From positions 1-45,538 of IMG/VR virus record IMGVR_UViG_3300047200_000234: 45,538 nt of DNA; one strand, 5' to 3'. A model generated the notes under the pieces. It saw nothing but the letters and a program-made list of their open reading frames with translations. It was not told the origin of the DNA and ran no database searches. This document shows positions 1 through 45,538 of the stretch, one piece after another; position 1 is the first letter of the stretch; the number at the start of each line of letters is the position of its first letter. The translations under genes and the position numbers were made by a program. The stretch is from a virus.

Positions 1-2
1 GA

Positions 3-56
3 GCTTATTTATATGATAAGGGTGACGGTGGATTATATCAGAGTCATTACGCATAA
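3..56 (+). CDS. C-terminal end of an upstream gene (partial)
   Basis: The third forward frame is open from the window edge and ends with TAA at 54-56, giving a tail that reads AYLYDKGDGGLYQSHYA. The next gene starts 8 bases later with its own ribosome binding site (AAGAGGA), the usual spacing in this operon, so this is probably the end of a real gene. In T4-type phages the portal gene (20) lies upstream of the protease-scaffold-capsid genes, but 17 residues are too few to assign it. Confidence 0.45.
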   Translation, partial: AYLYDKGDGGLYQSHYA

Positions 57-64
57 GAGGATTT

Positions 65-1228
65 ATGAAAAGATATATAAGATTTTTCAAAGAGAACATA
101 ACTCTTAAACAAGCATTGGAAGTTTTTAATATAGATACAGTTCCTTCAGAAGAGGAACTTAAAACTATGTATAAGAAATTAGCTATACAGAATCATCCAG
201 ATAAGGGTGGAAGTGTAGAAAAAATGAAGAGCATCAACCAAGCATATGATGTTCTTAAAGTAAGTAAGGGAGGTTATTCATCTAGTTCTAGCAATTATGA
301 CTGGAATGAGATAAATGCTAAGTGGAAAGCTATAAATGAAAGACATTTTGAAAACATGAATAAAATGTTTGAAGAGTCTTATAATGAAAAAACAGTTATA
401 GATTATTTACAGCAATTTACTACAGATCCTTTAACGATAAAAACAGAAGCTCCTGATAAGAGTAAAATACATAAAAATACTTGGACATCATACATGTTTT
501 GGGTAGATGCGACTATTACTATTAAAAACTCAGACAACACTACCTATTTTGTATTGCAGTATTCTTTTAGACCCGTAGATTCCAAAGGTGGCTTGGGGAG
601 TGACGACATAGATGAAATGGATGTTTTATACTCAGTAGATGTTACCACTTCAGTATATCATGACCATAAGAAATATAAGATGGGTCAGAGAGATTATTCA
701 TGGAAGAGAGGACGTAAAGCTCTTATAGAGATTGACCAAGTATTCCCAAAAGTTAAAATGCAAAAAGTATTTTCAGGAGAAAAGAAAGGTGTGTTTAAGA
801 AGTCTGATATGTTGTTAGGACTTAAAAGGGAATTGGGAGCTACTATAAGTGATGATAAACATATCTATATTTATCCATTTGGAAAAGGGGAATATAAATA
901 TGTTCCAACAAATTGCTATATCTATTTAATGCGTTCTGTAATGACTTTTGGCAGAAAGGATAAGTATGTTTCTTATGATTTATATAACTTCTACGCACTT
1001 CATCCAGATACTCAAAAAATGCATCCATTCAATTTATTCATAGAAGGTGTTGATAGACATTTGAAAGAAACACCTGAAGACTTGAAGAAACTTGTAGATA
1101 TAGTGAATGAGTTCAAGAAGGAAGTAGTAGCTAAAGGTTTAGAAACTGAAAAACCTATGAAAGACTCTATTGCAGAATTCGATATTTTATCCAAAATTCT
1201 TAAAAAATATTTACCTAAAAAGGACTAA
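65..1228 (+). CDS. J-domain (DnaJ-like) protein in the capsid operon
   Basis: Residues about 12-70 form a J-domain: helix II ends in the HPD signature (H44-P45-D46, followed by KGG) and helix III follows. J-domains stimulate the ATPase of Hsp70 (DnaK), so the protein probably recruits host DnaK. There is no G/F-rich or zinc-binding DnaJ region. The remaining 310 residues are a domain I do not recognise, containing aromatic beta-like stretches and a lysine-rich end. It sits just before the protease-scaffold and capsid genes, which suggests a role in capsid assembly or folding. The N-terminus MKRYIRFFKEN loosely resembles the M-x-P-Y-x-R-K-F leader of nearby small proteins. J-domain confidence is high; the role is inferred. 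Confidence 0.85.
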   Translation: MKRYIRFFKENITLKQALEVFNIDTVPSEEELKTMYKKLAIQNHPDKGGSVEKMKSINQAYDVLKVSKGGYSSSSSNYDWNEINAKWKAINERHFENMNKMFEESYNEKTVIDYLQQFTTDPLTIKTEAPDKSKIHKNTWTSYMFWVDATITIKNSDNTTYFVLQYSFRPVDSKGGLGSDDIDEMDVLYSVDVTTSVYHDHKKYKMGQRDYSWKRGRKALIEIDQVFPKVKMQKVFSGEKKGVFKKSDMLLGLKRELGATISDDKHIYIYPFGKGEYKYVPTNCYIYLMRSVMTFGRKDKYVSYDLYNFYALHPDTQKMHPFNLFIEGVDRHLKETPEDLKKLVDIVNEFKKEVVAKGLETEKPMKDSIAEFDILSKILKKYLPKKD

Positions 1229-1280
1229 TTAAATTATTTTGAGAATATAGACTAATAATGTAAATAGAGGAATATTTAAT
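1228..1280 (+). promoter_or_regulatory. Late-type promoter motif with weak start-codon hairpin
   Basis: ACTAATAA lies at 1251-1258, 28 bases before the ATG at 1279, matching the spacing at other structural genes. A-T-only arms at 1228-1238 and 1271-1280 could pair over 10 bp with one bulge and cover that ATG. In DNA this AT-rich the hairpin may be chance. The motif is the firmer part. Confidence 0.45.
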
Positions 1281-1335
1281 GCAACCCTATAAAAGAAAAT
1301 TTGGTAAAAATGTTAAGATAGCCGATGTGATGTAA
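1279..1335 (+). CDS. 18-residue leader-like ORF (possible gene relic)
   Basis: A short ORF reads MQPYKRKFGKNVKIADVM and stops at TAA 1333-1335. It has a ribosome binding site (AGAGGA) and an ACTAATAA motif upstream. Its first eight residues match the start of the frameshifted gene at 10610 exactly (MQPYKRKF) and nearly match the 99-residue protein at 1723 (MKPYTRKF). It may be the relic of a longer protein or a real microprotein. Function is unknown. Confidence 0.4.
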   Translation: MQPYKRKFGKNVKIADVM

Positions 1336-1360
1336 AACAACAAATTAAAGAGGAATATAA

Positions 1361-1711
1361 ATGGACACATACAAATTTAAATATGAGCATGAACTTAGAA
1401 AAGAAGAAAATGATAAGAAACATGCCAAGATGCAAGAAGCAATTGATGCTAAAAAAGCTAACACTTCGTTCAAAGAATTCACATTGTCAGTACCTACTAT
1501 CATAGATACTCCCGGTGCAATTGCAAACATTATGAGTCTTATAGCAAAGAACAAGTCATTTAGTATAACAAGTGAAATGGTAAATGCTGCTATTCTTACA
1601 GGTATTGATCAAATGGCTGAACAAGATAGTAATGAGAATCCTGAACGTGCAGAATCTCTTAAACTTCGGTATAAGAAACTGTTGATTATGGCATTACGTA
1701 ATTCATTCTAA
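1361..1711 (+). CDS. Hypothetical 116-residue protein
   Basis: The start has a good ribosome binding site (AAAGAGGA). The N-terminal 40 residues are highly charged and probably helical, rich in Lys, Glu and Asp. The rest is mixed helical (SITSEMVNAAILTGIDQM) with no motif I recognise. It lies between the J-domain gene and the protease-scaffold gene. In T4 this interval holds small prohead core proteins (gp67, gp68), so a core or internal protein is possible on position alone. The next gene follows after 11 bases. Confidence 0.65.
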   Translation: MDTYKFKYEHELRKEENDKKHAKMQEAIDAKKANTSFKEFTLSVPTIIDTPGAIANIMSLIAKNKSFSITSEMVNAAILTGIDQMAEQDSNENPERAESLKLRYKKLLIMALRNSF

Positions 1712-1722
1712 TAGGTCATTCA

Positions 1723-2022
1723 ATGAAACCTTATACAAGAAAATTTAACGAAACTACTAATCCTCCTCCAGAATGGGATGTACTCATACACAATTTAGAT
1801 AATTTTAAAATTAGAATTTCTTACCGGGGTGATTCAGAATTTTATGATAACTTCGCTATACTGGCGATAGATGGTGTGGGGAAAGAGAGAGAACCTATAT
1901 CCTCTTGGGTACAAGTATTAGAGTTTATCGAAAAATTTTTACGCACGGAATACAAAGACTATAAATACTATTGTGTGAATCATAATACAGGTGTTAGAAT
2001 AGACATTAAAAAAGGTATCTAA
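1723..2022 (+). CDS. Hypothetical 99-residue protein with MKPYTRKF leader
   Basis: It begins MKPYTRKFNET, the leader-like octamer seen also at 1279 and 10610. The remaining 85 residues look like a small mixed alpha/beta domain (ISYRGDSEFYDNFAILAI, then a helix and YYCVNHNTGVRIDIKK). The stop codon abuts the ATG of the protease-scaffold gene. Position and leader suggest a prohead core or packaged internal protein, analogous to the T4 internal proteins that carry a short N-terminal capsid-targeting sequence. No homology is claimed. Confidence 0.65.
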   Translation: MKPYTRKFNETTNPPPEWDVLIHNLDNFKIRISYRGDSEFYDNFAILAIDGVGKEREPISSWVQVLEFIEKFLRTEYKDYKYYCVNHNTGVRIDIKKGI

Positions 2023-3951
2023 ATGAATCAGACAAGATATAAATTTTTAGAAGCTAAGGCAAAAGAAAAGGGTAAACTTCTTTTAATAGAAGAATACTAT
2101 GTTCTTTCAGATCCTTCAAAAATTACTTTGTATGATAAACCAAAATTAGTGGAATCTAATGGTAAAAATTTTGAAGCTCGTGGAGTAATGTACGGAGTAC
2201 CCTTAGCTCGATATGATGAAATCAATGCAAATGGTCGTGTATACCCTAAAGCTATTGGACAGTTGATGTATGATAAGAAACTAGTTGAAGGTTCTGACTG
2301 TTTAGGTGATCATGCAGAAGATGATGGAAGCGTATTTGATACAGTAGGTGTTTGGCATAATTTTAGAATGGGTGAAAATATTGGTTATGCTGATCTTTAT
2401 TGTATTGGTGAAGGTGGACAGTTGATGCTTGAAAAAGCAAAAGCTGGTGGAAAATGTGGGTATTCAACTGTAGCATTTGGGTCATTGATGGAAGATAATT
2501 CTACTGTAGATCCTAATACATTTGAATTAGATGAAAACCACACAGCGGATTGGGTTCGTAATCCATCAGCTAAAGTATTTGGTACATTCGATCATTTAAC
2601 CCAAGTTACAGAATCAGATAAGTCTGCAACACTTTTAAAAGAAAGTGATACTAATAGAAATATAGTAAAAATTACAGAAGAAAATTCTAAAGAATTAAAT
2701 ATGAGGAATGAAGGTATGGATAAAATCCAAGAAGCTAACCTTAGAAATCAAATTAGGGTAGCGATAAAAGAAGCAAAATCTAAAACTTCTTTCAAGGAAG
2801 GAATTGAAGAACTTAAAGATGTTCTTACAATTGTCCCTGAAGAACTTGCAGATCAGAAGTCAAAAATTGAGGAAGCGATTGTAGAGTTAACTGAAAAACT
2901 CAATAGTCAGCTTTCTGATGCTCATAAACTTGTAGAATCTAAAGAAGCATCTTATACAGAGCTTAAAGCTAAGTATGATACTCTTGATTCTGCTATGGCT
3001 TCATTGAAAGAAGAACACAACCGTGTTATTTCTATCATGGATAAAGCTGGTCTCAAAGAAGATGTTGATGCTGTTAAATTACAGGAATCAATAGCTTTAA
3101 AAGAAAAAGAAATTGCAACACTGAAAGCAGATATGACTGCTATGAAAGAAGATATGGACATTCTTCTTAAAGAAGAAGTTGCTAATCGTGATAAAGATAT
3201 TAAGATTTTTATCAAAGAACGTGCAGATATGGAAGCTGATCTTAAAATTTATGAAGCAACAGAAGCTAAGTTGAAAGCTGATTGTGCTAAACTTGCCTCT
3301 TCATTGAAAGAATCCAATGCTAAACTTGCAAAACTTATTAAGAAAATGAAAGAAGAAGGTGACGATATTAACGGATTTGATTCCATTCTGGACACGGGTG
3401 ATATCGAACTTGATTTCCCCGTAACTGATGAAGATATGTCTCCTGAAGATATCGATTGGGATGATGCAGAATATGATCCTCAGACAGATGCACTTTCTGT
3501 AGAACAGGATAGTTCTGAACTTGATCTTGTAGATGGTGGAATCCCCGGTTTATCAGAAGCTGAAGAAGATGACGAAAAGGAAGATGATGAAGAGGAAGAC
3601 GATACCAAAAAAGTAGAAGAAGAAACTGAAGAAGAAAAGAAAGACGATGAGAAAAAGGACGACGAAGCTGAGAAGAAAGATGATGAAAAGAAAGAAGAAT
3701 CAAAAGGTAAAATTAAAGTAAAACGTAAAGAAGTTTTTGAACACTATAAAAAAGCTGTAAAGAAAACTCCTATGTTGAAAGATTTTGCACGTCAGATTCT
3801 GGAATCAGATAGTCTTCCCCAAGCAATTCGTGTAATCAATCGTATTCAGGAACAGACTTCTAGAAAGAATGAAATGGTTGCATTGAAAGAAAGTGGAGTT
3901 AAAGTTCATAAGATTGAACCCTACACTTTCAAGTTTGGTGGCAATTACTAA
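2023..3951 (+). CDS. Prohead protease-scaffold fusion (T4 gp21/gp22-like)
   Basis: Residues about 30-210 resemble the herpesvirus-type serine protease of phage proheads. There is an NGRVYP motif (70-75), a candidate catalytic His97 in LGDH, and a candidate nucleophile Ser148 in CGYSTVAFGS. Residues about 225-440 are heptad-rich coiled coil, followed by a strongly acidic Asp/Glu linker (about 455-570) and a basic C-terminus. The C-terminal part is typical of an internal scaffold that the protease degrades during capsid maturation. T4 encodes these as separate genes 21 and 22. An in-frame ATG at 2716 has GAGGA 8 bases upstream and could yield scaffold alone, as lambda Nu3 is made within gene C. 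A terminator follows. Confidence 0.85.
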   Translation: MNQTRYKFLEAKAKEKGKLLLIEEYYVLSDPSKITLYDKPKLVESNGKNFEARGVMYGVPLARYDEINANGRVYPKAIGQLMYDKKLVEGSDCLGDHAEDDGSVFDTVGVWHNFRMGENIGYADLYCIGEGGQLMLEKAKAGGKCGYSTVAFGSLMEDNSTVDPNTFELDENHTADWVRNPSAKVFGTFDHLTQVTESDKSATLLKESDTNRNIVKITEENSKELNMRNEGMDKIQEANLRNQIRVAIKEAKSKTSFKEGIEELKDVLTIVPEELADQKSKIEEAIVELTEKLNSQLSDAHKLVESKEASYTELKAKYDTLDSAMASLKEEHNRVISIMDKAGLKEDVDAVKLQESIALKEKEIATLKADMTAMKEDMDILLKEEVANRDKDIKIFIKERADMEADLKIYEATEAKLKADCAKLASSLKESNAKLAKLIKKMKEEGDDINGFDSILDTGDIELDFPVTDEDMSPEDIDWDDAEYDPQTDALSVEQDSSELDLVDGGIPGLSEAEEDDEKEDDEEEDDTKKVEEETEEEKKDDEKKDDEAEKKDDEKKEESKGKIKVKRKEVFEHYKKAVKKTPMLKDFARQILESDSLPQAIRVINRIQEQTSRKNEMVALKESGVKVHKIEPYTFKFGGNY

Positions 3952-3984
3952 GATTAAATAGATAATACAATACAGTTAATTTTC

Positions 3985-4012
3985 AAACCTCATATAGAAA
4001 TGTATGAGGTTT
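3985..4012 (+). terminator. Rho-independent terminator after protease-scaffold gene
   Basis: A 10-bp perfect stem (AAACCTCATA with TATGAGGTTT) with an 8-base loop is followed by more T residues, 33 bases after the stop codon. Confidence 0.8.
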
Positions 4013-4056
4013 TTTATTGGTTAAAATAATGATATATACTTTTAAATGCTACTACT

Positions 4057-4065
4057 ACTAATATA
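4057..4065 (+). promoter_or_regulatory. ACTAATATA late-type motif upstream of the capsid gene
   Basis: The motif lies 167 bases before the capsid start, much further than at other genes, and would give a long leader. Between it and the gene are a small hairpin (TGAACTT with AAGTTCA, 4102-4122 region) and the hairpin that covers the ribosome binding site. AT-rich sequence such as GATATATTTAATT near 4133 is an alternative promoter. Confidence 0.4.
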
Positions 4066-4168
4066 TTACAATATAGGACAATTCGAAAGTTCTATTAAAA
4101 CTGAACTTATAAAGAAGTTCAATAACATGATAGGATATATTTAATTTAGAAGGATGGAAACAAAATTT

Positions 4169-4215
4169 CCTGTTTTAATTTCAAAACAAATAAAATCTAA
4201 TTTTTACAAAACAGG
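4169..4215 (+). promoter_or_regulatory. Long-loop hairpin covering the capsid gene RBS
   Basis: CCTGTTTT (4169-4176) is the exact reverse complement of AAAACAGG (4208-4215). The 3' arm includes the AGG of the probable Shine-Dalgarno site 8 bases before the capsid ATG. The loop is 31 bases and lacks a clean ACTAATAA motif. This resembles the RBS-masking hairpins at other late genes here, but the evidence is weaker. Confidence 0.45.
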
Positions 4216-4223
4216 TAAAAAAC

Positions 4224-5711
4224 ATGTCTCAAGTACAAAAACATGGGAGAATGTCTGAAGCACAAGCAAAATCCGAGTTCGGAGCTTGGATGTCTAAGCG
4301 TACCCAGATCTTAGAAAGTGGTGTTGACAAATGGTCTCGTAATCCAATTGGTGGAGTTGATCTCGCTAAATTGTATGAAAAGAACAAATCAAAAGCTTAT
4401 TCAGTAGCTGCTGCTGTAAGTAATCAGGAACGTGAACTTCACCGTCTCTCAGAGGCTCAGGTCTCTACAGCGTTCGGAACGGCTCTCCGTCCTGAACATC
4501 TTTTAAAAGCAATCTATATAGGAACTGCTCAGGCTAAACGTGGTGAATTCGCAACTGAATTCCCTCTTACATCTACTGATGATGTTATGATGTTCATTTA
4601 TATGAATCGTGCCGCTACACTTCGTGGTGGAGTTGCAAATGATCGTATCTATGAAGTACAGGCTCCTTACTACCCTTCAGAACAACAGGCTCCAACTACT
4701 TTTGGAACAGGTAATAACTCTACGACTCAGTTCTCTTTTGGTCCGTTATCTCCTCTTCCTCTTGTTCCTCTTTGGACTCGTATTCTTGTTGATGGCGCAA
4801 TTGCTGGTACAGATAATGGTTCAGGTGTTTTCATTAACATCCCCGGAACTACTACTCTGAACACTGCTTCTACTAACACTGTTGATTACAATGCTGGTAC
4901 TGGTACTGTTACATTTGCCACTGCTCCTGCAACTGGTGCTGTTATCGCAATTATGTGGAACTGGTCTTCTGAGAACAGTGCAAACTTTAGCTCACTTGCT
5001 GAGATTAACATTGAACTCCGTAAGGAACGATTCAATGCACGTCCTATGCCAGTTGGTTACAACTATTCAATGATGACTCAGTTGATGCTTGATACTGACA
5101 ACATTGGAAACGCTCGTGAAATGTTGATGAGAGGAGTTGGTGATGCACATGCAATGGCAATGGACGAACGTGCTATTCAGTACATGCGTCAGATTGCTCT
5201 TACTAACTCTCAAGCTACTTTCAATACTGACTTTGCCGCTAATGGTGAAATCTCTCGTAAATCTTGGGCACAGAACATTCTCCAAGCAATTGGAAACGTC
5301 TCTGCACAGATCACGAATGAAGTTGAACGTGGACAGGTAAACAACATTGTTGGTGGTCCTCTTGCAGTTAACTATCTCAGACTCCATGAACTGTGGACTG
5401 AAGATACTTCTGATATGGGATTATCAGGAACTCGTAAAATTGGTTCTCTTGCAGGTATCAATGTATTCCAGACTCCTTCACAGGCAGCTGGTGTTATTGG
5501 TAACTCTGAATTACTTCTGTCTTACAAGAACCCTGTTGAAGGAATGGATGTTGGAGCGGTATTTGCCAATCTTACAGAAATTTCTGCAGAACTTGTATAT
5601 CCTCAGATGTATACACAAGGATACAGAGCTTATGTTGGCGACCAGAAAGTTATTACTCGTAACTTCGTTCGTCTCATGCAGTTGACGAATTTGACACAAA
5701 ACATCGGTTAG
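4224..5711 (+). CDS. Major capsid protein (T4 gp23-like)
   Basis: This 495-residue protein forms the HK97-fold capsid shell. Recognisable gp23-family segments are the region around ATEFPLTSTDDVMMFIYMNR, the helical stretch RPMPVGYNYSMMTQLMLDTD, and the C-terminal PQMYTQGYRAYVGDQKVITR. Residues about 155-255 (VDGAIAGTDNGSGVF through TGTVTFATAPATGAVIAIM) form a beta-rich insertion typical of the surface insertion domain in this family. Gene order after the protease-scaffold matches the T4 21-22-23 order. A shared bidirectional terminator follows. No processing site could be assigned. Confidence 0.93.
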   Translation: MSQVQKHGRMSEAQAKSEFGAWMSKRTQILESGVDKWSRNPIGGVDLAKLYEKNKSKAYSVAAAVSNQERELHRLSEAQVSTAFGTALRPEHLLKAIYIGTAQAKRGEFATEFPLTSTDDVMMFIYMNRAATLRGGVANDRIYEVQAPYYPSEQQAPTTFGTGNNSTTQFSFGPLSPLPLVPLWTRILVDGAIAGTDNGSGVFINIPGTTTLNTASTNTVDYNAGTGTVTFATAPATGAVIAIMWNWSSENSANFSSLAEINIELRKERFNARPMPVGYNYSMMTQLMLDTDNIGNAREMLMRGVGDAHAMAMDERAIQYMRQIALTNSQATFNTDFAANGEISRKSWAQNILQAIGNVSAQITNEVERGQVNNIVGGPLAVNYLRLHELWTEDTSDMGLSGTRKIGSLAGINVFQTPSQAAGVIGNSELLLSYKNPVEGMDVGAVFANLTEISAELVYPQMYTQGYRAYVGDQKVITRNFVRLMQLTNLTQNIG

Positions 5712-5734
5712 TCAAATTTAACTTAAAAATTTCG

Positions 5735-5758
5735 ATCCTCAGTAGAAATACTGAGGAT
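5735..5758. terminator. Bidirectional terminator between convergent genes
   Basis: A perfect 10-bp stem (ATCCTCAGTA with TACTGAGGAT) is capped by a GAAA tetraloop. It is flanked by an A-rich stretch on the left and T8 on the right, so it can end transcription from the capsid gene and from the reverse-strand endonuclease gene. Confidence 0.88.
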
Positions 5759-5763
5759 TTTTT

Positions 5764-6402
5764 TTATTCATTCAGTCGATAATAAATATTAAAATTAGAA
5801 AAATGTTCTGCAACACTAGAATCTTTACATACTGAATCTAGTATAGATTTCCATGGTTCAATTTCCCTCATATTAAGAGAGAAAACACATTCAGGAGTTT
5901 TATTTATTTTCATCAACGAAGATACAATTGAGTCCACTACACTAAAAGGAAGATACTCAACCTCGCTAAAAAACCTACGTTCCCCAATAGAGCAGAAATT
6001 AGCTGGTAAAATAGCTTTTTTATCTATAAACCCGTGAGGGTAATTACTTGTAACTTCAACCTCTACACTTAAATCTTTTAAAAGATCATCAAAATAGTAT
6101 TTAAATGTTTCTGTAGTTAATTGAACAAAGTATGGTATTCGAATAACTTTGTTAATCTCTGATTTCACTTCCCATGTTGCATCTTTATAGGAGTCTCTTA
6201 TAAATACTTCTGATTGTGTATAATGCTGATATCCATCAAATTCAATAAGATATTTATTATTTATAGTAATATCTCCTCGATATCTTTCAATTTTAACATT
6301 TGTTTTCATATCAAATGATACAGATTTGCTAATTTCAGAAAAGATAGTTATTAACTTCTGCTCAGTAAGATATCCTTCATACGATACTTTAATTATTTTC
6401 AT
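5764..6402 (-). CDS. Putative PD-(D/E)XK/Vsr-like endonuclease
   Basis: Residues 40-70 carry an Asp (D44, RGDI), then E54-F-D56-G-Y-Q-H60 and an Arg/Asp-rich helix. This E-[FY]-D-G-x-Q-H signature also occurs in the zinc-finger endonuclease at 32962 and is typical of Vsr-like phage and homing endonucleases. No zinc finger is visible, and residues 120-212 are unrecognised. It stands alone on the reverse strand directly behind the capsid gene, with its own early-type promoter, as expected of a free-standing mobile gene. Homing activity and target are inferred; activity is untested. Confidence 0.55.
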   Translation of the reverse strand: MKIIKVSYEGYLTEQKLITIFSEISKSVSFDMKTNVKIERYRGDITINNKYLIEFDGYQHYTQSEVFIRDSYKDATWEVKSEINKVIRIPYFVQLTTETFKYYFDDLLKDLSVEVEVTSNYPHGFIDKKAILPANFCSIGERRFFSEVEYLPFSVVDSIVSSLMKINKTPECVFSLNMREIEPWKSILDSVCKDSSVAEHFSNFNIYYRLNE

Positions 6403-6423
6403 TGGTTTCTCCTATAAAAGCAT

Positions 6424-6453
6424 ATAATAATATATTGGTAAAAATGTAAACAA
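6424..6453 (-). promoter_or_regulatory. Early-type promoter for the endonuclease-like gene
   Basis: On the reverse strand TTGTTT (6448-6453, followed by AC) is spaced 17-18 bases from TTATTA/TATTAT (6424-6430). It matches the TTGTTTAC promoter family found at four other early-type genes here. Confidence 0.65.
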
Positions 6454-6537
6454 CAAAATTTAATAAATGCAAATAAAAGTATATTTAAATTTTAATATTC
6501 ATATCACTTTAATTTTTTTCTTATAAAATTAAAATTT

Positions 6538-6607
6538 AAGTTTACTTTATTATTATATTGTAGTATATTTAATTACACAAAGATTCTCGATATTTTAATA
6601 ATATCGA
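6538..6607 (+). promoter_or_regulatory. Early-type promoter variant with 5' leader hairpin
   Basis: AAGTTTAC (AAGTTT at 6538-6543) is spaced 17 bases from TAGTAT (6561-6566), a variant of the early promoter family. A perfect 8-bp hairpin follows (TCGATATT 6587-6594 with AATATCGA 6600-6607), close to the expected transcript 5' end. The RBS (AAAGGAG) lies beyond it, so the hairpin probably stabilises the message rather than blocks translation. Confidence 0.5.
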
Positions 6608-6630
6608 AATTAACAAAAAGGAGAAAGATT

Positions 6631-6834
6631 ATGAAACAGAAAAGAAATTACCATGGGAAAGCAATGACCGTAGCTATTGGGGGAATCCCTAGAGTAGAAC
6701 ATAATAAGCTGATCAAGTTCAAGAAAGAAGTTCTAACTCCTAGCGGATTATCTATGGGTGTTTACATGCAAGGAGTTATCAGAGCTATTAATGCTGATCC
6801 AAACAAGTTTATGAGATTTGTGAAGAAACATTAA
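6631..6834 (+). CDS. Small basic hypothetical protein (67 aa)
   Basis: The gene has a strong RBS (AAGGAGA), its own promoter and a strong terminator, so it is probably well expressed alone. The protein is basic (many Lys/Arg, few acids). A central strand-like stretch and the helix SMGVYMQGVIRAINADP recall small DNA-binding or host-takeover proteins of phages, but no family is recognised. Confidence 0.65.
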   Translation: MKQKRNYHGKAMTVAIGGIPRVEHNKLIKFKKEVLTPSGLSMGVYMQGVIRAINADPNKFMRFVKKH

Positions 6835-6846
6835 ACCAACACTCTG

Positions 6847-6885
6847 GAAAATCCTCTGTATTTGCACAAAGTACAGAGGATTTTC
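6847..6885 (+). terminator. Strong terminator after the 67-aa gene
   Basis: A perfect 14-bp stem (GAAAATCCTCTGTA with TACAGAGGATTTTC) with an 11-base loop is followed by TATTTT. Confidence 0.85.
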
Positions 6886-6959
6886 TATTTTAATTATAAT
6901 ATATAAACGCAATAATACTTATATATTTTCTTAAAATTTTTCATAAATATTGTAAAAAG

Positions 6960-6989
6960 TTGTTTACTTTTTTATTGTAGGACTTATAG
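6960..6989 (+). promoter_or_regulatory. Early-type promoter for two small genes
   Basis: TTGTTT (6960-6965) is followed after 17-18 bases by CTTATAG (6983-6989). The surrounding sequence from 6949 to 7013 is nearly the same as the region upstream of the reverse-strand gene at 22274, including GTAAAAAGTTGTTTAC and the leader GGTCTTATTAAA with TAAGGAG. Confidence 0.75.
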
Positions 6990-7021
6990 TGGTCTTATTA
7001 AATAATTAAGGAGATATTCAA

Positions 7022-7261
7022 ATGAATATGCAGGAACTCAACAAAAGTCTTCATCAAGCAAAAAGAACTGAATCAACTCTGAAAGTTCATGAAGATTACA
7101 CAGCACTTCTGGTTGAGGAAGGATTGGACAAGATTTCAGCTTCTAAGAAAGCTTACAACATGATTATCAATGGTCTACTTAACAAAGAGATTAAAAGAAA
7201 TATGAATCGTCACAACAAGCCACGACTTGAATTTAGAGAAGAACGGGAGGTTTTATGCTAA
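7022..7261 (+). CDS. Hypothetical 79-residue protein
   Basis: Its promoter and leader belong to the early class, with RBS TAAGGAG. The protein is charged and predicted to be mostly helical (for example ISASKKAYNMIINGLLNKEI), with no recognised motif. Its last codons overlap the start of the next gene by 7 bases, so the two are probably translationally coupled. Confidence 0.6.
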   Translation: MNMQELNKSLHQAKRTESTLKVHEDYTALLVEEGLDKISASKKAYNMIINGLLNKEIKRNMNRHNKPRLEFREEREVLC

Positions 7262-7437
7262 TAGAAATTGGTAAAACATATATCAATCGACAAGGACATA
7301 AGATAGTTCTAATGAAAGAATATGTGCAAGGTCAATACCCTTTTGAAGATATCCATCATGTAAGATATGATCGGCAAGGAAGAGAACAAAGTTCTAGAAT
7401 GCTTGATCTTGTTTCAGAAGTAGTAGATAAAAAGTAA
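7255..7437 (+). CDS. Hypothetical 60-residue protein
   Basis: It starts inside the end of the previous gene after a GGGAGG ribosome binding site. The sequence looks like a small beta-rich domain (IGKTYINRQGHKIVLMKEYV). No family is recognised. The next element is the hairpin before the terminase gene, which probably also ends this operon. Confidence 0.55.
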   Translation: MLIEIGKTYINRQGHKIVLMKEYVQGQYPFEDIHHVRYDRQGREQSSRMLDLVSEVVDKK

Positions 7438-7465
7438 TTTCTCCACCCTACCATACACCTCTTTT

Positions 7466-7497
7466 ACCCTTGGTAAGACTAATATCTTACTAAGGGT
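7466..7497 (+). promoter_or_regulatory. RBS-masking hairpin with late motif in loop (terminase)
   Basis: ACCCTTGGTAAGA pairs with TCTTACTAAGGGT over 13 bp with one G-T wobble. The loop is CTAATA, so the motif ACTAATAT (7478-7485) lies across it. The 3' arm contains AAGGG, the only Shine-Dalgarno site for the terminase ATG at 7503. A T6 run follows, so it can also terminate the upstream operon. Transcripts starting at the motif would lack the 5' arm and leave the RBS free. Confidence 0.75.
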
Positions 7498-7502
7498 TTT
7501 TT

Positions 7503-10500
7503 ATGAGTTTGGATAATGAAGTTGCAGTAATACAACAGAAAACAATTACAGAAAAATATAATGAGTTAACACAAGAACAACGTAAACAATTATATGATTT
7601 ATTTTTTGATCCTTCAATAGAAGAAGCTTTAAGAAAAAATATTGAAAATATAATTTTTTATAAAATTCCTCCCACACCAGAAGAGTTTCTAGATCCGATA
7701 AATGGATGGGTTCCTAAAGATACTCCGGAAACTATGTACCAATTCGTCAGAGATGAATTCTGTGCTATTCTACATAAAAAAGATTTCAAACAAATCATAG
7801 TAGAGTACGGAGCTACGCGAATCGGCAAGTGTGAGGGAGAGGATACTCCCATACTTATGTATGATTTATCTGTTAAAAAAATCCAAGATATTAAAGTAGG
7901 TGATCTTTTAATGGGTGATGATTCTACTCCCAGAAAAGTACTTCATTTGTATCAAGGATATGGGGATTTATACAAAGTAACCCAGAATAAAGCAGATGAT
8001 TATATTGTTAATGAAAATCACGTTCTTACTTTACAATACACGAATAAGGGTAATAGAAAGGAAAGAAAAAATAATCCCGATAAAAATAATGGAAAAATTG
8101 TGGATATCCCTATCAAAGATTATCTTAAATTAAGTAAAACTAAAAAACATCTTTTAAAGGGAATAAAAGCTAAATTAGATTTTAAATATCAGGAAGTAAA
8201 AATTGATCCTTATTTTCTGGGCTTATGGTTGGGAGATGGGTCCCATGATACTACATCCATTACAAATATTGATAAAGAAATTATAGACTACATTTATAAT
8301 TACGCAACCACATTAAACCTCAGAGTAAGCGAAACTATAAATCCAAAAAGGACTAAATCATATCGAATATGTGGTAATAGCATAGGTAAGAAACTTACTG
8401 AAAGTAACAACTCATTATTATGGCATCTTAAAGAAACATATTCATTGATTCGCAACAAACATATCCCAATAGAGTATTTAAGAAACTCTGAGGAAATAAG
8501 ATTAAGTCTTTTGGCAGGGTTAATAGATTCAGACGGGTATATATCCACCGATCAATGTGTGATTTCAATTACCCAAAAAAGAGAAGATCTTACGAAAAAT
8601 ATTGTTTTTCTATGTAGGTCTCTGGGGTTTAGGGCAAATTATACTAAAATAAAAAAATCAATTAAATCAAGAAATTTCACGAGAGAATACTATTCGATCT
8701 GTATAACAGGGGATCTCCATAGAATTCCAAATAAATTATCCAGAAAAAAAGTAGTAAAAACTACCTCAAGGATTAACCCGCTCAGAACAGGAATTAAAGT
8801 TGATTTCTATAAAAAAGGAAACTTTTATGGATTTGAATTAAGCGGGAATCATAGGTACTTACATTCAGATTTAACAATAACCCATAACACACACATGGTT
8901 GTGCATTTAATCATGTATACTATAGTTTACTTTCATCATTTGCGTGAACCTGCTCTCTATTACGGAAAAAGCTCTTTATCCGATTTAGCTATTTATATAA
9001 TTTCTTTCAACTACGATAAAGTGCATGAGCTTTACCTAAACCCTTTATTCAAAATTATGGATAGAAGTCCTAAATTTATTATGGTTAAATTTAAGGACAT
9101 GGTGGTTAAAAAGCAGGAAGAAGTAGGAAGAGACTTTGTAGTTTACAGTAAAGCAGCTACCACCGGTGAACTTACCTTAGCATCTAATTTACAATTACAA
9201 ACAGGTAATGATGATGCTCTTGCGTTTGTAGGTGCTAACATTGTCCAAGCATATGTTTCAGAGATTTCTTTTTGGTTAGAGTATGGTGGAGCTACTGAAG
9301 AGAGAATTTATCGATTATATACTGACTTAAGAGGTCGTATCAAAGCTACAGTTGGTAGTCAATATCTTTCCTATCTATTCCTAGACTCATCTGCAAATAC
9401 GATAGATTCAATGATTGAAAAACATATGACTACAGAATTGATTGATAGACCATATGTTCATTTTTCTTGGAAGTCTAGATGGGAAGCTGTTCCTAAAGAT
9501 GCTCCTAAGTGGTTAGCCACTGGACAAACATTCAAAGTTATTACTGGAGCAGGATCTATTCCGGCTAAGATAGTTACTACTGTAAAAGATTTAGAAGGTG
9601 TACCTTCAGATTTAATAGTAGATGTTCCAATAGATTATTATGATGAGTTAAAAGATAACTTACTCAAAAATATAAAAGATATTTTAGGAAAACCTACTAT
9701 TAGGGAAAACAAGTTTATAACTGATACTACAATAATTGATAAAATGTTTAATGATAACTTTTATAATGTTGAAGGAAGTTTAGTAGCTAACTCTTCCGAT
9801 TTACCTGAGAAGTTGCTGTGGAATCAGATAAAGGATAAGCTATTTCATAATCCTTCAACTGGTGGGTATAAATTAAAAAGAGCACCGAATGAACCTAGAT
9901 TTGTAGGACTTGACTTGAGTTTTTCAGCTTCAGGTGATGCTCTTGGGATAAGTATAATTCATAAAGAATTTGACTTAGTAAAAAAAGAGACAGCTTATAT
10001 AGTCGATATCTCCTGTGTTGTTTCAACTACTGATAGAAGTATCAACTTAGAAGCTGTGGCTTATTTTATTGTAGATCTTATGCAATTAGGTGGTATGTTT
10101 ATTCATACAGTTTATACAGACACGTTTCAATCAGAAAGTACTAAACAATTCCTTGAAAGACACAATATCAACGTAATTAAACAATCAGTAGATAAAGACA
10201 TTTCTCCCTATATGCTTATACTTACTCTTTTAAGTAATGAACTCATAGTTACTGGTAGGAACATATTTTTGAAAAACAACCTTAACTGTTTAATGATAAC
10301 AAAAGATAAGGGGGGAAAAGAGAAGATAGATCATCCAAAAGGTACTGTAAATAATAAGTATAATGGAGATTATGAGAATTCTACTTGTGGTACTTTTGCT
10401 AAAGACTGCTCAGATAGTCTGGCACAAGCTATCTATGGTGCCTATTCTACGGATACAATGCCTCATACAAATTATGAATCTGAAAATAAACGTGTAAATT

Positions 10501-10565
10501 TAAGTAAGGTTCTTACGCCAAATGACATGGTGGATATCTACAAAACACTTCATAAATTTTACTAG
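7503..10565 (+). CDS. Large terminase (T4 gp17-like) with internal intein
   Basis: This is the packaging motor: an N-terminal ATPase and a C-terminal headful nuclease acting at the portal. The precursor is 1020 residues. Removing the intein (C110-N462) leaves 667, close to T4 gp17 (610). The rejoined Walker A reads GATRIGKT. The likely Walker B carboxylate is E587, in QAYVSEISF, where the usual Asp before the Glu is Ser. RNase H-like nuclease acids are D804 (GLDLSFSASGD), a later Asp in VYTDTFQS, and D968/D971 (DCSDSLAQ). The start has a late-type motif and a hairpin over its RBS. No small terminase is visible in the window. Confidence 0.93.
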   Translation: MSLDNEVAVIQQKTITEKYNELTQEQRKQLYDLFFDPSIEEALRKNIENIIFYKIPPTPEEFLDPINGWVPKDTPETMYQFVRDEFCAILHKKDFKQIIVEYGATRIGKCEGEDTPILMYDLSVKKIQDIKVGDLLMGDDSTPRKVLHLYQGYGDLYKVTQNKADDYIVNENHVLTLQYTNKGNRKERKNNPDKNNGKIVDIPIKDYLKLSKTKKHLLKGIKAKLDFKYQEVKIDPYFLGLWLGDGSHDTTSITNIDKEIIDYIYNYATTLNLRVSETINPKRTKSYRICGNSIGKKLTESNNSLLWHLKETYSLIRNKHIPIEYLRNSEEIRLSLLAGLIDSDGYISTDQCVISITQKREDLTKNIVFLCRSLGFRANYTKIKKSIKSRNFTREYYSICITGDLHRIPNKLSRKKVVKTTSRINPLRTGIKVDFYKKGNFYGFELSGNHRYLHSDLTITHNTHMVVHLIMYTIVYFHHLREPALYYGKSSLSDLAIYIISFNYDKVHELYLNPLFKIMDRSPKFIMVKFKDMVVKKQEEVGRDFVVYSKAATTGELTLASNLQLQTGNDDALAFVGANIVQAYVSEISFWLEYGGATEERIYRLYTDLRGRIKATVGSQYLSYLFLDSSANTIDSMIEKHMTTELIDRPYVHFSWKSRWEAVPKDAPKWLATGQTFKVITGAGSIPAKIVTTVKDLEGVPSDLIVDVPIDYYDELKDNLLKNIKDILGKPTIRENKFITDTTIIDKMFNDNFYNVEGSLVANSSDLPEKLLWNQIKDKLFHNPSTGGYKLKRAPNEPRFVGLDLSFSASGDALGISIIHKEFDLVKKETAYIVDISCVVSTTDRSINLEAVAYFIVDLMQLGGMFIHTVYTDTFQSESTKQFLERHNINVIKQSVDKDISPYMLILTLLSNELIVTGRNIFLKNNLNCLMITKDKGGKEKIDHPKGTVNNKYNGDYENSTCGTFAKDCSDSLAQAIYGAYSTDTMPHTNYESENKRVNLSKVLTPNDMVDIYKTLHKFY
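7830..8888 (+). mobile_element. Intein with LAGLIDADG endonuclease in TerL Walker A
   Basis: A 353-residue in-frame insertion starts at Cys (C110, CEGEDTPILMYD) and ends HN before Thr463, as a class 1 intein should. The splicing block N2-like region (VGDLLMGDD), a block B-like region ending VNENHVLTL, and the C-terminal GFELSGNHRYL and ITHN are present. Two LAGLIDADG-type motifs are visible (FLGLWLGDGS and LLAGLIDSDGY), so homing function may be intact. It splits the P-loop between Lys and Thr, so packaging needs splicing. Inteins favour this kind of catalytic site. Confidence 0.93.
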
Positions 10566-10572
10566 TTTCTTA

Positions 10573-10580
10573 ACTAATAA
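10573..10580 (+). promoter_or_regulatory. ACTAATAA late-type motif
   Basis: The motif lies 37 bases before the ATG at 10610 and just after the terminase stop codon. A bulged GTTTCTT/AAGAAC hairpin surrounds it but does not reach the RBS. Confidence 0.5.
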
Positions 10581-10609
10581 CTCAAAGAACAATCTACCAT
10601 AGGTACTTC

Positions 10610-10824
10610 ATGCAACCATATAAGAGAAAGTTTAGAGATGATACTAGTGCTATTTACATTATTTATCATACAAAAGATAAGACAGCGTTTAGTGGATTGA
10701 AAAATCGTTTGTGAAAGACCCAATTTATATATCATTTTTTGGGAAAGAACAAGAAGCTTGTGATTGTGCTTCAGAATTTAAAGTTGAGATAGATGGACAT
10801 TATATTCAAGTAAGAAAATATTAA
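10610..10824 (+). pseudogene. Frameshifted small gene with MQPYKRKF leader
   Basis: The first frame reads MQPYKRKFRDDTSAIY... and stops at 10712-10714 after 34 residues. A second frame, shifted by -1, is open from 10693 and gives WIEKSFVKDPIYISFFGKEQ and on to VRKY, stopping at 10822-10824. The two join sensibly near AAAAAT at 10700-10705, for a product of about 70 residues. It may be a real inactivating indel, a sequencing error, or less likely programmed frameshifting, since the site GAAAAAT is not a canonical slippery heptamer. The leader equals that at 1279. Confidence 0.55.
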
Positions 10825-10834
10825 GGTAATTTAA

Positions 10835-11203
10835 GTGGATACAATAATCAATTTAGCAGTTCAAGGAAATAACAATCTGTCATCTGATATTTTTACAAAT
10901 ACATTTACACCTACTGCAAAACTTGAATGGCAGGGAGTGATTTCTGGGGTTAATGGTTTTGTTTCTTTACCTGTACCGACCACTTCAATTAGTTTCCCGT
11001 CTTATTTAATTGGGTATGCTCAAGGATCTTATAAAGTCCAGTTAAATGATAATCAAACAGTTTCTGGCGTCAATACATATAAAGCTTCTGGTGTATTATA
11101 TGTTCAATTAGATCCTAATTATTCAAGATATATTACTAGTATTTCGGTAGGAACTGACTCAGTAACTGGTCTTCCAATTCAATTATCGATTTTAACGGTA
11201 TAA
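10835..11203 (+). CDS. Hypothetical beta-rich protein (122 aa), GTG start
   Basis: The start is GTG with TAAGGTAA upstream. The protein is rich in Ser, Thr, Val and Gly and probably all beta (SYKVQLNDNQTVSGVNTYK, ASGVLYVQLDPNYSRYITSI). It begins a tightly spaced run of virion-like genes leading to the fibres, so a decoration, neck or fibre-attachment protein is plausible. No family is recognised. Confidence 0.6.
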   Translation: MDTIINLAVQGNNNLSSDIFTNTFTPTAKLEWQGVISGVNGFVSLPVPTTSISFPSYLIGYAQGSYKVQLNDNQTVSGVNTYKASGVLYVQLDPNYSRYITSISVGTDSVTGLPIQLSILTV

Positions 11204-11205
11204 TC

Positions 11206-11676
11206 ATGTTATCAAATTTATCTGAAACATTGATAAACATAAAATCTTTCTGTATAACCTTATTTGCAGGTATCGTGATCGGTGTGGTTGGAACATCTAT
11301 GTTCGTATATCATTTTTCAAAACCTGTAGAGGATAATTCGAAAGAGCAAATAGTTACGAAACAAATATCGGGAGCACCTATCTCAAATTCTAATTATTCT
11401 TTTAAAGGAAGAACTATTACTTTTGATACTCATGCCGATGGTCAAGGTGAAGCTCAAACTACTATTCCAAAAGATAAAATTCCAGAAGTATATAACTGGA
11501 ATCATAAAACGAATATTATTCAAGGTGGCATATATGCTACTTATAATACGAATAAATTACAACTTATATATGAACTCAACTATTTCAAACGATGGGAGTC
11601 ATTCTCTGTAGGTGGTGGATTTATTTTCGGTAATCAACTTTTTGGAGTAGGTGTATCAGGACAATTTATGTTCTGA
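11206..11676 (+). CDS. Hypothetical single-pass membrane protein (156 aa)
   Basis: One hydrophobic helix lies at residues about 13-35 (ITLFAGIVIGVVGTSMFVYH), then a polar linker and a C-terminal half with alternating beta pattern ending GNQLFGVGVSGQFMF. The N-in topology is like an inner-membrane anchored protein such as an i-spanin, but the coiled coil of typical spanins is not evident. It lies 2 bases after the previous gene. Confidence 0.6.
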   Translation: MLSNLSETLINIKSFCITLFAGIVIGVVGTSMFVYHFSKPVEDNSKEQIVTKQISGAPISNSNYSFKGRTITFDTHADGQGEAQTTIPKDKIPEVYNWNHKTNIIQGGIYATYNTNKLQLIYELNYFKRWESFSVGGGFIFGNQLFGVGVSGQFMF

Positions 11677-11690
11677 TACTCAACAGGTAT

Positions 11691-12086
11691 ATGAAAAATA
11701 AAAGAGTTACTATTTTAGCTGCAGATATTAACGCTGGTACATTGATTACTATTGATCCATCAATGCCTTGGGATATTAAAAATTCTATAGGTGTAATAGA
11801 TCATCAAACACTGTATCCTATCTCATTGCAAATTATAAATGATTGTGGGGCTGGGGTAGAGTTTAATATTATCAATAGTATTATAGATTATGCTGATTAC
11901 CAAATAGCGGCTTCTATCCCAGCCACGGTAAATGACTTTTATGCTTTTCAAAAAGTTCCTAATGGTGGCTTGATTCATACAGATTATACCAAAATTCCTA
12001 GATGCTATAAATTTTTAATTAGAGGATATGAAGTAGGAGCTACAAAAGATTTAGCTATTGAATTTATTGGATATACTAAAGGTTAA
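11691..12086 (+). CDS. Hypothetical virion-type protein (131 aa)
   Basis: The RBS is ACAGG and the gene sits between the membrane protein and the first fibre-like gene. Sequence is mixed beta with hydrophobic strands (VTILAADINAGTLITID, YPISLQIINDCGAGVEFNI). Co-directional tight packing with fibre genes suggests a structural or fibre-attachment role. No domain is recognised. Confidence 0.55.
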   Translation: MKNKRVTILAADINAGTLITIDPSMPWDIKNSIGVIDHQTLYPISLQIINDCGAGVEFNIINSIIDYADYQIAASIPATVNDFYAFQKVPNGGLIHTDYTKIPRCYKFLIRGYEVGATKDLAIEFIGYTKG

Positions 12087-12088
12087 TA

Positions 12089-13858
12089 ATGGGTACACAA
12101 TTAGAAATTCCGGGTAAGGGTGGGGGAGGTGGTTCTGGCGTTGTTGTTGTTGGTGGTATTACCGCTCTAACAGGTGATGTTCTTGCAAGTGGCACCGGCA
12201 GTGTCTCCTCTTTAATAAATAATAAAGCGGTAAAGTTTTCTAACATTGTTGATGTACCAACCCAAACTTTTCTTGGTAGAAATTCAACAGGCTCAGGCAT
12301 TGTCGAAAATTTAACTATACCTACCGCAAAAACAATGCTTGGTGTTGATGTTCTACAAAATAGATTATCTCGTATTCGGTCTACTGGACTTATCACTGGT
12401 GGAGAATTATCAATAAATGGAAGCGATACTACAAAAATAGATATTGCTGAGGGTGCTGGACTTGTAGTAGATAATCATACAGATCCTTTAAATCCTGTTG
12501 TTACAGAAGTATCATGGTCAGCAATGATTGGAGTTACTGATCCATATATTGCAACAGACACTTCATCTTATATATCAATTAATTCTGCTGGTGCTTTACA
12601 TTGGTGGGGAGATGACGCTTATACAGATGAGGATAGACGTGACTACATTATATTAGGTTGGACAAGTCATGTTGATCACATTGAAGTAGATACTGCATAC
12701 TCTGAACCTCAATGGTGTTTAGGCATATATGAACAGTTAGAAGATTTTCTTGACAACTTTGGTTCTTTTAATATAACAGGAAATGATTTCTCTGCTTATT
12801 CTGGATTGACTATACAAAGAACAGAAGGAAAAACTTTTGACAATTCAACTAATTATGCTAATACAAAAAAATCTCCAAATATTATAATATCTGGGGCAGA
12901 AACCTCATGCCCTATATATTATTATTACAGAACTGGCATTGACACTTGGAAGAACGATTTACCTGGAGTAGCAAACATAAATCCAAATAAATATGATAAT
13001 GGTACAGGATTATCTGATGTTCCATCTGGATATTGGACTATTCAAGTTATTACCTACTATGCTCCAACAAATGCAGTTGATGTCCAGTATGGTCAATCAA
13101 TATATGGTTCTTATGCTGAAGCTCGTTCTGGGTTAGGTGATGTTGTTGATATCAATCCTTATAATTTAGCAGATACATTCCGGACATGGTTACTTGTTAG
13201 ACAAGGTGCTGCTGATTTGGCAAACCATGCTGATGCAGATTTCGTTTCTGCAGGAAGACTTGGCCTTATCACATCTGCTGTAGGTGGGGGAAGTGGTGGA
13301 GAAGTAAACACAGCTTCAAATATAGGAGCATCAGGTCAAGGATTGTTTGAAGGAAAAATTGGAGTAGATCTTCAATTTAGAAACATAGATGCAGGATCTA
13401 CAAAACTGACAGTTATTCAAAATGCAACACAACATACAGTTGAACTGGATGTGGATTCTTATCTCAAATCGATCACCCAAAATTTAAGTTCAGTAGATTC
13501 CCCAAATTTTGCTGGAATGACTTTATCCGGTATGTCTGGAATTGTTAAAGCAACAGGTGGAGTTCTTTCAGGGGGTACGGTAGATGGGAAAGAGTTATCT
13601 TTAACTACAAGAGTGATAACTACAAACGATTCAATTTCCACAGCAGATTTTTTACTAATTGTTACTGGCACATATTCTGTTTCGCTTCCTACAGCTATTG
13701 GTGCTCAAGGAAGAATGTATATGATTAAAAGTATAAGTGGAACAACAACACTGACTACAGCACTAAGCCAAACTATAGATGGAAGTACTTCATTATCTAT
13801 ACGTCAATGGGAATGCTATAATATTGTAAGTGATGGATCTAATTGGGTAATAATATAA
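12089..13858 (+). CDS. Putative tail fibre or baseplate appendage protein
   Basis: The 589-residue protein starts with a Gly-rich stretch (KGGGGGSGVVVVGG), then a phage-appendage pattern (LTGDVLASGTGSVSSLIN, FLGRNSTGSGIVENLTIPTA) common in fibre proteins. Residues about 165-400 form a compact Trp/Tyr-rich domain, and the C-terminus is again beta-repeat-like with an end resembling fibre tips (QTIDGSTSLSIRQWECYNI). The next fibre gene starts 1 base after its stop. Exact position in the virion is unknown. Confidence 0.65.
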   Translation: MGTQLEIPGKGGGGGSGVVVVGGITALTGDVLASGTGSVSSLINNKAVKFSNIVDVPTQTFLGRNSTGSGIVENLTIPTAKTMLGVDVLQNRLSRIRSTGLITGGELSINGSDTTKIDIAEGAGLVVDNHTDPLNPVVTEVSWSAMIGVTDPYIATDTSSYISINSAGALHWWGDDAYTDEDRRDYIILGWTSHVDHIEVDTAYSEPQWCLGIYEQLEDFLDNFGSFNITGNDFSAYSGLTIQRTEGKTFDNSTNYANTKKSPNIIISGAETSCPIYYYYRTGIDTWKNDLPGVANINPNKYDNGTGLSDVPSGYWTIQVITYYAPTNAVDVQYGQSIYGSYAEARSGLGDVVDINPYNLADTFRTWLLVRQGAADLANHADADFVSAGRLGLITSAVGGGSGGEVNTASNIGASGQGLFEGKIGVDLQFRNIDAGSTKLTVIQNATQHTVELDVDSYLKSITQNLSSVDSPNFAGMTLSGMSGIVKATGGVLSGGTVDGKELSLTTRVITTNDSISTADFLLIVTGTYSVSLPTAIGAQGRMYMIKSISGTTTLTTALSQTIDGSTSLSIRQWECYNIVSDGSNWVII

Positions 13859-13859
13859 A

Positions 13860-16838
13860 ATGAGTTTTAAAATAAATATAGATGGTATTGTTGCAGGAAC
13901 AGGAACAGTTTCAAAAGGAACAGTCTCTTTTTCAAATTCAAATGGAATATCTTTTGGATTAAATGGATCAACAATCACTGCTTCATATACAGTCCCCACA
14001 CAATCACAACAACCTATGTACTTTAGTGCATCGGGAACTTCAACATCTGGGAATACAATTCAATTTGGAAATAGTAATGGAGTTTCTTTCAGCTTAAGTA
14101 ATGGCAGTGTTGTAGGAAGTGTAGCTACAACATATTTAGCTTCCAATGCTTCTTCTAATTACCGACATACAAGTGCTGACACTCAACTTCAGTTTACTTC
14201 TGCGTCCAGTAATTTTTTGGGAACAGGTGCTACTCAAAGTTTTAGATTTACATCTGCTGACACTCAACTTTTATTTACATCAGTATCAAGTAATCTTATG
14301 GCTACTACCGAACGTGGTAACTATTTCTATACATCGAATAATACTTTCGCTAACTCTACTCATAGCCACGGTAACCCCACACTCGCTTTGACCAATATTA
14401 CAGGCACAACAGCAAGTGCTTCAAACGGATTCACAATTTCATTGAGTGCTGCTGCTGCTGGTGGGGGTGGAGCAGACGGATATAATATTCTAGCTGCTGG
14501 AACTCAAACTGCTGGAACTGCCACAACAGTTGTATTTGCTAACTCAAATGGAATTTCATTTGGGATGTCTAACAATTCCCAGATTACTGCGTCTTATACT
14601 GTTCCTAATGTCCCAGCACAAACCATACAGACACAAAACTCTGTTCAAGTTTTAGGAAGTTCTGGTAATATATCATTTGCTAACGGAAACAATGTTACTT
14701 TCGGAGCAAATGGTTCTACTATAACAGCATCAGCTTCATACCCTACTCAAACAGTTCAACCAATGTACTTCAGTGTTTCTAATAGTAACACAAGCTCAGG
14801 TACAATAGTATTTGGAAATTCAAATGGTGTGTCATTCAGTTTGAGTAATGGATCAATAGTGGCAACAGTTGCTACATCTTATCTTGCAAGTAACGCATCG
14901 AGTAATTATGTTCAAACCGCGAATAGTTCTGTTTTTCAATTGACAGCTAACTCTTCCAATTCGTTGGGCACTGGAGCAACACAAAGTTTTAGACATACTA
15001 GTGCAGATACACAACTCAGATTCACAAGTGTTGACACTCAGTTAATGTTTACTTCTATTTCTTCAAACTTAATGGCAACTGGTGAGCGTAACAATTATTT
15101 CTATACAAGTAACAACACATTTGCTCAGAATACACACTCACATGGAAATCCAACTCTTGCATTAACCAATCTTACTGGAACTACAGCGAGTGCTTCAAAT
15201 GGTTTTACTATATCACTTTCTGCGAATGTTGGTGGTGGAGCAGGAGACGGTGGTAATATAATAGCTGCTGTAGGATCAACAGCTAATTCTACTGGAACAA
15301 TTGTTTTTTCCAGTTCAAATGGAATTAGTTTTGGATTAAATGGAAATACAATGACAGCAAGTCATAATGGTTTAACAACGGCTATGGCTTCAAACGCTGG
15401 AAGTAATTTTGTTGGTCTAAATTCTGCAGTAACGAATATTACAGCTACGATAAATTCATCTGGTATATCGATATCCAATCCGGGTTGGATAACAACAGCA
15501 ATGCAGTCTCAGATGACAAGTAATTACATGTCAACTGCTGAACGCGGTAATTATCAATATACTTCAAATAGTACAAATAACACGTCTGTATATCTTTCAA
15601 TAGGAAATAGTACAGCATATCAAACATCTGTGTTGTCAAATACATTTGCATTGGCTTCCCATAGTCATGGAAATCCTACCCTAGCTTTAACGAATTTGAC
15701 AGGTACTACGGCTTCAGCAAGCAATGGATTTACAATATCCTTATCTGCAGGGGCTGGGGGTGGTAATACTAATTTATCTGTTTATGCGGTAGGTAATACT
15801 ACAGGCCAAAGCTCTTCTTCCACTATAGCACAATCATTGATGAGTTTCAGTGGTGCAGGAATTGCCTCTGTTGGTTATTCTGCAGGAAATGTGATTATTT
15901 CCGTTCCATCGGGGGGAGGAGCTGCCGGGTCAGGAACATTTGGTATGTCTAACCTTGGTAACACTTCAGGTACAACAGGAACTATAGCAGGATCAAATGT
16001 ACAGGTTGTCTTTGCTGGTGGTAATAATATAACACTATCACAAAGCATAAATGGATCATCAGCAACAATCACCTTTATTGGTGGCGGTGCAGGTGGTGGT
16101 TATACATTATCAGCATATGAACCTTATGGTATGGATAATACTGGAACAGCTTCTATAAGCGCAAACACAGGAACATCTGGATCATGTTCATTTTTTCCAT
16201 TCAGTGTAGATACTCCAGTTGCTTTTGATTTTATAAAAATGATTGCTTCAATGAACTTTACAACTGGTGGAACCTCAGCGTTTTCTCAGTCACGTACAAT
16301 GAGCTATGGTATTTATTCACGTTCACAAACAACAGGAAACACTCTGGCATTAGTTGGTGCAAGTTCCTTCAGTATGGCTGTATCATATAATAATTCATCA
16401 ATCTCTTTATCATATCCAGTATCATCAAACTCTGCTGGTTTAACCTATGGAAGTACAAGCAGTGCAGGTTTAAGTGTATCATCGGCATTCACTGGATTAA
16501 AACTTTTTGCATGTCCTTTCCATACTACTATGTCTGCAGGTATGTACTGGTTAGGATTATTTAATAGAGCTTCTACTGTTGGATTCAATTCAGGTATACT
16601 ATACAGTCATTATGGAAATAATGTAACTCTTACAGGTCTTGCACCGATAGGGCAATATTCCGCAAATTATACTACAGGTACAAATATGGCACTGCGTGAA
16701 GCTAAATGGCTGCCCGCGTTTGGGGTATTTACAAGTGCAGGTCAAACCAATTTACCTTCATCAGCAGCGTTTTCTGCAATGACTGGTAACCAAAGTGTAC
16801 TTCCATATCTGAGATTTGTTATTGATGATGGAAATTAA
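13860..16838 (+). CDS. Large repetitive tail fibre protein (992 aa)
   Basis: The shaft (residues about 1-640) is three related long repeats. Each carries NSNGISFG, an LASNASSNY-type segment, TERGNYxYTSN, and a final module with an H-S-H-G motif, NPTLALTN and TASASNGFTISLSA, followed by a Gly-rich hinge. HxH motifs bind iron in the T4 gp37 fibre tip, so metal binding is possible here. Residues about 755-992 are a distinct Ser/Thr/Tyr-rich domain, the probable receptor-binding tip. Overall composition (Ser, Thr, Asn, Gly) suits a trimeric fibre. Fibre assignment is firm; receptor is unknown. Confidence 0.8.
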   Translation: MSFKINIDGIVAGTGTVSKGTVSFSNSNGISFGLNGSTITASYTVPTQSQQPMYFSASGTSTSGNTIQFGNSNGVSFSLSNGSVVGSVATTYLASNASSNYRHTSADTQLQFTSASSNFLGTGATQSFRFTSADTQLLFTSVSSNLMATTERGNYFYTSNNTFANSTHSHGNPTLALTNITGTTASASNGFTISLSAAAAGGGGADGYNILAAGTQTAGTATTVVFANSNGISFGMSNNSQITASYTVPNVPAQTIQTQNSVQVLGSSGNISFANGNNVTFGANGSTITASASYPTQTVQPMYFSVSNSNTSSGTIVFGNSNGVSFSLSNGSIVATVATSYLASNASSNYVQTANSSVFQLTANSSNSLGTGATQSFRHTSADTQLRFTSVDTQLMFTSISSNLMATGERNNYFYTSNNTFAQNTHSHGNPTLALTNLTGTTASASNGFTISLSANVGGGAGDGGNIIAAVGSTANSTGTIVFSSSNGISFGLNGNTMTASHNGLTTAMASNAGSNFVGLNSAVTNITATINSSGISISNPGWITTAMQSQMTSNYMSTAERGNYQYTSNSTNNTSVYLSIGNSTAYQTSVLSNTFALASHSHGNPTLALTNLTGTTASASNGFTISLSAGAGGGNTNLSVYAVGNTTGQSSSSTIAQSLMSFSGAGIASVGYSAGNVIISVPSGGGAAGSGTFGMSNLGNTSGTTGTIAGSNVQVVFAGGNNITLSQSINGSSATITFIGGGAGGGYTLSAYEPYGMDNTGTASISANTGTSGSCSFFPFSVDTPVAFDFIKMIASMNFTTGGTSAFSQSRTMSYGIYSRSQTTGNTLALVGASSFSMAVSYNNSSISLSYPVSSNSAGLTYGSTSSAGLSVSSAFTGLKLFACPFHTTMSAGMYWLGLFNRASTVGFNSGILYSHYGNNVTLTGLAPIGQYSANYTTGTNMALREAKWLPAFGVFTSAGQTNLPSSAAFSAMTGNQSVLPYLRFVIDDGN
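14361..15749 (+). repeat. Three copies of a 30-residue HSHG module in the fibre
   Basis: Copies at 14361-14450, 15135-15224 and 15660-15749 encode the same 30 residues except Ile/Leu at position 13. At DNA level copies 2 and 3 share only 10 of 30 codons, and copies 1 and 2 only 7 of 30; the remaining differences are synonymous apart from that one site. The modules are embedded in longer, less strict repeats of about 175-260 residues. Confidence 0.88.
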
Positions 16839-16855
16839 AAAATACTGAGGTTCAT

Positions 16856-17110
16856 ATGCAATTATCACACACATGTCCAAGTAATGTAGTTTTAAATCAT
16901 TGGGAATTACTCAATGTCTTTGTTGATTACGTAAATAATACAGCTAACTGTACATTGGCAGGATATTTAACTAAAGCAGACTACACTGCGGGTGCTACTC
17001 CTGTTATTTTTCATAATGAGATAATACCTGTACCTACAAATGTACAAGCTAATAAATTCATAACAGATCTAAAAACTACTACATTTTTTTCTACTGCTAT
17101 TGATGATTAA
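16856..17110 (+). CDS. Small hypothetical protein after the fibre (84 aa)
   Basis: It starts 18 bases after the fibre gene with RBS TGAGG. It has three Cys but no clear metal motif, and no signal peptide or membrane segment. Position after a fibre gene suggests a fibre accessory or chaperone, but the sequence gives no direct evidence. Confidence 0.55.
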   Translation: MQLSHTCPSNVVLNHWELLNVFVDYVNNTANCTLAGYLTKADYTAGATPVIFHNEIIPVPTNVQANKFITDLKTTTFFSTAIDD

Positions 17111-17128
17111 ATTTTCGTATAATTGGCT

Positions 17129-17155
17129 CCTCTACTAAATAAGTATATTTAGAGG
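17129..17155 (+). promoter_or_regulatory. RBS-masking hairpin with late motif (glycosyltransferase)
   Basis: CCTCTA (17129-17134) pairs with TAGAGG (17150-17155), and an alternative inner stem CTAAATA/TATTTAG (17135-17141, 17146-17152) is also possible. ACTAAATA (17134-17141) is the late-type motif, 29 bases before the ATG at 17163. The AGAGG of the RBS is in the 3' arm in either fold. Confidence 0.6.
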
Positions 17156-17162
17156 AAAATAA

Positions 17163-17897
17163 ATGGCAGATGCACCTTGTATAATTGCTCCTGATTACGG
17201 AAAACACAATCAAATGATGGATGAAGCTCTTAAACGCTTGGATGTTTCAGGAGTGTATAAAGATCTATCTACAATAATTATTATTCCATCTTTAGGGGCT
17301 ATTCCACCGAAAGTAGTTTCATCATGGCTGAATTTGATGAATCCACCTAACCAAAAAGTATTTCGTTTATTTGCAATGGGTATGGAAGTTGGGGAAGCCT
17401 TTTCACAAACTATTCAAAATGTTTTGTCTCATCCAGATTTATCTCAGTATAAATATATTTTAACAATGGAAACAGATAATATTCCACCTCCGGATGGGTT
17501 ATTAAAACTTCTTTCTCGTATGGAAGCTAATCCTCAATTTGCATGTATTGGTGGATTGTATTGGACTAAAGGAGATGGGGGAGTTCCTCAAATATGGGGT
17601 GATGCAAAATCTGGTGAATTAAATTTCAGACCTCAACACCCTATAGCTGATCAATTAGTTGAATGCTGTGGAACTGGGATGGGATTTAATCTGTGGAGAC
17701 TTGATATGTTTAAGGATGAAAGATTAAGAAAACCTTGGTTTAAAACATTAGCTGAAAACGGTGGAATTATGACTCAAGATCTTTATTTTTGGTCTGATGC
17801 AAGAACTAAAGGTTGGCGAGCAGCTGTGGATTGTAATGTACTTGTAGGCCATTTAGATTATAATGGTTCGTTTGGCCCAGAAAATTTTGTATGGTAA
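17163..17897 (+). CDS. Glycosyltransferase, GT-A (family 2-like)
   Basis: The 244-residue protein has a GT-A layout: a first strand STIIIIPSLG, a helix region, then ILTMETDNIPPPDGLLKLL, in which ETDN fills the DxD metal/nucleotide-sugar site, and the acceptor-side CGTGMGFNLWRLDMF and MTQDLYFWSDA. It has no membrane segment. It could glycosylate DNA, a virion protein or a host glycan. The SAM methyltransferase downstream (with an endonuclease relic between) and a late-type promoter favour virion modification, which is inferred. Confidence 0.75.
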   Translation: MADAPCIIAPDYGKHNQMMDEALKRLDVSGVYKDLSTIIIIPSLGAIPPKVVSSWLNLMNPPNQKVFRLFAMGMEVGEAFSQTIQNVLSHPDLSQYKYILTMETDNIPPPDGLLKLLSRMEANPQFACIGGLYWTKGDGGVPQIWGDAKSGELNFRPQHPIADQLVECCGTGMGFNLWRLDMFKDERLRKPWFKTLAENGGIMTQDLYFWSDARTKGWRAAVDCNVLVGHLDYNGSFGPENFVW

Positions 17898-17900
17898 CTT

Positions 17901-18102
17901 ATGTATATTTATAAAACAACAAATCTGATAAATAAAAAAATTTATATCGGTAAATGCGAAAGAATGGGATTCTGGAACAGCAGTTTTTTATGAATTGGGA
18001 ATAAGACATGTCAGTGAATGCTGCAAGGGTCAACATAAACAAATTGGCGGATTTAGATGGGAATACAAAAATGAAGAGGACAGAATAAAATGGAAGAAAT
18101 AA
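17901..18102 (+). pseudogene. GIY-YIG homing endonuclease relic
   Basis: From 17901 the frame reads MYIYKTTNLINKKIYIGKCE, a classic GIY-YIG N-terminus, and stops after 30 residues. In the +1 frame from about 17977 the sequence continues FYELGIRHVSECCKGQHKQI and GGFRWEYK to TAA at 18100-18102, which is the NUMOD/IENR-type DNA-binding tail of such enzymes. The catalytic centre between them is missing, so an internal deletion plus frameshift has left both ends. The end overlaps the methyltransferase start by 13 bases. Confidence 0.75.
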
Positions 18103-18647
18103 AAAAGAAATTATTGAAATTGGATTTAGGATGCGGTCCTAATAAAAGACAAGACGGTGCTTGGGTAGGAGTAGATGCTCTTTCTTTTGAGGGGAAAGTA
18201 GATGTAGTCAGCGATATAATTACATATTTAAAAACTTTAGAAGATGAATCTGTAGAAGAGATTTATATGTCACATGTGTTTGAACATTTTAAAAATCATG
18301 ATCGCCCACCGTTAATGAATGAAATATACAGAGTGCTGATTCCAGATGGAAAAGTAACTATTATTTGCCCATCTTGGAGCCACGAACGAGCCTATGGAGA
18401 TGTTTCTCATGAGTGGCCTCCAATAACTTCTTGGTCATTCTATTATATGAACAAGGAATGGAGAGATGTAAACGCTCCTCACTGTGGGTATATTTGTGAC
18501 TTCAATTTTGGTATTTCTGGGTCTCATGATCCCAATGATCAATACATCTCCTTTCGCAATATGGAGACTAAAATGACTATGATGGCTCACCAAATCAACA
18601 TTGTTACTGACATTATCGCTGTTTTAGACAAAAAAGCTCCAAAGTAA
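18090..18647 (+). CDS. SAM-dependent methyltransferase (class I)
   Basis: Motif I is LDLGCGPNK near residue 12, followed by an acidic residue after strand 2 (VGVDAL) and the motif IV/post region VEEIYMSHVFEHF and LIPDGKVTIICPSW, the pattern of Methyltransf_11-type enzymes. The substrate is unknown; proximity to a glycosyltransferase and fibres suggests a sugar or virion protein. RBS GAAGAGGA lies inside the GIY-YIG relic. A strong terminator follows. Confidence 0.78.
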   Translation: MEEIKKKLLKLDLGCGPNKRQDGAWVGVDALSFEGKVDVVSDIITYLKTLEDESVEEIYMSHVFEHFKNHDRPPLMNEIYRVLIPDGKVTIICPSWSHERAYGDVSHEWPPITSWSFYYMNKEWRDVNAPHCGYICDFNFGISGSHDPNDQYISFRNMETKMTMMAHQINIVTDIIAVLDKKAPK

Positions 18648-18671
18648 CAATTTTAAAATAAATTTAAATTT

Positions 18672-18703
18672 AAAAATAGAGAATGTAAAAGTTCTCTATT
18701 TTT
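18672..18703 (+). terminator. Terminator after methyltransferase
   Basis: A perfect 12-bp stem (AAAAATAGAGAA with TTCTCTATTTTT) with an 8-base loop ends in a T run. Confidence 0.82.
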
Positions 18704-18708
18704 GATTT

Positions 18709-18751
18709 TATCCATAACTAATAACTAAATATGAGGAAATTGTTATGGATA
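18709..18751 (+). promoter_or_regulatory. Start-codon-masking hairpin with late motif (holin-like gene)
   Basis: TATCCATAAC (18709-18718) is the exact reverse complement of GTTATGGATA (18742-18751), which contains the ATG at 18745. ACTAATAA (18717-18724) and a second overlapping ACTAAATA (18724-18731) begin at the loop edge, 28 and 21 bases before the ATG. The loop also holds GAGG, the RBS. Only transcripts starting at the motif would have a free start. Confidence 0.7.
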
Positions 18752-19065
18752 TAGAAGCAGAAGCTATAAAAGAAGCACCCGGATTCATTGCACGAGTCTT
18801 TCATTGGTTAGGTAAGATGTTCTCTAATGGACAAGATGTATCCTCTACTAGATTCATAGTAGTGTTTGGAGTTACCTTTATATTGATTACTGGGACTACA
18901 CTTGCATTTATTGTAGTATTTTTGCTATATAAAGATCCTACTAAAGTAACGAATATAGCTGCTATTCTAGCCGCAATTTCAGGTGGGATGGTAGCTGAAA
19001 TCACTGCTCTTATCGCTGTTCTTGGTTATAATAAGAAGCAAGAGTTGAATGCATCAAAGGAATAA
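18745..19065 (+). CDS. Two-helix membrane protein, holin-like
   Basis: It has a 35-residue soluble N-terminus, hydrophobic helices at about 38-61 and 70-93, and a charged tail (YNKKQELNASKE), with size 106 residues. This fits a class II holin or a related small membrane protein. No lysin gene is adjacent, so lysis function is a guess. The hairpin over the start codon fits a gene whose early expression would be harmful. Confidence 0.5.
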   Translation: MDIEAEAIKEAPGFIARVFHWLGKMFSNGQDVSSTRFIVVFGVTFILITGTTLAFIVVFLLYKDPTKVTNIAAILAAISGGMVAEITALIAVLGYNKKQELNASKE

Positions 19066-19071
19066 ACTTCT

Positions 19072-19254
19072 ATGTCAAAAAATAAGTTTGGTGATTGTGT
19101 GCAACAGAACATAGAACTTAACGAATTTACAGAAAAAGAAATCCTTATACTTGAGAAAATCACACAAGATAGACATATAAGTATTGATGCATTACTACTT
19201 CAGATAGTAAGAGAATATGTTGAAACGTATGAAGAATTGAAGAGGAGTTTATAA
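19072..19254 (+). CDS. Small hypothetical protein (60 aa), possibly RHH-like
   Basis: It starts 6 bases after the membrane protein gene with AAAGGA upstream. The sequence is acidic, with a strand-like start and two helices (EKEILILEKITQDRHIS, then IDALLLQIVREYVETYEEL). This could be a ribbon-helix-helix fold, but the usual basic residues are few. It ends exactly where the GIY-YIG gene begins. Confidence 0.5.
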   Translation: MSKNKFGDCVQQNIELNEFTEKEILILEKITQDRHISIDALLLQIVREYVETYEELKRSL

Positions 19255-20139
19255 ATGAATTTTTATGGTGCGGGGATTATTTATAAGGCCACCAACAAGA
19301 TAAATGGAAAAGTTTATATTGGACAAACTATTAATTCACTAGAAACACGGAAAAAACAACATATAGACAGGGCATTATCCAATTATGATAATAAAAAATC
19401 TAGGTTTGGGTGTGCTATTAGAAAATATACTCCTGAAAACTTCTCGTGGGAAATTATAGATACTTGTGATTTGTTTTTAAATCATGAAGTTTTAGACTGT
19501 AAGGAATGTTACTGGATTGACTTTTACTCCTCTTGTAATTCATCTAAAGGATACAATATGCATCCCGGGGGTGGAATAGCTCTGGGAATAGTTAATAGGG
19601 GAAGGAAGCAATCACCAGAACAAATTGCCTTTAGAGTTTCTTTTCTGAAAGGGAAACCTGCATGGAATAAAGGTAAAAAGGATTATTTGTCAGAACAATC
19701 CAAGACTCTTCAATCACAAAACAGTAAGTCAAGTTGGACACCAGAAAGACACGAAAAGCACAAAAATAGAATGATCGAGAATAACCCAATGGACCATAAA
19801 GAATATAGGGATAAAATTAGTTTCAAAAATACCGGAAGAGAGGTATCCCAAAAAGAACGCAATTCTATCAGTAGTACATTGAAAGAATATTTTAAAACAC
19901 ATGATAGCCCCATGAGAGGAAACACACACAGAGAGGAATCTAAAAAGAAAAACAGTGAAACTAGAATCAGGAATGGGAAATCAAAGGGGAAAAATAACCC
20001 CAGATATAAAGATATTGATTTAGAACTTTTATTTCTACTAAGAGATGAAGGTATGATGATGAAAGATATGGCATCCTATTTTAAGGCTACTCCCCCAATA
20101 ATAAGGAGTAGATTGAGAAATCCGGAGAGGTATCGATAA
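19255..20139 (+). CDS. GIY-YIG homing endonuclease (free-standing)
   Basis: The catalytic domain (residues 7-95) has GIIYKATNKINGKVYIGQT with Tyr10, Tyr21, Arg32, and the metal-binding Glu84 (KECYWIDFY), all expected for activity. The linker holds NUMOD3-like motifs (RGRKQSPEQIAF, KGKPAWNKGKK) and the C-terminus a helix-turn-helix. It starts directly after the previous stop codon and overlaps the next gene by one base, so it has inserted without breaking expression of its neighbours. Target is unknown. Confidence 0.9.
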   Translation: MNFYGAGIIYKATNKINGKVYIGQTINSLETRKKQHIDRALSNYDNKKSRFGCAIRKYTPENFSWEIIDTCDLFLNHEVLDCKECYWIDFYSSCNSSKGYNMHPGGGIALGIVNRGRKQSPEQIAFRVSFLKGKPAWNKGKKDYLSEQSKTLQSQNSKSSWTPERHEKHKNRMIENNPMDHKEYRDKISFKNTGREVSQKERNSISSTLKEYFKTHDSPMRGNTHREESKKKNSETRIRNGKSKGKNNPRYKDIDLELLFLLRDEGMMMKDMASYFKATPPIIRSRLRNPERYR

Positions 20140-20894
20140 TGGGCGATATAGTTTGTGATGAAATATACATGAAGCAAATTCGTCGGATCTTGGGGGCGCC
20201 ATCGATTGACTATTTACTTCTTCAAGATACTGACATAAAAGAAATATGTGTACGTCCAGCTCTTCAAAAGTATTTTATGAAGTTCCCTTTAGAACAACAA
20301 ATTCAGTTAATGTCTGGCTCTTCTTCTGAAGTTGTTATTCCATTCCCTGATGATTATACATATGGTATTACAGATGCACGGGTTACTGATACTGGAATGA
20401 TCATGGGTAATAATGGGAACTTCTGGGATATTGTAATGTTTAATCAAATGTCTGGCGGTGGAATGATTGCCGGGGGTGGTGGAGCATACAATAAAAGAGG
20501 GTATAATCCTAATGGACTTATTCAGCAACGTGAAACTCAAAGAGCTGCTTGGAAGTCTTACCAAAATACATACTCCACTATTCGATATAAAGTTGATGAA
20601 GTTAACCGTAAAGTTTCTGTATATACTACAATGCAGGGATATTTAAATATTACATGGGCTAGATACTCAGACAATTTTAAAGATGTTAAATATACTAGAC
20701 AGCAAGACGTTATTGAATTAAGTCAGGGATATCTATTACTTCACCTAGCCGATGCTTCAGGTATTTTGACAGACTCTGCTCTTGAAATGAGTATCAATAG
20801 TGAATCATTGAAAACAAGAGGAACAGAGTTGATAGAGAAAGTCTTAACTCTATGGCAAGATGTACCTGATGTTATTATGATGCACTCTAGTTAA
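20139..20894 (+). CDS. Putative neck / head-completion protein
   Basis: The 251-residue protein starts with an RRILGAPSIDYLLLQDTDIK pattern followed by a helix and FPL, which recalls the N-terminus of many phage neck proteins. A central beta region, a Gly-rich loop (GGGMIAGGGGAY), and a C-terminal helical part (SINSESLKTRGTELIEKVLT) also fit. T4 gp13/gp14 is the analogy intended; I cannot prove it. Its RBS lies in the GIY-YIG gene. The convergent reverse-strand gene ends 14 bases away. Confidence 0.5.
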   Translation: MGDIVCDEIYMKQIRRILGAPSIDYLLLQDTDIKEICVRPALQKYFMKFPLEQQIQLMSGSSSEVVIPFPDDYTYGITDARVTDTGMIMGNNGNFWDIVMFNQMSGGGMIAGGGGAYNKRGYNPNGLIQQRETQRAAWKSYQNTYSTIRYKVDEVNRKVSVYTTMQGYLNITWARYSDNFKDVKYTRQQDVIELSQGYLLLHLADASGILTDSALEMSINSESLKTRGTELIEKVLTLWQDVPDVIMMHSS

Positions 20895-20908
20895 ATACTC
20901 TATTCCTT

Positions 20909-21268
20909 CTATAACAGGTTGGATAATTTCTCCAATATTTTAATAGCGTATTTAGTTGCTTTCTCATTCTCAAAACTATAATCAGCGTCCCACCATTTAT
21001 AAAACAATGAGCCTTTAGCACAACTTTTTAGTGGACAATTACTACAAGCTTTCAATGGTTTTCCTTCTCCTACACCACCATCAAAGTAATCACATAATCC
21101 GCAGTTTAGATTAAGCCTCATACCTCTATGAAGCAGCTCTGGTGTATATCCCTTCTTAACAATCTGTTTCCATTTACGTATTGAGTAATTAACTGCTTGT
21201 TTATAAGTTAATTTATTGTTATAAATACTTCTTTTATTTATAGCTTTAGCTAAATCCTGTTTTTTCAT
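20909..21268 (-). CDS. Hypothetical Cys-rich protein (119 aa)
   Basis: A CGLC pair is followed by CSNCPLKSC (five or six Cys in about 30 residues), suggesting one zinc site or an iron-sulfur cluster. The flanks are helical and basic (residues 1-45). It ends an early-type operon and overlaps the upstream gene by 4 bases (ATGA). No family is recognised. Confidence 0.6.
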   Translation of the reverse strand: MKKQDLAKAINKRSIYNNKLTYKQAVNYSIRKWKQIVKKGYTPELLHRGMRLNLNCGLCDYFDGGVGEGKPLKACSNCPLKSCAKGSLFYKWWDADYSFENEKATKYAIKILEKLSNLL

Positions 21269-21576
21269 ATCATTTTCATCTCCTTTATTAGATGTTTCCC
21301 ATGTCTTTTAGTAATAACCGGTTTCGATTCAAAAACCCAATAATCTCTCTTATCAAAAACAAACCAAGGCCACATATCCACTTTATTCTTTTTTAGTTCG
21401 CACATTGCTAAAACTTTACATTCTAGCTGTACAACACCAACTATCATGCAATGTCTTAACTCACCCGAAAACTTGACCATGATTTCATCTCCGGGATATA
21501 ATCCTTGTTTACCCATACGAGTGTCAACTGCGTTTATTCTATCTGTTTCAAATTCAACAATTCTTGGTTTATACAT
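21265..21576 (-). CDS. Hypothetical 103-residue protein
   Basis: A compact beta-rich sequence (YPGDEIMVKFSGELRHCMIVGV) suggests an OB- or SH3-like barrel. RBS TAGGAGA precedes the start. It lies in the operon 22274-20909. Function is unknown. Confidence 0.6.
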   Translation of the reverse strand: MYKPRIVEFETDRINAVDTRMGKQGLYPGDEIMVKFSGELRHCMIVGVVQLECKVLAMCELKKNKVDMWPWFVFDKRDYWVFESKPVITKRHGKHLIKEMKMI

Positions 21577-21585
21577 ATACTTCTC

Positions 21586-21816
21586 CTAATATGAATATCT
21601 ACAAATTCGTAAAAAATCCCACAACGTTTTTGATTTAATAGTCATCTCATCCACAGAAGCAAATTTACATCTTACAAAAGTTTTAATTTGTTTATCAGTA
21701 GTAACCTCAGTAGACTGCATATACAATGCGTAATACATTTTTAAATTACTCTCTACGTCTGATGAATAAAGAGACGTAGAGAGTACTAGAAGAAAGGACA
21801 AACATAAAGTTTTCAC
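21586..21816 (-). CDS. Small secreted hypothetical protein (76 aa), GTG start
   Basis: The first 19 residues (MKTLCLSFLLVLSTSLYSS) form a signal peptide or signal anchor. The mature part is about 57 residues with two Cys that could pair in the periplasm. It starts with GTG overlapping the upstream TAG by one base. A periplasmic role in host-envelope takeover or superinfection exclusion is possible but unproven. Confidence 0.6.
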   Translation of the reverse strand: MKTLCLSFLLVLSTSLYSSDVESNLKMYYALYMQSTEVTTDKQIKTFVRCKFASVDEMTIKSKTLWDFLRICRYSY

Positions 21817-22274
21817 TATTTCTTGTGTTCCATCAATTCAGCTTTAGTCATCTTAGCAACAGAGGCTACTGACTCTGCAAGTTTGACAGATGAAATATGT
21901 TGTGCTATTACTTTGTTGATTTCTTCCTTGTTCGGCATTGTATCAATTTTGCCCTTTACAATATTAACAATCTTTTTGAAATCAGCAGGAGCAAGTTTGT
22001 CAGCAATTGCCTCTACATCATACTCGGTTTTTTCGTTCAACTCTTTCATGAAGACTTTAACCCCAAGTTCTTCAAATTCAGTTTTGTCAATTTTACGTTC
22101 TGTCAAAACTTCCTTTAGGAGTTTTTCGTATCCTTCCATTTCTTTTTGAAATTTGTAAATCATTGCATAAGTTTTAGCAAGGACTTCATTAGAAAGATCT
22201 TTAGTTCCTTCCTTATCAATTAGACGCATTGATTTTAGAAGTTCTTCTGACTGGTTGTTTGTAATTTCACACAT
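21816..22274 (-). CDS. Hypothetical charged helical protein (152 aa)
   Basis: This is the first gene of an early-type operon with a strong promoter and RBS TAAGGAG. It is Lys/Glu-rich and helical throughout, with possible coiled coil at residues 40-60 and no motif I recognise. Abundant expression is likely given the promoter match to consensus. Confidence 0.65.
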   Translation of the reverse strand: MCEITNNQSEELLKSMRLIDKEGTKDLSNEVLAKTYAMIYKFQKEMEGYEKLLKEVLTERKIDKTEFEELGVKVFMKELNEKTEYDVEAIADKLAPADFKKIVNIVKGKIDTMPNKEEINKVIAQHISSVKLAESVASVAKMTKAELMEHKK

Positions 22275-22306
22275 ATTATTTCTCCTTAGTTGTTTAATAA
22301 GACCAT

Positions 22307-22335
22307 AGTATAACCTATAATAAAAAAGTAAACAA
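22307..22335 (-). promoter_or_regulatory. Early-type promoter, best consensus copy
   Basis: Reading the reverse strand, TTGTTT (22330-22335) is 17 bases from TATACT (22307-22312). The leader GGTCTTATTAAACAACTAAG follows, and the same region occurs with few changes at 6949-7013. Confidence 0.82.
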
Positions 22336-22399
22336 CTTTTTACAATATTTTTAAATAATTATTTATACATAATTCAGTAAAAAGTATAGTTTAATTAAA

Positions 22400-22606
22400 C
22401 TATTCTATAATGCCCATAATTGATACAATTTCATTAAAGGATTGCAAAGCTAGTGATGAATTTTTATGGGGAAATGAATGTACATAGTGCTCGCCTAAAG
22501 CAAGATATAAATCTTCGAATTGTGGTTTACTTATTGAAGTTATCTGGTTAAGATTTAAATATAATCCTTCTTCATAATGCTTCATATGATATAAACATTT
22601 TTCCAT
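22400..22606 (-). CDS. Small hypothetical protein (68 aa)
   Basis: It follows the TnpB-like fragment by 11 bases with RBS AAGGAG. The sequence is acidic at the C-terminus and contains several His. It ends the operon that begins at 26500. No family is recognised. Confidence 0.5.
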   Translation of the reverse strand: MEKCLYHMKHYEEGLYLNLNQITSISKPQFEDLYLALGEHYVHSFPHKNSSLALQSFNEIVSIMGIIE

Positions 22607-22617
22607 TATAATACTCC

Positions 22618-22872
22618 TTATTCTAATTCGTTTCCAGAACTATCCCATGCATATGAACAATCTCTACAGTCATAATTTTTTAAATCGTTAAAATTTAAAA
22701 TATCATTATAGATCCATTTTGCTTCAAGAAAAATTCTATGCAAAAATTCAAACTGATCCCTATTAAATTTATTTTCAGATAGCTTCAACTCATAAACTTT
22801 ACAGGATTGTGTTTTTCTTTTTTCTCTTGTGTTAGCAAGAGAATCTTTTATCTTCTGATTTTTAATTGACAT
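22618..22872 (-). CDS. TnpB/OrfB-like N-terminal fragment (84 aa)
   Basis: Residues about 20-60 (CKVYELKLSENKFNRDQFEF, then LHRIFLEAKWIYNDIL) resemble the N-terminus of IS605-type TnpB and Cas12-like nucleases, where a strand KVYxLKL is followed by the helix ending W-x-Y-N. The RuvC nuclease and zinc ribbon are absent, since the gene stops at 84 residues and is followed directly by another gene. It is a relic or a repurposed domain. It overlaps the deacetylase end by 11 bases. The assignment rests on a short pattern. Confidence 0.45.
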   Translation of the reverse strand: MSIKNQKIKDSLANTREKRKTQSCKVYELKLSENKFNRDQFEFLHRIFLEAKWIYNDILNFNDLKNYDCRDCSYAWDSSGNELE

Positions 22873-23845
22873 AATTCTTTACTTTATCAATATTAAAAAA
22901 TTGACTGGATTTACTATTTTTATATAGCCCTCTCAAATACTTCCCATCTATTGGAATTCTATTCCCATACATTGAACCACTCTGAACCTTCCAATCCGAC
23001 TCATAATTAACTCCAAAGTAGTAATCAAAACCATATTGCTCAAAGTATTTAAATAGCTGATGTCCTTCTCTCAATGATTCCCCAAATGGAAATATATGAA
23101 TATTAGTTTTACCAACTACTGGTTCAACTTCTTTTTGCCACATTTGTAAATCATGAATAATTGAACCATCGCTTTGTCTAGGTTCAGCTAAGTGAGCATA
23201 ACCGTGTGATGCAAATACCCATCCATCCCGCTTTAACCAATCAGCCACTTTCTTTGCAATTGCATATTCATTTTTCTGATATCCAAGTATGCCTTTGTAT
23301 CCCGTTACTGCGATTATTCCTTTAGCTCCATTATAAGAAAAATCAGGATGCTGTTTAATAAATGTATTAAGATAAGTAACTACTTCCACATTCTCCATAT
23401 ATTGATTTGCAATATAAGAATAAAGTTTATTATCATACACTACCAATTTTTCTGTAGTACCATATTCTACCATTCTTGAATAATAATTCAAATCATCAAC
23501 TGAGATGATTAAAGGTTTTTTATTTTTAGGAAATAGAAAATCTTTAGGTTTAAAATCCTTATCATATGCATCTGATAAATTTATAAGTACATAACCTCTT
23601 TCGTATAATGAATCGACAATATCAATAAATTGTCTATGAGTTACAAACCAATCAGAAATATACGCATTAGGTTTCTTCTTTTCAAATACAATCAATGGAT
23701 GAAAGAATATGTGTTCTACTTGTATTCCATTAAAGTATCTCAGCCTACTTCTATTCTCATCATTGATCGATTTAATTACTATGAAAGAAATAAAACAAAG
23801 AATCAACATTAAAACAGCATTGGCAATCTTAAAATATTTTAGCAT
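22862..23845 (-). CDS. Membrane-anchored polysaccharide deacetylase-like protein
   Basis: A transmembrane anchor lies at residues 7-27. The rest resembles the NodB fold: strand and acids LIISVDD (D117, D118), the zinc motif H214-G-Y-A-H218 in FASHGYAH, and later IHIFPFGE and FDYYFGV. These enzymes remove acetyl groups from peptidoglycan or surface glycans outside the membrane. In a phage this could alter host wall or receptor glycans. It is early-type and in the same operon as the RNA ligase and kinase. RBS AAGGAAG precedes the start. Confidence 0.72.
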   Translation of the reverse strand: MLKYFKIANAVLMLILCFISFIVIKSINDENRSRLRYFNGIQVEHIFFHPLIVFEKKKPNAYISDWFVTHRQFIDIVDSLYERGYVLINLSDAYDKDFKPKDFLFPKNKKPLIISVDDLNYYSRMVEYGTTEKLVVYDNKLYSYIANQYMENVEVVTYLNTFIKQHPDFSYNGAKGIIAVTGYKGILGYQKNEYAIAKKVADWLKRDGWVFASHGYAHLAEPRQSDGSIIHDLQMWQKEVEPVVGKTNIHIFPFGESLREGHQLFKYFEQYGFDYYFGVNYESDWKVQSGSMYGNRIPIDGKYLRGLYKNSKSSQFFNIDKVKNYVN

Positions 23846-23854
23846 TAGTCTTCC

Positions 23855-24793
23855 TTAAAAATCATTTTTAGCATAAGGATCTTGATTACAATTAAAAACA
23901 AATAATCCTTTCTTCGTCCACATATCTATAACTGATGGCCTGTCATCAAAAACAGCAAGAACGTTATATTTACCTTTAATATGTTCTTCGTAAATCTCAG
24001 ATTTTACAATCGTATCTTTTCGATTATCCTCTGCTTTACGCATAAATAAGTTTTTACAAGGAATACCACTATCAGATATCCAATCGTAAGTTAAACCATA
24101 GCATGAGTCTTTTCTGCCAGATACAATAAAAATATATGGGCATACTTTACTTCCATTTGAACGATTATTATTGCTTACTGATTGTAAAATAATTTTTACT
24201 TGTTCAATTACAAGGTCGTTATACGCAGATGTTTCGTCAAATATTCTTCTTTGAGATGAATTGCTCAAAGTCCCGTCGATATCGCAGAGAACACACCACG
24301 GCAATTTGTTGTCAATTTCTACTTTAGGTTTAGCTCTTTCAATCATCTGTTTAAGTTCTATTTCATACTTTTGCCATGTCGATTTGATGACATTCTTACC
24401 TACAGGTCTTTCTCTCTTTGCATCACGAATTACCGCCTCTCCCAAAGTTATAGGAAATTCTTTTATCTCATACAAAAAATCAATGGGAATTTGTTCACAA
24501 TATTGTTTAATATCACGTATTTTAGTATCAAGAGACTTTTTATTTAAATGCATATTATCTAAAACAAGATTGTAACCTTCATCTATAAGTCTGTATGTAG
24601 CATCGTCTTCTAGCTTAGTGACAAGTTTTTCATTTCTATCATCAAAAGTATAATCAGATAGCATAAAACGAAAACTATCGCGATTGATTCTTTTATAATC
24701 TTGGTGATTTTTTACAAATTCACAAGCCCATGTACTTTTTCCACTTGCTTGGATACCTTTTGTGAATATTACATGTAATGATTCTTTTCTCAT
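23855..24793 (-). CDS. pseT: Polynucleotide 5'-kinase / 3'-phosphatase
   Basis: This T4 Pnkp-like enzyme (312 vs 301 residues) phosphorylates 5'-OH and removes 3' or cyclic phosphate ends of cleaved RNA. The kinase has P-loop G13-IQASGKST21 and the D39/R42 pair in NRDSFR. The HAD phosphatase has CDIDGTL at about 170, then IVSGRKDS and VFDDRPSVIDMW. All key residues look intact. It overlaps the upstream RNA ligase by ATGA and so is translationally coupled to it. In T4, Pnkp and RNA ligase undo host anticodon-nuclease cleavage. Confidence 0.93.
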   Translation of the reverse strand: MRKESLHVIFTKGIQASGKSTWACEFVKNHQDYKRINRDSFRFMLSDYTFDDRNEKLVTKLEDDATYRLIDEGYNLVLDNMHLNKKSLDTKIRDIKQYCEQIPIDFLYEIKEFPITLGEAVIRDAKRERPVGKNVIKSTWQKYEIELKQMIERAKPKVEIDNKLPWCVLCDIDGTLSNSSQRRIFDETSAYNDLVIEQVKIILQSVSNNNRSNGSKVCPYIFIVSGRKDSCYGLTYDWISDSGIPCKNLFMRKAEDNRKDTIVKSEIYEEHIKGKYNVLAVFDDRPSVIDMWTKKGLFVFNCNQDPYAKNDF

Positions 24794-26145
24794 ACTGTTT
24801 CCTCTACTGATTGCTCATCTTCAATATCGACTTCTTCTGCATCTTTCTGTTTTGTTTCATGTTGTCGGAATAAAAACGATTTATGTTTCCAACAATCTAT
24901 CCCTAAAGTTTCTTTACGCAAAACTATTCCTTCGTCTGGGGTGTTTGTTCCATCTCCACAATCAGGACACATTTTTTCAAGGTATGTGTTAGTTAGAGCT
25001 TCTAAAAATTTGTTTCTCCATTCATCTTTATCTCGATCATCATTTGTTTCTGCTAAACTCTTTAAATCAAAAAATAGATCTTTTGCTGTTCCATAATATA
25101 ATAAAGGTACTGCATTCAATCCATTAGCTTTACAAAATTGACTTACTTGAAGCATAGGCCATTCGACTACATTTCCATCTGGATTTGTAGTGGTGATTCT
25201 GTACACAAAGTTTTTATGTTCTCCTGGTTTGCATCCATAGTCATAATATTTCTGAATCATCTTGTCTTCTGAAATATATCCAGCTATTTCGAAATAAATT
25301 GTCATATCTTTTTTAATAAAAGGTTTCAATTCTTCTGAAGCTACCTCCCAGATATCTGTTCCGTAATAGCCACCAGTAACTTCTTTATTGATGTATTTAT
25401 TCTTGATAACTTTTCTTGAACTTCTAATGTAGTCATATTCAATCTCATTTATTTTAACTCCTATTTTCTTAAGAAGTTTTTCAATAAAAGATAATTCTCT
25501 TCTTACGGAGATATAAGCAAGAATAGCAGATGTTCCATGAATCTTTCTTGAAATTGTGCAGATATCTTCAGGATTTATCCGATGTATATTTCTACCTAGC
25601 TGTTCAGTATCTATGTGAAATTTAAAAATTTCAGGAATGATGCGGTCAAACTTTTTATTAGCTTTTGTTTCGGATCTTTTATTTGTACCAGAATTCTTAC
25701 AAGGAACAATATACTTTTCACAAACTTTATTTCCATTGATATGATCGAAGACAGTTCCAATTTCTACACTTTCAATATTTCTATCACAAACATCAACAAT
25801 ATAATTAAGACTATTTAAAGGAATGAAAAATCCCTCACTACGAAATCCACGTAATTTCACACATCTTACTCTTCCTTTGTGTGAAAAGAATCCTTTCTTT
25901 GTTTTATCTCGATTCATTTCAGGTTTATCAAAAAGATTGTTACATGCAAGAAACTCTTCTGATATTTTACATTCAATCGGGAAAAATACTCCGACATCTC
26001 CAACTTTACAATCTTTTGAAATGATTACAGAGTTACCCATCACGATAGTGTGCTTAATATTGTCACAACCTTCTAGATCAATTATGTTTTTAATTTCTAC
26101 AATAGACGCTGCGTAATTAACATTTCCTTTAAGTTCAAATTCCAT
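24790..26145 (-). CDS. RNA ligase, Rnl5 (DraRnl)-like
   Basis: An N-terminal OB-like domain (VGVFFPIECKISEEFL and GRVRCVKLRGFRSEGFF) precedes the nucleotidyltransferase motif I K201-I-H-G-T-S, with later acids EIAGY (motif IIIa-like) and KxK-like LRKETLG (motif V). This order fits the Deinococcus Rnl5 class, which seals 3'-OH/5'-phosphate RNA ends, often in nicked duplex. I chose the ATG at 26145 because AGAGGA is 11 bases upstream; an ATG 12 bases earlier has no room for an RBS. It overlaps the PNK gene downstream. Confidence 0.85.
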   Translation of the reverse strand: MEFELKGNVNYAASIVEIKNIIDLEGCDNIKHTIVMGNSVIISKDCKVGDVGVFFPIECKISEEFLACNNLFDKPEMNRDKTKKGFFSHKGRVRCVKLRGFRSEGFFIPLNSLNYIVDVCDRNIESVEIGTVFDHINGNKVCEKYIVPCKNSGTNKRSETKANKKFDRIIPEIFKFHIDTEQLGRNIHRINPEDICTISRKIHGTSAILAYISVRRELSFIEKLLKKIGVKINEIEYDYIRSSRKVIKNKYINKEVTGGYYGTDIWEVASEELKPFIKKDMTIYFEIAGYISEDKMIQKYYDYGCKPGEHKNFVYRITTTNPDGNVVEWPMLQVSQFCKANGLNAVPLLYYGTAKDLFFDLKSLAETNDDRDKDEWRNKFLEALTNTYLEKMCPDCGDGTNTPDEGIVLRKETLGIDCWKHKSFLFRQHETKQKDAEEVDIEDEQSVEETV

Positions 26146-26146
26146 A

Positions 26147-26500
26147 TTAGTTTCCATCCTCTAAAATGATTACTTGTAATTTATTATCTTTCATAACGAC
26201 TTTTGCAAAACCCTTGCTTCCTATTCTACAATGTCTATAATGATTGGTATTGTAACACAGATAGAAGAAAAAATTATCAATAGTATTTTTTGAATATTGC
26301 ACACTTTCTGGTTTTTTTAAATAACCTCTTATCGTGAAAGGACAATCTTTTACATACTCATATATTTCTTCTGCAATCTTTTTTAGTTCTTCTTCAAGAT
26401 CTTTCCATTTATGTAAACTAATACAAAGTCTGATTTCTTCTTTAGCAAAAGTAAATTTCACTAAGTTCTTTTGAGAATAACTTATTTTTATAGGTATCAT
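26147..26500 (-). CDS. Hypothetical protein in RNA-repair operon (117 aa)
   Basis: It is the first gene after an early promoter (RBS AAGGAG) and is followed after one base by the RNA ligase ATG. Mixed alpha/beta: a strand NLVKFTFAKEEIRLCISL, a helix DLEEELKKIAEEIYEYV, then strands. No family is recognised. Its tight coupling to the ligase makes it a candidate accessory factor of the repair set. Confidence 0.65.
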   Translation of the reverse strand: MIPIKISYSQKNLVKFTFAKEEIRLCISLHKWKDLEEELKKIAEEIYEYVKDCPFTIRGYLKKPESVQYSKNTIDNFFFYLCYNTNHYRHCRIGSKGFAKVVMKDNKLQVIILEDGN

Positions 26501-26524
26501 ACTTTTCTCCTTATAATTACATAA

Positions 26525-26553
26525 TTAAATAATCATTCTAATAAAGTAAACAA
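26525..26553 (-). promoter_or_regulatory. Early-type promoter for the ligase-kinase operon
   Basis: On the reverse strand TTGTTT (26548-26553, followed by AC) lies 17 bases from ATTTAA (26525-26530). Upstream AAAAG and downstream TAAGGAG match the family. It lies just after the nucleotidyltransferase gene and so starts a second operon. Confidence 0.7.
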
Positions 26554-26563
26554 CTTTTATGTA

Positions 26564-27448
26564 TTATCTAAACCCATAGTATTTTAATTTTTGAGCAATT
26601 TCTTCAATGCATTTAACAGCTTTATCTTCTTGAACAATACAGTTCTCTAATGACCCAAACCACATTTCCAAACAATTAAGAAGTAGAGTTTTAATCTTAT
26701 CTTCATCGGGACTATAGGGTAATACTGTACAATTATTATATAATTTTTCAAGTTCTCTTTCTTTATCTGAGAACCATTTTTCAACTTCTTCAAGTGAGAT
26801 AATGCCTGAACGAATTGCTCTTAGATGCTCTTTATGTTTCTCTAAATCAATAGTTCCTTCGATTAAAGCTTGTTCACATTCTAAAACTAGTCTGACTGTA
26901 TGATATAAAAATTTAACATCAACACCATACTTTTCAATAGTTTCCTTTCTTTTACCGATAGGAACTTTTGTTCTTGCATTTTTAATTTGGCTGAAAGCAT
27001 ACCCCTTAAACTTGTGGAACATTCCTCTGTGTAAAAACAAGTGTCTATTACTTCTTACGAGTTCACCAATATCAGAATTATGTATAACACATCTATGAGG
27101 AGTGAACAGTGAATCAATCATATTAGGATTGTTTTCCATACACAACTGAAAGTATTTTGTAATATTGTATACTTGAGCATCATATTCTTTACCATTGAAT
27201 TCTATGTGATGTTGTTGCCATACTTCAAATCTCTGTTTTTGTTTACCAAATCCTTCAATATGACCTTTTAGATGAGGAAATACAGTCTCTTTATCAGGAA
27301 TACAAAAAGCATAAATATCTACGTCAGATGATCCTGTAGTAACACCATAAGCTTCACTACCCATAATAGTTTCATAGTGCGTGTTCACTACAAAAGACGG
27401 TGGTGTGATCTTTTTATGTTTATATAGATCTTGAATTATAGAACTCAT
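26564..27448 (-). CDS. RlaP-like nucleotidyltransferase (pol-beta fold)
   Basis: The pol-beta signature is G30-S31-EAYGVTTGSSD42-V-D44, where D42/D44 bind metal, and a third Asp in EYDAQVYNI completes the triad. The helical C-terminal part (FKGYAFSQIKNARTK and on) fits the RlaP/YcgL-type family (COG3541), which occurs beside RNA ligases and is proposed to add nucleotides to damaged RNA. Start ATG 27448 is chosen over the GTG at 27454, because GAGG is 5 bases upstream of the ATG. It overlaps the Thg1-like stop (ATGA). Confidence 0.82.
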   Translation of the reverse strand: MSSIIQDLYKHKKITPPSFVVNTHYETIMGSEAYGVTTGSSDVDIYAFCIPDKETVFPHLKGHIEGFGKQKQRFEVWQQHHIEFNGKEYDAQVYNITKYFQLCMENNPNMIDSLFTPHRCVIHNSDIGELVRSNRHLFLHRGMFHKFKGYAFSQIKNARTKVPIGKRKETIEKYGVDVKFLYHTVRLVLECEQALIEGTIDLEKHKEHLRAIRSGIISLEEVEKWFSDKERELEKLYNNCTVLPYSPDEDKIKTLLLNCLEMWFGSLENCIVQEDKAVKCIEEIAQKLKYYGFR

Positions 27449-28233
27449 ATACACCTCAAATAACGTTCAATAAAATCTCTCTGATCCTGAAAGCGGGGAA
27501 TCTCTTTATCAATAACCCAAGATTCGGAAATGCTTCTCATTCCTTTAGTTAGAGGATCAGTTTCAATTATTTCTTTTCTCACACATCTTCCACGTTTGAA
27601 CTGAGTTCCTAGCTCATCCCAACGAGCACCCTTCTCTTCTTCACATTTTCGAATAATTTCTTTGCACGACTTCTTATGTAATTCTTTCTGCGAGAAATGA
27701 GATAGACCAAACATCTGTACAGAATTACGTTCCCAATCTTGTTGACGCCAAATAAAGTTATTACACACTTCGTCTTCAGGAATTGTGAAAGCTCTACAGT
27801 CAAATTGAACTGGTTTGACAAAGTTGTAGTATCCTCTATGACTTAATTTATGAAACAAATCTGGCAATAAATACGTTAAGTATGAACTTGCCAATGCTGA
27901 TGAAATTGAAACCATCTTGATCAATTCGTTACCAAACCACGGCTCACTATTTAATTCATCGTAATACTTAATAAGAATTGTAATTTCATCTGATTGCACA
28001 TAAGCTATTTTAGCACCCTGAATATTTTTACAAAGATATTGTGCTGTTTCATCCATTAACTGCATAAAATAAATATCATAAGGTTTAACAAAATCTTTCG
28101 TTACTGTATGAAATGCTCTACCATCAAGTCTCATTATAATTGGTGTACGTTTAGTTAATATATATTGACTCGACTTTTCATATTCTTTCATGCGATCACC
28201 TAGTGACTTCTTATCTCTTACTGCATTTTTCAT
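27445..28233 (-). CDS. tRNA-His guanylyltransferase-like protein (Thg1/TLP)
   Basis: Motifs of the Thg1 3'-5' polymerase family are present: R35-L-D37-G-R-AFH with metal Asp37, the second acid in YVQSDEITIL, and a basic region (WRQQDWERNSVQMFG). Such proteins add nucleotides in the 3'-5' direction to a tRNA 5' end, either G-1 of tRNA-His or to restore a damaged 5' end. The gene overlaps both neighbours (ATGA), and context points to tRNA repair. Whether it adds G-1 or repairs generally cannot be read from sequence. Confidence 0.9.
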   Translation of the reverse strand: MKNAVRDKKSLGDRMKEYEKSSQYILTKRTPIIMRLDGRAFHTVTKDFVKPYDIYFMQLMDETAQYLCKNIQGAKIAYVQSDEITILIKYYDELNSEPWFGNELIKMVSISSALASSYLTYLLPDLFHKLSHRGYYNFVKPVQFDCRAFTIPEDEVCNNFIWRQQDWERNSVQMFGLSHFSQKELHKKSCKEIIRKCEEEKGARWDELGTQFKRGRCVRKEIIETDPLTKGMRSISESWVIDKEIPRFQDQRDFIERYLRCI

Positions 28234-28388
28234 TCCTTATCCCCACATGTGCAATTACTACAACCACATCCAGAATTATTTTTAATTATCTCTTCATGTA
28301 CTTTTTTAAGTCTAGGTTCGGGTACAAAACCATCTACAAACTCATCACTTAATTCAACATTAGATAATATCTCACGTAATCTTTCCAT
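28230..28388 (-). CDS. Small Cys-rich hypothetical protein (52 aa)
   Basis: This reverse-strand ORF runs from ATG 28388 to TGA 28230-28232, with RBS AAGGATA. The C-terminus CGCSNCTCG packs four Cys into nine residues and could bind zinc or another metal. It overlaps the upstream gene by 17 bases and the Thg1-like gene by 4, the operon style of this block, so it is probably translated. Confidence 0.6.
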   Translation of the reverse strand: MERLREILSNVELSDEFVDGFVPEPRLKKVHEEIIKNNSGCGCSNCTCGDKE

Positions 28389-28650
28389 AATATATCCTTG
28401 TAACGATCTCTATTTCATCAAACCCCAGTCTCTTAATATTCTTAAGAGAGCATTTAAGTGCATCAATGTATGCCCTTTTATATATGAGATTACCTTCAGT
28501 AATACTTGGAACATCATCTTTAATAAAAGAATTTTTCATCTCTGTATATTCTTTTATATGCCGATCAATGTCCTGCTTAAACAACTTCTTAATAGTTTCT
28601 TTATTAAGATATTTTTTACTTATCTCTGTATCAACTAATACTTTTTTCAT
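28372..28650 (-). CDS. Hypothetical 92-residue protein
   Basis: A basic, helical protein (YLNKETIKKLFKQDIDRHI) with no motif I recognise. It overlaps its upstream neighbour by 4 bases and the downstream Cys-rich gene by 17. It belongs to the operon that includes the Thg1-like and RlaP-like genes. Confidence 0.6.
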   Translation of the reverse strand: MKKVLVDTEISKKYLNKETIKKLFKQDIDRHIKEYTEMKNSFIKDDVPSITEGNLIYKRAYIDALKCSLKNIKRLGFDEIEIVTRIYYGKIT

Positions 28651-29153
28651 TTATAATCCTTTGCTCTGATAATTATATTTAATGTCTCATTTGTATCGAC
28701 ACCACCATACCTATTATAATAATTATAATAATAGTATGAACTGAAAAACTTCTTACTATCTTTCCTTTTATCTATAAGTTTTTGTAAGTCCTCACACCAG
28801 ACCCGTTCAATAGCTCTTTCCCAATTAGACTTTAGCCAAGGAATAGTAATTACTAATATTATTCCGATTATAAAGTTACCAAATATACATAGTCCACTTA
28901 CAAGACCTCTGAGACTATCACTTTCTCTTTGTAGAATCCAAGGCATTGATTGATTAAAAAATACTTTTATTATCAACTTAGTTTCTAGCCAACAAAACTG
29001 TGCGTAAATACCACTAGCAATGACTGTTACTGTGCAAAACACTATTGTCCAAAACAATACTACTAGCAATTTGTATCCATTTTCTTTTGAGAAGACACTA
29101 ATTATTTCTTTGAATTTCTGCTGAAAGAAATATTTCCATACTCGTATACTCAT
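28647..29153 (-). CDS. Hypothetical membrane protein (168 aa)
   Basis: Two hydrophobic helices are seen at about 28-50 (LLVVLFWTIVFCTVTVIASG) and 85-108 (GLCIFGNFIIGIILVITIPW). Between them is a loop with a hydrophobic patch, and the C-terminus is charged and Tyr-rich. I chose ATG 29153 because AAGGAG lies 9 bases upstream; the ORF could extend to 29192 without an RBS. Function is unknown; an early role in host envelope modification is possible. Confidence 0.65.
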   Translation of the reverse strand: MSIRVWKYFFQQKFKEIISVFSKENGYKLLVVLFWTIVFCTVTVIASGIYAQFCWLETKLIIKVFFNQSMPWILQRESDSLRGLVSGLCIFGNFIIGIILVITIPWLKSNWERAIERVWCEDLQKLIDKRKDSKKFFSSYYYYNYYNRYGGVDTNETLNIIIRAKDYK

Positions 29154-29154
29154 A

Positions 29155-29283
29155 TTATAACTCCTTCTTCCATTCTTTTTTCTTACGATCATATTTCTTC
29201 TTATTAGGAACTACTTGTTCTTTCGGTGCAAAACTTTTTCTTATAGACCTTGAGAGTTCTCTTATACTAAATGTTAGTTTCAT
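29155..29283 (-). CDS. Small basic protein (42 aa)
   Basis: ATG at 29283 with AAGG upstream, TAA at 29155-29157, one base before the next ATG. The product is very basic (about 15 Lys/Arg in 42 residues, ending DRKKKEWKKEL) and may bind nucleic acid. It is too short to identify, but its tight fit in the operon and its carrying of the downstream gene's RBS support it. Confidence 0.55.
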   Translation of the reverse strand: MKLTFSIRELSRSIRKSFAPKEQVVPNKKKYDRKKKEWKKEL

Positions 29284-29323
29284 AATTACAATACCTTATC
29301 AAGAATAATAGAAAGTCCGGCAC

Positions 29324-29842
29324 TTATATGATTGATTCAATACAATCAGCTACGAAATAGTTACTATTTTCTTTAAAATAAACTTGACCACCTGAATACC
29401 CACAAGTTTCACTTGCTGATTTTAACTCTTTAATGGTGCCTTTATATCCAAAGCTTGCAGGAGTACCTTCGTGTACTCCAATAAAATGGTAATTAAAATC
29501 TTTTTTAAGATTAACTTTCATTCCTACTTTTAAGTCTTCAAATTTAATCATTGAGTCACTCCAATCAATGTCTTTGTATTCATATATAGCACACTTTTCA
29601 TATCTCTTTTGTAGTTTTTCACCTAAAGAATTATTCATTACTCTTTGATAAAATTCCATACTCCAATTGCCACGGTCATCATCTTGGACACCAACATAAT
29701 TAGAATCATAAGAAAAAATCCAATTGTTCTTATCAAACTTTGCTACTACAATCTCTAACCATTTACTAACTTCACCACCGCCTCTAGGAATATTGATAAT
29801 AATAGAATTTATCTTAATATCTTTGTAATGAATCTTACCCAT
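29324..29842 (-). CDS. Hypothetical 172-residue protein
   Basis: It is the first gene after an early-type promoter, with RBS TAAGGAG. The C-terminal half looks like an SH3- or KOW-like small barrel (DLKVGMKVNLKKDFNYHF and FGYKGTIKEL). The N-terminal half is beta-rich. No family is recognised. It leads the operon that ends with the RlaP-like gene. Confidence 0.62.
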   Translation of the reverse strand: MGKIHYKDIKINSIIINIPRGGGEVSKWLEIVVAKFDKNNWIFSYDSNYVGVQDDDRGNWSMEFYQRVMNNSLGEKLQKRYEKCAIYEYKDIDWSDSMIKFEDLKVGMKVNLKKDFNYHFIGVHEGTPASFGYKGTIKELKSASETCGYSGGQVYFKENSNYFVADCIESII

Positions 29843-29869
29843 GTATGTCTCCTTAGTTGTTTAAGACTA

Positions 29870-29899
29870 TTAACAATAAATAGAATAAAAAGTAAACAA
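29870..29899 (-). promoter_or_regulatory. Early-type promoter for the Thg1/RlaP operon
   Basis: On the reverse strand AAAAGTTGTTTAC (TTGTTT at 29894-29899) is followed after 17-18 bases by TTGTTA/TGTTAA. The leader TCTTAAACAACTAAGGAG matches that of the gene at 22274. The -10 is poorer than elsewhere. Confidence 0.62.
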
Positions 29900-30035
29900 C
29901 TTTTTTCTTAAAATATGGAAAATTATAGAGATTTGTTAAAAAGTATATTAAAAGTATACATTTATGCAAATTCCTATATATTTGATTATTTTAATTAGAT
30001 CACACCATACTTTCCTAATTTTATCAATTATTGTA

Positions 30036-30043
30036 ACTAATAT
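30036..30043 (+). promoter_or_regulatory. ACTAATAT late-type motif before the sheath gene
   Basis: The motif lies 69 bases upstream of the sheath ATG, in the divergent intergenic region 29843-30104. That region holds the early promoter to the left and this late motif to the right. No RBS-masking hairpin was found. RBS candidates are GAGG at 30090-30093 and AAAAGG just before it. Confidence 0.5.
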
Positions 30044-30104
30044 ACATAGAATGGAGGTTCTTTAACAGAATCAAATAAAATTAAAAGGTTGAGGTTTTCT
30101 AATC

Positions 30105-31640
30105 ATGCCTACAGGTACTTATAGATTACGAGTAAATCAGATAGACAAATCTGCATTTACAAATACAAATACAGACGAAACAGGAGCGATGGTTATCTGG
30201 TCAAGTAAAGGACCAAGCATACCAGTTCTTTGTCAGTCTCCTTCAGATGTAATTACCAACTTTGGTAATCCATCATCTACTTATCCTTCAGTGTTTGAAG
30301 CTCTTGCTTTCACTACTGCGGCTCCTTGTTATGTTTCTTCGGTTTATGGCGCGGCTTCTGTTTGGGGTGGTGTTGATGTTTGCATCTCAGGAGTGAATGC
30401 TTTTGGTACTGGAAGAAATATTAACACATTCACTTATGGTACTTTCCCAACAGTATCACATAGCTTCTTCGCAGCTTCTCCCTATGTTGATGATCTAGCT
30501 GGACAAATTGACTTTTTAGGTGGGAAGAAATTTAAACTTACACTTTATAAAGTAACTTCTACTGGTAATCAATACATAAATCAGTACACATACTCGTTGC
30601 TTCAAGAGAAAGATGGCTTTGGTGCTTCATTATACATTTTTGATGTATTCATGAACAATGCATATGTAATTCCAAAAGTTAATACTGCGTTTGTTCCCAC
30701 AAACTATGGTGTAAGTGGTGTTGTTACTACATTCACTGGTGGAACTCGTGTAGCTCCTATTGCAAGTGATTACTTATCTGCTTGGAATAATTTTCAGTAT
30801 TCTTCTAAATACCCTGCAAAGATTTTTATGGATCCAGCCGGTAATTCAGCAAATACGATTAACACAATTATTCAGACATATCAACCATACGCACATGGTA
30901 TTACAGTAACTCCTCAGGGAAATACTGTAGCTCAAGCAGTTTCATATCGCTCAGGTCTAAGTCTCGATACTTCAAACATGTCTCTGTATACTAACTGGTC
31001 ACAGATTCAGGATCAGTTCAATAACTCATATGCTTGGATTTCTCAGATTGGTTCTATAGGAAAACGTTATGCACTTTGTTTCGATGCATTTGATGCAGAA
31101 TCTCCTGCAGGTGTTAACGAAAACGGTCATGGTGGACAGTTGAATGATTGGCAAGTTATCACCGTAGATAATTCATACAGTGATTTACCTACAGGCGGAG
31201 ATTTACAAAATCTTGATAATGCTCAGATCAATCCTGTTATTCTTGATGAAGTGTATGGACCAATTGTACAGGGAGACAAAACATTACAAGTATCAAATAG
31301 TTCATTAAGTTTTGTAGGACATAGACGTTTATACAACTACATTATAAACATCATCACAAAACAGATACTACGTAAACAAGAGTTTAAAATCAATGATCCT
31401 AATCATCAGCTTACTGCTAGAACGTTAATAGACAACTTCTTAAGTCCTATTAAGTCTCGACAGTATCTTATGGATTACTATGTCATTTGCGATTCTACAA
31501 ATAATACTGGAGCAACTTTAAACAATCGTCAGTTCATTTGCGATGTTTATCTACAAGTAACTCCTAATAGCCAATTTGTTCAGTTGAACATGATTTATAC
31601 TCCTGCTACTGGAAGTATAAAAGCTAGTATCACTGGTTAA
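30105..31640 (+). CDS. Tail sheath protein (T4 gp18-like)
   Basis: The 511-residue protein forms the contractile sheath around the tail tube. The N-terminal start with GAMVIWSSKGPSIPV, the central NDWQVITVDN and DNAQINPVILDE, and the C-terminal handshake region (FVGHRRLYNYIINIITKQ, then LTARTLIDNFLSPIKSRQYL) match the sheath family. It is the first tail gene after a late motif and is followed by a hairpin and the tube gene, as in T4 (18-19). Confidence 0.9.
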   Translation: MPTGTYRLRVNQIDKSAFTNTNTDETGAMVIWSSKGPSIPVLCQSPSDVITNFGNPSSTYPSVFEALAFTTAAPCYVSSVYGAASVWGGVDVCISGVNAFGTGRNINTFTYGTFPTVSHSFFAASPYVDDLAGQIDFLGGKKFKLTLYKVTSTGNQYINQYTYSLLQEKDGFGASLYIFDVFMNNAYVIPKVNTAFVPTNYGVSGVVTTFTGGTRVAPIASDYLSAWNNFQYSSKYPAKIFMDPAGNSANTINTIIQTYQPYAHGITVTPQGNTVAQAVSYRSGLSLDTSNMSLYTNWSQIQDQFNNSYAWISQIGSIGKRYALCFDAFDAESPAGVNENGHGGQLNDWQVITVDNSYSDLPTGGDLQNLDNAQINPVILDEVYGPIVQGDKTLQVSNSSLSFVGHRRLYNYIINIITKQILRKQEFKINDPNHQLTARTLIDNFLSPIKSRQYLMDYYVICDSTNNTGATLNNRQFICDVYLQVTPNSQFVQLNMIYTPATGSIKASITG

Positions 31641-31652
31641 TGAATTTAAAGT

Positions 31653-31682
31653 GTGAATCAGAGAATAAAAATTCTGATTCAC
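31653..31682 (+). terminator. Hairpin between sheath and tube genes
   Basis: GTGAATCAGA pairs perfectly with TCTGATTCAC around a 10-base loop. Only a loose T-rich stretch follows, so it may attenuate rather than end transcription. Confidence 0.55.
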
Positions 31683-31739
31683 TTCCTTACTTTTTATAAA
31701 GGTTATATAAATGAAATTTTCTTTTGAGGTTAAATAAAA

Positions 31740-32246
31740 ATGGGTATAAGTACAAGTCTCCATATCCTCGACGACGCTTTGGCATCTCAACATATTTTGT
31801 TGTTTCCTGAAGGTATTCCGGGCGGTGGCAATACAGACCTTCTTTCAATTCGTTTAGATCAGTCATTTGATCCACCAGAAAAAGCTGTTGAAACTTATGA
31901 AATATTCTACCGTGGTATGAAAATACCTAAGAAATCACAAGTTGATGCCACTGATAAAACATTTCAAGTTCAAGTACGTATTGATCAGAACTGGCAAGTT
32001 ATTAAGGATATCGAAGCATGGATGGATAAAGTATATAACTTTATTGATGGAACAGCTCTTCCTTCTGCTATGGTAATGTCATCTATGATTTATCAGAACT
32101 TTGATGGTCAAGGTAATGTTAAGAAACAGTATCAGTTTAAAGGATGTATTCCTAAAGCTCTTCAAATTGGAAGTTCAGATTTTAGCTCACCAGATCCTTT
32201 GAGAGCAACTATCACTTTCATCTTTACAGACTACGTGTCTCTCTAA
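31740..32246 (+). CDS. Tail tube protein (T4 gp19-like)
   Basis: This 168-residue protein forms the inner tube. It has the usual tube fold features: a beta-rich core with ETYEIFYRGMKIPKKSQVD, then FQVQVRIDQNWQVIKDIEAW, and a C-terminus SSPDPLRATITFIFTDY. It follows the sheath gene as in T4. A 9-codon ORF (31711-31737, MKFSFEVK) ends 2 bases before its ATG and contains the GAGG of its RBS. That ORF may only reflect the RBS. Confidence 0.9.
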   Translation: MGISTSLHILDDALASQHILLFPEGIPGGGNTDLLSIRLDQSFDPPEKAVETYEIFYRGMKIPKKSQVDATDKTFQVQVRIDQNWQVIKDIEAWMDKVYNFIDGTALPSAMVMSSMIYQNFDGQGNVKKQYQFKGCIPKALQIGSSDFSSPDPLRATITFIFTDYVSL

Positions 32247-32278
32247 GATCTTTTCCAATATAGACCTCCAACAAAAAG

Positions 32279-32315
32279 AACAAACCCCTTAACTAATAAG
32301 TATAAGGGGTTTGTT
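32279..32315 (+). promoter_or_regulatory. RBS-masking hairpin with late motif in loop (tube paralog)
   Basis: AACAAACCCCTTA is the perfect 13-bp reverse complement of TAAGGGGTTTGTT. The 11-base loop is ACTAATAAGTA, so the motif ACTAATAA (32292-32299) is wholly in the loop, 29 bases before the ATG at 32321. The AAGGGG Shine-Dalgarno site is in the 3' arm. It probably also terminates the tube transcript. This is the clearest example in the window. Confidence 0.85.
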
Positions 32316-32320
32316 TTGTT

Positions 32321-32965
32321 ATGTCAATGTTTTCGGATAAAGTAATAAATAAAACATATGAAGCGTCTCATACGTATGGTCATATCAATCAAGGAGTAAA
32401 GGAACTTCTACAACTTTTAGATCCTCAAAGCATGAACATTTTCGAGATATTGCTAATTCCTGATTCTTTGCCTGAGAAAACAAAAGTTGCTGTAAGTAAC
32501 GGAATGGGGATGCTAGAATACGCGGCTCGTTCAGTACTTGACACTGTTGTAACTAAATTACATGTCCAAACAATGGATATAGGATTTAATGCTCTTGAAT
32601 ATGCTAGATATGATTATCATCAAGGAATCACCGATATTACATATGCTGATGAAGTTACAATTACTTTTATAGAAAATGAATTAGGCATTGTACGTAACTT
32701 TCTAAATAATTGGCTCAAACTTACAATGAAGAAGGATTTCATAAATGGTGGATATCGTTTTAATGATAATCAATGGACTGGTAGAAAGAAAGCTATTATA
32801 ATTCCTCAAATGTCTGTTGGACTTCCATCTACTGCTTGGATAGAGTTAAAAGGATTACGATTTAAATCTATGGATAACTGGGCTTTTGACCAAGCATCTC
32901 CAGATCCTTTAAAAATAAGTGTAACCTTTGCAATAGATGAGTGCTGGCTTCTTAGTCCTTTATGA
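32321..32965 (+). CDS. Tail tube-like paralog (possible tube terminator or initiator)
   Basis: The C-terminal half (GLRFKSMDNWAFDQASPDPL, then KISVTFAIDECW) mirrors that of the tube protein (SSPDPLRATITF), so it is probably a tube-fold protein at an end of the tube, like T4 gp54 or a tail terminator. The N-terminal 100 residues are helical. It has its own late motif and hairpin. The endonuclease gene overlaps its stop (ATGA). Which end of the tube it occupies is not known. Confidence 0.65.
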   Translation: MSMFSDKVINKTYEASHTYGHINQGVKELLQLLDPQSMNIFEILLIPDSLPEKTKVAVSNGMGMLEYAARSVLDTVVTKLHVQTMDIGFNALEYARYDYHQGITDITYADEVTITFIENELGIVRNFLNNWLKLTMKKDFINGGYRFNDNQWTGRKKAIIIPQMSVGLPSTAWIELKGLRFKSMDNWAFDQASPDPLKISVTFAIDECWLLSPL

Positions 32966-33792
32966 AAATTAAACACGGAACAAAATTAACAAATGAGCAA
33001 TTCTTGGAGGTTTTAAAAGAGAAAGCACCCCTTATTGAGCCTTTAGAACCGTATATTAATAGTGAAACTAGAATAAGAGTTAAATGTCATGGGTGTAGCT
33101 CTGAATATTCTAAAATTGCAGGATCTTTGTGGAGACACGGGTGCTTAGGGTGCACTCTCAAAAATAAGAGGAAGCAACCGCGTCAATTAACTCATGAGCA
33201 ATTTTTGGATAAACCTGAAATGAAAGATTCGGATTTTATTTTGATCTCAACGTACAAAAGCTCATTGGTAAAACTAGATATTAAATGTTCTAAGTGCGGT
33301 TTAATAAAAACATCTTTACCTTCAAATATTCTTAGAAATCCTTACTGCCCCAAATGTAGTAAAAGTTCACATTTATCCCACCATGAGCGCAAGATCATAG
33401 ATATCCTAACTGATTTAGGTCTGCATTTCACAATACAAAAAACTTTTAAAGATCTCAAAAGTCCTAAGGGTTGGGCATTAAAATTTGATTTCTATATCCC
33501 TTCTTTTAATTGGTGTATTGAATATGACGGAGAACAACATTTTGATAAAAACTCCCATTATTATAAAACAGAGAGAGAATTTGAGCACAGACAAAAATTG
33601 GATAAATTAAAAGATGATTATTGTATTTCACACAAAATACATCTTACAAGATTATCCTATATACATGCAAAATTTCTGAGGGATTTTATTCATACAGAAA
33701 GTATACTTATTCAATCCAAAGTTTATGAGGATAGAAAAATATTTCTATCTAATTATCATATAAACTTTTTTAAAATAGCCTCTTCCTACTAA
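32962..33792 (+). CDS. Zinc-finger Vsr-like homing endonuclease
   Basis: Four CxxC knuckles (C42/C45, C61/C64, C109/C112, C129/C132) form two zinc sites for DNA binding. The catalytic domain follows with E142, D176 in KFDFYIP and E187-Y-D189-G-E-Q-H193, the signature shared with the gene at 5764. This is a free-standing homing endonuclease, inserted between the tube paralog and the tail chaperone gene. It overlaps the previous stop by ATGA and so is translated by coupling. Target is unknown. Confidence 0.8.
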   Translation: MKIKHGTKLTNEQFLEVLKEKAPLIEPLEPYINSETRIRVKCHGCSSEYSKIAGSLWRHGCLGCTLKNKRKQPRQLTHEQFLDKPEMKDSDFILISTYKSSLVKLDIKCSKCGLIKTSLPSNILRNPYCPKCSKSSHLSHHERKIIDILTDLGLHFTIQKTFKDLKSPKGWALKFDFYIPSFNWCIEYDGEQHFDKNSHYYKTEREFEHRQKLDKLKDDYCISHKIHLTRLSYIHAKFLRDFIHTESILIQSKVYEDRKIFLSNYHINFFKIASSY

Positions 33793-33809
33793 TTAAATAC
33801 ATTAGGAGG
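33782..33809 (+). promoter_or_regulatory. RBS-masking hairpin with late motif (tail chaperone)
   Basis: CTTCCTA (33782-33788) pairs with TAGGAGG (33803-33809) over 7 bp with one G-T wobble. ACTAATTA (33788-33795) overlaps the loop edge, 29 bases before the ATG at 33817. The whole AGGAGG Shine-Dalgarno site is in the 3' arm. Confidence 0.65.
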
Positions 33810-33816
33810 AAACTTA

Positions 33817-34977
33817 ATGAACGAAGAATTAGGAGAAGTACTTTCACCTGAAGAGGTGAGTAAACGGAGAGAAAGAGTTAGACAACCAGTAGAACCAAAA
33901 TCGGACATTGATAAAATATATTCAAAAGCTGGTTGTGCAATAGTTGATTACGAGTCTATGGGTAGATTTTCTACTCCACCTCAACTATCTTTTCATGATT
34001 ATACAAATCAAGACGTTAATGACATTACCTTATCACGACAAGAAGACTTGTTTGAAAATATTGTAGTAATCACAAATAGGCTTAGAAACAAGGCAGATGC
34101 TTCTGATATATTCGATGTTTCTGAAATGATTATAGAAGACTTCATGGAAACATTAGTTGCAGTAAAACAGGAATTCAATACTCCTCAACATACACATTAT
34201 TGGACATGTGATTGTCAAAATAATTTGTCAGAAAAGGATCAGCAAGTATTTGAAACTGAAATTGATTTAAGAACTTTAAAATATAGAAGTATTGAAGATG
34301 CAGAAAATGACTTACGTGAAGACTATAGAAAAGAATTTGCAGAATTAACAGTAGAAGAATGGGCTGAGTATATAGAAGCTAAGTATACAAAAGAACCTAA
34401 AGACGCTAAGGTATGGACTGTTGAAGATGAGCTTAATACTATCACAGTTAAAGAACCTATTCTCACATATTCTGGTGGTGACAAGTACTATTTCAATTTT
34501 GTTAGAGTCAAAGATATTATTAAAGCTCAGAAATTAGCTACAAAGAAATTTGCTAGTAAGATCAAGCAGATTACAAATAGACAAGAACACGGTGTTGATG
34601 GAAAAACATTAGCAGAAAAGAAACAAGCAGAACTTGATATAGTAAATCATGAAAAATCAAAGACTGTAGTTCTATACGCTAAAGCTCTAGCACTTTATAA
34701 AAAGAATGATAAAGTATTGTCTGATGAAGAAAAGATTGAAATTTTTACAAAAGATATTCCACGTGAAGTAACTCTTCAATTGTATGATTTTCTTGATAGA
34801 ATCAAGTTTGGTATTCAAGATGAAAGAGAGTTTACTTGTCCTGTTTGTGGAAAAGTAGACAAGAGGTGGCTTCAGCGCGAGTTTACTACTCTCGAATTAC
34901 TACCTTTTAACACTTCTACCAAGAGAAAACGAAGCAAGCTTACACGACTTGGTATTCATTTTGGAGAAGGAGCTTAG
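33817..34977 (+). CDS. Putative tail assembly chaperone (T4 gp26 position)
   Basis: The 386-residue acidic protein has DCQNN and other Cys near residue 130, and a C-terminal zinc-ribbon-like FTCPVCGKVDKRW. It lies immediately before the tape measure gene. A second frame continues past its end, the classical layout of tail assembly chaperones (lambda gpG/gpGT), and T4 gp26/gp51 occupy a like position. Chaperones bind and protect the tape measure during tube assembly. The function is inferred from context; the Cys motif alone would not prove it. Confidence 0.6.
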   Translation: MNEELGEVLSPEEVSKRRERVRQPVEPKSDIDKIYSKAGCAIVDYESMGRFSTPPQLSFHDYTNQDVNDITLSRQEDLFENIVVITNRLRNKADASDIFDVSEMIIEDFMETLVAVKQEFNTPQHTHYWTCDCQNNLSEKDQQVFETEIDLRTLKYRSIEDAENDLREDYRKEFAELTVEEWAEYIEAKYTKEPKDAKVWTVEDELNTITVKEPILTYSGGDKYYFNFVRVKDIIKAQKLATKKFASKIKQITNRQEHGVDGKTLAEKKQAELDIVNHEKSKTVVLYAKALALYKKNDKVLSDEEKIEIFTKDIPREVTLQLYDFLDRIKFGIQDEREFTCPVCGKVDKRWLQREFTTLELLPFNTSTKRKRSKLTRLGIHFGEGA

Positions 34978-35125
34978 ACAACAAGAATCGTATCTTTGGA
35001 GTATGAGCTATTACAAAGCAAAGTATAGGTATAACCAGATAGTTAAGTTTAATGAAGATCAAAAAAAGAAGATGGATGCAGAGACTCAAAAGTCTAAAAG
35101 TTCATCAAAATCCCCTAGAAGATAG
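34859..35125 (+). CDS. Frameshifted extension of the tail chaperone
   Basis: In the +1 frame relative to the chaperone, an ORF is open from 34859 to TAG 35123-35125. It encodes a charged helical tail (VFILEKELRQQESYLWSMSY and on to KSPRR). It spans the chaperone stop codon, so +1 or -2 slippage would give a gpGT-like fusion. The ribosome-pausing GGAGAAGGAG (34963-34972) lies right before that stop. An ATG at 35003 could also serve, but with no RBS at a normal distance. No canonical slippery heptamer was found. Confidence 0.5.
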   Translation, partial: TRGGFSASLLLSNYYLLTLLPRENEASLHDLVFILEKELRQQESYLWSMSYYKAKYRYNQIVKFNEDQKKKMDAETQKSKSSSKSPRR

Positions 35126-35131
35126 GGGATT
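35109..35131 (+). terminator. Terminator after the chaperone extension
   Basis: A 9-bp stem (AATCCCCTA with TAGGGGATT) with a 5-base loop is followed by CTTTTTTTG. Confidence 0.82.
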
Positions 35132-35152
35132 CTTTTTTTGTTAGAATTCAAT

Positions 35153-35160
35153 ACTAATAA
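35153..35160 (+). promoter_or_regulatory. ACTAATAA late-type motif before the tape measure gene
   Basis: The motif lies 26 bases before the ATG at 35179 and directly after a terminator, so the tape measure needs its own promoter. No convincing RBS-masking hairpin is seen here. Confidence 0.6.
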
Positions 35161-35178
35161 CAAGAGTTAATATCAATT

Positions 35179-37293
35179 ATGGCATCTACATCACCGATGA
35201 CTATTCCTGCTCTTTTCGGTAAAGAAAAGAAAAGCAAGGATCAGAAAAAGAACGACAAACAAGACAATAAGCAAGCGAAAGAGATAGGTAGTATAGAAAC
35301 TACTGTAGCTAAAGAATTGCCTGAAATGACTCTTCAATTGCAGAATATTGCAGATATGGCTTATCTAAGTTTAAATAAAAAACAAAGAGAACAATATGAT
35401 GAGTTAGTTGCTATGAGCACCTTTCTCAAAACCATATCGATGTCTGAAGATCCAAAAGATGCTAAGAAAAAACATAAATTAACAGAGCTATGGTCCAAAA
35501 ATTTAAAACCTTTTCTTAAAGGAATAGGTGGATTAGTTGTAAGCTTTGGCAAATTTATTAAAGGTTTAAGTGCTCAAGGTATAACAGGATTGTTAGGATT
35601 TTTGTTTGGTTTATTTATTCTTATTAAACTAGGATTTTTTCAAACAATTATTCCAGCTATTATAAGTATTCTAGGAACATTACTTAAAGGCATAATAGAA
35701 GTACTACCAGTCCTTATAAAATTCTTATGGACTATATTAACTGAGGTGGTGCCAGTATTTTTAAAAGCTATAGGTGATGCAATTTCTGATATCATATTTC
35801 GTTCATTAAAAGATTGGGCGAAGCAATTACAAAAAGATTCTCCAGTGTTTGCAAAAATTGTAAACTTCTTTGCAGACTTATTTGGGCCAGACGGGTTTCT
35901 GAGAAAAGCTATGCCGTTTCTTATAGGATTACTAGCAGTGCTTTGGTTATTTCCGGGCATATTAGGTATTATAGGAACTCTAGCCTCCTTTCTGATAGCT
36001 AATCCGATAGTTGCTGCTATTACTGGAATTGTACTTGGATTCATTTTACTTTATAAATACGCTGAAGAAATTTCTGATTGGATAGACAACCTTTGGGAAT
36101 CATTTAAAAATCTAAGTACACCTATTAAGATTATGATAGGAGTCCTTGCATTATTGATGCTTCCTATAACTATGATAATAGGAGCTATTATTGGACTAGT
36201 AAAATTATTGAAGTATATAAAAGCTAACGGAATTACTTCTGTATTTGATAGCGTAGTTCAAGGCTTAAAAGATTTTGGAAGTTGGTTATATGATTTAATA
36301 GTTGCTCCATTCATTGCTTTCTTTGTCTTTTTATATAATGCAACTGTTTGGGGATTGAAGATGATAGCCTCCCCTTTTGTATGGATGTATAAACAAATTA
36401 CTTTCTTTGCTGATACAATTATTGGGATAGTCTCAACTATTATTAACATAGTTACTATGTTGAGTAATATGAGTTTTGATGAGATCATACTTGGAATAAA
36501 GAACTTTGTTAAAGTTGTAGTTTCTAAATTTTTTGATTTTGTAGATCCAATTATTGATTCAGTCAAAATATTTGCTCTAAAATTTGTAGATTTTATTATG
36601 GGTCCTATAGATGCAATAATAGGATTTGCTAAATGGTATGGCAAAACTTTACTTAAAGTTATTACAACACCTTTTAAAATATTTATAGCATATGTTACTT
36701 TGTTAAAAGATATTTTCTTTAAGATTGTAGGATTTATAACACAACTAGCCGGAGCTATTAAAGACTTATTCTCTGGAAAGATCACTGGGTCTGATTTCAT
36801 AGCGAAGATATGGGATATATTTAAAAGTGCAATTACTTCTATTGGTAATTTAATAAATGATAAAGTAAAATCTATGTTTGGAGTAGATTTGAAAAGAACC
36901 TTCAAAACATTCATCGATTGGATTGACGATATGATCAATGCGATTCTTTTTAAAATAGCTAGTTTACCGGGAATGAAAGCTCTGGGTATGTCTACTTACG
37001 GGGCTAAGACTTCTAAGGAATATGGACAAATTCATTCAGCAGTTAGCGCGGCTGTTGAGCAAGGTGCGGATACCCGAATTGCCAATTATTTAGATGGGAA
37101 AGGATCAACAGGGATGTCTCAAGCTGAAATAAATCTTGCTGAGATGTTCAAGAAACAATCTGAATCAAACACTGGTGAAAAATATAGAAGTGGTGGTGGA
37201 GCAAAAGCGATTGAGAATAATGTAACTATCAGAAATCAAGTAGTTAAGAATTTTGCCATGAATGAAAATTCAGGCGTAAGTAAAAATATGTAG
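35179..37293 (+). CDS. Tail tape measure protein
   Basis: The 704-residue protein has a charged N-terminal 100 residues, then many long hydrophobic helices (about 12 between residues 120 and 560), and a polar C-terminus with a Gly-rich stretch. Tape measures sit inside the tube, set its length and leave with the DNA. At about 0.15 nm per residue this would measure at most about 105 nm. Position after the chaperones and before the baseplate genes supports this. T4 gp29 is 590 residues. Confidence 0.85.
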   Translation: MASTSPMTIPALFGKEKKSKDQKKNDKQDNKQAKEIGSIETTVAKELPEMTLQLQNIADMAYLSLNKKQREQYDELVAMSTFLKTISMSEDPKDAKKKHKLTELWSKNLKPFLKGIGGLVVSFGKFIKGLSAQGITGLLGFLFGLFILIKLGFFQTIIPAIISILGTLLKGIIEVLPVLIKFLWTILTEVVPVFLKAIGDAISDIIFRSLKDWAKQLQKDSPVFAKIVNFFADLFGPDGFLRKAMPFLIGLLAVLWLFPGILGIIGTLASFLIANPIVAAITGIVLGFILLYKYAEEISDWIDNLWESFKNLSTPIKIMIGVLALLMLPITMIIGAIIGLVKLLKYIKANGITSVFDSVVQGLKDFGSWLYDLIVAPFIAFFVFLYNATVWGLKMIASPFVWMYKQITFFADTIIGIVSTIINIVTMLSNMSFDEIILGIKNFVKVVVSKFFDFVDPIIDSVKIFALKFVDFIMGPIDAIIGFAKWYGKTLLKVITTPFKIFIAYVTLLKDIFFKIVGFITQLAGAIKDLFSGKITGSDFIAKIWDIFKSAITSIGNLINDKVKSMFGVDLKRTFKTFIDWIDDMINAILFKIASLPGMKALGMSTYGAKTSKEYGQIHSAVSAAVEQGADTRIANYLDGKGSTGMSQAEINLAEMFKKQSESNTGEKYRSGGGAKAIENNVTIRNQVVKNFAMNENSGVSKNM

Positions 37294-37302
37294 TGGTAAA
37301 TA

Positions 37303-38082
37303 ATGGCTAATAGAGTTTATTTAAATGTCTATGGAACATCTTATACAATGGAAGCACCATGTACTGAAGATATAGTTATTGATGCTAAATCTTCTTTTAG
37401 TTCATTTGGTGAATTAGTCCCCGGTGCTGCTGGACTTGTATCTATGGTAAATACTATCACTGCTGGTATGAATAGTAATGTTGGGGTTGGTATGTTAAAT
37501 CTTACCAATGCACTTGATGTTCCTAGATGGCAGAAGACAGAGCCTGTTCGTGTATCTCTCGATATGAACTTCTATATAAAAACTGATCCATATGAAGATG
37601 TATGGAGACCTACAATGTTGATTATGGCTATGCAAGTACTATCTGAAAACCGAAGTGAGGGTGGGGATTCTGTCACTAGTTATATCACTCCCGGTGTAAG
37701 TTTAGCTACTATGGGTAAAGTACAATCAAAAGGAGGATTCTCAGACGGAGCACCAAAATTGGATATTGATGGAATGGAAACTCCTCCAGCTCCAAAACCA
37801 GATGAATATCCTAACAATGCCAAATTATGTTCTTTATATATTCCGGGAATAGTTTATATTCCTTTAGCTTATGTTGAATCTGCAAATCCTACTTGGTCTA
37901 AACAATTAACAATTGGAGGATTCCCTCTTTGGTCTAAAGTGAATTTGCAAGTAACAGGATTATTTCCTGCAGTATTTGAAACTAATTTCTTATCAGTTAA
38001 TCCTAACGGATACTTTAAAGGTAGTAATACTGCATTTGAGGGAGCTATCAACACAATTACTGAATTAAGCGTTACAGGATAA
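37303..38082 (+). CDS. Putative baseplate-tube junction protein (gp48-like position)
   Basis: This 259-residue beta-rich protein (LNVYGTSYTMEAPCTEDIVI, RVSLDMNFYIKTDPYEDVW) lies between the tape measure and the gp53-like gene. In T4-type baseplates, gp48 and gp54 build the tube start here. The ending (VNLQVTGLFPAVFETNFLSV) resembles tube-fold proteins. Exact homology is uncertain. Confidence 0.55.
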   Translation: MANRVYLNVYGTSYTMEAPCTEDIVIDAKSSFSSFGELVPGAAGLVSMVNTITAGMNSNVGVGMLNLTNALDVPRWQKTEPVRVSLDMNFYIKTDPYEDVWRPTMLIMAMQVLSENRSEGGDSVTSYITPGVSLATMGKVQSKGGFSDGAPKLDIDGMETPPAPKPDEYPNNAKLCSLYIPGIVYIPLAYVESANPTWSKQLTIGGFPLWSKVNLQVTGLFPAVFETNFLSVNPNGYFKGSNTAFEGAINTITELSVTG

Positions 38083-38085
38083 TAT

Positions 38086-38385
38086 ATGAGAGAAAAAGTT
38101 TATTCAGAATTACTAAACAGTAATGAGTATGCAATAGTAGACAGTACCACCTGCGATTGGTCAACATTTTCTTGGGATAATGGATGGTATGAGTATAGAG
38201 TTACCCAAGCAGATTTACTAAAGTCATATTTTATTTCATACAAGTATTACCAAACAGTAGATTATGAAGATATTATTCTATTACTAAATAACATAGGTGA
38301 CCCATTTGAAATGGTTGTTGGCAGTTTGATTAAAGTGCCTAAGCTTAATGATGTGAAAGCATTTATTTTAACAAATTCTAAATAA
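38086..38385 (+). CDS. Baseplate wedge protein gp53-like
   Basis: The 99-residue protein ends in a LysM-like pattern (DYEDIILLLNNIGDPFEMVV, GSLIKVPKLND) seen in T4 gp53-type wedge proteins. T4 gp53 is about twice as long, so the N-terminal part is short here. It starts 3 bases after the previous stop and precedes the spike gene by 8 bases. Confidence 0.65.
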   Translation: MREKVYSELLNSNEYAIVDSTTCDWSTFSWDNGWYEYRVTQADLLKSYFISYKYYQTVDYEDIILLLNNIGDPFEMVVGSLIKVPKLNDVKAFILTNSK

Positions 38386-38393
38386 GGAAATAG

Positions 38394-39059
38394 ATGGAAC
38401 TTCTCTACGCTCAAGTTGTCGAAAATAACGATCCTGATAAAAAAGGAAGAGTTAAAATAAAAGTACCCCATATTCATCAAGATGTGAGTGACGTTGCTCT
38501 GCTTCCATGGGCTAAATCAAAAAACATTGGTACAGGTGGTTCAACTACACAAGGTAAATCTTCTATACCTGAAAAGAATAGTTGGGTATGGGTTGAGTTT
38601 GCTGATATGCCTCATTATAAGAAGCCTTATTATATAGCTGATGTTACCTTAAATGGAATGCACCCACATCAATTATTTGATACAAATACTAAATCACATA
38701 TTACTGGTTGGTCTTCTAATTATCCCGATGTTAAGTATGAGTATTATGCAAATGGTATTTGTATAGCTGTAAGTTCCAATGCTTCCACTCCAGAAATTGC
38801 TATTTATCATCCTCAAGGTTCTAGTATTTTTATTGATCAAACAGGAATTATAAATATTAAGGCAGGGACTACTACAATAGAAAAAACTGTTTTAGGGGAA
38901 ACTCTTAAAACAAAATTAGAAGCTCTTATTGATGCAATAAATGCTATTACTGTCCCAACTCCTACTGGGCCTTCAGGTACTCCAGTCAATGCCGCTACTT
39001 TTACTAGCCTCAAAGGACAACTTACAGCAATCTTATCTCCTAAAGTAAAGAATAACTAA
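38394..39059 (+). CDS. Baseplate hub spike protein (gp5/gpV-like)
   Basis: The N-terminal 90 residues are an OB fold (YAQVVENNDPDKKGRVKIKV, then VALLPWAK and WVWVEFA), as in T4 gp5 and P2 gpV. The middle is beta-helix-like (NGICIAVSSNASTPEIAIYH, ITIKAG-type repeats). A C-terminal Pro/Gly linker and helix follow. It has no lysozyme domain, unlike T4 gp5. The spike punctures the outer membrane, again suggesting a Gram-negative host. Confidence 0.82.
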   Translation: MELLYAQVVENNDPDKKGRVKIKVPHIHQDVSDVALLPWAKSKNIGTGGSTTQGKSSIPEKNSWVWVEFADMPHYKKPYYIADVTLNGMHPHQLFDTNTKSHITGWSSNYPDVKYEYYANGICIAVSSNASTPEIAIYHPQGSSIFIDQTGIINIKAGTTTIEKTVLGETLKTKLEALIDAINAITVPTPTGPSGTPVNAATFTSLKGQLTAILSPKVKNN

Positions 39060-39589
39060 TGGCTCTTAATAAAGCACTTTTAAAAGCTGATCTAATTACT
39101 TGGATGAATACTCCAAGAACTGATAAGACTGTAGCAGGACAAGCTTTCGAAGATGCTTATTATAATTATATTGCTGGCTCAACTTCATATGCTGAAGATG
39201 TTTCTGGTGACAAAGTTAATTCTGTTATAACAAATTCTATCAAAAATGTTTTTGTAAATCTCACGCTAAATGAAACTTATACTACTGCTGCTGAAAAAAT
39301 AGAGGCAGGATTTATAGCTTATTGGACAGAAGCTACATTTAAGATATTGCTTCCTGCAACTGGAATTTCTGCTGAAACTTCTGCAACGGTAACAACTCCT
39401 CCAGCAACAGGATCTTTGTCGACTACTTTAACTTCTATATTTTCAAATTTAAATACAACAGTAGATAATAGAGCTGAGGCTTTAGCAAATGCTATAGACA
39501 CCATGACTCAGACAATTGTTGTAACTTGCGTTGGACCAAGTACTGTCTCTCCCTACACCCCCATCTCAGTTCCCGGCACTATAACTTAA
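39059..39589 (+). CDS. Baseplate-associated hypothetical protein (176 aa)
   Basis: Its ATG overlaps the spike stop by one base. The sequence has an alpha-helical N-terminus and Ala/Thr/Pro-rich C-terminal stretch (TPPATGSLSTTL, then GPSTVSPYTPISVPG). The C-terminus and its position between spike and gp25-like genes suggest a hub-wedge linker. No family is recognised. Confidence 0.6.
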   Translation: MALNKALLKADLITWMNTPRTDKTVAGQAFEDAYYNYIAGSTSYAEDVSGDKVNSVITNSIKNVFVNLTLNETYTTAAEKIEAGFIAYWTEATFKILLPATGISAETSATVTTPPATGSLSTTLTSIFSNLNTTVDNRAEALANAIDTMTQTIVVTCVGPSTVSPYTPISVPGTIT

Positions 39590-39595
39590 TTTGCT

Positions 39596-39631
39596 CCAAT
39601 GTAACTAATAATAAAAGGTGAAATGCATTGG
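39596..39631 (+). promoter_or_regulatory. Start-codon-masking hairpin with late motif (gp25-like)
   Basis: CCAATG (39596-39601) pairs with CATTGG (39626-39631), which contains the TTG start at 39628. ACTAATAA (39604-39611) is in the loop, 24 bases before the start, together with the AAAGGTG RBS. The 6-bp stem is weaker than at other genes, but the geometry is the same. Confidence 0.6.
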
Positions 39632-40215
39632 CTGAAATTACTGACATAGATTTTTATGGACAAAATCTTGCTAATGGACAAGCAATTGAGTATATGGGAA
39701 CTGACGCTGTAGGAAATGCTCTTTACTTATGGATGACTTCTAAGAAAGGAGAATTTCTTTATAACCCAGCAGCTGGTGGTATTTTAGATAAATCATTATT
39801 TAAAACTATGTCACCGGACAACTTAGCTAATATTCAATTCTATCTATATAATTCAATTCTTAACTTTTTTTCTCCATACATAGAATTGAGAGATTTAATC
39901 CTTGAGCCTGACATGAACTCAAGAATTCTTAACATTACTATTAAGTATTTCTTCCCACAAACTAATCAATCAGGATCTGTATCAATCTATGTACAATCCG
40001 ACTATGCTAATAAATCATATACATATGAAGATGTTGATTACGTTGGTAGTAATCTTATAAATTTCTGTAGATTGCAAAAAACTGACATGCTTAATGACAA
40101 GTTAGTATTTAACCCAGACACTGATTTATGGTCTTATGGTAAATATATTTTTATAAATTTAACGACAAGCTCAAGTGAATTTGAAACAGTCTTGCTTATT
40201 TGCAATGGATCTTAA
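39628..40215 (+). CDS. Baseplate wedge protein gp25-like, TTG start
   Basis: The N-terminal part (MAEITDIDFYGQNLANGQAI, then NALYLWMTSKKGEFLYNPAA) is the gp25/lysozyme-like fold that joins wedges and sheath, with ELRDLILEPD in place of the typical E-P-R core. Start is TTG, with AAAGGTG 8 bases upstream. It follows the spike protein region, as in many contractile tails. Confidence 0.78.
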   Translation: MAEITDIDFYGQNLANGQAIEYMGTDAVGNALYLWMTSKKGEFLYNPAAGGILDKSLFKTMSPDNLANIQFYLYNSILNFFSPYIELRDLILEPDMNSRILNITIKYFFPQTNQSGSVSIYVQSDYANKSYTYEDVDYVGSNLINFCRLQKTDMLNDKLVFNPDTDLWSYGKYIFINLTTSSSEFETVLLICNGS

Positions 40216-40226
40216 AAGGTATAATA

Positions 40227-42080
40227 ATGAATTTTGATTTTCAATCTATAAAAACTGAGTTACAAAATAGACTTTCTCTTTTATCGGGATGGAAGACTAC
40301 ATTATACTTTGGTGTATATGATCGTATCACTGACGCATATGCCTATGTCATGGCTAAAGTTGCCTATGTTGCTGAATACCGATATAGAGAATCTTTTTGG
40401 AGAACTGCTCAGGCTATTCAATCACTTCTTCGAATGGCTTGGTTACTTGGGTATAAAGCTTATCGGAAAAAAGGAGCTGTTGGATTTATCAAAGTAAGTG
40501 GAAGTCCTACCTTTGACCCATCTTATGTAAATCCATATCCAAATATAACACTTACTAGATGGATGAGAATTACTGATACTACAAAACAAAACAATGTTTA
40601 TGTAACAGCAGACACTACTTATTACACAAGTACTCTTGGTTCTTTCCCAATTCCGGTAAAAGAAGGTATTCCCAAACAATATATTTATACAGCTATTGGG
40701 TTACAAAATGAAGTTATAACTCTGTATTCTCCAAATATAGATAATGATGAAATGCAAATATATGTTCTTGATCCCAATGGAGGTGTGGTGGGTAACGTCT
40801 ACATTACTAGAAATATTTATTTTATAAATGACTTAGTAAATTATTACTGCCAAGTAGATAATGCAGAAGATTTTCAAAGTGTTACATTGAAATTTGGTGA
40901 TGGGATGCAGTCTAGAATGCTTACAGCAGGAACAAGCATTTTAATAAAGTATGCTATAACTGGTGGGGTTTCAGGAAACATTACATCTACCGGAGTTTTA
41001 ACTACTTGTTTAGACACCGTGTATGACCAAAGTGGTACTCCTGTCTCGTATCTTTATTTTACAAATACATCAGCTATTGAGAATGGATCTGAGTACGAAG
41101 ATATTGAGAGTATTAGAAATAATGCTCCAGCTTTGTTTGGTTCTGGTTATCGATGTGGAACTATAAGTGACTGGATAAGTATTTTGGAATCATACTCCTA
41201 TATTTATAAAGCAGTTGTTTGGACTATCAATGAGATTGGTGGTTCAACATTATTAAGTGAGCAAAATAAAGTGTTCTTATCAATCATTTCAAGTGATGGC
41301 AATGTGCTTACTACGGATGAAAAAACAATTCTAACAACTGATCTATATTTAAATTATGCGTCTAGAACAGAAATAATAACTTTTCAAGACTTTGTAAAAG
41401 TCTATCCAGTATTCACAATAGCGGCTGATGTAACTGGTGTCGATACGGCTGTGATGTCTCAGACTATAAAGGAAACTTTATATAATACTTACTCAACTCT
41501 TAGTGTAGACTTCGCTACAAATATTTATCAATCCCAGTTTATTGGTACAATTTCAAATATCACTGGTATGGTGTTTCATCAAACAACTATGCAAGTAATG
41601 GAGGAAGGATTTAGTGCTTCGCAAATTAGTGCTAGTCCTGTTTTATATTATCCAACTACTGTTCCGTCTGATCCGGATGCAGTTTATATCACAGTTAATT
41701 CTCCTCAGTTATGGATTAAAAGAAAAATTGGTGGTGTTTGGGGTACTCCTTTCCAAGTAGGTGTAGCTCATACTGGTGGAAATTATTTTGATGGTGTTAA
41801 TTCATATGTAATCGGATTAGCAAATTCAAGTATTAACTATGCTACGAATACTATGTCATGGATTATTTATGAACCAGGTGGAGCAACTCCAATCAGTAGT
41901 GATATCACATGGGGTACGCTTAATCCCCCAGAATCTGATGGTACTGGTTATGTTGTAAGTCTAATATACATAACACAGGATGGGGCTGGTAATCAGGCAC
42001 AGACTATTCGAATACATAAGAACAATGTAATTACTGATGTCGATACTTCTTATATTTACCCAACACTTTCATTGGTGTAA
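40227..42080 (+). CDS. Baseplate wedge protein J (gp6-like)
   Basis: The 617-residue protein resembles T4 gp6/P2 gpJ: an N-terminal helical domain, then a beta region with SGNITSTGVLTTCL, IENGSEYEDIESIRNNAPAL and CGTISDWISILESY, which is the Baseplate_J core. I chose the ATG at 40227 because AAAAGG precedes it by 8 bases, rather than a TTG 27 bases earlier. The C-terminal 130 residues are an extra beta domain (QLWIKRKIGGVWGTPFQVG). Confidence 0.85.
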   Translation: MNFDFQSIKTELQNRLSLLSGWKTTLYFGVYDRITDAYAYVMAKVAYVAEYRYRESFWRTAQAIQSLLRMAWLLGYKAYRKKGAVGFIKVSGSPTFDPSYVNPYPNITLTRWMRITDTTKQNNVYVTADTTYYTSTLGSFPIPVKEGIPKQYIYTAIGLQNEVITLYSPNIDNDEMQIYVLDPNGGVVGNVYITRNIYFINDLVNYYCQVDNAEDFQSVTLKFGDGMQSRMLTAGTSILIKYAITGGVSGNITSTGVLTTCLDTVYDQSGTPVSYLYFTNTSAIENGSEYEDIESIRNNAPALFGSGYRCGTISDWISILESYSYIYKAVVWTINEIGGSTLLSEQNKVFLSIISSDGNVLTTDEKTILTTDLYLNYASRTEIITFQDFVKVYPVFTIAADVTGVDTAVMSQTIKETLYNTYSTLSVDFATNIYQSQFIGTISNITGMVFHQTTMQVMEEGFSASQISASPVLYYPTTVPSDPDAVYITVNSPQLWIKRKIGGVWGTPFQVGVAHTGGNYFDGVNSYVIGLANSSINYATNTMSWIIYEPGGATPISSDITWGTLNPPESDGTGYVVSLIYITQDGAGNQAQTIRIHKNNVITDVDTSYIYPTLSLV

Positions 42081-42113
42081 AAATTTATATGAGTTTTAAA
42101 GGACTTTACATAT

Positions 42114-43319
42114 ATGTCTGTTAATTTTAAGAATCTTCTTCCCAAGCTAATGCGCCCTACTCGTTGGGGTGAATTGATGCAAGCTATTCAAAGTATAGAT
42201 ACTGATTTCAGAACTCAAAAAGTAAATCCTATTTTTGAAAAGTATACAAGACAAGCAACCAATGCTGAGTTATTAGCTTTAGCGGATTTACTTGGCTTCA
42301 AAGTAGTTTCTATATTTGGTTATACAGCTACAAATATGTACTTGCAAAAACAAGTAGAAACTATTGCTGACAGAATTAAACATAGAGCTGCCGATCTTTC
42401 ATATATGAATACTGGATATATTTATAATCTTTGGGCAGAAAATTATCCAATGTACGTTTCTGCTACTAGTCCTTATTCTTATCAACTCTGTTCTGCAACT
42501 TTATTTGCTCAACCACCTCAGACATTAACAGTAACATCTTTAGATCCTGAGGGTGACAATCTTCTATATTATATAGGAAATACTCCTATCTATGGAACCC
42601 CCCAGCACACAGGATTACCTGCAACATCTCTTGATACTCCAGAATTTGCTTCTTTAGACCCAGTTGTTCTCTCAAATGGAAATCAAATCACGAGTATTTC
42701 ACGCAATATTACATTTTCATATTTTCACAAAACTATGGAAAGCGTGGGAGAGTTTATGAACATATACACTCTTCAAGCATTGAAGAATGATACTGATCAA
42801 ATATGCAAAGCTACCGAACATGTGTATCATGAACCTTGGTTAAAGTTTAATACAAATGGGAACAAAACTTTAACTATTGAAAATATAAATGATTATAATG
42901 GTCAATTCTGCGACACTACAAATAGTCTACTTATAGGAAATAATTTATTAGATGCGGCATATGCACAGTTTGGTACAGGTGATTATTTACCTTCAGGAGT
43001 TATTCCATCAGGCACAATCCCAGGTGTTAAAACATTTTCATATGTGATACCTTCAGGAATTCCATCGGGTATTGCTTCAGGTGTTCTTATAGCTTCTGGT
43101 GTTCCTTCAGGAGTATGTGGGTGGAATTTCTATTCATCACCCTCTGCCAGTGGAATTCATTTTGATGTTATGATTGGTGAAAGAAATAAATTTACAAGTT
43201 TTTCAGAACTATCAATTTTAAATAGCAGCAAACAGTGTGTGTATTATGCTTCATTTCCCCAAGTTAAGTGGGACCCAACAATGTATAATAATGTTAGGAT
43301 ACAAATTAAACTAGTTTAA
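42114..43319 (+). CDS. Baseplate wedge or tail protein (gp7/gpI position)
   Basis: It follows the gp6-like gene, where P2 gpI and T4 gp7 lie, and begins with a helical domain (LLPKLMRPTRWGELMQAIQS). Residues about 295-335 hold six P-S-G repeats (LPSGVIPSGTIPG and IPSGIPSGIASG), which may form a flexible linker to a C-terminal beta domain. This layout fits an adaptor that attaches a fibre. The following gene is a fibre. Confidence 0.6.
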   Translation: MSVNFKNLLPKLMRPTRWGELMQAIQSIDTDFRTQKVNPIFEKYTRQATNAELLALADLLGFKVVSIFGYTATNMYLQKQVETIADRIKHRAADLSYMNTGYIYNLWAENYPMYVSATSPYSYQLCSATLFAQPPQTLTVTSLDPEGDNLLYYIGNTPIYGTPQHTGLPATSLDTPEFASLDPVVLSNGNQITSISRNITFSYFHKTMESVGEFMNIYTLQALKNDTDQICKATEHVYHEPWLKFNTNGNKTLTIENINDYNGQFCDTTNSLLIGNNLLDAAYAQFGTGDYLPSGVIPSGTIPGVKTFSYVIPSGIPSGIASGVLIASGVPSGVCGWNFYSSPSASGIHFDVMIGERNKFTSFSELSILNSSKQCVYYASFPQVKWDPTMYNNVRIQIKLV

Positions 43320-43321
43320 AA

Positions 43322-43329
43322 ACTAATAA
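43322..43329 (+). promoter_or_regulatory. ACTAATAA late-type motif before the fibre gene
   Basis: The motif lies 35 bases before the ATG at 43357 and 2 bases after the previous stop codon, with the RBS AAAAGG downstream. No RBS-masking hairpin is clear. Confidence 0.5.
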
Positions 43330-43356
43330 ATAGAAATAATAAAAGGTTTATAATAC

Positions 43357-45063
43357 ATGAGTACAAGTAATATTGGAAATCAAACAGTAACTTTTAGATA
43401 CAAAAATGCTGCTACAGGTGCTGATTTTTCTAGAACATCTTATGCCGCAATTTCTCCCGGTATTTATGAAGGTGGTGCCTTATCCTTGCCTGGTGGTAAT
43501 GTTTTAATGCTTGCTCCTTTTGTTGCCGTATTTAAATCAGACACGGATAAATCTAATCATGTATCTACAGCTAATCAAATAAATTTAAACACCGATACTG
43601 GATTAGGAGTTTGTACTTCGAGTGCCCCTTACATTACAATGTCTTATACTTATCAAGATGTTTTGGTAAACTATATAGACTTTGCATATAAAGCTACTCC
43701 TCTTGCTACTGATTTAGTTATTGGTAAAGCATTATTTACTGGTGCTAATATTACTGGAATTGATTATACAACAGCTTCGTTACCTCCTATCTTTTCTCCA
43801 ATCGCTGCTACTACTTATTTAAGAAGTAATACAATTACCAAAACATGTAGTGCTCAAATGGGAGTATCTGGAACTAAAGCAAGTACTTTCGATGTTAATG
43901 GTGATGCTGGTAATCCTGCAGTAATGGGATTTAATAGAATTGGGTTATATGCAATAAATTTTGGACTAGACACTGATAACATTTTAAAAGTTGGTGGATG
44001 GTCATTAGGCAATAATAAATATAGAGTATTATTAACTGATGGAGACAATACAAATATAACTGTGGGAAATATTACATGTCCTACACTATTCACAGGGGGA
44101 GTGGCGAACAATGCCAAAGCATTAACAACTAGAATAGTAGGTTCTACTGATAATTTGGGGGTTGCCGTAGTTAATGACGCAACGGCAGGAGTAAAAAATA
44201 TTATATATTGGGTCGAATCTGGGGCGGCAGGGTCACCAGACATAACAAAAACATGGACAATTAAAAAGCTAGATTGGGCAGCCGATGACCCGGCACATTT
44301 TAAATTAGTGGCACTTGATTTTAACTCACCAGAGGAACATCATATAACCTATTCAACAGGGTTCGTAGGCGTATGGAAAAAAGTGAGAAACTCCGACGGA
44401 TCTGCAACAAACGCGGCTAATTCTGATCTTCTTGGAAGCGTCGCCATAACGTCGATTCCCTATTTTGGTCAGCCTCCCACCGTCGCAAAAACGGCCGCCA
44501 TATATACTGGAGACGCCAACAATATTGTGGCGACAGGTGATTATCTATCTAATAATACTATGACCAACATTCCAAGTCCTTACGGCTTTCTGACTCATGT
44601 TTCTTGGAGCGATAGTCAATTTGCTATACAAAAGTTTTGTCTCTCGGTAAACGGCGTCGGTGAATGGAAACGAGTAAAATGGGCCAACGTTTGGGGGTCA
44701 TGGATTGTGACTACTAACGCTGACGGATCTGTTCCGAATGCAACGAATGCAACGCAACTAGGCACAGTTCCTTCTGCGTCATTATTAGCTCCGACAGTTC
44801 ATATTGTAACAGCAAGTAGAACATTAGGTGATACCTATACAAATTCACTAGCTTATCCCATTACAATTTATTGTTCCGCTCATTCTGCTATTAACGTAAT
44901 TCTAGGGGGTGTGATAGCAGGATCAACTGTAAATCAGATAGAGTCAACTGTAGGTTCTGGGAATGCTTACGCCTCAATTACAATAATAATACCTTCTGGG
45001 GCAACTTATGCGATTGCATGTGGACCCTCTACCACATTAGACAAGTGGGTAGAAGTGTATTAA
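43357..45063 (+). CDS. Tail fibre with pyocin-knob-like C-terminus
   Basis: The 568-residue protein starts with a baseplate-attachment-like domain (residues 1-130). Residues about 340-480 hold knob motifs: GDANNIVATGDYL, then SPYGFLTHVSWSDSQFAIQK and WKRVKWANVWGSWIV, typical of phage and pyocin fibres. A further repeat-like NATNATQLGTV precedes the end. The DNA changes from about 25% GC near 44000 to about 52% at 44401-44520, so the receptor-binding part was probably acquired separately. The convergent gene starts 3 bases away. Confidence 0.78.
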   Translation: MSTSNIGNQTVTFRYKNAATGADFSRTSYAAISPGIYEGGALSLPGGNVLMLAPFVAVFKSDTDKSNHVSTANQINLNTDTGLGVCTSSAPYITMSYTYQDVLVNYIDFAYKATPLATDLVIGKALFTGANITGIDYTTASLPPIFSPIAATTYLRSNTITKTCSAQMGVSGTKASTFDVNGDAGNPAVMGFNRIGLYAINFGLDTDNILKVGGWSLGNNKYRVLLTDGDNTNITVGNITCPTLFTGGVANNAKALTTRIVGSTDNLGVAVVNDATAGVKNIIYWVESGAAGSPDITKTWTIKKLDWAADDPAHFKLVALDFNSPEEHHITYSTGFVGVWKKVRNSDGSATNAANSDLLGSVAITSIPYFGQPPTVAKTAAIYTGDANNIVATGDYLSNNTMTNIPSPYGFLTHVSWSDSQFAIQKFCLSVNGVGEWKRVKWANVWGSWIVTTNADGSVPNATNATQLGTVPSASLLAPTVHIVTASRTLGDTYTNSLAYPITIYCSAHSAINVILGGVIAGSTVNQIESTVGSGNAYASITIIIPSGATYAIACGPSTTLDKWVEVY

Positions 45064-45066
45064 AAA

Positions 45067-45495
45067 TTACATGAGTAGCGAGGAGAACTTTTTATGATAA
45101 CCAATAGAAACCGTTGTCAAAGATTGATCCCAAGGCACTTTGTCTTTTGTATATTGATATTTGCTTTGATCAATTGTAGGTAATACGACATTATGATAAC
45201 AATAATGATTAACGTCAACATACCAATTATCAAACAGAGTTGTTTTAATACCGATGGAATACGTGTCTCTAAAGGGAAGACCGTTTATTCGGTTACTGCT
45301 CCATTGACTCCAAGTTTCCCAGCCGCCGTACGGAGTAACTGTCAGCCATTTATAAGTAATATCCTCGGATACTTGGATTTTCATTCTGTATACGTTCATA
45401 TTCGTGACTTGGCCGAAGCTCATGTCAAGCGTCTGCGCCTGTACTGCGCTGAAAGATCCAAGAACCAGGGTGAAAAGAATGATTGTTTTTTTCAT
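45067..45495 (-). CDS. Short secreted outer-membrane-like protein
   Basis: A clear signal peptide (residues 1-20, cleavage after VQA) leads to about 120 residues with alternating hydrophobic/polar strands rich in Trp and Tyr (TYKWLTVTPYGGWETWSQW), like part of a small beta-barrel. The end (TVSIGYHKKFSSLLM) differs from the usual terminal Phe. It has the same raised GC as the end of the neighbouring fibre gene. It may modify or block a receptor, which is inferred. Confidence 0.65.
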   Translation of the reverse strand: MKKTIILFTLVLGSFSAVQAQTLDMSFGQVTNMNVYRMKIQVSEDITYKWLTVTPYGGWETWSQWSSNRINGLPFRDTYSIGIKTTLFDNWYVDVNHYCYHNVVLPTIDQSKYQYTKDKVPWDQSLTTVSIGYHKKFSSLLM

Positions 45496-45538
45496 GATTT
45501 GTACTCCTTAACTTGTTTACTATATAAATATACAAAAC
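45496..45538 (-). promoter_or_regulatory. Leader and probable -10 of an early-type promoter (partial)
   Basis: On the reverse strand AAACAAGTTAAGGAG (near 45504-45518) resembles the conserved early leader AAACAACTAAGGAG, and TATATT/TATAGT-like sequence lies before it. The -35 element would lie outside the window. Confidence 0.4.

Follow-up and report, generated by a model that had tools for sequence, protein, structure and literature searches.

The window analysed here, a virus record of 45.5 kb (the whole stretch of DNA; the full genome may extend beyond it), is a fragment of a contractile-tailed phage in which a minus-strand block lying between structural genes contains a predicted set of RNA-repair genes. 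Four genes for RNA-end enzymes, encoding a Thg1-like protein, an RlaP-family nucleotidyltransferase, an RNA ligase and a Pnkp, are packed into 4.4 kb of the minus strand (28233-23855), and the catalytic motifs of all four are intact. They lie where the original prediction had placed them, on one strand, and belong to families recognisable by Pfam and PHROG matches. The features of the locus are the following:

20909..29842, minus strand: accessory block of 17 ORFs, most of which overlap or lie close together, flanked by structural genes on the plus strand
29889..29904, minus strand: leader element, AAAAGTTGTTTACTTT, heading the minus-strand block
28230..28388, minus strand: 52-aa protein with a Cys-rich C-terminus (CGCSNCTC), AAGGA upstream
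27445..28233, minus strand: Thg1-like protein (TLP), 3'-5' nucleotide polymerase, 262 aa (PF04446, 3.6e-30; phrog_4717, 8.5e-80)
26564..27448, minus strand: RlaP-family pol-beta nucleotidyltransferase, 294 aa (PF10127, 9.6e-17; phrog_388, 2e-45)
26543..26558, minus strand: leader element, same sequence, in a 63-nt gap that precedes the 117-aa/ligase/Pnkp unit
26147..26500, minus strand: 117-aa ORFan between RlaP and the ligase, strong SD (AAGGAGA)
24790..26157, minus strand: ATP-dependent RNA ligase, Rnl5-like with an N-terminal OB fold, 455 aa (PF21189 OB, 8e-8; PF09414, 4e-5; phrog_968, 1e-59)
23855..24793, minus strand: Pnkp, 5'-OH polynucleotide kinase and HAD 3'-phosphatase, 312 aa (AAA_33; HAD_PNKP, 2.9e-35; phrog_505, 5.5e-74)
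22325..22340, minus strand: leader element, same sequence, upstream of a 152-aa gene, the next unit of the block

The block also encodes a polysaccharide-deacetylase-like protein (weak match) that is unrelated to repair. None of the 10 block proteins scanned matched a PADLOC defence model, the block proteins scanned included no recognisable Hen1 methyltransferase, and neither tRNA genes nor other RNA families were found within the window. At the DNA level the region matched none of 50,697 phage records by megablast, a pattern scan of IMG/VR found no relative of the tail sheath, and the sole near-identical contig (99.9%) stops at window position 22556, short of the repair genes.

The closest solved structure to the Thg1-like protein is BtTLP (4kgk, E = 1.1e-50), which matches nearly its whole length and whose activation lysine K43 is aligned with K50 of the phage protein. 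D37-G38 and Q80-S81-D82-E83 are invariant across 24 phage homologues, and full-length homology together with the metal-binding aspartate and the SDE motif places the protein among the bacterial TLPs. Judged by its sequence, the predicted phage polymerase resembles the repair-type members of this group. TLPs extend 5' ends via Watson-Crick pairing; template-dependent repair of 5'-truncated tRNA is known for characterised bacterial and archaeal TLPs, and the bacterial ones favour such repair over G-1 addition (PMC6471195). In RlaP, G32-S33...D44-x-D46 is invariant in the homologue alignment, providing the GS...DxD motif; Caulobacter phage homologues share 50-51% identity with it, and no solved relative was found by sequence. 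The RlaP gene itself was called correctly, but the GTG start proposed at 27454 gives way to a likelier ATG at 27448, which overlaps the Thg1 stop (ATGA). Pnkp has the domain layout of T4 Pnkp and the invariant residues S17-G18-K19 (P-loop), D39/R42 and D171-x-D173-x-T175; its closest structures are Pnkp1 (4xrp, 6.5e-30) and then T4 Pnkp (1ltq, 1.6e-21).

The ligase carries invariant K205-x-H207-G208 and E409-G410 (the lysine and EG motifs) and has the architecture of Rnl5 (DraRnl/NgrRnl), an N-terminal OB fold joined to an NTase domain. Its profile matches the OB domain of Naegleria gruberi Rnl (5e-8), family searches gave no match to Rnl1, and the single sequence found only chance matches in the PDB. 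When its AlphaFold model (mean pLDDT 74) was searched with Foldseek, NgrRnl (2e-14; full length, TM 0.54 by target) ranked above T4 Rnl2 (1e-6) and Rnl1 (5e-4), which bears out the Rnl5-like identity first proposed. By this model the ligase is closer to the Naegleria enzyme, an Rnl5-type sealer of nicks, than to Rnl1 or Rnl2 of T4. It reaches 26 bits against the TIGR02306 equivalog cut-off of 151 bits and is longer than that family (455 vs about 340 aa), and is therefore described as Rnl5-like and not filed as a member of Rnl5. The sequences in the ligase alignment were too divergent to be used for scanning viral proteins.

The genes are tightly joined: the stop of the 52-aa ORF shares 4 nt with the Thg1 start (ATGA), the 117-aa ORF runs 11 nt past the ligase start, and the only real gap between repair genes, of 63 nt, holds one leader copy, after which the 117-aa gene comes first. 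Only four copies of the exact 15-nt leader element occur in the window, where 0.06 would be expected with one mismatch allowed. From sequence, the leader positions fit two transcription units, and the copy heading the block and the one before the 117-residue gene lend support to the two adjacent operons that had been postulated; a sigma-70 promoter scan gave a signal at background. Both small ORFs appear to be real, as claimed, each having a ribosome-binding site. The 117-aa protein belongs to no family and has no tblastn relative in the 50,697 phage records and none in IMG/VR (a structure model was dropped at pLDDT 44), and the 52-aa protein has no credible family match (phrog_7293 is weak, E = 0.028). 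Position is the sole tie of either protein to the repair set in which they had been placed.

All four genes are present in several large phages, usually scattered tens of kb apart, whereas only 2 of 172 distinct Thg1 loci, that of the window and that of another viral contig, have all three partners on the same strand and no more than 6 kb away; a four-part kit this full in so small a space is uncommon. Viral cluster L095, a second compact one with four parts, draws its NTase from another subfamily and has a Pnk-HD protein as end-healer; what recurs is thus the set of activities and not a single inherited cassette. Clusters in which two or more partners lie inside 6 kb require at least nine state changes on the 172-row Thg1 tree and have thus been assembled repeatedly; descent of a single cassette was considered and rejected, as order, subfamilies and partners vary among clusters. 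Distances within the same record are below chance for Thg1-Pnkp (Fisher P = 0.0014) and ligase-Pnkp (P = 0.009), with no linkage of RlaP to the other three at this scale (P = 0.29-0.74). Around viral Thg1 genes, up to 9 kb away, Pnkp and the ligase lie no closer than uniform and the closeness of RlaP is weak (P = 0.03); in bacteria, 17 of 19 Thg1-kinase pairs fall within 3 kb (P = 5e-7). Alternatively, chance might have brought the genes together in an accessory region of modular make-up, and they would not form one pathway: Pnkp and the ligase would heal nicks in RNA or DNA, and the Thg1-like protein and RlaP would have roles of their own. The wide spacing of these families in most large phages, the unlinked RlaP and the presence of unrelated block genes such as the deacetylase-like one would agree with this, but the overlapping reading frames, the shared leaders, the repeated independent assembly of three- to four-part clusters and the significant Thg1-Pnkp and ligase-Pnkp linkage make it unlikely.

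The idea of a repair set is not new, since Thg1-kinase-ligase neighbourhoods and jumbo-phage sets have already been described (PMC2904730, PMC7824862). In T4, Pnkp and Rnl1 reverse PrrC damage, and RloC, which excises the wobble nucleotide, could defeat this repair (PMC2610378). The phage set resembles the T4 pair in the layout of Pnkp, an ATP-dependent RNA ligase and a proposed heal-then-seal logic; unlike it, the ligase is Rnl5-like, two extra nucleotidyltransferases are present, and the function is a prediction. Sets of RlaP, Rnl, Pnkp and Thg1 have been predicted in jumbo phages, and the RNA ligase, PNK-HAD end-healer and RlaP with GS...DxD by which they are recognised are all found here (PMC7824862). 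The component families and proposed role are alike, but there the parts were mostly reported as co-occurring, with Thg1 sporadic, whereas this phage, unrelated in DNA sequence to any of the phage records compared, packs all four into 4.4 kb. Bacterial neighbourhoods also place Thg1 beside a polynucleotide kinase and sometimes an RNA ligase, although their kinases are mostly short and kinase-only, and the passages describing them do not mention RlaP (PMC2904730). Pnkp1, the nearest solved relative of the phage Pnkp, belongs to a system that differs from this one, which has no recognisable Hen1 among the block proteins scanned, another ligase and, instead, two polymerases. Among phages, Gordonia phage Trax holds Pnkp, a ligase of the same family and RlaP within 6.3 kb, and Omegavirus Kalah2 holds Thg1 and Pnkp within 2.3 kb with a ligase 12 kb further; each, by the searches run, is without one of the four.

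The island is probably (about 70%) a module with which the phage repairs RNA ends and so counters host ribonucleases that attack tRNA or other structured RNA. In its favour are four RNA-end enzymes that complement one another, have intact motifs and are joined by ATGA and 11-nt overlaps and shared leaders; the Thg1-Pnkp and ligase-Pnkp linkage; the repeated assembly of clusters, L095 included; and the preference of TLPs for 5'-truncated tRNAs (PMC6471195). Against it stand the lack of tRNA genes and other RNA families in the window, the scattering of these genes in most phages that have them, the unlinked RlaP at record scale and the uniform spacing of Pnkp and the ligase around viral Thg1. 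The heal, extend and seal module with a counter-defence role that was first put forward is the best reading and fits both T4 biology (PMC2610378) and published predictions (PMC7824862), although it is no novelty; the suggestion that the set could also trim RNA falls away, as no RNA-trimming enzyme is among its members and Pnkp would remove terminal phosphates only. In the proposed order of action, Pnkp would strip the 2',3'-cyclic or 3' phosphate and phosphorylate the 5'-OH, RlaP would restore lost nucleotides on the 3' side, the Thg1-like protein would restore lost 5' nucleotides where the paired strand serves as template, and the Rnl5-like ligase would act last, joining 3'-OH to 5'-phosphate. 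The analysis itself establishes the enzyme identities, their motifs, the linkage, the leaders and the recurrence of clusters; the substrates, this order and the counter-defence role are inferred from them. With two polymerases beyond the T4 pair, breaks with lost nucleotides may become mendable, such as wobble-base excision by RloC or trimmed cut stems. The anticodon loop offers no template strand to a Watson-Crick-dependent TLP and so would not be the polymerase's most natural substrate; a pairing-dependent polymerase with a nick-sealing ligase suggests that stem breaks may be repaired besides anticodon-loop cuts.

Thg1 owes its name to a role in tRNA-His maturation, and the set might therefore only mature phage or host tRNAs, including G-1 of tRNA-His, with no counter-defence. 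Such tRNAs may lie in the genome outside the fragment; the window, however, has none, bacterial TLPs prefer truncated tRNA to G-1 addition (PMC6471195), and maturation needs neither a 3'-phosphatase nor a ligase, so that this housekeeping role is improbable. Still less credible is the repair of DNA ends, in which Pnkp and a ligase of nucleotidyltransferase fold would mend nicks during phage replication: T4 Pnkp-type enzymes do accept DNA ends, but the fold of this ligase is nearest a dedicated nick-sealing RNA ligase, and both RlaP and Thg1 belong to families associated with RNA (PMC7824862, PMC2904730). Within the preferred reading of an RNA end-repair module, it is conceivable, if doubtful, that the four enzymes together mend gaps in the double-stranded parts of tRNA or rRNA, the Watson-Crick-dependent 3'-5' polymerase and the 3'-end nucleotidyltransferase refilling the two sides before the nick-sealing Rnl5-type ligase closes the break, with the 117-residue protein as substrate adaptor; if true, it would reverse damage beyond T4-type repair.

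RNA-cleaving defences (PrrC, RloC, PARIS, retrons, Cas13) make up a large share of bacterial immunity, and some of the damage they do, wobble-base excision for example, is believed to be beyond what the T4 pair can repair. The four-gene set, with enzymes that would restore both 5' and 3' nucleotides, is small enough to be cloned whole, and it opens to direct test the long-standing prediction that damaged RNA is not only resealed by phages but also refilled.

The virus record (45,538 bases, 33% G+C) represents a contractile-tailed phage: its plus strand encodes tail sheath, tail tube, tape measure and baseplate proteins, and a terminase gene is present as well. One block lies on the opposite strand:

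29842 to 20909, minus strand: block of 17 ORFs, mostly overlapping or closely spaced, with structural genes on either side

The middle of this block is occupied by a Thg1-like protein (TLP, a 3'-5' polymerase), RlaP (a pol-beta nucleotidyltransferase), an RNA ligase and Pnkp (kinase/phosphatase), which together span 4,379 bases, counted from the start of Thg1 to the end of Pnkp. The original observation of these four neighbouring RNA-end enzymes was right. Each enzyme is recognised by both Pfam and PHROGs, and the family motifs are kept. Megablast of the island region against 50,697 phage records gave no match. A 21-kb contig, IMGVR_UViG_3300047504_000038 (source of loci L279 and L280), is about 99.9% identical to window positions 5826-22556 and ends just short of the repair genes. 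Flanking the block, one per side, are an ORF that appears from its sequence to resemble a GIY-YIG homing endonuclease (19255-20139) and an HNH endonuclease (32962-33792, phrog_559). Immediately downstream of Pnkp, in the same gene run, lies a gene (22862-23845) with a weak polysaccharide deacetylase match and an N-terminal membrane segment predicted by eye. Elsewhere, a 992-aa protein rich in internal repeats (13860-16838), for which no family and no phage relative were found, is likely a tail fibre or surface protein. The 1020-aa terminase large subunit (7503-10565) seems to be interrupted at Walker A by an intein with a LAGLIDADG-like motif (LAGLIDSDG; junctions TRIGK / C...HN / THMV), which would account for the match of residues 103-470 to phage proteins annotated as helicase.

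The Thg1 start shares an ATGA overlap with the preceding gene, as does RlaP with Thg1 if RlaP starts at ATG 27448 instead of the GTG first proposed; overlaps also join the 117-aa gene, the ligase and Pnkp. The sole real gap among the repair genes, of 63 nt, contains AAAAGTTGTTTACTTT. The 15-mer inside this element, AAAGTTGTTTACTTT, has exactly four copies in the window, against 0.06 expected with one mismatch allowed, all of them followed by an ATG that has a strong ribosome-binding site:

6956-6970, plus strand: before ORF 7022-7261
22325-22339, minus strand: before the 152-aa gene
26543-26557, minus strand: in the 63-nt gap among the repair genes
29889-29903, minus strand: head of the minus-strand block

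The copies at the block head and in the gap support the two transcription units proposed earlier, and we infer that the element is a phage promoter or operator. Looser variants occur upstream of ORFs 6631 (+) and 6402 (-).

As far as motifs tell, all four enzymes appear intact. Thg1 aligns with BtTLP (4kgk) over almost its entire length (E 1e-50), and keeps the metal-binding D, the QSDE motif and the lysine equivalent to BtTLP K43. RlaP keeps GS...DxD, the ligase KxHG and an EG motif, and Pnkp, for which Pnkp1 and T4 Pnkp are the closest relatives of solved structure, its P-loop and HAD DxDxT motif. A profile built from eight phage ligases matches the Naegleria gruberi RNA ligase (NgrRnl) in its OB domain (5e-8); PDB titles describe NgrRnl as a nick-sealing RNA ligase. 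The predicted AlphaFold model of the ligase (12 sequences, mean pLDDT 74) likewise finds NgrRnl as its best match over the whole length (2e-14), followed by T4 Rnl2 (1e-6) and T4 Rnl1 (5e-4). NgrRnl and the Deinococcus enzyme make up the Rnl5 family; since the phage ligase scores only 26 bits against the Deinococcus equivalog (cut-off 151) and exceeds NgrRnl by about 115 residues, it is named Rnl5-like and not an Rnl5 member.

Among the 50,697 phage records, tblastn found relatives of Thg1 (123), ligase (361), RlaP (436) and Pnkp (2,737). A family search of 37 records, picked for holding at least one of the four genes, showed several large phages with all four, usually scattered. We regard the grouping in the window as more than chance. 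At record scale, Thg1-Pnkp (P 0.0014) and ligase-Pnkp (P 0.009) lie closer together than uniform placement would give, and RlaP does not. Partial clusters recur across three sets of 80 loci each (viral Thg1, viral RlaP and bacterial Thg1; flanks up to 10 kb), with partners almost always on the same strand. Contig L095 holds a second compact four-part set, which takes up 5.3 kb: ligase, Thg1, a pol-beta nucleotidyltransferase (GS...DID present, no Pfam match) and a kinase-HD phosphohydrolase fusion, and locus L277, from a Lachnospiraceae genome, combines Thg1, ligase and Pnk-HD. In several clusters, the HAD phosphatase of Pnkp gives way to an HD domain that follows the kinase in a fusion protein:

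L095:8309-9211: kinase-HD fusion
L108:9108-9992: kinase-HD fusion
L277:13488-14405: kinase-HD fusion

Ten of the 172 distinct Thg1 proteins placed on a tree have two or more partners inside 6 kb, and their distribution requires nine changes or more; this figure is approximate because the tree was built quickly and many of its branches are weak. The simplest reading is that the same set of activities was assembled repeatedly.

The proposed role in repair is sensible and was largely anticipated in print (PMC7824862, PMC2904730); the second of these papers noted Thg1-kinase-ligase neighbourhoods in 2010. Relative to the open-access literature, the additions are a complete and compact set, the identification of the ligase as Rnl5-like and of the polymerase as a TLP, the leader elements and the evidence for repeated assembly. 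T4 repairs PrrC-cut tRNA by healing the ends with Pnkp and sealing them with Rnl1; RloC excises the wobble nucleotide, which could defeat this repair (PMC2610378). A jumbo-phage survey predicted that RlaP restores lost nucleotides ahead of ligation and Thg1 those at the 5' end (PMC7824862). Those bacterial and archaeal TLPs that have been characterised act preferentially on 5'-truncated tRNAs, adding bases by Watson-Crick pairing (PMC6471195). Cleavage by PARIS AriB should yield 5'-phosphate and 3'-OH ends, the latter confirmed (PMC12409363), so that ligase alone might suffice against PARIS. We infer that Pnkp would heal RNA ends, RlaP and TLP would refill lost nucleotides and the ligase would seal; stem breaks may be no less likely a target than the anticodon loop, given that the TLP depends on a paired template and that nick sealing is the activity of the nearest solved ligase.
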